Shown here: positions 1-44,428 of the stretch, piece after piece
Layout of the letters: the number at the start of each line of letters is the position of its first letter
Position numbering within the stretch: position 1 is the stretch's first letter
Source of the DNA: Thermoanaerobaculia bacterium
Lineage (GTDB): Bacteria; Acidobacteriota; Thermoanaerobaculia; Multivoradales; JAHEKO01
Assembly (NCBI GenBank): GCA_945787635.1
Contig: CALZIK010000176.1
Location: 1-44,428 of the forward strand
Length of the DNA stretch: 44,428 nucleotides
Direction of reading: 5' to 3'
The notes under the pieces: model-generated
The model's input: the letters and a program-made list of their open reading frames with translations, nothing else
What the model was told of the DNA's origin: nothing
The model's database searches: none
Program-made: the position numbers and the translations under genes

Positions 1-2189
1 CGGCGGAGCGGCTGGGCGGGTCGTCAGCCCTTCAGGGCCCGCGGGCCGAGGGATCATTGGGCCGCGCGGTCGGCGCGATCGGAACCAGCGGTGGCGACAA
101 GTGCACCGGCTGCGACCGCGGCCGCCGCTCGCGCTTCCCGACGGTCAGCCTGGGCGTGGATCGCGAGGGCGTCTACCGAGTGAGCTACGAGACCCTACAG
201 GCTTCGGGGCTCGATTTCACGAACGCTCGCACCGACTGGCTTGCGGTGACCCGCGAGGGAATACCGGTGCCGATTCACGTGTCGGGCGGGGCGACCTTCG
301 GTCCGGGCTCGTTTCTCGAGTTCGTGGGCGAGCCTGTGGACTCGCTTTACACCAAGACGAGCATCTACCGGCTGTCGGTCGATCGGCAGCGGGCCGCGCG
401 GGCGCAGACGCTGGCGTTTGCCGGCGGCGGCGCCGCCGAGATCTTCTACCTCGAGACGACGCGTTTCGAGAACCAGTCGAAGTATCACTTCGCTTCGCCG
501 ACCGAGGATCCTTGGTACGACCTTCGTGTGCTGGCGACCTCGAGCCCCGCGGAGGCTTCGGTTCCGTTCGCGCTGGAAGGTTGGGTGCCGGGCGCGGCGC
601 CGGTGACCTTGGATGTCGCGCTCTTCGGCGGCACTGACTTTCCGACCTCGCCGGACCACCATGTGATCGTCGAGGTCAACGGCTACCAGATGGCCGAGGA
701 GTGGTTCGACGGTCTGGCCGTTCCGGAGCTGGTGGCCGAGGTTTCGGACGGTACGCTTTCGGCATCGGTCAACACACTGACGATGAAGCTGCCCCACGAC
801 ACCGGTGCGCAGTACGATCTGGTCAACTACGACCATCTGATCGTGACTTACCCGCGGGCCTTCGCTGCGGCGGACGGGGCTCTGGACTTCGCGTCCTCGG
901 GCTCGGACTTCGCGGTCACTGGTTTCGTGTCTTCGGATGTGGTGGCCTACGCACGGCTCAACGGAGCGCTGGCGCGCCTGGGCGTCCAGGTCAGGGGCGC
1001 GCCGGGGGCCTACGAGGCCCGGTTCGGCGGGATCGCCGGATTCGGCGAGAGCGCCGAGTACTGGGTGGCCAGTGGGGCGGGGGTCCTGACGCCCTCGATC
1101 GCCCATGCCACCGAGCCGGTGGACTGGGTGGAGCGGGAAGTGGACGTGGTGGTGGTGTCGCACTCGGACTTCATCGACGGGCTCGCCCCTTGGGTTTCGC
1201 GACGAGAGTCCGAAGGGCTGTCGGTCAAGGTGGTGGATGTCGAGGCGCTCTACGCGACCTTCACGCACGGCGTGGTGGATCCGGAGGCGATCCGGCGTTA
1301 TGCACGGGCGGCTCATGCGTGGGGGGCGCGGTACCTGCTGCTGGTCGGCGGCGACACCTACGACTACTTCGACTATCTGGGCGTCGGCTCGGTCAGCTTC
1401 GTTCCGAGCCTGTACGCCCGGACGGACACAATCGTCAGTTACGCGCCGGTCGATCCGCTCTACGGTGACGTGGACGGGGATCTTGTGCCGGACATGGCGG
1501 TGGGGCGCTGGCCGGTGCGCACCGCGGCCGAGCTCGAGGCGGTGCTTTCGAAGACGCTGTCGTACTCGAACGTGGGCGAAGGCCTCACAGCGGTGATGGC
1601 CTCGGACGGCCTGGACCTGGCGTCGGGCTACTCGTTTGCGAACGATAGCGAGGACATGGCTGCGATTCTGGGCGGCTCGTGGCAAACGGATCGGGTGTAC
1701 TTGGACGAAATGGACGTGCCGGAGGCGCGCGAGGCGTTGATTTCGGGGATGAGCTCCGGGCCGTCGCTGACCAGCTACTTCGGGCATTCGGGTCTGACGG
1801 TGTGGAGCTTTGACGGACTGTTCACGTCGGACGACGTCGGCGAGCTGACGAATGCCGGAGACCCGACGGTGGTGACGCAGTGGGGCTGCTGGAACACCTA
1901 TCACGTGTTGCCGACGTACGAGACACTGGGCAACCAGCTGCTGTTGGCTCCCGATCGGGGGGCGGCGGCGGTGCTGGGAGCGTCGACTTTGACCGAGGCG
2001 TTGTCGGAGCGTCGGCTCGGCCGGCGGGTGTTCGAGCGCTTGGCGGCGCCCGGAGTCCGGTTGGGCGACGCGATCACGGCGGCCAAGCAGGATCTGGCCG
2101 AAACCGATCCCGGTCGATTGGATGTGATCCTGGGCTGGACGCTCCTGGGCGATCCGACCCTGACGATCGTGCCGGAGGGCTCCGAGTAG
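1..2189 (+). CDS. C25 (gingipain-like) cysteine peptidase, 5' end cut by window edge
   Basis: The frame is open to the left edge, so the gene starts outside the window; the TTG at 57 is only an internal codon. The product resembles family C25 (clan CD) cysteine peptidases, which are exported endopeptidases. The diagnostic pair is visible: SYFGHSG with the His codon at 1785-1787, and QWGCWNTYH with the Cys codon at 1887-1889, 34 residues apart, close to the His/Cys spacing in gingipains. The part before about position 1130 is a beta-rich N-terminal region typical of such proteins (it begins near VSLGVDREGVYRVSYETL). The stop is followed after 54 bases by the lasso precursor start, on the same strand, so co-transcription is likely. 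Whether it acts on the lasso leader is speculation; a general secreted protease is the simpler reading. The signal peptide cannot be seen. Confidence 0.8.
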   Translation, partial: AERLGGSSALQGPRAEGSLGRAVGAIGTSGGDKCTGCDRGRRSRFPTVSLGVDREGVYRVSYETLQASGLDFTNARTDWLAVTREGIPVPIHVSGGATFGPGSFLEFVGEPVDSLYTKTSIYRLSVDRQRAARAQTLAFAGGGAAEIFYLETTRFENQSKYHFASPTEDPWYDLRVLATSSPAEASVPFALEGWVPGAAPVTLDVALFGGTDFPTSPDHHVIVEVNGYQMAEEWFDGLAVPELVAEVSDGTLSASVNTLTMKLPHDTGAQYDLVNYDHLIVTYPRAFAAADGALDFASSGSDFAVTGFVSSDVVAYARLNGALARLGVQVRGAPGAYEARFGGIAGFGESAEYWVASGAGVLTPSIAHATEPVDWVEREVDVVVVSHSDFIDGLAPWVSRRESEGLSVKVVDVEALYATFTHGVVDPEAIRRYARAAHAWGARYLLLVGGDTYDYFDYLGVGSVSFVPSLYARTDTIVSYAPVDPLYGDVDGDLVPDMAVGRWPVRTAAELEAVLSKTLSYSNVGEGLTAVMASDGLDLASGYSFANDSEDMAAILGGSWQTDRVYLDEMDVPEAREALISGMSSGPSLTSYFGHSGLTVWSFDGLFTSDDVGELTNAGDPTVVTQWGCWNTYHVLPTYETLGNQLLLAPDRGAAAVLGASTLTEALSERRLGRRVFERLAAPGVRLGDAITAAKQDLAETDPGRLDVILGWTLLGDPTLTIVPEGSE

Positions 2190-2229
2190 CGAGTTTGAAC
2201 GATGGGTGGGCGAAGCGATGAACTCGACC

Positions 2230-2239
2230 GGAGGGAGGG
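2230..2239 (+). promoter_or_regulatory. Strong Shine-Dalgarno for the lasso precursor
   Basis: GGAGGGAGGG lies 4-9 bases before the GTG at 2244. It is the best ribosome-binding site in this part of the window and decides the start of the precursor in favour of GTG 2244 over the in-frame ATG at 2202, which has no such site. Confidence 0.65.
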
Positions 2240-2243
2240 CGCG

Positions 2244-2435
2244 GTGGACGCTTCCGGGCACCTAGAGCGGCAGCTCGCGCCGGAATCTCGGCGTCCGAGC
2301 GGCACCGCCCCGTCCGTCAAGAAGGCCTACGTGGCGCCCCATCTCGAGGCCTACGGCGATTTGCGCACGCTGACTCTAGGAGGCTCACCGGGCGTGGGCG
2401 ACAGCGGCGGAGCGTTTTCCGAGTTCCCTCTGTAG
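2244..2435 (+). CDS. Lasso peptide precursor (A gene)
   Basis: This 63-residue peptide (GTG start chosen for its strong Shine-Dalgarno) carries the lasso leader motif YxxPxLxxxGxxxxxT as YVAPHLEAYGDLRTLT. By the family rule that Thr is at position -2, the leader ends with TL and the core is GGSPGVGDSGGAFSEFPL (2379-2432, 18 residues). Gly1 and Asp8 are placed for an 8-membered macrolactam ring; the core has no Cys, as in class II lassos. The tail has bulky Phe13 and Phe16 that could act as plugs. The next two genes are a lasso-type cyclase and an HPr-kinase-like protein, which supports the call. The core does not resemble any named lasso peptide I recall. Alternative start: ATG 2202 (77 residues). 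Alternative cleavage after TLG would give a 7-membered ring. Confidence 0.87.
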   Translation: MDASGHLERQLAPESRRPSGTAPSVKKAYVAPHLEAYGDLRTLTLGGSPGVGDSGGAFSEFPL

Positions 2436-2471
2436 CACTCGCCCAGAACATCTTTGGCTCGCTCGCATGGG

Positions 2472-2495
2472 GGGCGCGGCACGGATTCGGCGCCC
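2472..2495 (+). promoter_or_regulatory. Inverted repeat between precursor and cyclase
   Basis: GGGCGC (2472-2477) and GCGCCC (2490-2495) form a 6-bp stem with a 12-base loop in the 79-base gap between precursor stop and cyclase start. There is no T-run after it. A partial block here would raise precursor mRNA over cyclase mRNA, as is common in peptide operons, but the stem is short for this GC content. Confidence 0.3.
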
Positions 2496-2502
2496 GCTTC
2501 GA

Positions 2503-2508
2503 TATTGT
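2503..2508 (+). promoter_or_regulatory. -10-like TATTGT just before the cyclase ATG
   Basis: TATTGT ends 6 bases before ATG 2515 and no Shine-Dalgarno is present. It belongs to a recurring TANNNT pattern close to start codons in this window and could drive a near-leaderless transcript. No convincing -35 is seen. Confidence 0.25.
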
Positions 2509-2514
2509 CCTGAG

Positions 2515-4305
2515 ATGACATCGTTCGGGGCACTGTTTCATCGTCGGCGCGAACCGTTGGCCCCTGACGATGTTGCACGGCTTCGGCGCGCTCTCGATTC
2601 GGAGCGAGGCGTCGACGTTCCCGGAGGATCCAACCAGGCCAGCGGCACCCCCGCGTCGACCGCCTTCGTTCTGCTGACCTCGCGGCGGTCGGGTTCCGAT
2701 GGGGAGGCCCGCCCGGCGTCGCTGGGCGCCACTCCCAGAGTTTTGGCGAAACAGCTCGGTTTCGAGCTCGAGTCCGAGTCCGAGCCGCGCTCCGCGATAC
2801 TCGCTCGTGCGTACCGGCGCGTGGGCCACTCCCTTTGGCTCCGGGTCGAGGGGCCATTCGGCCAGGTGGTCTTTGAGCCCGTGGAGCACCGGCTCGTCCT
2901 GGTCTGCGACGCCCTCGGGCGACGGCCTCTCTACTTTTTCGAAACAGAGGATCTGGTCGTGGTCGCTAGCGAGATCGAGACGCTCTTGCGCTGGCCGGCC
3001 AAGAACTGGTGCCTCGACGCCGAGCAGCTGACGCGTTTCTTTGCGCTCGAAGTGCCCGGCCCAGGAAAGACGTGTTTTCGGGAGATTCGACAGGTCGAGA
3101 TGGGGTCGGCGGTCGTCTTCGGCCCCGAAGGCTCCGAGACGCACCGTTTCTGGAGGCCGCTCGCGATCCGAAGGAGCAAGCTTCGCAGTGATTCTGACTT
3201 CGCTGCGGCCTTTCTGGAACGCCTCGGCCGGGCGGTGAGGCGGAGCCTGGGTGATCCGGCGAAGTTGGGCATCATGCTGAGCGGCGGCTTGGACTCGACC
3301 TCGCTGGCGGTATTGGCGGCGAGAGCTGCTCGAGAACAGTCCGCCTGCGTGGGGGCGGCCTCGTGGGTCTTCGACGACCTTTCGCAATGTGACGAACGAA
3401 GCTGGATGGCCGAGACGTTGGCCGGCGAAGACTTCGAGGTCATCCGGATCGCCGGTGACCGACTCTGGCCACTGTGCGAGCCGGATCTGTTCTCGAGTCT
3501 GCCGGGCTCCCCGGAGGAGAATCCGTACCGGGCTCTCAAAAGGGCCCTGTACCGGACCTGCGCGCTCCGAGGTCGCGACCGGCTCTGGAACGGAGGCCCA
3601 GCGGACTTTCTCCAGCGCGGTGGGAACCTCTATTTGCGCGACCTGTTACTGGCTGGGAGATGGCGGACGGCCGCCAGCTGCGCCGTCCGCCAATTGCGCG
3701 ACGACGGCGCGATGTCCGCACTGGCGGCCCTGGCGAGGGTCGCCTGGCCGGCAGGCCGGGGGCGAAACAAGGTCGTGCCACCGTGGCTGACCCGGCAGGC
3801 CGCGAGCCGGCTCGAAGCGACACCCGTTCATTCGGAGTACCCGCCCGCCGCCGCGCGGGACGTCACCCTGTTTCTGCGCATGCAGGCCCGGAGCCAGGTG
3901 TTGGAAGCCCAGCTGGCTCGCACCTGCGGAGTGGACGTTTCCAGCCCCTACTGGACCCGCGGATTCGTCGAGCTTCTGCTCTCGCTACCGACCCACGCGG
4001 TCTTCCGGCCGGGAACCACCAAGTTCGTCGCGCGAGAGGCGATGCGCGGCATCGTGCCGGAATCAATCCGCCTGCGGCAGGCGCCGACGCCGCTCGATCC
4101 GCTCTTCGAGCGTGGTTTGTTCGAGCGCCAAACGGATCTGGTTCAAGACCTGCTCTTCGATGGCGAGCCGATCTGGGACCGTTTCGTAGACCGGAGCTTC
4201 GTGAGTGCGATCGGTCTCGAGTCGCCGTCAGCTCACAAGTTGATGCTGTGGCGGTGCGCGAGCTTCGAGCATTGGCGGCGCCGGCACGGCTGGGAGGTGG
4301 GTTGA
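2515..4305 (+). CDS. Lasso peptide cyclase, asparagine-synthetase-like (C gene)
   Basis: The 596-residue product has the two-part layout of class B asparagine synthetases: an N-terminal Ntn-hydrolase-like domain (about 1-210) and a C-terminal ATP-pyrophosphatase domain with the PP-loop SGGLDST at 256-262. In lasso pathways this enzyme adenylates the ring Asp/Glu side chain and closes the macrolactam. The start at ATG 2515 (MTSFGALFHRRREPL) aligns with the family N-terminus; an upstream ATG at 2467 adds only 16 unconserved residues. The glutaminase nucleophile Cys2 is absent, as usual for lasso cyclases, so it should not use glutamine. The later family motif (GxGxDExF) appears as NGGPADFLQ, keeping the Asp but losing the Glu. 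It sits directly after the precursor. Confidence 0.85.
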   Translation: MTSFGALFHRRREPLAPDDVARLRRALDSERGVDVPGGSNQASGTPASTAFVLLTSRRSGSDGEARPASLGATPRVLAKQLGFELESESEPRSAILARAYRRVGHSLWLRVEGPFGQVVFEPVEHRLVLVCDALGRRPLYFFETEDLVVVASEIETLLRWPAKNWCLDAEQLTRFFALEVPGPGKTCFREIRQVEMGSAVVFGPEGSETHRFWRPLAIRRSKLRSDSDFAAAFLERLGRAVRRSLGDPAKLGIMLSGGLDSTSLAVLAARAAREQSACVGAASWVFDDLSQCDERSWMAETLAGEDFEVIRIAGDRLWPLCEPDLFSSLPGSPEENPYRALKRALYRTCALRGRDRLWNGGPADFLQRGGNLYLRDLLLAGRWRTAASCAVRQLRDDGAMSALAALARVAWPAGRGRNKVVPPWLTRQAASRLEATPVHSEYPPAAARDVTLFLRMQARSQVLEAQLARTCGVDVSSPYWTRGFVELLLSLPTHAVFRPGTTKFVAREAMRGIVPESIRLRQAPTPLDPLFERGLFERQTDLVQDLLFDGEPIWDRFVDRSFVSAIGLESPSAHKLMLWRCASFEHWRRRHGWEVG

Positions 4306-4306
4306 A

Positions 4307-5233
4307 GTGGTTCGGCCGCCGACGAATCCGATCCATCTTTACTGGCCGCGGGCGGCCGGCTCTGAGAAGACCACTCGGTACGAGATCGCGGGCGTCGAGC
4401 TCGTGTCGAATCGCGAGTTGCCTGAGCTCGAGCCGTTTCGTTCCGGCTGGGCCGCGGCAGAGCTACCGGGATCGGCGAGCGTGATTCGCGTTTCAGCCGA
4501 CTTGCCGGTGGTCTACGATGGGCGGGGCTGGGTCGGCGGACGGGATGTCGCCGTTATCTGCCGCGCAGAGGGCCGATCGTACCGGCTCGAGGTCGGGAGC
4601 CGCGCGGTGGTCGAGATCGCCGAGCGCGAGAACGTAGTGCAGATCAAGGTGCCGGGCGAGGTGCGCGACAAGGACAGCCGACTGGCCGTTCTCGGCCCGG
4701 GGCTGGCGCTGGCTCTGGCCCTGGGCGGCCGGTTCAGCCTCCATGCCGGCGCCTTTTTGAGGCGACGTCGTGCCGTCTTGGTGCTGGGTGAGTCTGGTGC
4801 GGGCAAGTCCACCCTGTCTGCGGCGTTCGAGGCGCAGCGCACCGGCTCGAGGCTCGCGGACGACATCCTCCCGGTTTCCGTCGATGTCAGCGGCCGGCTC
4901 GCCGCGCATCCACGGTTTCCGCAGCTCAAGCTCGGTTCCGAGGATCAGTGGCTCGGGGCGCGAGATGTCGAGGTTGCCGAGGTTCTGCTCCTGCGACGCG
5001 ACCGGCGGTCGGCGCGGCTGACCGATCGACGCTTCAGTGCTCGCGAAGCGGCGCTCCGTCTGATCGAGAACACCGTCGCCTGTCGGTTGTTCGGGCCCGG
5101 CCTCCGAATCGCCCACCTCGACGCATTCACAGCCGCAGCGATGGTCGTGCCGATCTCCGACCTGTCGGTGCCGGACGGGCTCGACAGGCTATCCGGGACG
5201 ATAGCCTATCTGCGGGGCGAGGGTCGGCCCTGA
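4307..5233 (+). CDS. HPr-kinase/phosphorylase-like protein of the lasso operon
   Basis: The 308-residue protein has a Walker A motif GESGAGKST at 161-169, a His in SLHAG just before it and a downstream LADD, the arrangement of the HprK C-terminal kinase domain. The first 140 residues are the beta-rich region found in HprK-like proteins next to asparagine-synthetase homologs; no PqqD/RRE fold is apparent in it. Related kinases in some lasso clusters (paeninodin type) phosphorylate the C-terminal Ser of the precursor. This core ends in Leu, so the substrate here is unclear; Ser3, Ser9 and Ser14 of the core are possible. GTG 4307 lies one base after the cyclase stop and has GGAGG nine bases upstream, so translation is likely coupled. 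Confidence 0.78.
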   Translation: MVRPPTNPIHLYWPRAAGSEKTTRYEIAGVELVSNRELPELEPFRSGWAAAELPGSASVIRVSADLPVVYDGRGWVGGRDVAVICRAEGRSYRLEVGSRAVVEIAERENVVQIKVPGEVRDKDSRLAVLGPGLALALALGGRFSLHAGAFLRRRRAVLVLGESGAGKSTLSAAFEAQRTGSRLADDILPVSVDVSGRLAAHPRFPQLKLGSEDQWLGARDVEVAEVLLLRRDRRSARLTDRRFSAREAALRLIENTVACRLFGPGLRIAHLDAFTAAAMVVPISDLSVPDGLDRLSGTIAYLRGEGRP

Positions 5234-5245
5234 CTTGGATTCCAG

Positions 5246-5270
5246 GGCCGGGGCGGCGACTCGCCAGGCC
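5246..5270. terminator. Possible bidirectional hairpin between convergent genes
   Basis: GGCC (5246-5249) and GGCC (5267-5270) flank GGCG (5252-5255) and CGCC (5262-5265), giving a bulged stem in the 36-base gap between the kinase stop and the stop of the minus-strand cyclase. There is no T-run and the region is very GC-rich, so chance is not excluded. Confidence 0.28.
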
Positions 5271-8200
5271 TAGGCCCAGGCCCAGACCAGCTGCTCTTCG
5301 CTGGTGATCGAGGTAGTCAAGCTGACCACGCCATGGGCGACCAGGTCGTCGAGCTCGTGGTTGATCTTTTGAACCAACGCCGAGGGGTGGACGTCGCTAG
5401 CCTTCTCGGCCTCGAAGATTCCCACCCATGCATTGCGATGGCTCTTCTTGGCGATGTACAGGGCACGGTCTGCGATGGCGTTGACCTGCTCCCACGACAG
5501 AGCGCCCGGAAAGCGGCGCAGAAACGGGTAGAAGGCAAAGCCGATCGAGCACGACAGATGAGCCGTCTTGCCGAGCCCCAACTCGAACTCGTGCGCGGCG
5601 ACGCTGGTCCTGAGCCGCTCGGCAAGATCCTCCGCGGATTCGCGGCGCGTCCTGCGGGCGATGATCAGAAACTCGTCGCCGCCCCAGCGCACGATGGTGT
5701 CGGATTCGCGACAAGTGGCCTCGAGAAGATCCGTGACCTGAAGCAGGACACGGTCGCCTGCGGCATGACCGTAGGTATCGTTGACCTCCTTGAAGCCGTC
5801 GAGGTCGAAGATCAGAAACAGGGTGTCGGGCTCTTCTTCGGTGACATGAGTCTCGGGCCGTCGCTTCAATTCCTCGTAGTAACGATCGACCAGCGCGAGG
5901 TCCGAATCGATGTTGTTGACCAGGAAACGGCGGTTGCGGAGTCCGGTGAGAGAGTCGGTGACGCTCGCGAGCTCGACCTTGTCGATGGCCTCTTGAAGAT
6001 CACGGTTCCTCAGCGCCAGCTCCTTGGTACGTTCGGCGACCTGCCGTTCGAGAGATCGGCGCTGCTCGGTCTCGCGACGCCGTTTCGCGGCCAGATTGGC
6101 GAGGATTGCCAAGACGCCTGCGACCGCGGCGGCGGCATAGAGAAGGTAAGCCCACCAGGTCTGCCAAGGTGGCGGCACGACTCGAATAGGTATCGCCAGG
6201 CCGTTCTCGTTCCAGACGCCGTCGTTGTTGGCCGCCTTGACGCGGAGGATGTAGCTGCCCGGGTCGAGGTTGGTGTAGGTCGCGCGGTTGAGGTTTCCGA
6301 CCTCGTTCCAGTCGGTCTCGAAGCCTTCAAGGCGATAGGAATAACGATTCTTCTGAGGCGCGGAGTAGTCCAGAGCGGCGAACTCGAAGGAGACGACATA
6401 GTCCTTGTAGGAGAGCTCGATGCTCCGGACCTCTGAGAGCGGCACCTCGGTTTCGACCTCTTTGTTGAACTTGAGGAAGGAGGTCACTACGAGCGGCGGC
6501 ACGTGGTCGTTGGCGCGAATCAAGGAGGGGTGAAAGCTATTGAACCCTTCATTGCCGCCGAAGATCATCTCTCCGGTGGAGGTCTTCCAGTAGGAGGCGA
6601 AACTGAAGTCCTTGGACAACAGACCGTGGGTCGTGTCGTAGGTGCGCACACGCTCGGTTCTGGGATCAAAGCTCACGAGGCCCTCGTTGGTGCTCATCCA
6701 AAGGTTGCCGTCGTCATCTTCGAGGATGCCGTAGATGACTTCATTCGGAAGGCCGTTGCGGGAGTCGTAGTGCGCGAAGCGTGCGGTGTTGGCGTCCCGA
6801 TCCTGCTTCGTCCACTTGTTCAGCCCACCGCCCTGAGTCCCGATCCACAGGGTACCGTCCGCGGTCTCGAGCAGGGAAAAGACGGTGTTGTTGCTCAGGC
6901 TGTTGGGGTTGTCGGGATTGTTTCGGTAGCGAGTAAACGATCCGGTGGCGCGCTCGAAACCGTTCAGCCCGCCGCTGTCCGTGCCGATCCAAAGCGTCCC
7001 ATCGGCCCCTTCGAGCAGGCACAGAACCTGGTCGCTGCCGAGGCTCGCGGCGTTGTTGGGGTCATTCTGATAGCGAATGAAGGCGGTTCGTTCCCCGTCG
7101 AAGCGATTCAAGCCACCCCCGTAGGTGCCCACCCAGAGGACGCCCTGGCTGTCTTCGTAGATCGTCGTTACGGCATCGCGGCTGAGACTGGTCGGATCGC
7201 CGGGGTCATTGCGGAAATTCGTGAACTTTCCAGTCGCCGAGTCGAGCCGGTGCAGCCCGCCTTCGTACGTCCCGGCCCATAGCGTCCCTGATCGGTCGGT
7301 AAAGAGGGACATCACCCGGTCGTCGCGCAGGTTGCCGTCGTCGTTTTCGCCCTTGCGAAAGTGGCGAACCTGGCCGGTCTTTCGGTCGAGAAGGTCCAAC
7401 CCTTCGTAAGTGCCGACCCAGAGACGGCCCGAGGGATCCTCCGAGAAGGAAGTCACTGTATTGCTGCCCAGGCTGCTCTCGGGCTTACCCGGGTCGTGGC
7501 GAAAACCCGAGAAAGAGCCGGTGACCGCGTTCCACTTGTTGATGCCGTTTTGGGTTCCGATCCAAAGCACGCCACCGCGATCCTGGTGAATCGACATGAC
7601 CTGGCTGTCGCTCAGGGAGGTGGGGTCGGCAAGGTTGCTGACGTGGATGGCGAACTCGTTTCGATCGGAGATCAACTCGTTCAACCCGCCGTCGGTGCCG
7701 ACCCAGAGGATGCCGCTGGCATCTTGGAAGATCGCGCGAACGCGATCGTCGCTCAGGCTGGCTGGTCTGAGCGGATCGTGTCGGAAGCGCTCGAACTTGC
7801 CGGTTTCTCGGTCGAGGCGGTTGAGCCCTCCTTCGTACGTGCCGATCCAGAAGTTGCCGGAGCTGTCTTCAAAGATCGTCCGAACGCGATCCTGGCTGAG
7901 CGTGGTGTCGTCCGTGGGGTCGTGGCGGAAATGGGTAAACAAACCGGTCTCGGCATCGAGCCGGTCCAAGCCACCGCCGTTGGTGCCGACCCATATCGTT
8001 CCGGCGGCGTCCTGGAGAATGGCTCGAACCTGGTTGTGGCCGAGGCTGCCGGGCTGCGAGGGATCATGAAGGTAGCGCGAGAAGGTCTGCGACTCGGGGT
8101 CGAAGAGGTTGAGCCCGGACTCCGTGCCCACCCAGATCCGCCCCGACTGATCTTCCATGAGCGAGCGCACCCGATTGGCCGAAATCGAAGTGCCGTCCAT

Positions 8201-8626
8201 TTCCTCGTTGACAAAGTGCCGGAAGGACCGGGTCTTCGGCTGCCAGAGGTTCAGGCCGCCCTCGTTGGTGCCGATCCACAGCTGGCCCGCCCTGTCCATG
8301 AGCAGGGTCCAGATCCAGTTGTTGGAAAGCGAGCCGGGATCGTCTTCGACGCTTCGAAAGACCGTGAAGCTGTTGCCATCGTACTTGGCGAGGCCGTCCT
8401 GCGTGCCGAACCAAATGAACCCGGTGGCGTCCTGAACGATAGCGTTGACCGCGCTGTGGGGTAGGCCGTCTTCCACGGTCATCCGGTCGAAGGGAATCTT
8501 GCGCTGCTGACCGAAGGCCGGCGCCAGGGCGGCGAGCAGGCAGACCAGTCCGGCGAGAAGAGACGTGGTAGCCCGCCGGTACGCCGCCGGGGAACCGGTT
8601 GAAGTGTGGGTTCGACGAGCAAGCAT
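5270..8626 (-). CDS. Ligand-sensing propeller diguanylate cyclase
   Basis: The 1118-residue membrane protein has a signal peptide (about 1-40), 14 Reg_prop-type blades (about 50-690; each with a variant of D..G.LWIGT..GGLN), a Y_Y_Y domain (about 735-812), one membrane helix (about 818-842), a short coiled coil and a GGDEF domain. The active site GGDEF is at 982-986 and the inhibitory I-site RESD at 973-976, both intact, so it should make cyclic di-GMP from GTP with product inhibition. Fourteen blades fit two seven-bladed propellers, as in hybrid two-component glycan sensors, but the histidine kinase is replaced by GGDEF. About 70 residues of unknown role follow the GGDEF domain. Its ATG shares one base with the stop of the upstream EAL gene (TGATG), so the two are translationally coupled. 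Confidence 0.9.
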   Translation of the reverse strand: MLARRTHTSTGSPAAYRRATTSLLAGLVCLLAALAPAFGQQRKIPFDRMTVEDGLPHSAVNAIVQDATGFIWFGTQDGLAKYDGNSFTVFRSVEDDPGSLSNNWIWTLLMDRAGQLWIGTNEGGLNLWQPKTRSFRHFVNEEMDGTSISANRVRSLMEDQSGRIWVGTESGLNLFDPESQTFSRYLHDPSQPGSLGHNQVRAILQDAAGTIWVGTNGGGLDRLDAETGLFTHFRHDPTDDTTLSQDRVRTIFEDSSGNFWIGTYEGGLNRLDRETGKFERFRHDPLRPASLSDDRVRAIFQDASGILWVGTDGGLNELISDRNEFAIHVSNLADPTSLSDSQVMSIHQDRGGVLWIGTQNGINKWNAVTGSFSGFRHDPGKPESSLGSNTVTSFSEDPSGRLWVGTYEGLDLLDRKTGQVRHFRKGENDDGNLRDDRVMSLFTDRSGTLWAGTYEGGLHRLDSATGKFTNFRNDPGDPTSLSRDAVTTIYEDSQGVLWVGTYGGGLNRFDGERTAFIRYQNDPNNAASLGSDQVLCLLEGADGTLWIGTDSGGLNGFERATGSFTRYRNNPDNPNSLSNNTVFSLLETADGTLWIGTQGGGLNKWTKQDRDANTARFAHYDSRNGLPNEVIYGILEDDDGNLWMSTNEGLVSFDPRTERVRTYDTTHGLLSKDFSFASYWKTSTGEMIFGGNEGFNSFHPSLIRANDHVPPLVVTSFLKFNKEVETEVPLSEVRSIELSYKDYVVSFEFAALDYSAPQKNRYSYRLEGFETDWNEVGNLNRATYTNLDPGSYILRVKAANNDGVWNENGLAIPIRVVPPPWQTWWAYLLYAAAAVAGVLAILANLAAKRRRETEQRRSLERQVAERTKELALRNRDLQEAIDKVELASVTDSLTGLRNRRFLVNNIDSDLALVDRYYEELKRRPETHVTEEEPDTLFLIFDLDGFKEVNDTYGHAAGDRVLLQVTDLLEATCRESDTIVRWGGDEFLIIARRTRRESAEDLAERLRTSVAAHEFELGLGKTAHLSCSIGFAFYPFLRRFPGALSWEQVNAIADRALYIAKKSHRNAWVGIFEAEKASDVHPSALVQKINHELDDLVAHGVVSLTTSITSEEQLVWAWA
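6600..8480 (-). repeat. Tandem propeller-blade repeats in the coding sequence
   Basis: About fourteen imperfect tandem units of roughly 120-150 bases encode the Reg_prop blades of the diguanylate cyclase. Adjacent units share long similar runs around the codons for WxGTxxGGLN, so this stretch could recombine or be misassembled. Confidence 0.7.
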
Positions 8627-10842
8627 CAGATCAGCTCGGGTGGCCTGGTTTGATCGGTCCGTGCCTCGATCTTATCGAACTTGTCGAATAAGTCCCTGAA
8701 GTCCTCCGGCGGAACCGGCCGGGCGAAGAGGAAACCCTGCACACAGTTGCAGTCGTGCTGGCGGAGAAAATCGAGCTGGGCGAGGGTCTCGACGCCCTCG
8801 GCGACGACCTCCAGGTTGAGCTTATGGGCCATCGCGATGACCGAGGAGATGATCGCCGAGTCGCTGGTGTCCCGTTCGATTCCGCTGATGAAGGACCTGT
8901 CGATCTTGAGGACGTCGAGTGGGAAGATCTTCAGATACGAAAGCGCGGAATTGCCGGTTCCGAAGTCGTCTACAGCGACCCGGACTCCGAGCTTCTTGAG
9001 TCCGGCCAGTGCCTCGAGCGACCGCCCGTCGTCGAGTGCGACACCTCGCTCGGTCAGTTCCACATCCAGAAGCGAAGCGTCGAGGCCGGTCTCTTGGAGG
9101 ATCGCCCGGACCCTCTCGACGAAGTCCTCCTCGTGAAGTTGATAGCTGGAGAGGTTCACCGCGAGCCGGATCCTGGGCATGCCGGCCTGGAGCCAGGTCT
9201 GGTACTGGCGACATGCCGTGCGCAAGACCCATTCGCCGATCCGGGTGATCAATCCGGCGGCCTCCGCGATCGGGATGAACTCGTCGGGCGAGATCGGTCC
9301 GAGATCCGGATGAAGCCATCGCGCCAGCGCCTCGGCGCCGACAACTTTCCCGGAACGGCTGTCGAGAAGGGGCTGGTACGTGAGGTGAAGCTCGTTCTGC
9401 TCGATCGCTTTGTGGAGCTCGTTTTCGAGATCCAGCTCGCGTGCGGAGGCCGCGTTCATCCAGTCGCTGTAGAACTGGAATCGGTTGCGGCCGAGATCTT
9501 TGGCGTGATACATCGCCGACTCGGCTTGCTGCAACAGCTTGTGAGCGCCGGAGCAGTCTGCGGGGAACACCGCAATACCCACGCTGGCGGTCAGGAAAAA
9601 CTCCCGGTTCTCGACCGTGAAGGGTATCGCGAGCTGTCCGAGCACACGCTGGATCGCTTTGGCGGCGCCGGCGACGTCTTCGAGATCGCTGAGCAGGATC
9701 AGGAATTTGTCTCCTCCCCAACGTGCCACTTGCTGACCGGCCTCCCTGACCAGATAGTCGCCTCTGCGAAGCGAGATCCGGAGGCGATCGGCCACGTTGG
9801 TCAGCAGGGCGTCGCCGAATTCGGGCCCGAGAGTGTCGTTGATCTTCTTGAAGCGGTCGACGTCCAGATACGCGACCGCGATGAGGCTTCGATTTCGCTC
9901 GGCTCGGGCGAGCGAGCCCTGGAGCAGCTCGAGGAACATGTGCCGGTTTGGGAGGCCAGTGAGCCGGTCGTAGTTTGCGAGGTGCTGGATCTTCTCCTCG
10001 GCTCTCTTGATGTCGGTCACGTCGCGAATGACGCCGTGCACGCTCACCGCGTGACCGGCCGAGTCGCGCCGGACCTGGGTTCGATGCTGAACCGTGCGCA
10101 CACCGCCGTCACGCAACAGCACCCGGTGCTCGAGCTCTGATTCGTTCAGGTCGTCGACGAGTCCGAGGAGCGCCGCGCGAGCTTGCTCGCGGTCCATCGG
10201 GTGGATCGAGTCGAGCAGAGCCTCGGGAAACGATGAGACTTCGGCTGGAATGCCGAGTATCCGGGTGGTTTCGGCAGATGCGGAAACCGTCCGGCTCCTG
10301 AGATCGAGCTCCCAAGTGCCGAGGCGGGCGATCCGCTCGGTCTTTTCGAGCCGCTGGCGACTTGCCGCCAGGCCCCTTCGAGCCCGATCCGCCTCGATCA
10401 GAAGGTCGATCCTGTTGCTGAGCACCGTCCAGTTCACGGGCTTGACGGCGAAATCGGAGGCGCCACTGGCATAGGCTTGGTTGATGCTCTCGCGATCGCT
10501 CAGGCCGGTCATGATGATGATCGGAACGGTGTGTCCACCCGGAAGCTGGCGTATGGTCTCGCAAACCTCGAAGCCGGACCGATCGGGGAGGCCGATATCG
10601 AGAAGAATCAGGTCCGGAGGGGAGGCGAGGTATTGCTCGATGGCCTCCGCAGCGTCGGTCGCGCCGACAACCCTGAGGTCGTTCGCTTCGAGGACCCGAC
10701 GACCCAGCGCAAGCAGCGCATTGTCGTCCTCGATGATCAGAACCGTGCTGCGGTCGGGCTCGGAGGTTCGACGCGAGCCGATCCATGCCTGGGAGCCTTC
10801 GGCCGCGGGTGGGGGGTTGGTCATCTGTGAGACGCTCAGCAC
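8626..10842 (-). CDS. Response regulator REC-PAS-GGDEF-EAL, likely c-di-GMP phosphodiesterase
   Basis: The 738-residue soluble protein has a receiver domain (about 30-150, phospho-acceptor Asp82 in LILLDIGLPD), a PAS domain (about 175-285), a GGDEF domain (about 290-455) and an EAL domain (about 470-725). The GGDEF signature reads GGDKF (376-380) and there is no RxxD I-site, so cyclase activity is doubtful; such domains often bind GTP as regulators. The EAL motifs look intact: EAL at 504-506, NLS, ELTE, DDFGTG and EGVE. It should therefore degrade cyclic di-GMP under phosphorylation control. GTG 10842 is chosen because AGGGG lies eight bases upstream; ATG 10824 is an alternative. No partner histidine kinase is nearby. 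It is the first gene of the operon with the propeller cyclase, an opposing activity. Confidence 0.9.
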   Translation of the reverse strand: MLSVSQMTNPPPAAEGSQAWIGSRRTSEPDRSTVLIIEDDNALLALGRRVLEANDLRVVGATDAAEAIEQYLASPPDLILLDIGLPDRSGFEVCETIRQLPGGHTVPIIIMTGLSDRESINQAYASGASDFAVKPVNWTVLSNRIDLLIEADRARRGLAASRQRLEKTERIARLGTWELDLRSRTVSASAETTRILGIPAEVSSFPEALLDSIHPMDREQARAALLGLVDDLNESELEHRVLLRDGGVRTVQHRTQVRRDSAGHAVSVHGVIRDVTDIKRAEEKIQHLANYDRLTGLPNRHMFLELLQGSLARAERNRSLIAVAYLDVDRFKKINDTLGPEFGDALLTNVADRLRISLRRGDYLVREAGQQVARWGGDKFLILLSDLEDVAGAAKAIQRVLGQLAIPFTVENREFFLTASVGIAVFPADCSGAHKLLQQAESAMYHAKDLGRNRFQFYSDWMNAASARELDLENELHKAIEQNELHLTYQPLLDSRSGKVVGAEALARWLHPDLGPISPDEFIPIAEAAGLITRIGEWVLRTACRQYQTWLQAGMPRIRLAVNLSSYQLHEEDFVERVRAILQETGLDASLLDVELTERGVALDDGRSLEALAGLKKLGVRVAVDDFGTGNSALSYLKIFPLDVLKIDRSFISGIERDTSDSAIISSVIAMAHKLNLEVVAEGVETLAQLDFLRQHDCNCVQGFLFARPVPPEDFRDLFDKFDKIEARTDQTRPPELI

Positions 10843-10860
10843 GATCGAATCCCCTGAATG

Positions 10861-10883
10861 CGGCGCGCGCCTTCGGCGCGCCG
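10861..10883 (-). promoter_or_regulatory. GC hairpin just upstream of the EAL gene start
   Basis: CGGCGCGC (10861-10868) and GCGCGCCG (10876-10883) form a perfect 8-bp stem with a 7-base loop, ending 18 bases before the GTG start and close to the AGGGG ribosome-binding site. It could tune translation of the c-di-GMP operon. Confidence 0.5.
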
Positions 10884-11002
10884 ACCCGTCGGATTCCGCT
10901 ACTCAACCAGGCAATTCCTGTACCGTTTGCGCCCGTGCGGACCTGTCTGAGTGAATTCTGGTAGGTGTGACCGCAAATTCAAATATGTAGATGGTTTCCT
11001 GC

Positions 11003-11032
11003 ATAATATTACTGAAATAAAAACCCTGTGGA
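11003..11032 (-). promoter_or_regulatory. Putative sigma70-type promoter of the c-di-GMP operon
   Basis: Read on the minus strand, TCCACA (11032-11027) and TATTAT (11008-11003) are separated by 18 bases. They match 4/6 and 5/6 of the -35 and -10 consensus and lie in the AT-rich part of the gap. Transcription would start near 10996, leaving a leader of about 150 bases. Confidence 0.42.
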
Positions 11033-11068
11033 CGCCACGCGGCCGCGATTGCGGCACGAATTCCGCCG

Positions 11069-11124
11069 AAAAAAGCCCCATAGCCGCCAAAAATTAAGCG
11101 GCAGAAGACAAGAAATGGCGGCTA
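11069..11124 (-). terminator. Intrinsic terminator after the sigma54 activator gene
   Basis: On the minus strand the stop codon TAG begins a 9-bp perfect inverted repeat, TAGCCGCCA (11124-11116) with TGGCGGCTA (11089-11081), followed six bases later by a run of six T (11074-11069). A second, shorter stem GCCGC (11102-11098) with GCGGC (11087-11083) uses the same 3' arm. This is the best intrinsic terminator in the window. Confidence 0.6.
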
Positions 11125-14097
11125 CGGCGCGGCGGACTGGGGCTCCCGGAGGAGCTCGGCCGTGCGCGAACGGTAGGTCGGAGCGGTCACTCCCAGCAAC
11201 TGCGCGCCGGTCGAGACATCGTCGGGGAGTCGCTGAAGGATCTCTTCGAGCAGAACCGTCAGAGCCTTGCGGATCAGATCCTGTCCGTCGGACTGGCTGA
11301 TGACGACCTGCGCCAGGAGGGTGCGAACCTCTCCCCAGCGACCCGCGCGCGGCGAAAGACCGGCGCGTTGCTGCCTCTCTGTCTTCGAGAGCCGCCGCCG
11401 GAAGGTGGTTTCGGGAATGCCCAGCAGGCTCGCGGCGCGGCGAGCCACTCCATTGGCGGCCTCGTTTGCCGCCAGGACCATGTCTTCGCGCACCCAGGTT
11501 CCGAGCGGAAAGAGCATGTCACCGTCGTCGGTCAGCGCGAGATCTACCTCTCGGCCGAGAATCTCTCGGAGCCGGCCCCAGCTGTCTTCGTCGACGAGGG
11601 TCGGTCCGGTGGTCCGGGTCCGTGGCCGATCGGCGTCGATCACCACTTTTCGGGAGCGATCCGTGCCCGCCGAGCCCGCGCTCTCCTGGGGCAGGTCGAG
11701 ATCGGATGCGTCCAACTCGTTTCCGTCACAGAGGATGACGGCCTGCATGATTCGATTCTGGAGCTCGCGCACATTCCCGGGCCATCCGTAGCCGACCAGC
11801 CCGGCCTCCGCGGCGCCGGTGAAGCGTCGAACGCTCTTTTGGTATTGAACCGTGAAGGTGTCGAGAAAGTGGCGAGCCAGGTGGAGAACGTCGTCGGGCC
11901 TCTGCCGGAGCGGCGGAACCTCTATGCGCACCACGTTCAAGCGATAGTAGAGATCCTCTCGGAAGCGTCCGGCCGCCACTTCCATCGCAAGATCGCGATT
12001 GGTGGCTGCGACGATGCGGACGTCAACTCTGCGGATCCGGCTACCGCCGACCGGACTGAACTGCTTTTCCTGCACGAAGCGGAGTAGCTTGCTCTGGACC
12101 TCGAGCGGCAGCTCGCCGATCTCGTCGAGGAACACCGTGCCGGTGTCGGCCTCGGCGAGCTGCCCCCGCCTTCTGACCTGCGCGCCGGTGTAGGCGCCCT
12201 TTTCGTGCCCGAACAGCTCGCTTTCGATGAGCGTGGTCGCGATCGAGCCGCAATCGACGATCACGAACGGCCGCTCGCGGCGGCTCGAAAGCTCGTGCAC
12301 CGTGCGCGCCAGCAGTTCCTTGCCGGTGCCACTTTCGCCGGTGATCAGCACGGTCGCGTCGGTGGGAGCGACCCTGCGCGCCGTCCCGACGGCGTCCTCC
12401 ATCTCGCGCGACCGGTAGATCAATTTGGCCTGTTGAAGGGCCTGGCGCAGCTCGTTGAGCTCGGCCTTGAGCTGCCGGCGCTCTCCTTCCTGGCGGGCGC
12501 GGTCGAGCTCGGCCAGGCGAGCACGGTCGAGAGCCACGGCGAGTTGGCCGGCGAGGGCTTTGAGGAAGATGAGATCCGAGGACTCGAGTACCAGGCTCTC
12601 TTCCTCACCGGCCAGAAATAGCGCCCCGAGTGAGGCACCGCTGGTTCGCAGCGGCACTGCGTAGGTAACTTCGTCGCCGACTTCGTCCGCTCTGCCTTCC
12701 TGTGGCTCGCCGGCGGCGACGGCGATCTTCAGGAGGTCGCGTTCACGGTGGGAGAGCTCGACCGTCTCGACCCGCTGCTGGGTTCGTGAATCAGGGCTCC
12801 GACGGGTGAACCCGCGGCTGAGCTCCATCGAGCCGTCGTCTCGAGTCGAAAACACTCCGATGCGATTCGGCTTGAAGGCCCCGTAGAGACGCTCGGCGAC
12901 CTCGCCGGACAGACTGTCGAAGTCCTGGTTGACCGCGATGACATGGATCGTGTCCCAGAGGAGCACCATGTTGCGGTAGTCCTTGGACAGATTGCCGGTG
13001 AAGATCCCGCTCAGGCGGTCGAATGCCCCGGACTCCTCCAGTCCCGAGCGCTCCTCCCAGTCAACCAGGCAGCCGCCGCCGAGGCGCTTGGCGGAGTTGA
13101 GCGCCTGGTCGGCGCGGCGGACGAACTCGAGCGGCGAGAGTCTGGGCGTCTGCTTCGCAACGAACGAGGCAATGCCGATGCTGAAGCCCAGGCGCACGGC
13201 GCCGTCCAGAAAAGATTCTTCAGCGATGCTTCCGAGGACCTTGGTCGCCACTTCGCGCGCGGTGACGAGATCCGTCTCGGAAAGGATCGCGGCAAAGATG
13301 ACGCCGCCGTAGCGCGCCACGGGATCCGAGCTTCGCAGCGCGGATCGGAGCCGCAGGCTGACATCGTGGATGATCGAGTCTCCGGCATCCCGGCCGAATC
13401 TCTCGTTGATGGTCGCGAAGTCGTCCGGATTGATCAGCAGCAGCGCCAGAGGCTTGCCCGAATGGCGAGCCATCTCGAACTCCTCGGTCAGGATCGCCTG
13501 GAATCCGGTCCGGTCGGGGAATCCGGTGATCGGATCCTTGAGGATGGCCGCGACCTGCGAGGCGTGACTGGCGAGAGCGCCGCCAAGCGCGAAGAGCCAC
13601 TCCCACCAGGGTACCGGATCGTCCTGAGCGAGCTTTTCCAGGAAATCTCTGTTCTTGAGCCGCTCGGCGAGTGATTCCCTTTGGGTGCGGAAGCGCAGAG
13701 CCAGCCACGCCGAGGGTGGAGCCGAGCTTGGCAGGGTGTCGGATCGGCGGCGGGCCGGCGATTCCGGCTCGCCCCGCCCGCGGTCGGCCGGCCAGACGCC
13801 GCCGGACCAGAAAGACTCGACCGACGGCAGCGGAAGCAGGCTGCACAAAGGGTCCTCGCTCGGAACCAGAGTCCCCGTGTCGCGCCCCTCGGCCCGCGTT
13901 CGCTGCTGCGCGGCAAACGCCTCCGCCGCCTCCAGGCTTGCCAGCTCCGGCACGCCCGGCACGCTGCCGTCCTGGATGAGAAACGGCTGCGAAAGGCCGC
14001 TCAGCGAGGCCGGGACGTAAAGCGCCGCGCTCCGCGCGCCGCTCAGGCTCCGGATTCCGTGGACGTAGGACTGGAGAAGTTCGGTGGTTTCGATCAT
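11122..14097 (-). CDS. Sigma54-type transcription activator with degenerate GGDEF and GAF domains
   Basis: The 991-residue protein has an N-terminal region (1-170) of unknown fold, a GGDEF-like domain (about 180-345) whose signature is GGVIF (264-268), a GAF-like domain (about 365-530), a short coiled coil and an AAA+ domain. The AAA+ part has GESGTGKE at 587-594, GAYTGA at 634-639 (the GAFTGA loop that contacts sigma54, with the common Phe-to-Tyr change) and DEIGEL. Two Fis-like helix-turn-helix segments follow, near 885-905 (ARRAASLLGIPETTFRRRL) and 962-985. I prefer ATG 14097 over the TTG at 14133. The degenerate GGDEF may sense GTP or cyclic di-GMP rather than make it. It lies upstream of the cyclic-di-GMP operon on the same strand, and may control it or the divergent efflux operon. 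Confidence 0.87.
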   Translation of the reverse strand: MIETTELLQSYVHGIRSLSGARSAALYVPASLSGLSQPFLIQDGSVPGVPELASLEAAEAFAAQQRTRAEGRDTGTLVPSEDPLCSLLPLPSVESFWSGGVWPADRGRGEPESPARRRSDTLPSSAPPSAWLALRFRTQRESLAERLKNRDFLEKLAQDDPVPWWEWLFALGGALASHASQVAAILKDPITGFPDRTGFQAILTEEFEMARHSGKPLALLLINPDDFATINERFGRDAGDSIIHDVSLRLRSALRSSDPVARYGGVIFAAILSETDLVTAREVATKVLGSIAEESFLDGAVRLGFSIGIASFVAKQTPRLSPLEFVRRADQALNSAKRLGGGCLVDWEERSGLEESGAFDRLSGIFTGNLSKDYRNMVLLWDTIHVIAVNQDFDSLSGEVAERLYGAFKPNRIGVFSTRDDGSMELSRGFTRRSPDSRTQQRVETVELSHRERDLLKIAVAAGEPQEGRADEVGDEVTYAVPLRTSGASLGALFLAGEEESLVLESSDLIFLKALAGQLAVALDRARLAELDRARQEGERRQLKAELNELRQALQQAKLIYRSREMEDAVGTARRVAPTDATVLITGESGTGKELLARTVHELSSRRERPFVIVDCGSIATTLIESELFGHEKGAYTGAQVRRRGQLAEADTGTVFLDEIGELPLEVQSKLLRFVQEKQFSPVGGSRIRRVDVRIVAATNRDLAMEVAAGRFREDLYYRLNVVRIEVPPLRQRPDDVLHLARHFLDTFTVQYQKSVRRFTGAAEAGLVGYGWPGNVRELQNRIMQAVILCDGNELDASDLDLPQESAGSAGTDRSRKVVIDADRPRTRTTGPTLVDEDSWGRLREILGREVDLALTDDGDMLFPLGTWVREDMVLAANEAANGVARRAASLLGIPETTFRRRLSKTERQQRAGLSPRAGRWGEVRTLLAQVVISQSDGQDLIRKALTVLLEEILQRLPDDVSTGAQLLGVTAPTYRSRTAELLREPQSAAP

Positions 14098-14144
14098 CTG
14101 CGGCGTCCCAGGCCTGAGGCCCGGAGGGGGCAAGCGAAGCGTGA

Positions 14145-14173
14145 ATCGTAATAAATGTTAGCACGCGGGTCAG
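14145..14173 (-). promoter_or_regulatory. Putative promoter of the sigma54 activator gene
   Basis: On the minus strand CTGACC (14173-14168) and TACGAT (14150-14145) are spaced by 17 bases, each matching 4/6 of consensus. They lie in the 182-base divergent gap shared with the efflux operon, about 50 bases before the activator ATG. Confidence 0.33.
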
Positions 14174-14279
14174 GGCCCGACGGGCTCGCTCGGGCCTTGA
14201 AACACTCCCGCGTTTGTTTGCGTATTCCTAGCTGAACACCACTGCGGCTACCCCGGGGTGGACTCAAGGGAGACAGCAC

Positions 14280-15485
14280 ATGAGCTTGGAGACCGGCGCA
14301 AGTCACAAGAAAAGAACGCGGACTCGCGTCATCTGGATCTCGAGTCTCGTCGTGCTCCTGGTGGCGGCAGGAGTCGTAGTCATGAACATGGGGGCCGCGA
14401 AGGCCAACGGGGCGGATGCTCCCGAGGCGGACTCGGCCGCGTCGGCCGGTGAAGGTGGGGACTCCGAGGGCGAAGAGGAAAACGGCAAGGCGCCGGTCCC
14501 GGTCGAGATTGCCGCGGTCAAGCAAGGCGAGATCTCGGCCTACATCACCACGACCGCGAATCTGGTCGCCGAGAACGAGGTCCGCCTGCTCAGCGAGGTG
14601 GAGGGCCGCGTAGCCCGTCTCCTGGTCGACGAGGGCGACTACGTGCGCGAAGGCCAGCACCTGGCGACTCTGGTGCGCGACGACGAAGAGATCAATCTTC
14701 GCAAGACCGAGTTGAAGGAGACCAACGCCCGTCTGGCCTACGAGCGAGGCCAGGATCTGATCGCCAAGGAGCTGATCAGCCGCGAGGAGTACGACAAGTT
14801 CCAGATGGACTTCAACATTGCGCAGCAGGAGAAGGCCGAGGCGGCCTGGCGGCTGCAGAAGACGACCATCAAAGCGCCGTTTGCGGGGCAAATCAGCGAG
14901 CGCATGATCCAGGTCGGGCAGAATCTGCGCATGTCCGACGAGATGTTTCGCTTGACCGATATCGACCCCCTGGTGGCGCGGATCTTTCTGCCCGAACGAG
15001 ACGTGCTCGGGATGGAAAAGGGCGGCGAGGTCTGGATCACCCTCAACGCCGACGCTACGACGAAATTTGCGGGCCGGATCCGCCAAGTGAGTCCGGTGGT
15101 CGATACCGCGACCGGAACGATCAAGGTGACGGTCGAGGCGGTGAATCCGCCCCGAAACGTCCGCTCGGGCAGCTTCGTGACCGTCGACATAGTCCGGGAA
15201 ACGCGAACCGCGGCAATGCTGGTTCCGCGGGAGGCGGTCTTGCGGGAGCTGCAATCGGCTCACGTCTTCGTCTTTTCCTCCGACGGCAAGGCCGAGAAGC
15301 GCCAGGTTGAACTCGGGCTCGAAGAGGGGCTCTGGGTTCAGGCGGTTCAGGGCGTGAGCGTCGGTGACAGCGTCATCGTCGCCGGGCAGGGCGGTTTGAA
15401 GGAGGGGGCGCCGGTCAAGCTCGTGGGCGCCGACGACGAGCCCGATCCGGCCACCGAAGGCAAAGAGGCGAGCCAGGCGCCATGA
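14280..15485 (+). CDS. RND efflux periplasmic adaptor (membrane fusion protein)
   Basis: The 401-residue protein has an N-terminal membrane anchor (about 19-37), an acidic low-complexity linker (about 45-65) and the HlyD/AcrA-type adaptor core: the first lipoyl half (EVRLLSEVEGRVARLLVDEGDYV), a helical hairpin, the second lipoyl half (TTIKAPFAGQISERMIQVGQ), a beta-barrel and a C-terminal membrane-proximal domain. It would bridge the inner-membrane permeases to an outer-membrane channel. There is no lipobox Cys, so it is held by the helix. AAGGGAG at 14266-14272 is a good ribosome-binding site. Its stop overlaps the next ATG by four bases. The substrate is not predictable. No TolC-like gene follows, so the channel must be encoded elsewhere. 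Confidence 0.9.
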   Translation: MSLETGASHKKRTRTRVIWISSLVVLLVAAGVVVMNMGAAKANGADAPEADSAASAGEGGDSEGEEENGKAPVPVEIAAVKQGEISAYITTTANLVAENEVRLLSEVEGRVARLLVDEGDYVREGQHLATLVRDDEEINLRKTELKETNARLAYERGQDLIAKELISREEYDKFQMDFNIAQQEKAEAAWRLQKTTIKAPFAGQISERMIQVGQNLRMSDEMFRLTDIDPLVARIFLPERDVLGMEKGGEVWITLNADATTKFAGRIRQVSPVVDTATGTIKVTVEAVNPPRNVRSGSFVTVDIVRETRTAAMLVPREAVLRELQSAHVFVFSSDGKAEKRQVELGLEEGLWVQAVQGVSVGDSVIVAGQGGLKEGAPVKLVGADDEPDPATEGKEASQAP

Positions 15486-18400
15486 GGCTCGTCGATTTTT
15501 CTCTTCGCCGCCGCGTGACCATCTCGATGGCGGCGGTGGCCCTGATGCTGTTCGGCCTGGTGGCCTTCGGCCGCCTGTCGATCAACCTACTGCCGGATTT
15601 GAGCTACCCGAGCCTGTCGGTGGAAACTCGACTGCCGGGGGCTGCGCCCGCCGAGGTCGAGGCCTTGATCTCCCGACCCATTGAAGAGGTCGTCGGGATC
15701 GTCGCCGGCGTCAAGCGGTTGACTTCGGTCTCGAGGCCCGGTTTATCTCAGGTGACGCTGGAGTTCGAGTGGGGCCGGAACATGGACTTCGCCTCTCTCG
15801 ACGTGAGGCAGAAGCTCGACCTTCTGCGACTCCCGAGGGAGGCCGAAAAGCCGGTCTTGCTGCGGTTCGATCCAGCCAACGACCCGATCGTCAGACTCTA
15901 TGTCACCGGCGGTCAAGATCTCTACCAGCTGCGCTACGTGGCCGAAGAGGTCCTGAAGAAAGATCTTGAATCCACCGAAGGCGTGGCCGCGATCAAAGTC
16001 AACGGCGGCTTCGAGGAGGAGATTCAGGTCCAGGTCGACGAGGGCAAGCTCGCGCTCCTGGGCTTGAGCATCCAGGACGTCAACTCGGTGCTTCTGCGCG
16101 AGAACGTCAATCAGGCCGGAGGCAGCCTCTATGAGGAGGAGGCTCGCTACCTGGTGCGAGCCAACAACGAGTTCGAGGGTCTGGCCGATATCGACAACAC
16201 CGTGGTGATGTCGCACCTCGGACGCAGCGTGAAAGTGTCCGACATCGCGAGTGTGCGGCGCGGCCACAAGCAGCGCGAGGTGATCACGCGTTTCGGTGGC
16301 GGCGAGGCGGTCGAGCTGGCCATGTACAAAGAGGGAGACACCAACACGGTGCAGGTGGCAAGGTCGATCCTGAAGCGGCTCGAGAGCGTCAAGGGCGAGC
16401 TGCCCGAGGGCATCGAGGTCGTCACCGGGATCGACCAGTCCGAGTTCATTCAGGCCTCGATCGACGAGGTTTTGATGAACGCGCTGGTGGGCGGCGGCAT
16501 CGCGATTCTGGTGCTGCTGTTCTTCCTCAAAGACCCTCGGAGCACGTTGATCATTGGTCTTTCGATTCCGATCTCCGTGGTGGCGACGTTCTTTCTGATG
16601 TACCGGACCGGAACTACCTTGAACGTGATGTCGCTCGGGGGCCTCGCGCTCGGGGTCGGGATGCTGGTCGACAACGCCATCGTGGTTCTCGAGGCGATCT
16701 ACAAGCGTCGCGAGCAGGGCGCGTCGGCGGTCGAAGCGGCCCGCGAGGGAGCCTCGGAGGTGGGAACCGCGGTCGCGGCATCCACCCTGACCACCGTGGC
16801 CGTGTTCCTGCCAGTGGTGTTCCTCGAGGGCATCGCGGCCCAGCTGTTTCGGGACATGGCTCTGACCGTTTCGTTCTCGTTGATCGCCTCGCTGGCGGTG
16901 GCGTTGACCTTGATTCCCATGCTGGCGGCGCTGCTCGGGGGCGACAAGCCGGCAGCGCCGCCGGGACCGGCCGAGATTGACGACCGCGGAACCCGGGCGG
17001 GGCGGATCCGCCGTCGCGTCCTCTTGAGCCTCCGCTTCGTTTTCGTGACCGTGCCGTCGTGGGTGACGTTCGCGGTGCGCTGGCTGCTCAGGTCGCTGGG
17101 CAGACTCATCTCGATCGCTAGCCGGCCGCTCACCGCCGCTTTCGACGCCGGCCTCGGGCTGGTCTCCGGTCTCTACCCGCGCGTACTGCGCGCGGCCTTG
17201 CGGGCACGCCCGCTGGTGCTCGCGATCGCCCTCTTGGCGTTCGCCGCGGCTGTTCAGATGGTTCCGGGCCTGGGATTCGACTTGATTCCAACCTTCTCGC
17301 AAGGGGAGTTCAGCTTCACCGTCGTGCTGCCCGAGGGTACGCCGCTCGAGGCGACCGATCGGTTTCTCGCCGACGTCGAGACCGTGCTCGACGGCGAGAC
17401 TAGGGTCGGCACCTTTGCCGGTATCGTCGGCGGCCGCGGACTGTCGCTCACCAATACCGGCAGCGAGGGCGAGAACACGGCGCGGTTGCAGGTTCGGATG
17501 GCGTCCGGCAGCACCGCCGAGGATGAGCAGGCGGTGATCGAGCTGATTCGAGAGCGCCTCGAGCAGTCCGGGCTCGCCAACTCGAAGTTCGAGCGCCCGA
17601 CCTTTTTCAGCTTTCGCACCCCGATCGAGGTGGAAATCTACAGCGACGGCCTGACGGAACTTCATGAAACGGCGGACCGCATCCGGGCTCGCGTGGAACA
17701 GGTGCCGGGGCTGGTGGACGTCAAATCGTCGGCGGAGCTGGGCAATCCCGAGCTCCAGATCCAGTTCGACCGCAATCAGCTGGCGCGCTTGGGACTGAAT
17801 CTCGGCGACGTCGCCGACACGATTCGCAACAAGGTCCAGGGCGAGGTGGCGACCAGGTTCACTGAGGGTGACCGGGAAATCGATATCGTGGTGCGATCGG
17901 TAGATCTGGGGCGAGCCTCGGTCAGCGACGTCAGAGGCTTCATCGTCGGACAGCGCAACGGCGTGCCGATCTACTTAAAGTCGGTGGCGTCGGTCGCCTT
18001 GACCGAAGGCCCCAGCGAGATACGGCGCATCGGCCAGAAGCGGGCCGGGGTGATTTCGGCCGACATCCGTGGCCGCGACATGGCCGCGGTGGCGACCGAC
18101 GTGCGGGCGGCACTCGACGAGATGGTCCTCCCGGCCGGTGTCATCGCCGCGCTGTCGGGCCAGGAGGAGGAACGGGCCGGAGCGCAGCGCTCGCTGGCGC
18201 TGGCGATGGCGCTCGCCATCTTTCTGGTCTACCTGGTGATGGCTTCCCAGTTCGAGTCGTTCCTGCACCCGTTCGTGATCATTTTCACGCTGCCACTTGG
18301 CGGAATCGGCGTGGTCGCGGCGCTCGCGGTGACCGGTCGATCGATCAACATCGTGGCGATGATCGGCGTGGTGATGCTGGCTGGGATCGTGGTCAACAAC

Positions 18401-18769
18401 GCCATCGTCTTGGTGGACGCGGTGAACCAAAGGCGGCGTGCTGGTCTCGCCAAGACCGAGGCGCTGATCGCGGCGGGCAGCGACCGGCTGCGGCCGATCC
18501 TGATGACCTCGGCGACCACGATCTTCGGCTTGCTGCCCATGGCTCTGGGCCTCGGCGAAGGTGCGGAGCTGAGAGCTCCACTCGCGATCACCGTCATCGG
18601 CGGCCTGGCGGTCGGCACTTTGCTCACCTTGATCGTCATCCCGGTGGTTTACTCGCTGGTCGACCGCCGCGACGAGCTACCGGTACGGGAATCCAGTCTC
18701 GAGTCGGCTGTGGACGCGTCCGCGGCTTCGGATCCGATGTCGGGCAACGTCGTCGGGGAGGCAGGCTGA
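15482..18769 (+). CDS. RND efflux permease 1 (AcrB/MdtB-like)
   Basis: The 1095-residue protein is a full-length RND permease with the duplicated plan: a membrane helix, a large periplasmic loop, six helices, then a second copy. The proton-relay helix reads GMLVDNAIVVLE, keeping the first of the two Asp seen in AcrB and having Asn for the second. It is about 50 residues longer than typical; the extra length lies between the two halves (around positions 16950-17210), a charged Pro-rich linker plus extra hydrophobic stretches. The ATG overlaps the adaptor stop (ATGA) and the second permease follows after one base, so the three genes form one operon. One adaptor with two different permeases is the MdtABC layout, in which the permeases form a mixed trimer; that this pair does so is inference. 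Confidence 0.92.
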   Translation: MRLVDFSLRRRVTISMAAVALMLFGLVAFGRLSINLLPDLSYPSLSVETRLPGAAPAEVEALISRPIEEVVGIVAGVKRLTSVSRPGLSQVTLEFEWGRNMDFASLDVRQKLDLLRLPREAEKPVLLRFDPANDPIVRLYVTGGQDLYQLRYVAEEVLKKDLESTEGVAAIKVNGGFEEEIQVQVDEGKLALLGLSIQDVNSVLLRENVNQAGGSLYEEEARYLVRANNEFEGLADIDNTVVMSHLGRSVKVSDIASVRRGHKQREVITRFGGGEAVELAMYKEGDTNTVQVARSILKRLESVKGELPEGIEVVTGIDQSEFIQASIDEVLMNALVGGGIAILVLLFFLKDPRSTLIIGLSIPISVVATFFLMYRTGTTLNVMSLGGLALGVGMLVDNAIVVLEAIYKRREQGASAVEAAREGASEVGTAVAASTLTTVAVFLPVVFLEGIAAQLFRDMALTVSFSLIASLAVALTLIPMLAALLGGDKPAAPPGPAEIDDRGTRAGRIRRRVLLSLRFVFVTVPSWVTFAVRWLLRSLGRLISIASRPLTAAFDAGLGLVSGLYPRVLRAALRARPLVLAIALLAFAAAVQMVPGLGFDLIPTFSQGEFSFTVVLPEGTPLEATDRFLADVETVLDGETRVGTFAGIVGGRGLSLTNTGSEGENTARLQVRMASGSTAEDEQAVIELIRERLEQSGLANSKFERPTFFSFRTPIEVEIYSDGLTELHETADRIRARVEQVPGLVDVKSSAELGNPELQIQFDRNQLARLGLNLGDVADTIRNKVQGEVATRFTEGDREIDIVVRSVDLGRASVSDVRGFIVGQRNGVPIYLKSVASVALTEGPSEIRRIGQKRAGVISADIRGRDMAAVATDVRAALDEMVLPAGVIAALSGQEEERAGAQRSLALAMALAIFLVYLVMASQFESFLHPFVIIFTLPLGGIGVVAALAVTGRSINIVAMIGVVMLAGIVVNNAIVLVDAVNQRRRAGLAKTEALIAAGSDRLRPILMTSATTIFGLLPMALGLGEGAELRAPLAITVIGGLAVGTLLTLIVIPVVYSLVDRRDELPVRESSLESAVDASAASDPMSGNVVGEAG

Positions 18770-18770
18770 C

Positions 18771-21700
18771 ATGAACCTTCCCAAGCTGGCCGTCGGTCGC
18801 CCGATCACGACCGCGATGATCCTGATCAGTGTTCTGGTCATCGGCGGGATCTCGCTCGTCAGGCTGCCGCTTGCCTATCTGCCCGAGGTGGACGCCCCGT
18901 TCATCGGCGTGCAGATTCCCTATCCGAATGCGAATCCGCAGCAGATTGAGAAGGAGATCTTGAAGCCGGTCGAGGAAGTGCTGGCGACGATGCCCGGCGT
19001 CAAGACACTCAACTCGCAGGCGGACGCCGATCAGGCGCAGTTCTTTCTCGAGTTCGATTGGGGCAAGGAGCTCGACATAGTTCGCATGCAAGTAAGCGAG
19101 AAGATGGATCAGATCAAGGGCGATCTTCCGGACTCGATCGGTGAGATCGTGATCTTCTCCTTCAACACCAACGACATTCCGGTGGTGCAGGCTCGCGTAT
19201 CGGCCAAGGGTGTCGATCTGTCGGAATCGTACGATTTGATCGAGGCTCGGGTGTTGAACCGGCTGCGCCGGGTGCCCGGTGTGGCGAGAGTCGATCTAGA
19301 TGGAGTCATGCCGCGGGAGATCTCGATCGATCTCGTTGTCGCTCGCCTCCGCGAGCACAACGTTGACGTCAGCGCTCTGATCCAGCGGCTGCAAGCCGCT
19401 TCCTCGAACATGGTTCTCGGGCAGGTGGACCAGGGCGGGTTGCGGTTCACGGCTCGGTCGGTCGGGCAGTTCAGCTCGGTCGAAGAGGTCGCCGACATGG
19501 TGGTCGACGAGCGCGGCCTGCGGCTTCGCGACATCGCCGAGATCACCTACGAAGAGCCGCCGATTCCCCACGGCAGATTCCTGGATCAGCAGTTCGCGGT
19601 CGGATTGGATGTCTTCAAGGAATCCACCGCCAACACGGTGGACGTGGTCCGCAGCGTGATGCAGGTGATCAAGAGCGACATCAACAACGATCCCCTGCTC
19701 GACGGGGTCAGCCTGTTCGTCTGGGAGGATCAGGGAGAAGAGATCGTCGGAGGGCTCAGGGGTCTGCTGACTGCCGGCTTGATCGGCGCTGGGCTGGCGA
19801 TCTTCAGCCTGTACTTCTTCCTGCGCCGGTTCGACTCAACCCTGATCGTTTCCCTGTCGATTCCGTTCTCGATTCTCGCCGCTTGCGGAATCCTGTACTT
19901 CATGGACAAGACCCTCAACGTCTTGTCGATGATGGGGCTGATGCTTGCGGTCGGCATGTTGGTGGATAACGCGGTCGTGGTGCTCGAGTCGATCGATCGT
20001 CTCCACCGGACCGAGAAGGACCTCAAGAAATCGGCCCTGGTCGGGGCGCGGTCGGTGGCCACCGCGGTTTCGGCCTCGACCTTGACCACGCTGATCGTCT
20101 TTTTGCCCCTGATTATTGGAGCGGCCACGGGCCTCACCACCTGGCTCAAGGAGATCGGCATCGCGATCGCCATCGCGCTCGCCTGCTCGCTGTTTTCCTC
20201 GTTGACCCTAATCCCTTTGATGTCGGCCCACTTTCTCGGTAAGAAGAGGGCGAAGGAGATCAAATCCGTCGCTTGGTTGGAAGACAAGTACGCACGTATC
20301 TTGAGCTGGACTCTGGTTCATCGATGGAAGACGGCCGGTATCTTGCTCTTGTTTCTGGTCGTCGGCCTGGTGCCATTCTTCACCGGCATGGTCGAGCAGG
20401 CGATATTTTCAGGAATCGTCAACGAGCGGGTCGTTCTGCGCTACGAGTTTGCCGACCACACCTACAAGTCGGAGGCCCGTGAGGCGGTTCAGAAGCTGGA
20501 GCCGCTCCTCTGGGAGCATCGGGAGGACTTCGAAGTCAAGTCGCTCTACAGCTTCTACATGGAGAACCGGGCGGAGACCACTATGGTCCTGACCCGCAAG
20601 AACATGACCGACGAGGAGATTCGCGAGTTGCAGACGAGAATTCGCGAAAAGCTCCCCGAGATCGCGGGCGTCAAGTTCATGTTCGATGACGATGCCGACA
20701 CCGGCGGTTCGAACACCTTTTTCGCGGTCAAATTCTTCGGCCAGGACAGCTCGGTTCTCGAAACCTACGCCAACGAGGCTTCGCGAAGAATCGAGACGCT
20801 GGCCGGAATCCAGGACCTGAGAACCTCGTTTCGAGATTCGCAGATGGAGGTGCGCGTCAAGATCGATCGGGAAAGGGCCACCCGAAACGGACTCGATGCC
20901 CAGGACATGGCCGATATCTTCTCGTTCACGCTCGGAGCCATGCGGCTGCCTCGCTTCAACGCCGGCGAGCGCGAGGTCGACACCTGGCTCGCGCTGCGCC
21001 TCGAAGACCGCGAGAATCTGGACGACCTGAAACGCCTCACGGTCGCCGGCACCAGCACCGCGCCGGTAACGCTGGCGGACGTCGCCACCTTCGATGTCGT
21101 CCCCCGAGCCCGTCAGATCGAACGGGAGAACCGGAAGGTGCGAGTTTCGGTTCGCGGCACCTACGAAGGCGAGGACTGGAAGGACACCCAGAAAGAGATC
21201 GAGCAGTTGATGGACGCTTTCGAGCTGCCTCCCGGCTACTCGTGGAGCTGGAACGATCGGATCATCGAGCAGCAGGACCAGAACGCGCAGATGGGGGTCA
21301 ATTTCCTTCTCGCGCTCGCTCTGGTGTATCTGGTCATGGCATCGCTCTTCGAGTCCCTGGCTCAGCCCTTCGCGATCTTGTTTTCGATTCCTTTCGCCGC
21401 GCCGGGCATCGCCTGGATGCTCGCCGCCACCGGCACCAGCTTCAACTTGATGGGCCAGATCGGGGTCCTGATCCTGATGGGCATCGTAGTCAACAACGGC
21501 ATCGTTCTGCTGGACCACGTGAATCAGCTTCGCAAGACCGGACTGCCGCGCGACGAAGCCATCGTCCTGGCGGGGCGCGAGCGTCTGCGGCCGATCCTGA
21601 TGACCGCGGCGACGACGATCATCGGCCTCGTGCCGCTGGCGATCCGTGGACCGGCGACCAGCGGGCTCTTCTACTACCCCTTGGCGCGGACGGTGATGGG

Positions 21701-21869
21701 AGGCCTGATGTCCTCGGTCATCCTGACGCTGCTGGTCCTTCCGTTTCTGAGCGTGCTGATGGAGGCGTTGTCGGCCTGGATGCGCCGGATCTGGAGAAGC
21801 TCCGAAAGGTCTGGCCCCGAGGGAGACGCCGCGCAGGCGCTGGCCGACGGCGAGACCGCGCCGGCGTAG
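18771..21869 (+). CDS. RND efflux permease 2 (AcrB/MdtC-like)
   Basis: The 1032-residue protein is the second RND permease of the operon, of standard length. It has the same duplicated topology and the same proton-relay variant GMLVDNAVVVLES. It differs strongly from permease 1 and is not a recent duplicate. A conserved helix near the C-terminus (GQIGVLILMGIVVNNGIVLLDH) matches the RND family. It starts one base after the permease 1 stop. A hairpin follows the stop at 21887-21912. Confidence 0.92.
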   Translation: MNLPKLAVGRPITTAMILISVLVIGGISLVRLPLAYLPEVDAPFIGVQIPYPNANPQQIEKEILKPVEEVLATMPGVKTLNSQADADQAQFFLEFDWGKELDIVRMQVSEKMDQIKGDLPDSIGEIVIFSFNTNDIPVVQARVSAKGVDLSESYDLIEARVLNRLRRVPGVARVDLDGVMPREISIDLVVARLREHNVDVSALIQRLQAASSNMVLGQVDQGGLRFTARSVGQFSSVEEVADMVVDERGLRLRDIAEITYEEPPIPHGRFLDQQFAVGLDVFKESTANTVDVVRSVMQVIKSDINNDPLLDGVSLFVWEDQGEEIVGGLRGLLTAGLIGAGLAIFSLYFFLRRFDSTLIVSLSIPFSILAACGILYFMDKTLNVLSMMGLMLAVGMLVDNAVVVLESIDRLHRTEKDLKKSALVGARSVATAVSASTLTTLIVFLPLIIGAATGLTTWLKEIGIAIAIALACSLFSSLTLIPLMSAHFLGKKRAKEIKSVAWLEDKYARILSWTLVHRWKTAGILLLFLVVGLVPFFTGMVEQAIFSGIVNERVVLRYEFADHTYKSEAREAVQKLEPLLWEHREDFEVKSLYSFYMENRAETTMVLTRKNMTDEEIRELQTRIREKLPEIAGVKFMFDDDADTGGSNTFFAVKFFGQDSSVLETYANEASRRIETLAGIQDLRTSFRDSQMEVRVKIDRERATRNGLDAQDMADIFSFTLGAMRLPRFNAGEREVDTWLALRLEDRENLDDLKRLTVAGTSTAPVTLADVATFDVVPRARQIERENRKVRVSVRGTYEGEDWKDTQKEIEQLMDAFELPPGYSWSWNDRIIEQQDQNAQMGVNFLLALALVYLVMASLFESLAQPFAILFSIPFAAPGIAWMLAATGTSFNLMGQIGVLILMGIVVNNGIVLLDHVNQLRKTGLPRDEAIVLAGRERLRPILMTAATTIIGLVPLAIRGPATSGLFYYPLARTVMGGLMSSVILTLLVLPFLSVLMEALSAWMRRIWRSSERSGPEGDAAQALADGETAPA

Positions 21870-21886
21870 CGAGAAGCACCTGACCT

Positions 21887-21912
21887 GAGCCGACCAGCCG
21901 CTTCGACGGCTC
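21887..21912 (+). terminator. Possible terminator after the RND operon
   Basis: GAGCCG (21887-21892) pairs with CGGCTC (21907-21912); an inner AGCCG/CGGCT alternative shares the 3' arm. Only GGGTTT follows. It lies 17 bases past the permease 2 stop, a sensible place, but the evidence is weak. Confidence 0.32.
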
Positions 21913-21946
21913 GGGTTTCGGACCGATTGCGACCCGGCCGCGCCGC

Positions 21947-21952
21947 TATACT
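21947..21952 (+). promoter_or_regulatory. -10-like TATACT before the E1 gene
   Basis: TATACT (5/6 match to TATAAT) ends 11 bases before ATG 21964, so the transcript leader would be only a few bases. A weak TTGCGA at 21927-21932 is too close (14 bases) to be a good -35. No Shine-Dalgarno is seen. Confidence 0.4.
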
Positions 21953-21963
21953 GGCGCACGCGC

Positions 21964-24345
21964 ATGTCGGAAAAGAACCTCTCACCGGCCCTTCCCAGGG
22001 ACCTGCTTCAGGAGCTTCACGGCTTTCTGAGCCTGGAAGCGCCGTTCCTGATTCGGGACCTTCCGCCGAAAGTGCAGAGCGAAGAAGATCTCGAGCTCGC
22101 GCTACTCGAGCGGATTCACGCTCGTTACCAGACTGGTCCTGAGTTTGCCGAAGCGAGGCTCTATCCGATGGTCAGCCACCGCCGCGCGGTGGCCCGCAAT
22201 CAGGAGGTCCTGGAAGTGTTGGTGCGCGGCTTTTTCGAGCGCCGCCGCATCCGCACCTCCATCGCTCGAGACGAGAAGCTCGAGATGCTGAGGGCGATGC
22301 TGCTGACCCGCGCCACCGACGACTTTCTGAAGCTCGCGTTCGACCGCAAGGAGATCTACTGGGGCGAGTATCCATCGCCTCAAAAGGGCTTCCGCTCGAC
22401 CGGGCAGGAGGCGATCGCCGGCGCGGCGCTGCGCCTTCGCCGGCCGCCGGAGTATCCCGGTGGGCCGGGGTACGAGGGAGACGTCATCAGCCCGATGATT
22501 CGCGATCTCGGCGCGCGGATGATGTTCGATCCGGATCCCCTGCATCCGATCCTGGTGCAGTACGGCAAGAGCGGCACTCCGGTCGGTGGCCGGGACCTCC
22601 ACGTCGGGGACTTCGACCGCGGCGTGCTGCCGCCGGCGGCGCCCCTGGCTATAGCGGTCCAGACCCTGGTGGGAATCGCCTTCGCCGCCAAGCAGCGGAC
22701 GCAGGACCGTGTGTGCGTGGGATTCATCGGAGACGGAGGCGCCAGCCTGGGCGAGTGGCACGAGGCGGTAAACCTCGCGGCCGTCCAAATGCTGCCGATG
22801 GTGTTCATCGTCGAGAACAATCAATGGGCGCTCGGCACCCACGTCAGCGAGCAGTGCCGGGCCGACCGCTTCGCCGCTCGCGCGGCCGGCTATGGAATTC
22901 CTGGCGCAACCCTGTTCGGCAACGACCCGGAGGTGGTGGCCGCGGGTGTCGCCTGGGCGGCGGCTCGCGCGCGTTCCGGAGAGGGCCCGGCTTTGATCGA
23001 GCTGGTCTCCTACCGGCGCAGCGGGCACGCGCATCACGACGACGATCGGTTTCACGGCAACCCCGAGGTCAAGGTGGCGGGGTACGAATACGAAGAGGAG
23101 CGCAGGGCCTGGGAGCGGCATGACCCGATCGAGATGTACGCCAGCAACCTCGTAGACACCGGTGTGCTTGCCGAGGGTGACCTGGATTCGCTCCGGGCCG
23201 AGGCGGCAGAGAGCGTGGCCGGCGCGGCGGAAAAGGCGAAGGTCGCTGCGTGGCCCGAGCCGAGCGAGTACCGAGAGCGGGTCTACGCGCCGCGGAAGCT
23301 GCCGGTGCCCCGGCCCGCGAGTGATCCCGAAACCAGGCGGATGGCCTATGACGAGGCGGTGCGGCAGGCCCTGGTCGAGATGATGTCCGAGGATGAATCG
23401 GTCTGTGTGCTGGGGGAGGACGTCGGCGGTCGCTACGGAGGGGCCTTTGGGGTGACCCGCGGCCTCGCCAAGAGCTTCGGGAGAGAGCGGTGCCTGAACA
23501 CCCCTCTGGCCGAGTCGGCGATCGTCGGTTGCGGAGTGGGCGCGGCCCTCGCGGGTCTCCGGCCGGTTGTGGAGATGCAGTTTGCCGACTTTCTGGCTCC
23601 GGCGTTCAACGCGCTGGTCAACAACGCCGCCAAGGTGCACTGGCGCTGGGGACGCGCCGTTCCGATGGTGGTGAGGCTGCCCTACGGCGGGGCCACCGGC
23701 AAGCTGAACATGCTCCTGGGTGGGGGGCCTTTCCACAGTCAGTGCCCGGAGATGTGGTTTGTTCGAACGCCCGGGTGGAAGATCGTGGCCCCCTCGACCC
23801 CGGCCGACGCCAAGGGCCTTATGATCGCTGCGATTCGCGACGAGAATCCGGTCATCTTCCTCGAGGCCAAGGGCCTGTACGGTTTCTTCCGGCCCGATCT
23901 TCGCGAAGACGTGCCCCTGGGCGCCCAGCATGAGGTGCCGATCGGCAAGGCCGTGGTGCGTAGGAGCGGAACCGATCTGACTATCTTGACCTATGGCGCG
24001 ATGGTCTGGACCTGTCTCGACGCCGCCACGGAGCTGGCCGGCCAGGGCTGCGAGGTCGAGATTCTAGATCTGCGATCGCTCTCGCCGTTGGATGTCGATG
24101 CGATCCGGGCGTCGGTCAAGAAGACCAATCGGGCGCTCGTGGTTCATGAAGACACCACCCGGGGCGGTCTGGGCGGCGAGCTCGCGGCGCTTCTCGCCGA
24201 CGAGTGCTTCTACGATCTCGACGCGCCGGTGCGCAGAGTGGCCGCGCCCGATACTCCGGTGCCGTATTCGCCGCCGCTCGAGTTCGATTTTCTCCCGAAG
24301 TCGAGCGACGTCGTTCGCGAGAGCCTGCGCCTGATACGAGAGTAG
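21964..24345 (+). CDS. Fused E1 alpha/beta 2-oxoacid dehydrogenase (branched-chain type)
   Basis: The 793-residue protein joins the E1 alpha and E1 beta subunits of a thiamine-diphosphate 2-oxoacid dehydrogenase. The alpha part has the E1 motif GGRDLHVGDFDRGVLPP and the cofactor motif GDG (256-258) through NN about 30 residues later. The beta part starts near residue 458 (YDEAVRQALVEMMSEDESV) and includes LGEDVGGRYGGAFGVT and ETRG-like family blocks. E1 decarboxylates the 2-oxoacid and passes the acyl group to lipoyl-E2; 2-oxoisovalerate is the likeliest substrate class, but pyruvate is not excluded. About 105 N-terminal residues precede the usual alpha start and are unexplained. E2 and E3 are not in the window, so they must be encoded elsewhere. 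Confidence 0.85.
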   Translation: MSEKNLSPALPRDLLQELHGFLSLEAPFLIRDLPPKVQSEEDLELALLERIHARYQTGPEFAEARLYPMVSHRRAVARNQEVLEVLVRGFFERRRIRTSIARDEKLEMLRAMLLTRATDDFLKLAFDRKEIYWGEYPSPQKGFRSTGQEAIAGAALRLRRPPEYPGGPGYEGDVISPMIRDLGARMMFDPDPLHPILVQYGKSGTPVGGRDLHVGDFDRGVLPPAAPLAIAVQTLVGIAFAAKQRTQDRVCVGFIGDGGASLGEWHEAVNLAAVQMLPMVFIVENNQWALGTHVSEQCRADRFAARAAGYGIPGATLFGNDPEVVAAGVAWAAARARSGEGPALIELVSYRRSGHAHHDDDRFHGNPEVKVAGYEYEEERRAWERHDPIEMYASNLVDTGVLAEGDLDSLRAEAAESVAGAAEKAKVAAWPEPSEYRERVYAPRKLPVPRPASDPETRRMAYDEAVRQALVEMMSEDESVCVLGEDVGGRYGGAFGVTRGLAKSFGRERCLNTPLAESAIVGCGVGAALAGLRPVVEMQFADFLAPAFNALVNNAAKVHWRWGRAVPMVVRLPYGGATGKLNMLLGGGPFHSQCPEMWFVRTPGWKIVAPSTPADAKGLMIAAIRDENPVIFLEAKGLYGFFRPDLREDVPLGAQHEVPIGKAVVRRSGTDLTILTYGAMVWTCLDAATELAGQGCEVEILDLRSLSPLDVDAIRASVKKTNRALVVHEDTTRGGLGGELAALLADECFYDLDAPVRRVAAPDTPVPYSPPLEFDFLPKSSDVVRESLRLIRE

Positions 24346-24350
24346 GGTGG

Positions 24351-25931
24351 CTAGGAGTCCGTGCCGGGCTTCGAATCGAGAGGCTCGAGAGTGCCGGGGT
24401 GCCGGCGAGGCAGGATCTCGATCCGCCGGTCGCCCGCAGAGCCGATGCGGCCGGCCTCCGGCTGGTCCAGAAGCTCGCCCTCCGGACCGACCACGAGCAC
24501 GATGAAGTCTTTCGGACGCAGATACTTACGCGCGGCGGACCGGATCTCCTCGCGCCCCACCCTCTCGAGGGCCTGTGCATAGCGGCGCCAGTAGTCGGGA
24601 GGCCTACCGAGCAGCTCGTTTTCGGCGAGGTAGCCGGCGATCTCCTCGGCGGTGTCGAAATCCGAGCGCAGATTCCCGATCAGGGTCTGGCGGACGATCT
24701 CGAACTCACGCGGATGAACCAACTCGTCGCGCAGGCGAGCGACCTCTTGCTCCACCAACTCGATGGCGCGCCAGACGCGCTCGGGCCGGGTTTCGAGAAA
24801 AATGCGAAAGTCCTCTTGGCCCGCGGCATCCAACTCGAGATCGGCGGACGCGCGATAAACGAGACCCTCGGAGGTTCTGAGGCGGCCGTTGAGCCGTGAG
24901 ATGGCGCCGCCGCCGCCGAGGATCTCTCCAGCGACCAGCAAAGCGAAGCGCTCCGGGTCGTTCCACGCCGGCGGCCTTTCGAGGCGGTGCCCGATCATTA
25001 GCTTGGCTTGCGGAGTCGGATGCGGGGCGAGGACCACCCGAGCGCCGGCGGGAGGAGGAGGGCGACCGGCAACCGAGGTGGCGCCCACCCGGAGTCGCGC
25101 AGGGGAAGCTCGGTCGGCGGGCGTCGAGCCCGTGCCCGACGAGCCGCACTCCGAGCGGTCGCTCGAGAGTCGCCCCCAGGCGGCGAATCGTTTCTGGATG
25201 CGCCCCAGGAGGTCTGCCGAGAAGTCTCCCGAGATCGCCGCGACCATCTCTTCGGGCCGGAAGAAGCATCGGTAGAACGAAGCCATGTCGGCGCGCGAGA
25301 TCGCCGCGAGGCTGGCCGTCGTCGGAGCGCGCCCGGCTGGATGGGCTCGTCCCAGCACCAGCCAGGTCCACTCCCGCTCGAGCACATCGAGCGGATCCTC
25401 GTTGCGTCGGTCGAGTCTCTCGAGGGCGGATCGACGGACGACATCCAGGACCTCGCCGTCGAACCTGGGTGCGGTGACCAGGTCGAACAGGATCTCGATC
25501 GCTTGCGGCGCCGCCCACGTCGGTACGCTGAGGCGGACGGCGGTTCGTTGTCCACGAACGAACGAATGCAGATCAGCGCCTGCGGTTTCGAGGGCCGCGT
25601 CGAGATCGGCCGGAGCCAGCGCCTCACTGCCGCCTCGGGTCAGCATCGCGCCGGTCAGGACCGCCAGTCCGGTGCGATCGCGCGGGTCGTCATGGCTTCC
25701 GACGCGAAACGCGAACGTCAATTCGATCAGGGGCAGGAGGGAATCCCGCTCGACAAACGCGACGGTGTCGGGAGCCGGCTCGATCCGGCGGGGATCGGAC
25801 ATCGGCACCTCGAACGCTGAGGGCGGGAACCGCAATATCCGGGGGTGGGCCGGAATCTCGGCCGAGAAGACGCTCCGGCCGAGGCTCAGGAGAGCGATTC
25901 CGAGAACCAAGGCCGGCCGCGCGTAGGTCAT
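24351..25931 (-). CDS. Secreted M16-family peptidase homolog, inactive-type partner
   Basis: The 526-residue protein starts at ATG 25931, overlapping the upstream stop by four bases (ATGA), with a signal peptide (MTYARPALVLGIALLSLGRS). It has the two-domain M16 fold, but the region of the zinc motif reads RTGLAVLTGAMLTRGG with no HxxEH, so it should not bind zinc. The C-terminal block (IGNLRSDFDTAEEIAGYLAENELLGRPPDYWRRY) is typical of M16. M16 proteins often work as an active/inactive pair in one chamber, and this is the inactive half of the pair with the preceding gene. Location: periplasm or outer membrane side. It ends five bases from the convergent E1 stop. Confidence 0.85.
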   Translation of the reverse strand: MTYARPALVLGIALLSLGRSVFSAEIPAHPRILRFPPSAFEVPMSDPRRIEPAPDTVAFVERDSLLPLIELTFAFRVGSHDDPRDRTGLAVLTGAMLTRGGSEALAPADLDAALETAGADLHSFVRGQRTAVRLSVPTWAAPQAIEILFDLVTAPRFDGEVLDVVRRSALERLDRRNEDPLDVLEREWTWLVLGRAHPAGRAPTTASLAAISRADMASFYRCFFRPEEMVAAISGDFSADLLGRIQKRFAAWGRLSSDRSECGSSGTGSTPADRASPARLRVGATSVAGRPPPPAGARVVLAPHPTPQAKLMIGHRLERPPAWNDPERFALLVAGEILGGGGAISRLNGRLRTSEGLVYRASADLELDAAGQEDFRIFLETRPERVWRAIELVEQEVARLRDELVHPREFEIVRQTLIGNLRSDFDTAEEIAGYLAENELLGRPPDYWRRYAQALERVGREEIRSAARKYLRPKDFIVLVVGPEGELLDQPEAGRIGSAGDRRIEILPRRHPGTLEPLDSKPGTDS

Positions 25932-27511
25932 TGCGACGGGCCCTGGTAGAAAGCGATCGAGGACCGCTCGGGGGTCAGGTAGGTTCGGGAGACTCGCTGC
26001 ACGTCGCCGGGCGTGACCTCGAGGAGATTCGCGGGGCCGGCGTAGATCTCTCGCCAATGGCCGAGGCCTGCATAAACGAGCAGTTGGGTGCGCAGGATGG
26101 CCGGATCCTGCAGCCGGCGAAGGGCGTCGGCGGCTAGCTGGTTGCGGACCCTCGTCACCTCGAGCGCCGCGGGGGGCTCTCGGTGGAGCGCCGAGAGCTC
26201 TTCGTTCCAGGCCTCGAGGAGGTTCTCGGGAGAATGCGTTCCGGTCGGCTCGGCATCCAGGGCGAACAAGCCCTCGTGCCGGTACGCCTGGAGCCGCGAT
26301 GCCGTGCTGCGGGCGAGACGGCGATCGACGACCAGGGATCGGTGGAGCCTGCCGGCGCGGCCGTTGAGCACTCCCGAGAGGACCTGCAACGGGTAGGAAT
26401 CGGGGTGATGAAAGGAGACCGCTGGATAGAGCACGCGCAGCTGCGTGGCGCACGCGCAGTTGGTTCTCCACGGCTCGGTCCGGTCCGGGACCGTCGTGGC
26501 CGCCCGCCTTTGCGCGGCTCGCGCCGCGTTGGCTGCGAGCTCCGCGCGGCGACCGTTTCGCGGGCGCAAGCGTCCGAAGTAGAGCTCGGCGAGTTTCCGC
26601 ACGTCGGCGCTGCCCAGGTCACCGACCAGCACCGCAGTCAGACGATCGGGCTGAAACCAGTAGTCAAAAAACGCCCGAGCCTCGCTCCTGGAAATCGACT
26701 GCAGCTCCGGCGGACGCCCGAGCGGGCGATGGGCGTAGTTCGAGGCGCCCCAGAAACGTGCCTCGAACGCTTCGTCCTGCTCGCCGCCGGGGGTCGATTC
26801 GATGCGCTGCCGGCGCTCCTCGCCAATGACCGTGATCTCCTTGTGAAACTCGCGCAGGACCGGGTTCGACAGCCGATCGGACTCGAGCCAGAACCAAAGC
26901 TCGAGTTTTTCGGCTGGAAGGGTCACCAGATGAAGCGCGAAGTCCTTGAAGGTATGGGCGTTGAGCCCGGTGGCTCCGGCCTCGGAGTAGTGGAGTGACA
27001 GCTCGCCGAGGCGCGCGAGGGCGGTGGCTCGGCGGCGAACGTCGCTCAGGGCTTCGAGTAGGGAGGCCCGCCTCTGACGGCGCTTGCCTGAGGCGGGCAG
27101 GCGCTCCAACTCGGCGGTGAGCCGGTCTTCTTCGTCGAGCAGCGGCTTTTCCCGCTCGTAGGAGCGGGTACCGATGGTCTTAGTTCCCTTGAAGAGCAGG
27201 TGCTCGAGCAGGTGGCTCATCCCAGCGGCTCCCTCGGGATCGTCGAACGAGCCGGTCGGGATGACCCAGCCGGCTTCCACCGTGGATTGGGTGGGTCGAT
27301 CGACCAGCAGAAGTCGGAACCCGTTGGCGAGAACGATCTCTTCGATCGGCAGCACAGGCACCTGCGGCGACGAGGCTGAGGCGGTCAGGCGTGGCGGCAC
27401 CGGGCCGCTTACGGCAACCGGTTCCTGAGGTGGCGCACCCGCGGCGGCATCGGTCGCGAAAAGGACCGCGATCGCCGCGGCGAGCCTACGCTTCGGCCAT
27501 CGCTCGCTCAA
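25928..27511 (-). CDS. Secreted M16-family zinc peptidase, catalytic partner
   Basis: The 527-residue protein has the inverted zinc motif HLLEH (His100, Glu103, His104) in GMSHLLEHLLFKGT, so it should be an active metallopeptidase. The start is a TTG at 27511; it gives a good signal peptide (MSERWPKRRLAAAIAVLFATDAAAG) and overlaps the 3' end of the response regulator by 26 bases. A charged insertion (about 125-165) separates the zinc motif from the rest of the domain. With the next gene it makes an active/inactive M16 pair like those processing peptides in the periplasm. Substrate unknown; cleavage of small exported peptides is a family-level possibility. Confidence 0.85.
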   Translation of the reverse strand: MSERWPKRRLAAAIAVLFATDAAAGAPPQEPVAVSGPVPPRLTASASSPQVPVLPIEEIVLANGFRLLLVDRPTQSTVEAGWVIPTGSFDDPEGAAGMSHLLEHLLFKGTKTIGTRSYEREKPLLDEEDRLTAELERLPASGKRRQRRASLLEALSDVRRRATALARLGELSLHYSEAGATGLNAHTFKDFALHLVTLPAEKLELWFWLESDRLSNPVLREFHKEITVIGEERRQRIESTPGGEQDEAFEARFWGASNYAHRPLGRPPELQSISRSEARAFFDYWFQPDRLTAVLVGDLGSADVRKLAELYFGRLRPRNGRRAELAANAARAAQRRAATTVPDRTEPWRTNCACATQLRVLYPAVSFHHPDSYPLQVLSGVLNGRAGRLHRSLVVDRRLARSTASRLQAYRHEGLFALDAEPTGTHSPENLLEAWNEELSALHREPPAALEVTRVRNQLAADALRRLQDPAILRTQLLVYAGLGHWREIYAGPANLLEVTPGDVQRVSRTYLTPERSSIAFYQGPSQ

Positions 27512-27860
27512 TGACTTCGAACAGCTCGGTGGAGTCGAAGGGCTTGGCGAGAAAGTACTGCCCGCCGATTTGGTGGCCGCTGCGGTGAATCTCGTCGATC
27601 TCCACCAACCCGGTCAGGAACACGATGGGCAGGTTCTCGGTCACCGGCCGCGCTCGAACCTGTTGGGCCAATGTGGCGCCGTCAATGCCCGGCAGGATGA
27701 TGTCGAGGAGCGCCAGATCTACGCTGGTCTTCTCGAGCAGCTCGAGTGCTTCCTCGCCGGAGCCCGCGGTGACGACCTTGAATCCGCGCTGCTCGAGCAT
27801 GGCACCCACCACGTTGACCACGTGTTTTTCGTCGTCAACGAGGAGTACGGTCTTGCTCAT
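27486..27860 (-). CDS. Single-domain response regulator (CheY-like)
   Basis: The 124-residue protein is one receiver domain: acidic pair Asp9/Asp10 in LLVDDE, phospho-acceptor Asp53 in LALLDIILPG, Thr83 and Lys106 in FLAKPF. It has no output domain, so it must signal by protein contact. No histidine kinase is close. It is the first gene of a three-gene minus-strand run with the two M16 peptidases, which is an odd association; the 26-base overlap with the next gene suggests coupling. Confidence 0.92.
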   Translation of the reverse strand: MSKTVLLVDDEKHVVNVVGAMLEQRGFKVVTAGSGEEALELLEKTSVDLALLDIILPGIDGATLAQQVRARPVTENLPIVFLTGLVEIDEIHRSGHQIGGQYFLAKPFDSTELFEVIERAMAEA

Positions 27861-27945
27861 GCAGCGGCGTCGATTGATGGTGGATTGCGCGACGGCGAAA
27901 GCCTACCACCAATGTTACGAGGATTCCGGCGTCGCAAGGGCTTGG

Positions 27946-27951
27946 TAGGAT
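27946..27951 (+). promoter_or_regulatory. -10-like TAGGAT before mobA
   Basis: TAGGAT ends 8 bases before ATG 27960, with TTCCGG 16 bases upstream as a weak -35 and no Shine-Dalgarno. The divergent gap to the response regulator is 99 bases. Confidence 0.33.
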
Positions 27952-27959
27952 CCGATCCA

Positions 27960-28568
27960 ATGCCTGTCGAGGATGTCCTGGGAGTTGTTTTGGCCGGGGG
28001 ATCGAGCCATAGGATGGGGTTCGACAAGCGGAGGTTCGAGATTCGAGGTCGCTCGCTGGTCTTGCGCGCGGCCGAAGCTCTGCGGTCGGAATGCGTCGAG
28101 GTGGTGGTATCCACGCAACCGGGCTCGTCCTGGACGGAGCCGTCGCTGCGCGCGATTGCGGATTTGCGATCGGATTGCGGCCCCCTGGCCGGTCTCGAGG
28201 CAGCGCTCAGCGCGAGCGTTGCATCGCGGCGGTCGGTTTTTGTGCTCGCCTGTGACCTGCCGTACGTCAGCACCGAGCTGATTGGGTACATCGTACGAAG
28301 CGCGGCGGCGGCCCGAAGCAGCGCGGCCGTAGTGCCATCGGTGGCCGGTCGAGTGCAGCCCCTGTGCGGCTTGTACCGCCCGGAAACTCTCGAGGTGGTT
28401 CGCCGTCAGTTGGACTCCGGTTCTCGGGCCATGCGCGACCTGCTCGCGATTCTCTCGGTCGAGACGGTCGAGATTCACCCGGAACTGGCGCTGTACAGGT
28501 CGGATCTGTTTCACAATCTCAACGAGCCCGCCGATCTCGAACCGCTCTCGGATGCGCCCACGCCGTGA
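27960..28568 (+). CDS. mobA: Molybdenum cofactor guanylyltransferase MobA
   Basis: The 202-residue protein carries the MobA nucleotide-binding motif LAGGSSHRMGFDKRRF (about 11-26) and the later family blocks GPLAGLEAAL, FVLACDLPYVS, QPLCGLYRPE and FHNLNEPADL. It transfers GMP from GTP to molybdopterin to make the guanine dinucleotide form used by DMSO-reductase-family enzymes, in the cytoplasm. Its stop overlaps the GTG of the molybdoenzyme by four bases, so the cofactor enzyme and its client are translationally coupled. ATG 27960 is the start that brings LAGG to the normal place near the N-terminus; the frame stays open further upstream, over the divergent response regulator. Confidence 0.92.
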   Translation: MPVEDVLGVVLAGGSSHRMGFDKRRFEIRGRSLVLRAAEALRSECVEVVVSTQPGSSWTEPSLRAIADLRSDCGPLAGLEAALSASVASRRSVFVLACDLPYVSTELIGYIVRSAAAARSSAAVVPSVAGRVQPLCGLYRPETLEVVRRQLDSGSRAMRDLLAILSVETVEIHPELALYRSDLFHNLNEPADLEPLSDAPTP

Positions 28569-30754
28569 GCCGCAACCTCATCAGCCGTCGGACCGGTCCA
28601 TACCAGGCGATCGCGAGATCCATCTGGGATAACCGCAGTCAACCCCGCTATGCCTGGAAGATCCTCAACAACGGCGTCTGCGACGGTTGTGCTTTGGGCA
28701 CTACCGGAATGAAGGACTGGACGATCGACGGAGTGCACCTTTGCTGGATTCGTTTGAGCTTGCTGAGGCTCAACACGATGCCGGGATTTCGGGAGGGGAC
28801 CGCAACGGACTGCGATCGTCTCGAGCGACTGAGCGAGCGCGAGCTTCGCGAACTCGGGCGCATTCCGTATCCGCTGATCCGCCGCCGCGGAGAGGCAGCA
28901 TTTTCGCGGCTGACCTGGGACGAGGCCCTGGACCTTGCCGCGCAGCGGGTCGCGGCGACCGATCCGAGCCGGCTCGCGTTTTATCTCGTGTCTCGCGGCA
29001 CCCTGAACGAGACCTACTACGTTGCCCAGAAGGTCGCGCGCTTTCTGGGCACCAACAATGTCGACAATTCGGCCCGGGTCTGCCACTCGCCGAGCACCAC
29101 CGGTCTCAAACGAACCGTCGGGTTCGCCGCCACGACGTGCAGCTATACCGACATGATCGAGTCCGACCTGATCGTCTTGTTCGGCAGCGACCTGGCCAAC
29201 AACCAGCCGGTCGCGATCAAGTACATCGAGCAGGCGAAGCGCCGTGGGGCACGGGTGCTGGTGGTCAATCCCTATCGCGAACCCGGGCTCGAGACCTACT
29301 GGGTGCCGTCGTCGGTCAGATCGGCTTTGCTCGGTACCCGGATCGCGGACCGCTTCTTCCAGGTCCGCGTCGGCGGTGACATCGCGTTCATTCATGGCGT
29401 GCTGAAACACCTCGACGCCAACGGCTGGCTCGACCGGGAGTTTGTCGACCGCAGCACCCTAGGCTGGGGCGAGTTGGCGGCGGCGCTCGCGGCGCAGAGC
29501 TTCGAAGAGCTCGAGGCGGGCTCGGGCGTATCGCGCGCCGAGATGCTCGACTTCGCGCGAACCTACGCCGATGCCGACAAGGCGGTCTTCATCTGGTCGA
29601 TGGGCATCACTATGCATCGGCATGGAGTTTCGAACGTCAGTTCGATCGCCAACCTGGCACTGGCGCGCGGGATGGTCGGCCGGCCGGGAACCGGATTGAT
29701 GGCGATTCGGGGTCACTCGGGTGTCCAGGGTGGCGCCGAGATGGGGTGCGTCCCCAATCAGCTGCCCGGAGGCGGCCCGGTGGAGCCGGCGGGCGTCGAG
29801 GCGCTGGGCCGACAGTGGGGGTTCGGGGTTCCGCGGCAGCCGGGGTACTTCGCCGCGGACATGATCGAGGCGGCCGGCAGGGGCGAGATCGACGTAGCTT
29901 ACTGCGTCGGCAGCAACCTGCTCGGCATCTTGCCCGATCCGGACTTCGTGCGCGGAGCACTCGGCCGAATTGCTCTGCGCATCCACCACGACATCGTGCT
30001 CAATCCGCAGATGTTCGTGGAACCGGCCGACACCGTTCTGGTGCTGCCGGCTACGACCCGATACGAGGTGGCCGGTGGCGGGACCGAAACCACCACCGAG
30101 CGCAGGGTGATCTACAGCCCGGAGATACCCGGCCGGCGAATCGAAGAAGCTCGCGACGAGTGGCGGGTGCTGGTCGAACTGGCGGGGCGAGTGCGCGATG
30201 ATGCCGCGCGGCTGTGCTCCTTCGCCGACACCGCCTCGATTCGGCAAGAGATCAACGAGGTCGTGCCTCTCTACGACGGCATCGCGAAACTGTCGGCCAA
30301 GGGGGACCAGTTTCAGTGGGGTGGCCGCCGGCTCGCCGCGGACGGGCAGTTCGGGTTCCCCGACGGGAAGGCTCGCTTCCTCGCGATTTCCGTTCCGCCG
30401 GCGCCGAAGGCCAACGGCAAGTTCAAGCTCAACACCCGCCGCGGCAAGCAATTCAACAGCATGGTCCTGGGAGACAAAGACATGCTGGTCGGCGCCCGTC
30501 GAGACGGAGTGGTTCTCTCCGAGACCGATTGTGAGCGGATCGGCGTGCGAGAAGGCGATCAGGTGGTCGTTCGCTCCGCGACCGGACGGCTCGACGCGAC
30601 CGTGCAGATCGGTGAGATCCGGTCCGGGACCGCGATGATGTACTGGCCGGAGGCCAACGTCTTGATCGCTCGCGGAGTCTCGGATCCCGAATGCGGGATT
30701 CCGGCCTACCGGGACGCGGAGGTCGAAGTCGTCCCGGCTTCGACCGAGGCTTGA
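28565..30754 (+). CDS. FdhF/YdeP-type molybdopterin oxidoreductase
   Basis: The 729-residue protein (GTG 28565) belongs to the DMSO-reductase family. Near the N-terminus Cys39, Cys42 and Cys60 (VCDGCALG...HLC) resemble the CxxC...C pattern of YdeP-type proteins rather than the four-Cys cluster site of true formate dehydrogenases. The molybdenum ligand is probably Cys173 in ARVCHSPSTTGL, where E. coli FdhH has selenocysteine. The C-terminal domain (about 600-729) is the molybdopterin-dinucleotide-binding barrel, with TRRGKQFNSM. There is no Tat signal, so it should be cytoplasmic. No iron-sulfur or cytochrome subunit is nearby, so its electron partner is unknown. Formate is suggested by the fdhD neighbour but is not proven. 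Confidence 0.85.
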   Translation: MSRNLISRRTGPYQAIARSIWDNRSQPRYAWKILNNGVCDGCALGTTGMKDWTIDGVHLCWIRLSLLRLNTMPGFREGTATDCDRLERLSERELRELGRIPYPLIRRRGEAAFSRLTWDEALDLAAQRVAATDPSRLAFYLVSRGTLNETYYVAQKVARFLGTNNVDNSARVCHSPSTTGLKRTVGFAATTCSYTDMIESDLIVLFGSDLANNQPVAIKYIEQAKRRGARVLVVNPYREPGLETYWVPSSVRSALLGTRIADRFFQVRVGGDIAFIHGVLKHLDANGWLDREFVDRSTLGWGELAAALAAQSFEELEAGSGVSRAEMLDFARTYADADKAVFIWSMGITMHRHGVSNVSSIANLALARGMVGRPGTGLMAIRGHSGVQGGAEMGCVPNQLPGGGPVEPAGVEALGRQWGFGVPRQPGYFAADMIEAAGRGEIDVAYCVGSNLLGILPDPDFVRGALGRIALRIHHDIVLNPQMFVEPADTVLVLPATTRYEVAGGGTETTTERRVIYSPEIPGRRIEEARDEWRVLVELAGRVRDDAARLCSFADTASIRQEINEVVPLYDGIAKLSAKGDQFQWGGRRLAADGQFGFPDGKARFLAISVPPAPKANGKFKLNTRRGKQFNSMVLGDKDMLVGARRDGVVLSETDCERIGVREGDQVVVRSATGRLDATVQIGEIRSGTAMMYWPEANVLIARGVSDPECGIPAYRDAEVEVVPASTEA

Positions 30755-31657
30755 ATGAGTGGGAGCCGAGAGCGCTCGCCGGCGGGCGCTACCGAACCGT
30801 GCGCGATCGCCACGGTTTCGCACCGTCGCTCGGCTTTGCCGGAGGCTCCCAGATTGGACAGCCGAGACGATCTGCTCGCGGTTGAGGAGCCCCTCGAGAT
30901 CCGGGTGGTCCTGGCGGACCAGGAGCGTACGTGTCATCGGCTCTCGATCACCATGCGCTCTCCGGGTCATGACCCCGAGCTCGCCTGTGGCTTTCTCCTC
31001 GCCGAGGGAATCATCTCGGCCTCGGGCGACATTTGGAGAGTGAGCCGCTGTGACGACGCCGAGGCCGAGGCTGCCGACAACATCGTCGAGGTGCACCTGG
31101 CTCCCGAGGTGTCTTTCGATCCCGAGCGCTTCCGGCGCAACGTCTACACAAACTCGGGCTGCGGCGTTTGCGGCAGGGAATCGATCGATCAGCTCAAAGC
31201 CCTGGGCGGCCGCCCACCGGAGGGCGGGTTTCGGCTGGATCCCAAGGTCGTGCTGGCCCTGCCGGCGGTCCTGCGCTCGTCGCAGAGCGCCTTCTCGAGC
31301 ACCGGTGGGCTGCACGCCTGTGGCGTGTTTTCAACCGACGGAGAGCTCGATCTGGCCCGCGAAGACGTCGGTCGGCACAACGCGGTCGACAAGGTCGTGG
31401 GGCGCCTGCTTCTCGACGGCCGGCTGCCGGCCTCGTCGAAGGTGATGCTGGTGAGCGGCCGCGCGAGCTTCGAGCTGGTCCACAAGGCCATGACTGCCGG
31501 GGTCTCGACGCTCCTGGCCGTGGGCGCTCCGAGCAGCTTGGCCGTGGCGACCGCGAAGGCCTTTGGCATGACTCTGGTCGGTTTCCTTCGCGACGAGAGC
31601 TTCAACGTCTACACCGGCCGCGAGCGGATCGCCGCCGTTCACGCCGCGCACCAGTAG
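30755..31657 (+). CDS. fdhD: Formate dehydrogenase sulfurtransferase FdhD
   Basis: The 300-residue protein has the FdhD active loop CGVCG with Cys136 and Cys139, and family blocks RSPGHDPELACGFLLAEGII and STGGLHACGVF. FdhD carries sulfur from a cysteine desulfurase to the molybdenum of formate-dehydrogenase-type cofactors. The first about 45 residues are an unconserved basic extension; an internal start is possible. ATG 30755 follows the molybdoenzyme stop with no gap, completing the mobA-oxidoreductase-fdhD operon. Its 3' end overlaps the convergent glycosyltransferase by 19 bases. Confidence 0.93.
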   Translation: MSGSRERSPAGATEPCAIATVSHRRSALPEAPRLDSRDDLLAVEEPLEIRVVLADQERTCHRLSITMRSPGHDPELACGFLLAEGIISASGDIWRVSRCDDAEAEAADNIVEVHLAPEVSFDPERFRRNVYTNSGCGVCGRESIDQLKALGGRPPEGGFRLDPKVVLALPAVLRSSQSAFSSTGGLHACGVFSTDGELDLAREDVGRHNAVDKVVGRLLLDGRLPASSKVMLVSGRASFELVHKAMTAGVSTLLAVGAPSSLAVATAKAFGMTLVGFLRDESFNVYTGRERIAAVHAAHQ

Positions 31658-32670
31658 TCCACGGTCTCGCGCCAACCGTTCGAGTCGAGCGCGGCCCGGA
31701 TCTTGGCCCGCGCGCCCCGAGACGAAACCGCCGCCAGCAGCAGCAGGCCTTCGCCGCGTCGCACGGCGAACGGTTCGAGGCCCGAAGGAGGGATCACCTC
31801 CACGCCTCGCACGGTTCGCCCCCATTTCGCGGGATCGATATCGACGAAGGCCGTGAGCGGAGCGCCGCGTCTCAGGAGATGCTTGGACAACCGCCTGCCG
31901 GTCGGGCCGCTGCCCCAGATGATCAGCTCGCGGCAGGCACCGACCGGTCCCAGAGCGAGGTGCTCGGCCTTGCACTCGAGGAACCGTTCGACCGCGTACC
32001 TCGGGTCAGTTCGGGTCAGCCGGTCGGCGCGATCCCGCCAGTAGTGCAGAACTCGGGGCACTTTGCCGAAGCGGTGCCCGTCGGCCGCGAGCCGCAGCCA
32101 AAGGTCGTAATCCTCGGGCCAGCCGCGATCGCGGTAGCCGCCGCTCGCGACGATAGCTTTGCGGCGATACATCGCCGCCGGATGCGGTATCGGGCTTTCG
32201 ACGAACCGATCGCGCGAGATCTCCTCGTGGGACACCAGAGAGTTGAGCCAGGCTTCGTAGATCCGAAGCCCGAGCTGTACGCCTTCCCCTGAGAAGTGCT
32301 CGACCCTACAGGCGACGACCGAGAGCGACGGATCCGACCGCAAGAGCTCGACCTGTCGATGCAGACGCTCCGGATGCGCGCGATCGTCCGCGTCCATCCG
32401 GGCGACCAGCTCGGCGTGGCAGTTGGCGAGGCCCAGGTTGAGCGCCCCAACCAGACCCACGGGCGGCGTTCGCTGAACTCGCAGCCTAGTGTCGCGCCGG
32501 CTCCAGGCTTCCAGGATCTCGGCCGTCATGTCAGTGGATCCGTCGTCGATCGCCACGATCTCGAAGTCTTCGAAAGACTGCGCGGCCAGACTTGCGAGGC
32601 AAGCTTCCAGATGGTCGGCGGCGTCGCGCACCGGCAGGAGAACGGACACGATGGGTCGAGGTTCCGGCAT
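31639..32670 (-). CDS. Family 2 glycosyltransferase with C-terminal Rossmann-like domain
   Basis: The 343-residue protein starts at ATG 32670 (MPEPRPIVSVLLPVRD). Residues about 8-220 are a GT-A glycosyltransferase: VLLPVRDAADHLEACLASL, IDDGSTD and the metal-binding MDADDR, with EDYDLWLRL as the acceptor-side block. Residues about 245-343 form a second domain starting LIIWGSGPTGRRLSKHL, a GxGxxG-type nucleotide-binding loop similar to the N-terminal part of sugar-modifying proteins such as PglD. There are no membrane helices. It probably adds a sugar to a surface glycan or lipid; donor and acceptor are not predictable. It stands alone, divergent from the TatD gene by 31 bases. Confidence 0.85.
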   Translation of the reverse strand: MPEPRPIVSVLLPVRDAADHLEACLASLAAQSFEDFEIVAIDDGSTDMTAEILEAWSRRDTRLRVQRTPPVGLVGALNLGLANCHAELVARMDADDRAHPERLHRQVELLRSDPSLSVVACRVEHFSGEGVQLGLRIYEAWLNSLVSHEEISRDRFVESPIPHPAAMYRRKAIVASGGYRDRGWPEDYDLWLRLAADGHRFGKVPRVLHYWRDRADRLTRTDPRYAVERFLECKAEHLALGPVGACRELIIWGSGPTGRRLSKHLLRRGAPLTAFVDIDPAKWGRTVRGVEVIPPSGLEPFAVRRGEGLLLLAAVSSRGARAKIRAALDSNGWRETVDYWCAA

Positions 32671-32682
32671 GGTTGCTTCAGG

Positions 32683-32688
32683 TATTCT
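32683..32688 (+). promoter_or_regulatory. -10-like TATTCT before the TatD gene
   Basis: TATTCT ends 13 bases before ATG 32702 in the 31-base divergent gap. It is the centre of an inverted repeat TCAG-GTATT-CTGA (32679-32691), which could be an operator or chance. No Shine-Dalgarno is seen. Confidence 0.3.
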
Positions 32689-32701
32689 GACGCACTGGCC
32701 A

Positions 32702-33466
32702 ATGACGCTGATCGATACGCATGCCCACTTGTGCGCGCCCGAGTTCGCGGCAGATCTCGAGGCCGTGCTCGCGCGCAGCCGGAGCGCCGGAGTCTCCGGG
32801 ATCGTAACGGTAGGCGAGAACCTCGCCGACGCTCGTCGCAATCTCGAGCTGGCCGAGCTTCATCCGGGGCTGATCGCGCCGGCCGGTGGGTTGTTTCCGA
32901 CGGTTTTGGACGAGAGCGCTGCCGTTTCTCTCGAGGCGCACATTCGCGAGCACCGAGGTCGCTGGATCGCCATCGGCGAGGTTGGCCTCGACTATTGGAA
33001 GGTCCAGGACGAGGCCGGCAGGGAGCTTCAGCGCGACATTCTGCGCCGATTCGTGGCGTTGGCCGTCGAGCTCGACCTGCCGCTCAACGTTCACTCTCGC
33101 TCGGCCGGGCATCACACGATCGAATTCCTCTTGCGAGAGGGAGCGACGGTTGTCCAGATGCACGCGTTCGACGGCAGGGCCGCGCGGGCAGAGGCCGGGG
33201 TCGAGGCGGGTTTCTTCTTCTCGATTCCGCCCTCGGTGGTGCGCTCGCCTCAGAAGCAGAAGCTGGTCAAGCGGCTGCCTCTGTCGTGCCTGCTGCTCGA
33301 GACCGACAGCCCGGTGTTGGGTCCTGTGCCGGAAGCTCGAAATGAACCTGCCAATGTGGTGATCGCGCTCGAGGCCATCGCAGAGCTCAAGGCAGTGCCG
33401 AGGCAAGAGGTCGAAGAGGCGATTGCCGAGAATACGCGCCGGCTCTACGGCTGGTGGTTCGGCTGA
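32702..33466 (+). CDS. TatD-family metal-dependent hydrolase
   Basis: The 254-residue protein has all the TatD metal ligands: DTHAHL near the start, GEVGLDYWK, NVHSRSAG, the HAFDG block and LLETDSP. TatD proteins are cytoplasmic 3'-5' exonucleases acting on single-stranded DNA or RNA, and some act on D-aminoacyl-tRNA; which applies here cannot be told. ATG 32702 places DTHAHL at residue 5, as is normal. The length is usual for the family. It is followed after 47 bases by the penicillin-binding protein, likely as a separate or loosely linked unit. Confidence 0.9.
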   Translation: MTLIDTHAHLCAPEFAADLEAVLARSRSAGVSGIVTVGENLADARRNLELAELHPGLIAPAGGLFPTVLDESAAVSLEAHIREHRGRWIAIGEVGLDYWKVQDEAGRELQRDILRRFVALAVELDLPLNVHSRSAGHHTIEFLLREGATVVQMHAFDGRAARAEAGVEAGFFFSIPPSVVRSPQKQKLVKRLPLSCLLLETDSPVLGPVPEARNEPANVVIALEAIAELKAVPRQEVEEAIAENTRRLYGWWFG

Positions 33467-33513
33467 AGGGACGGGCTTTTCGGTCTGGCACGGAGGTTGC
33501 CTAGGCAAGAGGC

Positions 33514-35772
33514 GTGAACCGGAGCGCCCTTCTTGTCGGAATCGCACTGGCGCTCGCAATGGTCGCGGTCGCTCCGCTGGCTGCTGCGCCGCCGAGTCAG
33601 TCGCTCGAGCACGTTCTGGGCCGCAACGAGGTTCGGGTCTTCGCCGCTGCGCACCGTATCCGCCGAGGCGACACGCTCAAAGGTTCGGTGCTTCCCGATC
33701 GGTTGTCCGCGCGCGGCTATCGCCGAGTGCGGGCAAAGCCCACCCGGTCTGGCGAGTTCTTCTGGGGTTTCGAGCGGTTCTGGGTGTATCTGCGGGCGAG
33801 CTCGTTGCCAGGGCGTCGGGGCACTTCGGCGCGGCTCGTCGAGATTGCTCTCGATCGGAGGACCGGGCGGGTCGAGTCGCTGCGCCTCGATGGAAGCGCC
33901 GAGAGCCTCGCGGAGGTCACCCTCGAGCCGGTGCTCTTGGCCGAGAGCCTGAGCGAGCAGCGGGCTCCACGGCGCTGGGTGCGTTTCGACGAGTTCCCGG
34001 AGCACACCTGGAGAGCCGTGCTCGCCATCGAGGACGCTCGCTTCTTCGAACACGGGGGCGTCGATCCGCGTTCCGTGGCGCGCGCCGTGCTCAAGAACGC
34101 CAAAGCCGGAAAGGTGACCCAGGGCGGAAGCACCATCACCCAGCAGCTGGTCAAGATTCGGGACTTGACGCCCCGGAGGACCCTGGGACGCAAGGTCTCG
34201 GAAGCGCTTCGCGCGGTGGCGTTGGAGGCTGAATACGAGAAGCGGACGATTCTCGAGGCCTACCTCAACTCGGTCTACATGGGTCACGCAGAGGGCGTCT
34301 CGATGTACGGGTTCGACGCAGCGGCGCGCAGCTATTTCGGCAAGCGGGTGAGCGAGCTGTCGCTCGGCGAGTCGGCTCTGCTCGCGGCCATGATCCAGGG
34401 CCCGAATCGGCTCCATCCTCGCCGGCACCCTGAGCGATCGCTCGCCCGCCAGCGGTTGGTGCTGGACCGTCTCGGCGAGCTGGGTTGGTCGCCGTCCGGT
34501 GACCTCGAACGGGCGCGCAATGCGGGGCTGCCGCGACTGCGCTCGTTGGGATTCGAAAGCGCGATCCTGCCGAGCACGCTGGCCTGGGTACGCGACGATC
34601 TGGAAGGGATCGCCCGGCGTCGGGCCGAGGGAGATCGCGGGCTGATCGTCGAGACCACCCTGGATTCGCATCTTCAGGTGCTCGCTCGTAGCTCTGTCGA
34701 GAACGGTCTGGCACGCATCGAACGACGCCTGCCGAGATCGGCGCGCGCCAAACTCGGCGCGGCTTTGGTGGCGCTCGACGGAACCAGCGGAGACGTTCTG
34801 GCGGTGGTCGGGGGTAATCCTGCGCGGCATGACGACTACGATCGATCCCGGCACGCCCGCCGCCAGCCCGGATCGACGGTCAAGCCCTTCATCTTGCTCG
34901 AGGCTTTCGAGCGTTGCGGCGCACGCAAGCCGCTCTACGCGTCTCGGCGTGTGATCGATCGCGCCCTGACGCTCGAGCTTCCGGGAAAGGACTGGAGCCC
35001 GGTGAATCCGGACGGTCGCTACCGGGGTGTCGTGGATCTGCGTACCGCCCTGGTCGATTCCCTGAACGTGCCTCTGGTCAGGGTCGCCCGCTGGTGCGGA
35101 TTCGACGCCACGGCCGAGCGGTTTCGGTCCGCCGGTTTCGAGCTCCCCGAAGCGCCTCCGCCGTCATTCGCGCTCGGAGCCGTCGAGGTCGCTCCGGTGG
35201 AGCTGGCTTCGGCGTTCACGACCTTCGTCGATCTGGGCAAGCGGCACCGTCCGCGTTTGATCGAACGGGCGTCGACGGCATCGGGCAGGGGGCTGGGCCG
35301 AGGCGGGCGGCGCGACAATCGGGTCACGCGTGCCGCCACGGCGTACCTGGTGCGCGACCTGCTGCGCGAAGCCGGTGCTCGCAGCATCGGCTCGGTCGCC
35401 CTCGACGGGCACGAGATCATCGGCAAGACCGGGACCTCATCGGAGCGCAAGGACGCCTGGTTCGTGGGCGCGGTCGGCCCGATGGTGGCGGTCGTCTGGG
35501 TCGGTCTGGACGACGGTAGCCCGTTAGGGCTGACCGGCAGTCAGGCGGCCGTGCCGATCTGGAGAGACTTCGCGACCGCGAGCGCGCCCGCATTGAGATC
35601 ACGAGCGATCGCTCGGCCACGAGGCGTGGTCGAGCGTTGGGTGGACCCGGAGACCGGCCGGCGCAAGCGATCTCCTCGGGGCGGCGCTCGCCGCGAGCTG
35701 TTTCGAGATGGCGACGAGCCTCCGCGTGGTGGCCTCTTGTTCCGTCAGCCCTCGGACGCTCCGATCGAGTAG
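33514..35772 (+). CDS. Class A penicillin-binding protein (transglycosylase-transpeptidase)
   Basis: The 752-residue protein has an N-terminal signal anchor (about 5-25), a linker of about 125 residues like the UvrB-linked domain of PBP1b, a GT51 transglycosylase (Glu173 in IEDARFFEHGG; QGGSTITQQLVK; KRTILEAYLNSVYMG) and a transpeptidase domain with Ser454-Thr-Val-Lys457, SLN and Lys638-Thr-Gly. It polymerises lipid II and crosslinks peptidoglycan in the periplasm. All catalytic motifs are intact. The N-terminal layout is nearer PBP1b/PBP1c than PBP1a. The start is GTG 33514. Its stop faces the PilZ/Cds6-like gene across 28 bases. Confidence 0.93.
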   Translation: MNRSALLVGIALALAMVAVAPLAAAPPSQSLEHVLGRNEVRVFAAAHRIRRGDTLKGSVLPDRLSARGYRRVRAKPTRSGEFFWGFERFWVYLRASSLPGRRGTSARLVEIALDRRTGRVESLRLDGSAESLAEVTLEPVLLAESLSEQRAPRRWVRFDEFPEHTWRAVLAIEDARFFEHGGVDPRSVARAVLKNAKAGKVTQGGSTITQQLVKIRDLTPRRTLGRKVSEALRAVALEAEYEKRTILEAYLNSVYMGHAEGVSMYGFDAAARSYFGKRVSELSLGESALLAAMIQGPNRLHPRRHPERSLARQRLVLDRLGELGWSPSGDLERARNAGLPRLRSLGFESAILPSTLAWVRDDLEGIARRRAEGDRGLIVETTLDSHLQVLARSSVENGLARIERRLPRSARAKLGAALVALDGTSGDVLAVVGGNPARHDDYDRSRHARRQPGSTVKPFILLEAFERCGARKPLYASRRVIDRALTLELPGKDWSPVNPDGRYRGVVDLRTALVDSLNVPLVRVARWCGFDATAERFRSAGFELPEAPPPSFALGAVEVAPVELASAFTTFVDLGKRHRPRLIERASTASGRGLGRGGRRDNRVTRAATAYLVRDLLREAGARSIGSVALDGHEIIGKTGTSSERKDAWFVGAVGPMVAVVWVGLDDGSPLGLTGSQAAVPIWRDFATASAPALRSRAIARPRGVVERWVDPETGRRKRSPRGGARRELFRDGDEPPRGGLLFRQPSDAPIE

Positions 35773-35793
35773 ACCGGGTGCGCCTACGGTCGA

Positions 35794-35810
35794 AGTTCGT
35801 TCAGCGAACT
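35794..35810. terminator. Hairpin at the convergent PBP/PilZ junction
   Basis: AGTTCG (35794-35799) and CGAACT (35805-35810) pair around a 5-base loop that holds part of the PilZ gene stop codon. A 10-base palindrome CTTCGCGAAG (35812-35821) follows inside the PilZ gene. There is no T-run; it may be a weak bidirectional terminator. Confidence 0.35.
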
Positions 35811-36991
35811 ACTTCGCGAAGGATCTTCCAAGCGCCGCTTTCCCACACCATCTCGACTTCCTTGCGAACCGTGTCGGAGAAGCGGTCGGAGCGGTAGCTC
35901 TGGGAGAAACTGGCACGGATGATGTCGTCGCGCACGCGCGTGATTTCGAGCTGGCTGATGGATACCTTGATGAAGTCGGGCGAGGTGAGTCGCTCCCGGC
36001 GGACCGCGGCCCAGGCGGCGCGGCTTGCCCCGGCAGGGCGGTACTTCTGCGAGTAGGCCGACAGGTAGCCGTCCACGTCCTGAGCGGACCAGGCCGAAGC
36101 CCAATCGGACAGCGCTCCACGGACTCCGGCATACGCCGAGCCCACCGGGGGAGCGGATGCGCCTACCGCCGCCGTAGGCTCGCCTTCCGCGTTGGGTACC
36201 GCTTTCGGGTCGTTTCCATCGCCGCTGCCCAGCCCCTCGGTGAGGCTGGTGCTCGCTGTCGGCGACGCGCCGGCCGATCTCGCGTCGCCGTCATCACCGG
36301 CCTGAGGGCTTGGCGCCTCGGCGCCTGTGCCTTCCGCTTCGGTCAACGTGTCGGTCTCCGCGCTCTGGGCATTGGGAAGCCACTCGGTCAGCCAGAAGAG
36401 AAACACCAGCCCCAGAACGATCGCGGCAGCGGTGGCCACCAGCGGGAAGATGTTGCGTTGCGACGACCGCGCTTGCGACGCGACCGGACGTCGGGCCTGG
36501 GGCCTCGGCCGCGCCGGCACGATGGTGGCAGGGCTGGCGGCAGCCGATGAAATCGCCTCATCCGTCTCGATAACATCTTCTAGAGCTTCGTCGATGACGT
36601 TGCGCAACTCGTCCAACTCGAACGGCTTGCCCCCCTCGCGGATGTGTTTCTCGACGATCCAACGGATCAGGCGGCGGCTCTGCGCGTCGAGCTCGACGAA
36701 ACGAACGCCCATGCCCGCGGGTCGCTCTCCGCCTTCGTCGCGGTAGCGCGTCCAGACCACCTGGGCCTTGCCGCGGATGAGCTTCCAGTCATCGGCGACG
36801 CTGAACTCGAAGGTGAAGGTCGTCCCCGGGGCCTGGGGCTTGTCCGACACGATGAACATGCCGGTGGTCGAGATGTTGCTCGAATACTCCGTGACGAAGG
36901 TGTCGAAGCGAGGCACCCGGATCGCGATCTCTCGCTCGAGCGTGATGCGCCTCGAGTCGATCGAGGCCTGTCGATTACTGGTCGTAGGCAT
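35801..36991 (-). CDS. Membrane PilZ protein with C-terminal Cds6-like domain
   Basis: The 396-residue protein has an N-terminal PilZ domain of the TIGR02266 kind (about 15-115; RFDTFVTEYSSNISTTGMFI), a Pro/Arg-rich linker, one membrane helix (about 180-205), an acidic Ala/Ser/Gly-rich spacer and a C-terminal NTF2-like domain (about 288-396) matching the module seen at the end of Cds6 L,D-transpeptidase-family proteins (SDWASAWSAQDVDGYLSAY). The second PilZ motif (N/D)xSxxG is present as NISTTG; the first, RxxxR, is not clear, so cyclic-di-GMP binding is uncertain. PilZ would be cytoplasmic and the NTF2-like domain periplasmic. It could carry a signal across the membrane to cell-wall enzymes; the adjacent PBP makes that attractive but unproven. 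Confidence 0.8.
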   Translation of the reverse strand: MPTTSNRQASIDSRRITLEREIAIRVPRFDTFVTEYSSNISTTGMFIVSDKPQAPGTTFTFEFSVADDWKLIRGKAQVVWTRYRDEGGERPAGMGVRFVELDAQSRRLIRWIVEKHIREGGKPFELDELRNVIDEALEDVIETDEAISSAAASPATIVPARPRPQARRPVASQARSSQRNIFPLVATAAAIVLGLVFLFWLTEWLPNAQSAETDTLTEAEGTGAEAPSPQAGDDGDARSAGASPTASTSLTEGLGSGDGNDPKAVPNAEGEPTAAVGASAPPVGSAYAGVRGALSDWASAWSAQDVDGYLSAYSQKYRPAGASRAAWAAVRRERLTSPDFIKVSISQLEITRVRDDIIRASFSQSYRSDRFSDTVRKEVEMVWESGAWKILREVVR

Positions 36992-37071
36992 GATTCAAGC
37001 TGTCCCGATGCTGGCGGATTATAGCCGATTGCCTCTTGCCGGGTTGTGACCTGCGTCGCGGCGGTTGGTGA

Positions 37072-37077
37072 TAGGAT
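37072..37077 (+). promoter_or_regulatory. -10-like TAGGAT before the 276-residue secreted protein
   Basis: TAGGAT ends 12 bases before ATG 37090, with no Shine-Dalgarno; TTGTGA at 37044-37049 is a poor -35 at 22 bases. Same pattern as before mobA. Confidence 0.3.
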
Positions 37078-37089
37078 CAGCCCGCGTCG

Positions 37090-37920
37090 ATGCTTCGATC
37101 AGCTGCGCTTCTCAGTTTCGTGTTGCTCCCGGCAGTGGCCGGCGCGGATCGGATTCACCTCGAGAACGGCAAGAGCTTCGACGACGTCGTGATCCTTCGG
37201 GAAACCGCGGATCGAATCCACTTTCGGCTGGCCTCGGGCGAGATGAGCTTGCCGTTGAGTTGGGTTGCTGAGGTCGAGCGGGAGCGGGGGCCTCTCGAGC
37301 AGTATCTCGAGCGCAAGAAGGCGCTCGTGGCGCGGCCCGACGCGGCCGGAGAAGCCTGGCTCGAACTGGCTCGCTGGGCCCGCGCGCGGAACGTCGGTCA
37401 CGGTTTTCGAGAGTCCCTGCTCACCGCCGCCGAGCTCGAGCCCGAGCTCGGCGGACTGGCCCCGCTGATGGCCTCGATCGATTTTTTCTACAAGCGGGAA
37501 AGTGGAGTCTGGTCCCACGGCCAGCCGGCTCCAGTGCGAGCGGAGCCCCCCGGTTTCGCGAGCACGGCGGGCGATCTCTCGCCCGCTTCCGAAGTCAGCG
37601 CCCAGCAGGAGGTCGCACAAGGCCTCACTCGAGCGATCGAACGTCTCGCCGAAGCGGAGCTCGAACGAACCCGCGCTCGAACCGAGAGCCGGGAAGCCCC
37701 ACGGAGAAGGACGACGACCATCGGCACGATGGCCTATCCGATCGTTGCGGTATCGACCGGGTACGCGGCATCCGGTTGGGTATTCCGGGGGGTCCCGCTC
37801 CGGCACCCGAATTCGGATCCCAAGGATCCGGTCATTCGCAAGACCCGCAACCCGCAAGCCCGGGCGTTGCTGTCCCGGCCGCCGGGGAGCCTGCTGCCGC
37901 TTTCTGCGTACCAGCACTAG
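37090..37920 (+). CDS. Secreted protein of unknown function
   Basis: I do not recognise this 276-residue protein. It has a signal peptide (MLRSAALLSFVLLPAVAGA, cleavage near 19), a short beta-rich segment (about 20-65, DRIHLENGKSFDDVVILRET) like the small SH3-type domains in secreted acidobacterial and myxobacterial proteins, a helical part (about 75-200) that could hold one or two TPR-like helices (GEAWLELARWARARNVGHGF), and a Pro/Arg-rich, low-complexity C-terminus. No catalytic motif is visible. It is 72 bases upstream of the pterin genes but need not be functionally linked. Confidence 0.7.
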   Translation: MLRSAALLSFVLLPAVAGADRIHLENGKSFDDVVILRETADRIHFRLASGEMSLPLSWVAEVERERGPLEQYLERKKALVARPDAAGEAWLELARWARARNVGHGFRESLLTAAELEPELGGLAPLMASIDFFYKRESGVWSHGQPAPVRAEPPGFASTAGDLSPASEVSAQQEVAQGLTRAIERLAEAELERTRARTESREAPRRRTTTIGTMAYPIVAVSTGYAASGWVFRGVPLRHPNSDPKDPVIRKTRNPQARALLSRPPGSLLPLSAYQH

Positions 37921-37992
37921 TGGCGTGTTCGGCGCTCGCGGGGGCCTCGGGCTCGGTTGACACCGCTTGCCCGCCACCCGCATGATGCGGCG

Positions 37993-38748
37993 GTGAATCT
38001 CAGCGGAAAGACCGCTCTCGTCACCGGCGCGGCGCGCAGAGTGGGCAAGGCAATCGCCCTGGAGCTCGCCCGCCGGGGAGCCTCCGTCGTGGTGCACTTC
38101 GGCGGGTCGGCCGGAGAAGCGCAAGAGACGGTCGGCGAGATTGAGGCCTTGGGCGTCTCGGCGTGGGCGATGCAATCGGACCTCAGGGTCGAGAGCGAGA
38201 TCGAGCGCCTGTTCGCCGCGATCGCGGATCAGATCGGTGACCTGGAGGTTCTGGTCAACAGCGCCGCGAGCTTCGAGAGCGAGCCACTTGTCGAGATCGG
38301 CCCCGGGGCGTGGGACGAGGTTCTGGCGCTCAACCTCCGCGCTCCCTTTCTCTGCATTCAGAAGGCGGCGCCGCTGATGCGCGCCGCTGGCGGCGGAGCG
38401 GTCGTCAACATCTCCGACCTGAGCGGCGTCCGGCCGTGGAAGAACTTCGCTCATCACGGCACCAGTAAGGCGGCGCTCATCCACCTGACCCGCGCCGCGG
38501 CGCTCGAGCTTGCGCCCGAGATTCGCGTCAACTGCGTGGTTCCGGGCGCGATTCTGCCACCGCCCGGCATCGAAGAAGCCGCCGAGAGCTGGCGGAAGCG
38601 GGGTCTTCGCGTTCCGCTCGGGAGAACCGGCGAGCCCAACGACGTGGCCGAGACCGTCGCGTTCCTGATCTCCAGCGACTACATCACCGGCGCTGTGCTG
38701 CCGGTCGACGGGGGAGAGCACCTGGCCGCGCCGAGGGCGCTACTCTAG
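37993..38748 (+). CDS. Pteridine-reductase-like SDR (FolM type) with Tyr-to-His change
   Basis: The 251-residue protein is a short-chain dehydrogenase. Its cofactor motif TGAARRVG (Thr11 onward) is the TGxxxRxG form that marks NADPH-dependent pteridine reductases (PTR1, FolM). Asp142 takes the place of the SDR catalytic Ser, as in PTR1, and Lys159 is present, but the Tyr expected at 155 is His (HGTSK). PTR1 uses Asp-Tyr-Lys, so the proton donor is altered. Together with folB and folK just downstream, a role in reducing dihydropterin or dihydrofolate is likely; activity with His is open. GTG 37993 is chosen because the family starts about ten residues before the TG motif. Confidence 0.83.
   Translation: MNLSGKTALVTGAARRVGKAIALELARRGASVVVHFGGSAGEAQETVGEIEALGVSAWAMQSDLRVESEIERLFAAIADQIGDLEVLVNSAASFESEPLVEIGPGAWDEVLALNLRAPFLCIQKAAPLMRAAGGGAVVNISDLSGVRPWKNFAHHGTSKAALIHLTRAAALELAPEIRVNCVVPGAILPPPGIEEAAESWRKRGLRVPLGRTGEPNDVAETVAFLISSDYITGAVLPVDGGEHLAAPRALL
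38741..38746 (+). promoter_or_regulatory. -10-like TACTCT before folB
   Basis: TACTCT, inside the last codons of the SDR gene, ends 9 bases before the folB ATG. It may give folB and folK a second start of transcription. No Shine-Dalgarno stands out. Confidence 0.2.
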
Positions 38749-38755
38749 CGAGACG

Positions 38756-39133
38756 ATGAGCGATTCGACGACCGACAAGATCGTGATCCGCGATCTGCTC
38801 CTGCGGGGGATCATCGGGATCAACGATTGGGAACGGGAAAAGAAGCAGGACATCCTGATCAACCTGACGATCTTCGCGGATCTGTCGCGCTCGGGCGAGA
38901 CCGATGACGTTGCCGACACCCTCAATTATCGGTCGGTCACCAAGGCCGTGATCGCTCTGGTAGAGGAGTCGAGTTTTCATCTGGTCGAAGCGCTGGGTAC
39001 CGAGATCGCGCGGATCGCCGTGGTGGATTTCGGAGCGCCGCGAGTCGTGGTCCGCGTCGAAAAGCCCGGAGCGCTCCGGTTCGCCGACTCGGTGGGCATC
39101 GAGATCGAGCGGTCTCGAAGTCATTTCGAGTGA
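38756..39133 (+). CDS. folB: Dihydroneopterin aldolase FolB
   Basis: The 125-residue protein matches FolB: KIVIRDLLLRGIIGINDWEREKKQDILINLTI near the N-terminus, then LNYRSVTKAVIALVEESSFHLVEALGTEIA, where the Glu of LVEAL sits at the pterin-binding position. It cleaves 7,8-dihydroneopterin to 6-hydroxymethyl-dihydropterin and glycolaldehyde in folate synthesis. It lies 7 bases after the SDR and its stop overlaps the folK GTG by four bases, so the three genes form a pterin/folate operon. Confidence 0.92.
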   Translation: MSDSTTDKIVIRDLLLRGIIGINDWEREKKQDILINLTIFADLSRSGETDDVADTLNYRSVTKAVIALVEESSFHLVEALGTEIARIAVVDFGAPRVVVRVEKPGALRFADSVGIEIERSRSHFE

Positions 39134-39693
39134 GCGGCGGCGGCACCTCGGCTTCCGGCGGGCACTCGGTGCTGGTCTCGTTGGGCTCCAACGTCCGACC
39201 GGAGGAGAACCTCGAAACGGCGGTTCGACACCTTGGCGCTCTCTTCGTGGTGTCGGCGGCGTCGAGGGTCTTCCGCACTCGAGCGGTGGCCGAGAGGTCG
39301 ATGCCCGACTTTCTCAACGCCGCGGTCGAGATCCGAGCCCGGCGGTCGGCCGCAGAGCTCAAGTACGGTGTTTTTCGCGAGCTCGAGTGGAGGCTGGGCC
39401 GCCGCCGGACGGCGGATCGCAACGCGCCGCGACCGATCGATCTCGACGTCGCGCTCTACGGGAATTGCGTCGTCGAAAGCGAGCCTCTAGGGTTGGTGAT
39501 TCCGGATCCCGAGATCCTCACGCGGGCCCACGTCGCGCTGCCGCTGGCCGACCTGGCGCCCGAGCGCCGGCACCCCGTCAGCGGCGAGTCCCTGGCGGCA
39601 AACGCCGAGCGCCTTCGAGCCGGGCTTCCGAGCGCGACGATCCGGCTCAGCGACCGGTGCGATGTTCTGAAAGAGCTGCTCGCGACCGGCTGA
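39130..39693 (+). CDS. folK: 6-hydroxymethyl-dihydropterin pyrophosphokinase FolK
   Basis: The 187-residue protein matches HPPK: SLGSNVRPEENLETAV near the start, and the signature DRNAPRPIDLDVALYG with the two metal-binding Asp of DLD. It transfers pyrophosphate from ATP to 6-hydroxymethyl-dihydropterin, the step after FolB. The start is GTG 39130 in the folB stop overlap. The last about 25 residues extend past the usual HPPK end. A dihydropteroate synthase gene is not in the window. Confidence 0.93.
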   Translation: MSGGGTSASGGHSVLVSLGSNVRPEENLETAVRHLGALFVVSAASRVFRTRAVAERSMPDFLNAAVEIRARRSAAELKYGVFRELEWRLGRRRTADRNAPRPIDLDVALYGNCVVESEPLGLVIPDPEILTRAHVALPLADLAPERRHPVSGESLAANAERLRAGLPSATIRLSDRCDVLKELLATG

Positions 39694-39717
39694 CCGGCCG
39701 GCTGTCAGTTGGTCGCG
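39681..39717. terminator. 14-bp hairpin bridging the folK and lon stop codons
   Basis: In plus-strand RNA, 39681-39694 pairs with 39704-39717 as 14 consecutive pairs including two G-U pairs, around a 9-base loop (CGCGACC...GGTCGCG as outer arms). The folK stop is in the left arm and the lon stop in the right arm. There is no U-run. On the minus strand the two wobbles become mismatches, so it should act better on folK transcripts. Confidence 0.55.
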
Positions 39718-42137
39718 CCCGCCGGCTTTTGGTACTGCTCGAGCTCCGATCCCTGGGCGACGATCAGAGGGACGAGCGCCTGCTTCCAGGCCTCTTCGAC
39801 GCGATCCACGAAGACCAGCTCGATATCGTCCCGAATCTCGTCGGGCACGGAGGTCAGGTCCTTGCGATTGCCGATCGGCAGCAGGACCTTCTTGATCCGC
39901 GCGCGATGGGCAGCGAGGACTTTCTCTTTGACGCCGCCGACCGAAAGTATCTTTCCGCGCAACGTGATCTCGCCGGTCATGGCGACGTCGTGCCGCACCG
40001 GCCTGCCGGAGAGCAGCGAAGCCAGACAGGTGGCGGCCGCGACTCCGGCCGAAGGGCCATCCTTGGGAATCGAGCCCGCCGGAAAGTGAATGTGAAAGTC
40101 GCTCGTTCGGGGCAGCTCACTCGGGATCTCGAGCTCGGAGCCGTGCGATCGCACGTAGGAAAACGCCGTCTCCACCGATTCCCGCATCACATCACCGAGC
40201 TGGCCGGTGACTTTCACCTGACCGTTACCCTCCATCCGGGTCGCTTCGATGAACAGGATCGCTCCGCCGGCGCCGGTCCATGCGAGGCCCGTGGCGACAC
40301 CGATCTCGGCTCTCCGGCCGGCGAACTCCTGCTCGAACAGCACCGTGCCCAGCAGTTCCTCGATGTCGTCGATACCGATGCGGACCTTGGCTGGCCCTGG
40401 ATCTTTGGCCGCAGCACGGCGAAACGCGATCTTGCGGCAGATCGTCGCCAGGCAACGCTCGAGGTTGCGCACGCCGGCTTCGGAGGTGTAGCCCCGAATG
40501 ATGCGCACCAGGGCCGGGGAGGTGATCTCGACCGACTTCGGCTCGAGTCCATGCGCGTCGAGGAGGCGTTTGAGCATGAACTTGCGGGCGATAACCTGTT
40601 TCTCGGCCTCCGTGTAGCCCGCGATTCGGAGGACCTCGAGCCGGTCGCGCAGCGGCTGGGGAATGTCGTCAAGAACGTTTGCCGTGGCGATGAAGAGAGT
40701 CTCGGACAGGTCAAAGGGGACGCCTATGTAGCGATCGACGAAGGTCTTGTTCTGCTCGGGGTCGAGCACTTCCAGCAGTGCGGCGGAGGGGTCGCCTCGG
40801 AGCCCCTTGCCGAGCTTGTCTAGCTCGTCCAGGAGGATTACCGGATTGCACGAGCCGGCCTTGTCGTATGCCTGGATGAGCTTGCCGGGCATGGCGCCGA
40901 CGTAGGTCTTGCGGTGACCGCGAATCTCGGTCTCGTCCGAGATTCCACCCAGGCTGATCGGCTCGAACTTGCGGCCCAGGGCCTCGGCGATGGAGCGGCC
41001 CAGAGATGTTTTGCCGGTGCCGGGTGGACCCGCCAGGCAGAGGATCGGCCCCGATATATGGCCCTTGAGCTTGATCACCGACAGATACTCGAGGAGTCGC
41101 TCCTTGATCTCATCGACGCCGTGGTGCCGCCGGGAGAGGAGGCGATCGACCTTCTTCAGGTTCAGGCTGTCGCGGGTGCGCTCCCACCATGGCAGGCCGA
41201 AGACGGTGTCGAGATAGTTGTTCTGAACCGGGTACTCGGCGCTCTGTTCCGACATCAGCGCCAAACGCTCGCACTCGCGCTCGACATTGCGTTTCGAATC
41301 GTCGTCGATAGGGAGATCTTCGACCATCGCCGCGTATACCTCGGACTCCCGCTTCGGGCCGCTGTTCTCGCCGAGGGTCTCCTGGATTACTCGAAGCTGC
41401 TCGCGCAGGAAGTGATCTCGCCGCTTCTCTTCGAGACTGGCGCGCACCTTCTGGTCGATGTCGTTCTCGACGGTATTGCGGGCCTGTTCGCGGTCGAGAA
41501 TCTCGCGCAGCAGCCGGAGTCGCTTGTCCGGGGCGACCGCGCTGATCAGCGCGCGTTTCTCGTCGAGTGGAATGTTGAGAAACGACGCCAGGAGGTCGGC
41601 GAAGAAGCTGGCGCCCGAATCGACGTTCATGCGCAGCACGTCGACGGTCTCGGGGCTGTAGCGCTGGTCGATCTGGGTCAGCCTCTCATAGGCGTTGAGA
41701 GTCGAATTGAGCAGGATCGGCAGCTCACCGCCGGTGTCGTCTGATTGCGGTTCTACCGAGCGGACTCGGCCGATCAGAAACGGATCGGTCTTCTCAATGC
41801 CGTCGAGCTCGACGCGAGCCAGGCCGTGACACAGGATCTGAAGTCGTCCTTCGCCCAGTCGTAGCTTCTGTACGACCTTCGCAGCGACACCCACGGTCTG
41901 GAGATCCGCTGGGTGGCGAGCGGTCTTGCGGCCATTGCTGGACAGGCCGAACAAGCCTATGACATCTCGTTCTTCCTCGAGACTCTCCGCTAGGCGCAGG
42001 CTCCGCTTGTCGGCGATCTGCAGAGCCGCGACGCCGGACGGGAAGAGCACCGTCGTCAAGAGCGGGTAGATTGGCAGCTGCTCCGGGATCGCCGGAAAGC
42101 CTTCGCCGGGGTCGTGTGGGGCAGCTGTTTTCGGCAT
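39705..42137 (-). CDS. lon: ATP-dependent protease Lon
   Basis: The 810-residue protein is a full-length LonA: N-terminal substrate-binding domain (about 20-220), AAA+ domain with Walker A GPPGTGKT at 370-377 and ILLDELDK, and the protease domain with the Ser696-Lys739 dyad (KDGPSAG and GGVKEK), the same 43-residue spacing as E. coli S679/K722. It degrades misfolded and regulatory proteins in the cytoplasm. It is monocistronic, with 117 bases of divergent gap before it. I see no clear heat-shock promoter there. Confidence 0.96.
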   Translation of the reverse strand: MPKTAAPHDPGEGFPAIPEQLPIYPLLTTVLFPSGVAALQIADKRSLRLAESLEEERDVIGLFGLSSNGRKTARHPADLQTVGVAAKVVQKLRLGEGRLQILCHGLARVELDGIEKTDPFLIGRVRSVEPQSDDTGGELPILLNSTLNAYERLTQIDQRYSPETVDVLRMNVDSGASFFADLLASFLNIPLDEKRALISAVAPDKRLRLLREILDREQARNTVENDIDQKVRASLEEKRRDHFLREQLRVIQETLGENSGPKRESEVYAAMVEDLPIDDDSKRNVERECERLALMSEQSAEYPVQNNYLDTVFGLPWWERTRDSLNLKKVDRLLSRRHHGVDEIKERLLEYLSVIKLKGHISGPILCLAGPPGTGKTSLGRSIAEALGRKFEPISLGGISDETEIRGHRKTYVGAMPGKLIQAYDKAGSCNPVILLDELDKLGKGLRGDPSAALLEVLDPEQNKTFVDRYIGVPFDLSETLFIATANVLDDIPQPLRDRLEVLRIAGYTEAEKQVIARKFMLKRLLDAHGLEPKSVEITSPALVRIIRGYTSEAGVRNLERCLATICRKIAFRRAAAKDPGPAKVRIGIDDIEELLGTVLFEQEFAGRRAEIGVATGLAWTGAGGAILFIEATRMEGNGQVKVTGQLGDVMRESVETAFSYVRSHGSELEIPSELPRTSDFHIHFPAGSIPKDGPSAGVAAATCLASLLSGRPVRHDVAMTGEITLRGKILSVGGVKEKVLAAHRARIKKVLLPIGNRKDLTSVPDEIRDDIELVFVDRVEEAWKQALVPLIVAQGSELEQYQKPAGATN

Positions 42138-42254
42138 GACTCTCGGATTCCTCGCGGCGATTGTGACACAGCCACCGACGCTGCCTGTGGAATACGGAAC
42201 ATACCGTCACCAAAGGGAAAAGCCTTGTAGTACTCTCGCCTGGGCAGGACGTAC
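42138..42254. promoter_or_regulatory. Divergent gap between lon and the repeat protein
   Basis: This 117-base stretch must hold both promoters. I see no CIRCE element and no convincing sigma32-type site. AGGA at 42247-42250, five bases before GTG 42255, serves as ribosome-binding site for the plus-strand gene. Confidence 0.4.
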
Positions 42255-44428
42255 GTGACTTCGCGAGACCCGGACTCGACAGCCTCAGGCGCCACCAACG
42301 GAAGCCGCGGAAACGGTCTGGTTGACCTTCCTTTGAGGCCCGGAGCTTCCGCGGACCTCGAGTTCGATCCGCTGGGGAGCGCTCCCGAGCCCGGCGTTGG
42401 GCCGGCCGGGCCGAGCCCGGGGCGCCCTTCCGATCGGAAGCGGCGCTCGTCCTCGAAGAGGGTTCTCTGGCTGGCGGCGGCGATCGTTGCAGCGATCGTG
42501 GTGTGGCTGATGTTCCCGGATCCGCCGCGGGCCGAGCTCTCGAGCGACAGTCTCGACTTTGGGACTCTTCGAGTGGGCGAAGCAAGCGAAGAGCAAACCG
42601 TCTCGGTGGTCAATCGAGGTGAGCGGAGGCTCAAGATCGAGTCCCTGTCCTACCAGCCGGAGATGGCCGGGGAGTACGAGTTAGTGGATGAAGACTGCCT
42701 GGGCCGCAAGCTCGGCGCCGGGGAGGGCTGCGAGGTGCGCGTCCGCTTTCGACCGCAATCCGCGGGCGACATGAGCTCGCTGCTCACGTTCCACGGCAAC
42801 GACCGCAACCAGCCCGGCGTCGTGATTGCGGCCATGGCGGTGGCTCCGCAGTTGGGCGTGGCGCCCGCCGCCGTCTCCTTCGGCGTCGTGCCGCTCGAGA
42901 GCGAGCCTGTGAGTCAAAGGGTAACCCTTTCCAATGTCGGCACGGCGACTCTCGAGTTCCGGCGCATCCGCATCGAAGGGCCGGCGGCGGGGGATTTTTC
43001 CCGTAGCCGCCGCTGCCCCGGCTCAACGCTCGAACCCGGCGACGCCTGCACCTTCGATCTCTTGTTCGAGCCCTCGGTTTCCGGAGCCCGGCAGGGGGTT
43101 CTCATTGTCGATAGCGATGCCTTGGAGAGCCCGAGCGAGTTGAAACTCGACGGCACCGGCCTGTGGGACGGCCCTCCCCTCGACCCGAGCGCGAGCCGCC
43201 TGGACCTGGGTGAACAGAGACTGGGCGAGAGAGGCGCTCCCAAGCGCATTACCTTTGCGAATCGAACCGGCGGATCCGTATCGGTCGACAAGGCGACGGT
43301 TTCCGGCACGTCGTCGTTCGCGTTGATGGAAGACGGATGCGGGGGACGTGTAGTCGCGTCAGGAGCGGAGTGCGCCATCACCCTGACGTTTCTTCCGGTC
43401 GAAGACGGGGCGGTAAGCGGCGTGCTGACGCTCTCCGCCGAAGGTGCCAGTGAGGAGGCGACGGTGGATCTGCGCGGGCGGGGGGTGACTCCGAAGGTGG
43501 AGGCCAGCGCCAGCGTGCTCGACTTCGGAGATCAACGGGTCGGGTTCGAGAGCGCCCCTCGAACCGTTGGGTTCCGGAACTCGGGCACCGCCACGTTGAC
43601 CTTTCAGGCCGCTTCGATGGGCGGTAGCGATGGGGCTGAGTTTCTGGTGCGCTCGAACGACTGCGTAGGCAAGCCCCTCGCTCCCGGCAAGAGCTGCGCT
43701 CTGGGCGTCGGGTTCGGTCCCTCCAAGGCCGGCGCTCGTCAGGCGGCCCTTGCCGTGCGACCCGGCAGCGGCCTTGAGCCCGTTCGAATAGGGCTTTCCG
43801 GTAAGGGCGTGGTCTCGGCGCTAGGGGTCGCCCCGGGGCGGCTCGATTTCGGTGAGGTCTATCTGGGGCGGCTCGAAGCGCTCACTTTGACCTTGACCAA
43901 CGACGGCTCGGCCCGGCTCAAGTTCGCCGGGTTGCGCTTCGAAGGCGATGACGCGTCGGCGTTCGGCCTCGGCAAGATGGCTTGCGATCTGGAGTCGGGG
44001 CTCGGGGCGGGGGCGACGTGCCGATTGGAGGTCGGTTTCGAGCCCGGAGCCGCCGGGCCGTCCCGGGCCGAGCTGGTGCTCGCCTACAACGGGCCCGACA
44101 GCCCCGCGCGCATCCAGGTAGCCGGCACCGGCACCAACCCGGCTCCGGCATTCCGGATCTCGACGACGTCTCTTGATCTCGGTTCGGCCCCGGTGGGCAG
44201 CCGCGGCGAGATCGGTACCGTTGCAATCAGCAACCCGGGAGCCGCTTGGCTCGAGCTCACCAGCATCACGCTGATCGGCGACCACGCCGCGGACTTCCAG
44301 CTGGTCGCCGGCACCTGCGACGGGGTCAGCGCGCTGGCGCCGAATGGCAGCTGCACTGTCGGCGTGCGTCTGGCGCCCGGAAGCGAGGGACCGCGGCGCG
44401 CGCGGATTCGTGTGCGGCACGGAGCCGC
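42255..44428 (+). CDS. Membrane-anchored choice-of-anchor-D repeat protein, 3' end cut by window edge
   Basis: The frame is open from GTG 42255 (after an in-frame TAG at 42228) to the window end, 724 complete codons. It begins with a cytoplasmic Pro/Ser/Arg-rich tail (1-68), a single membrane helix (about 69-88, RVLWLAAAIVAAIVVWLMF) and then repeated immunoglobulin-like domains of about 108 residues of the HYDIN/ASPM or choice-of-anchor-D type. Repeat openings (LDFG, VSFG, LDLG) fall at 42552, 42872, 43200, 43518, 43842 and 44172. Each has a pair of Cys 11-13 residues apart, such as DCVGKPLAPGKSC, probably a disulfide outside the cytoplasm. The total number of repeats and any C-terminal domain are not visible. 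A role in the envelope or in adhesion is a guess from the fold. Confidence 0.8.
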   Translation, partial: MTSRDPDSTASGATNGSRGNGLVDLPLRPGASADLEFDPLGSAPEPGVGPAGPSPGRPSDRKRRSSSKRVLWLAAAIVAAIVVWLMFPDPPRAELSSDSLDFGTLRVGEASEEQTVSVVNRGERRLKIESLSYQPEMAGEYELVDEDCLGRKLGAGEGCEVRVRFRPQSAGDMSSLLTFHGNDRNQPGVVIAAMAVAPQLGVAPAAVSFGVVPLESEPVSQRVTLSNVGTATLEFRRIRIEGPAAGDFSRSRRCPGSTLEPGDACTFDLLFEPSVSGARQGVLIVDSDALESPSELKLDGTGLWDGPPLDPSASRLDLGEQRLGERGAPKRITFANRTGGSVSVDKATVSGTSSFALMEDGCGGRVVASGAECAITLTFLPVEDGAVSGVLTLSAEGASEEATVDLRGRGVTPKVEASASVLDFGDQRVGFESAPRTVGFRNSGTATLTFQAASMGGSDGAEFLVRSNDCVGKPLAPGKSCALGVGFGPSKAGARQAALAVRPGSGLEPVRIGLSGKGVVSALGVAPGRLDFGEVYLGRLEALTLTLTNDGSARLKFAGLRFEGDDASAFGLGKMACDLESGLGAGATCRLEVGFEPGAAGPSRAELVLAYNGPDSPARIQVAGTGTNPAPAFRISTTSLDLGSAPVGSRGEIGTVAISNPGAAWLELTSITLIGDHAADFQLVAGTCDGVSALAPNGSCTVGVRLAPGSEGPRRARIRVRHGA
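42540..44428 (+). repeat. Tandem repeats of about 325 bases encoding anchor-D domains
   Basis: Six diverged coding units start about 318-330 bases apart. Similarity is at protein level (LDFG..xVG opening, paired Cys, and xVxFxP near each end) more than at DNA level. Confidence 0.75.

Follow-up and report, generated by a model that had tools for sequence, protein, structure and literature searches.

Organization of the locus

The window, that is, the whole stretch of 44,428 nucleotides that was analysed, carries near its start the genes of a lasso precursor (A), a macrolactam cyclase (C) and a kinase (K), preceded by the end of a giant peptidase gene. The features are as follows:

1-2189, plus strand: C-terminal part of a giant SdrD_B-repeat/Peptidase_C25 protein, cut by the contig start (PF01364, E 4.9e-64)
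2230-2239, plus strand: putative ribosome-binding site GGAGGGAGGG for the GTG start (sequence)
2244-2435, plus strand: lasso precursor A, 63 aa, with an alternative ATG start at 2202 (family profile, E 3.7e-18)
2244-2378, plus strand: leader peptide with the YxxPxLxxxGxxxxxT motif (sequence; NF033521 above cut-off)
2379-2432, plus strand: core peptide GGSPGVGDSGGAFSEFPL, with a predicted Gly1-Asp8 ring and a predicted Ser3 phosphosite (conservation across 24 family cores)
2515-4305, plus strand: macrolactam cyclase C, asparagine synthetase-like (PF00733, E 1.3e-23; NF033535, E 1.9e-48, below cut-off)
4307-5233, plus strand: HprK-like kinase K (invariant H146, P-loop GK, D185-D186; AlphaFold model)

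The C25 gene ends 12 bp upstream of the ORF of precursor A. Read from the GTG at 2244, this precursor comprises 63 codons up to position 2432, with the stop codon at 2433-2435, whereas the ATG at 2202 would give a precursor of 77 aa. The GTG start, already chosen in an earlier note made from the letters of the window, is plausible given the putative ribosome-binding site just upstream.

The leader (...YVAPHLEAYGDLRTLTL) harbors all fixed positions of the YxxPxLxxxGxxxxxT motif and matches the NCBIfam model lasso_leader_L3 (NF033521) with 19.4 bits for a cut-off of 19. A regular expression combining the leader with a correctly spaced acidic residue had a single match in the window and none in 300 first-order Markov simulations. 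The end of the precursor reads ...KKAYVAPHLEAYGDLRTLTL-GGSPGVGDSGGAFSEFPL, so that the Asp indeed falls at core position 8, as the earlier note had claimed. With the ORF present, the leader motif complete and the NF033521 score above cut-off, the lasso precursor that it had proposed at 2244-2432 is confirmed, and its broader lasso reading gains support from the lasso-type cyclase and kinase next to the precursor. Recomputation of the macrolactam mass of the core gave 1618.726 ([M+H]+ 1619.734), in agreement with the 1618.73 and 1619.73 that had been calculated by hand. The predicted product is an 18-residue class II phospho-lasso peptide, with an [M+H]+ of 1619.73, or 1699.70 with the phosphate. 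None of six family core strings was found in the literature searched; judged by its sequence, GGSPGVGDSGGAFSEFPL represents a new member of a lasso peptide family.

Conservation of the precursor family

Copies of the family were sought with a profile of the precursor tail in 72 genomes of the same order, and 23 strong copies were found in 18 of them. One further family precursor is encoded in another class of the same phylum (G123), and one in a Chloroflexi MAG (L078). Among the 24 distinct family cores, position 1 is Gly in 23, position 3 is Ser or Thr in all, and position 8 is Asp or Glu in 23, the exception, GGSVIDIGDS, corresponding to a one-residue insertion; some of these cores came from patterns already demanding an acidic residue. 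A leader-only first search, made without this demand, found Asp or Glu at position 8 in 8 of 8 copies of the core type of the window. The earlier note had singled out homologs in which Asp8 is not conserved as the observation that would speak against its reading, and the family instead retains an acidic residue at this position.

A second family precursor, with the core GGSPGIGDSGAAFTEQLPI, is present in the genome of the window (G000:C170:3729-3833; about 3640-3857 of L157). On contig C170 it immediately follows a second C25 gene, and it has no cyclase of its own. Another of the 23 copies, from the same order, adjoins a C25 gene and carries an in-frame TAG in its leader (G038:C42:40567-40677, L204); by its sequence, it is probably a pseudogene. 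Two tandem, near-identical and Cys-containing precursors (YETPEIVDLGDARELTLGRPNL...) were also noted beside a cyclase, B1 and B2 (about 4461 and 4695 of L065; G037:C25), and belong to a different lasso-like family.

Cyclase and kinase

The best NCBIfam match of cyclase C is the lasso cyclase model NF033535, below the strict cut-off of that model. Both the ATP-site motif SGGLDS and a downstream Asp-Glu pair are conserved between this protein and 14 relatives. A start at 2515 is preferred to the ATG at 2467, as judged from relatives, which begin at the equivalent of MTSFGALF. A fusion of B1 or B2 to the N-terminus of the cyclase was considered and rejected, because this region aligns like a normal GATase-like domain that lacks the Cys. 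A scan of named genomes for close relatives mostly returned distant asparagine synthetases, and was informative only for L077 and L078.

Kinase K, of 308 aa, has only weak Pfam matches and also falls below the strict NCBIfam cut-off. Its His, its P-loop GK and its Asp-Asp pair are kept in an alignment with 16 relatives. The AlphaFold model (pLDDT 84.7) finds its best PDB matches in HPr kinase/phosphatase (HprK/P) and PEP carboxykinase (PEPCK), with overall TM-scores that are modest because the catalytic core alone is common. In Bradymonas, a Gly1-Asp8 lasso precursor is phosphorylated on Ser3 by BsfK, an HprK-like kinase that tolerates Thr at position 3 and acts faster in the presence of B1 (PMC10368454). 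By analogy, kinase K is predicted to phosphorylate core Ser3: the HprK fold, Gly1, the acidic residue at position 8, the invariant Ser or Thr at position 3 and a core without C-terminal Ser together point to a BsfK-type modification. K is likened to BsfK here by its fold and by these core features.

Dispersed B1 and B2 genes

Neither B1 nor B2 lies within the window. A B1-like PqqD protein (RRE) is encoded in trans in the same genome (G000:C82:32715-32915, E 2.8e-18); it is 59% identical to the B1 of the congener G001, and the gene neighbourhood is common to G001 and G002. As for B2, none was found in the assembled genome, which is 97.7% complete. Both congeners encode a B2, each near an amidase gene, with a gene for an RNA-binding protein between the two in G001. 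In the genome of the window, a 78%-identical amidase gene and the RNA-binding-protein gene are located at the end of contig C132. This contig ends inside a short repeat (G000:C132:5370-5588, L076), about GACGGTCGACAGAGGCGTCGACCG, within a few hundred bases of the place where B2 would be expected. The missing B2 most likely lies in an assembly gap, because C132 breaks off where the congeners carry the gene; as the assembled genome itself lacks B2, an active pathway there is assumed.

The grouping of A, C and K, with B1 and B2 at two other places, is an unusual, dispersed arrangement. When B1 and B2 are encoded at such a distance from A, C and K, genome mining based on clusters can miss or mis-score the peptides.

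A giant C25 peptidase linked to the lasso genes

A congener encodes a copy of the giant protein of 2560 aa, with 9 SdrD_B stretches followed by a C-terminal C25 domain. This copy, too, is truncated where its contig ends, and it is 69% identical to the window protein. The His (GHS) and Cys (WGCWN) motifs of the peptidase are intact in the window copy and in nearly all copies. Several full-length homologues start with segments that, judged by eye, resemble signal peptides, and these N-termini indicate that the giant peptidase would be exported in several homologues. A change of the C25 pocket matching the tail types of the cores (E-x-P-L versus F-R/K) was looked for, and the comparison was set aside because it is confounded with phylogeny.

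A close C25 homologue lies at most 12 kb from 19 of the 23 family precursors, when 0.2 would be expected under random placement, although the formal probability of this linkage is overstated because the precursors are non-independent by shared ancestry. The order of the C25 and precursor genes varies among relatives. In the Chloroflexi MAG (L078), one compact operon encodes C25 (1707-9689), C (9692-11518), A, K (11789-12622), B1 and B2 (to 13297). C25, C and A are consecutive in G123, with B2 close by. Strong as it is, the pairing has exceptions: a congener retains the precursor in the syntenic position but has no C25 gene there. Two other family precursors have no C25 gene nearby, and members of the C25 family also occur at many loci where the precursor search found none. 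The conservation of this gene neighbourhood in two phyla suggests that the lasso peptide works together with the C25 protease. No pairing of a lasso peptide with a C25/gingipain-type peptidase was found in the literature searched, which lay mostly outside subscription journals.

Giant SdrD_B-repeat proteins were also observed beside lasso-type cyclase and kinase genes at L047, L050, L064, L066 and L068, with no C25 domain detected within the stretch covered. Several of these loci carry B1, B2 or precursors, those at L047, L050 and L064 being of other core types.

A probably phosphorylated lasso peptide and its possible partner

From the gene content, the intact motifs, the conservation and the linkage observed, our best explanation is a locus for a class II lasso peptide that is phosphorylated on Ser3 and partnered with the linked C25 peptidase, a reading taken as a whole to which we give a probability of about 0.75. 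Its lasso chemistry is drawn from homology. The B1/RRE protein encoded elsewhere would bind the YxxPxL leader, and the HprK-fold kinase K would phosphorylate core Ser3. The transglutaminase-like protease B2 would then cleave behind Thr(-2)-Leu(-1), and cyclase C would link Gly1 to Asp8 around the ten-residue tail, which would yield the 18-residue phospho-lasso peptide.

The partnership is proposed from gene neighbourhood, with the giant SdrD-repeat/C25 peptidase as a dedicated partner of the lasso peptide. Its likeliest form, still a tentative one in which an inhibitor role is a guess, would be that the lasso peptide binds to the extracellular C25 peptidase and either restrains or tunes it. 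The more specific idea of a dedicated paired regulator, for instance a reversible inhibitor, of the cell's own giant secreted C25 peptidase, which would make the peptide a ligand of a self protease and not an antibiotic, appears rather unlikely. The mature peptide may also be a substrate of the C25 peptidase. Most lasso peptides have no known biological role, and the pairing with a giant extracellular peptidase in two phyla offers a concrete partner for lasso function.

Lasso peptides are commonly antibacterial, and the peptide could act alone, as an antibacterial compound or a signal, next to a functionally unrelated C25 gene that shared regulation or chromosome structure keeps in place. The many C25 loci without a detected precursor and the congener precursor without C25 agree with such independence, but it accounts poorly for a co-occurrence so far above random expectation, for the varying gene orders and for the single tight operon in the Chloroflexi MAG; we consider it somewhat unlikely. 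It is improbable that the C25 peptidase serves as a processing enzyme of the pathway, either replacing B2 as leader peptidase or trimming or opening the peptide outside the cell. The absence of a detected B2 from the genome and the intact C25 catalytic motifs would suit this role. Gingipains cleave after Arg or Lys, and one of these residues is often present near the C-terminus in the glutamate-8 subgroup of cores, whereas GGSPGVGDSGGAFSEFPL contains neither. The role of missing leader protease was rejected as the principal reading, because G123 and the Chloroflexi operon have B2 as well as C25, and both congeners encode B2 elsewhere. The leader would moreover be out of reach of the C25 peptidase, because several homologues begin with signal-peptide-like segments. 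There is only a slim chance that the cluster is decayed, with B2 really gone from this strain and its peptide no longer produced. The absence of B2 from a nearly complete assembly and the in-frame TAG in the same-order precursor of G038 point in that direction, but the amidase contig breaks off in a repeat close to the expected B2, the genome retains intact A, C, K, B1 and C25 domain, and it encodes a second precursor that is likewise intact.

Comparison with known systems

The closest likeness is to the bsf cluster of Bradymonas sediminis (BsfA/BsfK/BsfB1/BsfB2/BsfC), with its Gly1-Asp8 core carrying Ser3, its HprK-like kinase, and separate B1 and B2 proteins (PMC10368454). The two precursors differ in the penultimate residue of the leader, Ile in bsf (PMC10368454) and Thr in the window precursor. 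In addition, the bsf genes form a single cluster that includes an ABC transporter and a nucleotidyltransferase (PMC10368454), whereas at the window locus B1 and B2 are encoded in trans and a giant C25 peptidase gene accompanies the lasso genes, with no transporter noted. Paeninodin-type lasso peptides also have their precursor tailored by a kinase before leader removal, and this on a C-terminal Ser, which the window core lacks, according to the account of Zhu et al. 2016 given in PMC10368454. With peptidase family C25 (gingipains, PorU), the giant protein shares the Peptidase_C25 domain and the His and Cys motifs, its similarity to PorU models being below cut-off. Unlike gingipains and PorU, it is fused to long SdrD_B repeats, is linked to lasso genes and has the signature WGCWN. 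What is new is the linkage to a giant C25 gene and the dispersal of the B genes around an otherwise known lasso type.

Other neighbouring genes

No gene next to the lasso genes was recognized as a dedicated exporter. Positions 14280-21869 of the window encode an HlyD-type membrane fusion protein and then two large transporter-like proteins, the first of the RND/AcrB type; these RND-type genes, 9 kb off, are the nearest pump genes in the window and show no sign of a link to the lasso genes. Three large signalling proteins are encoded on the minus strand at 5270-14133: a Reg_prop/Y_Y_Y/GGDEF protein, a response regulator/PAS/GGDEF/EAL protein and a GGDEF/sigma-54 activator. The lasso locus is flanked by homologues of all three in G001 and by homologues of the first and third in G002.
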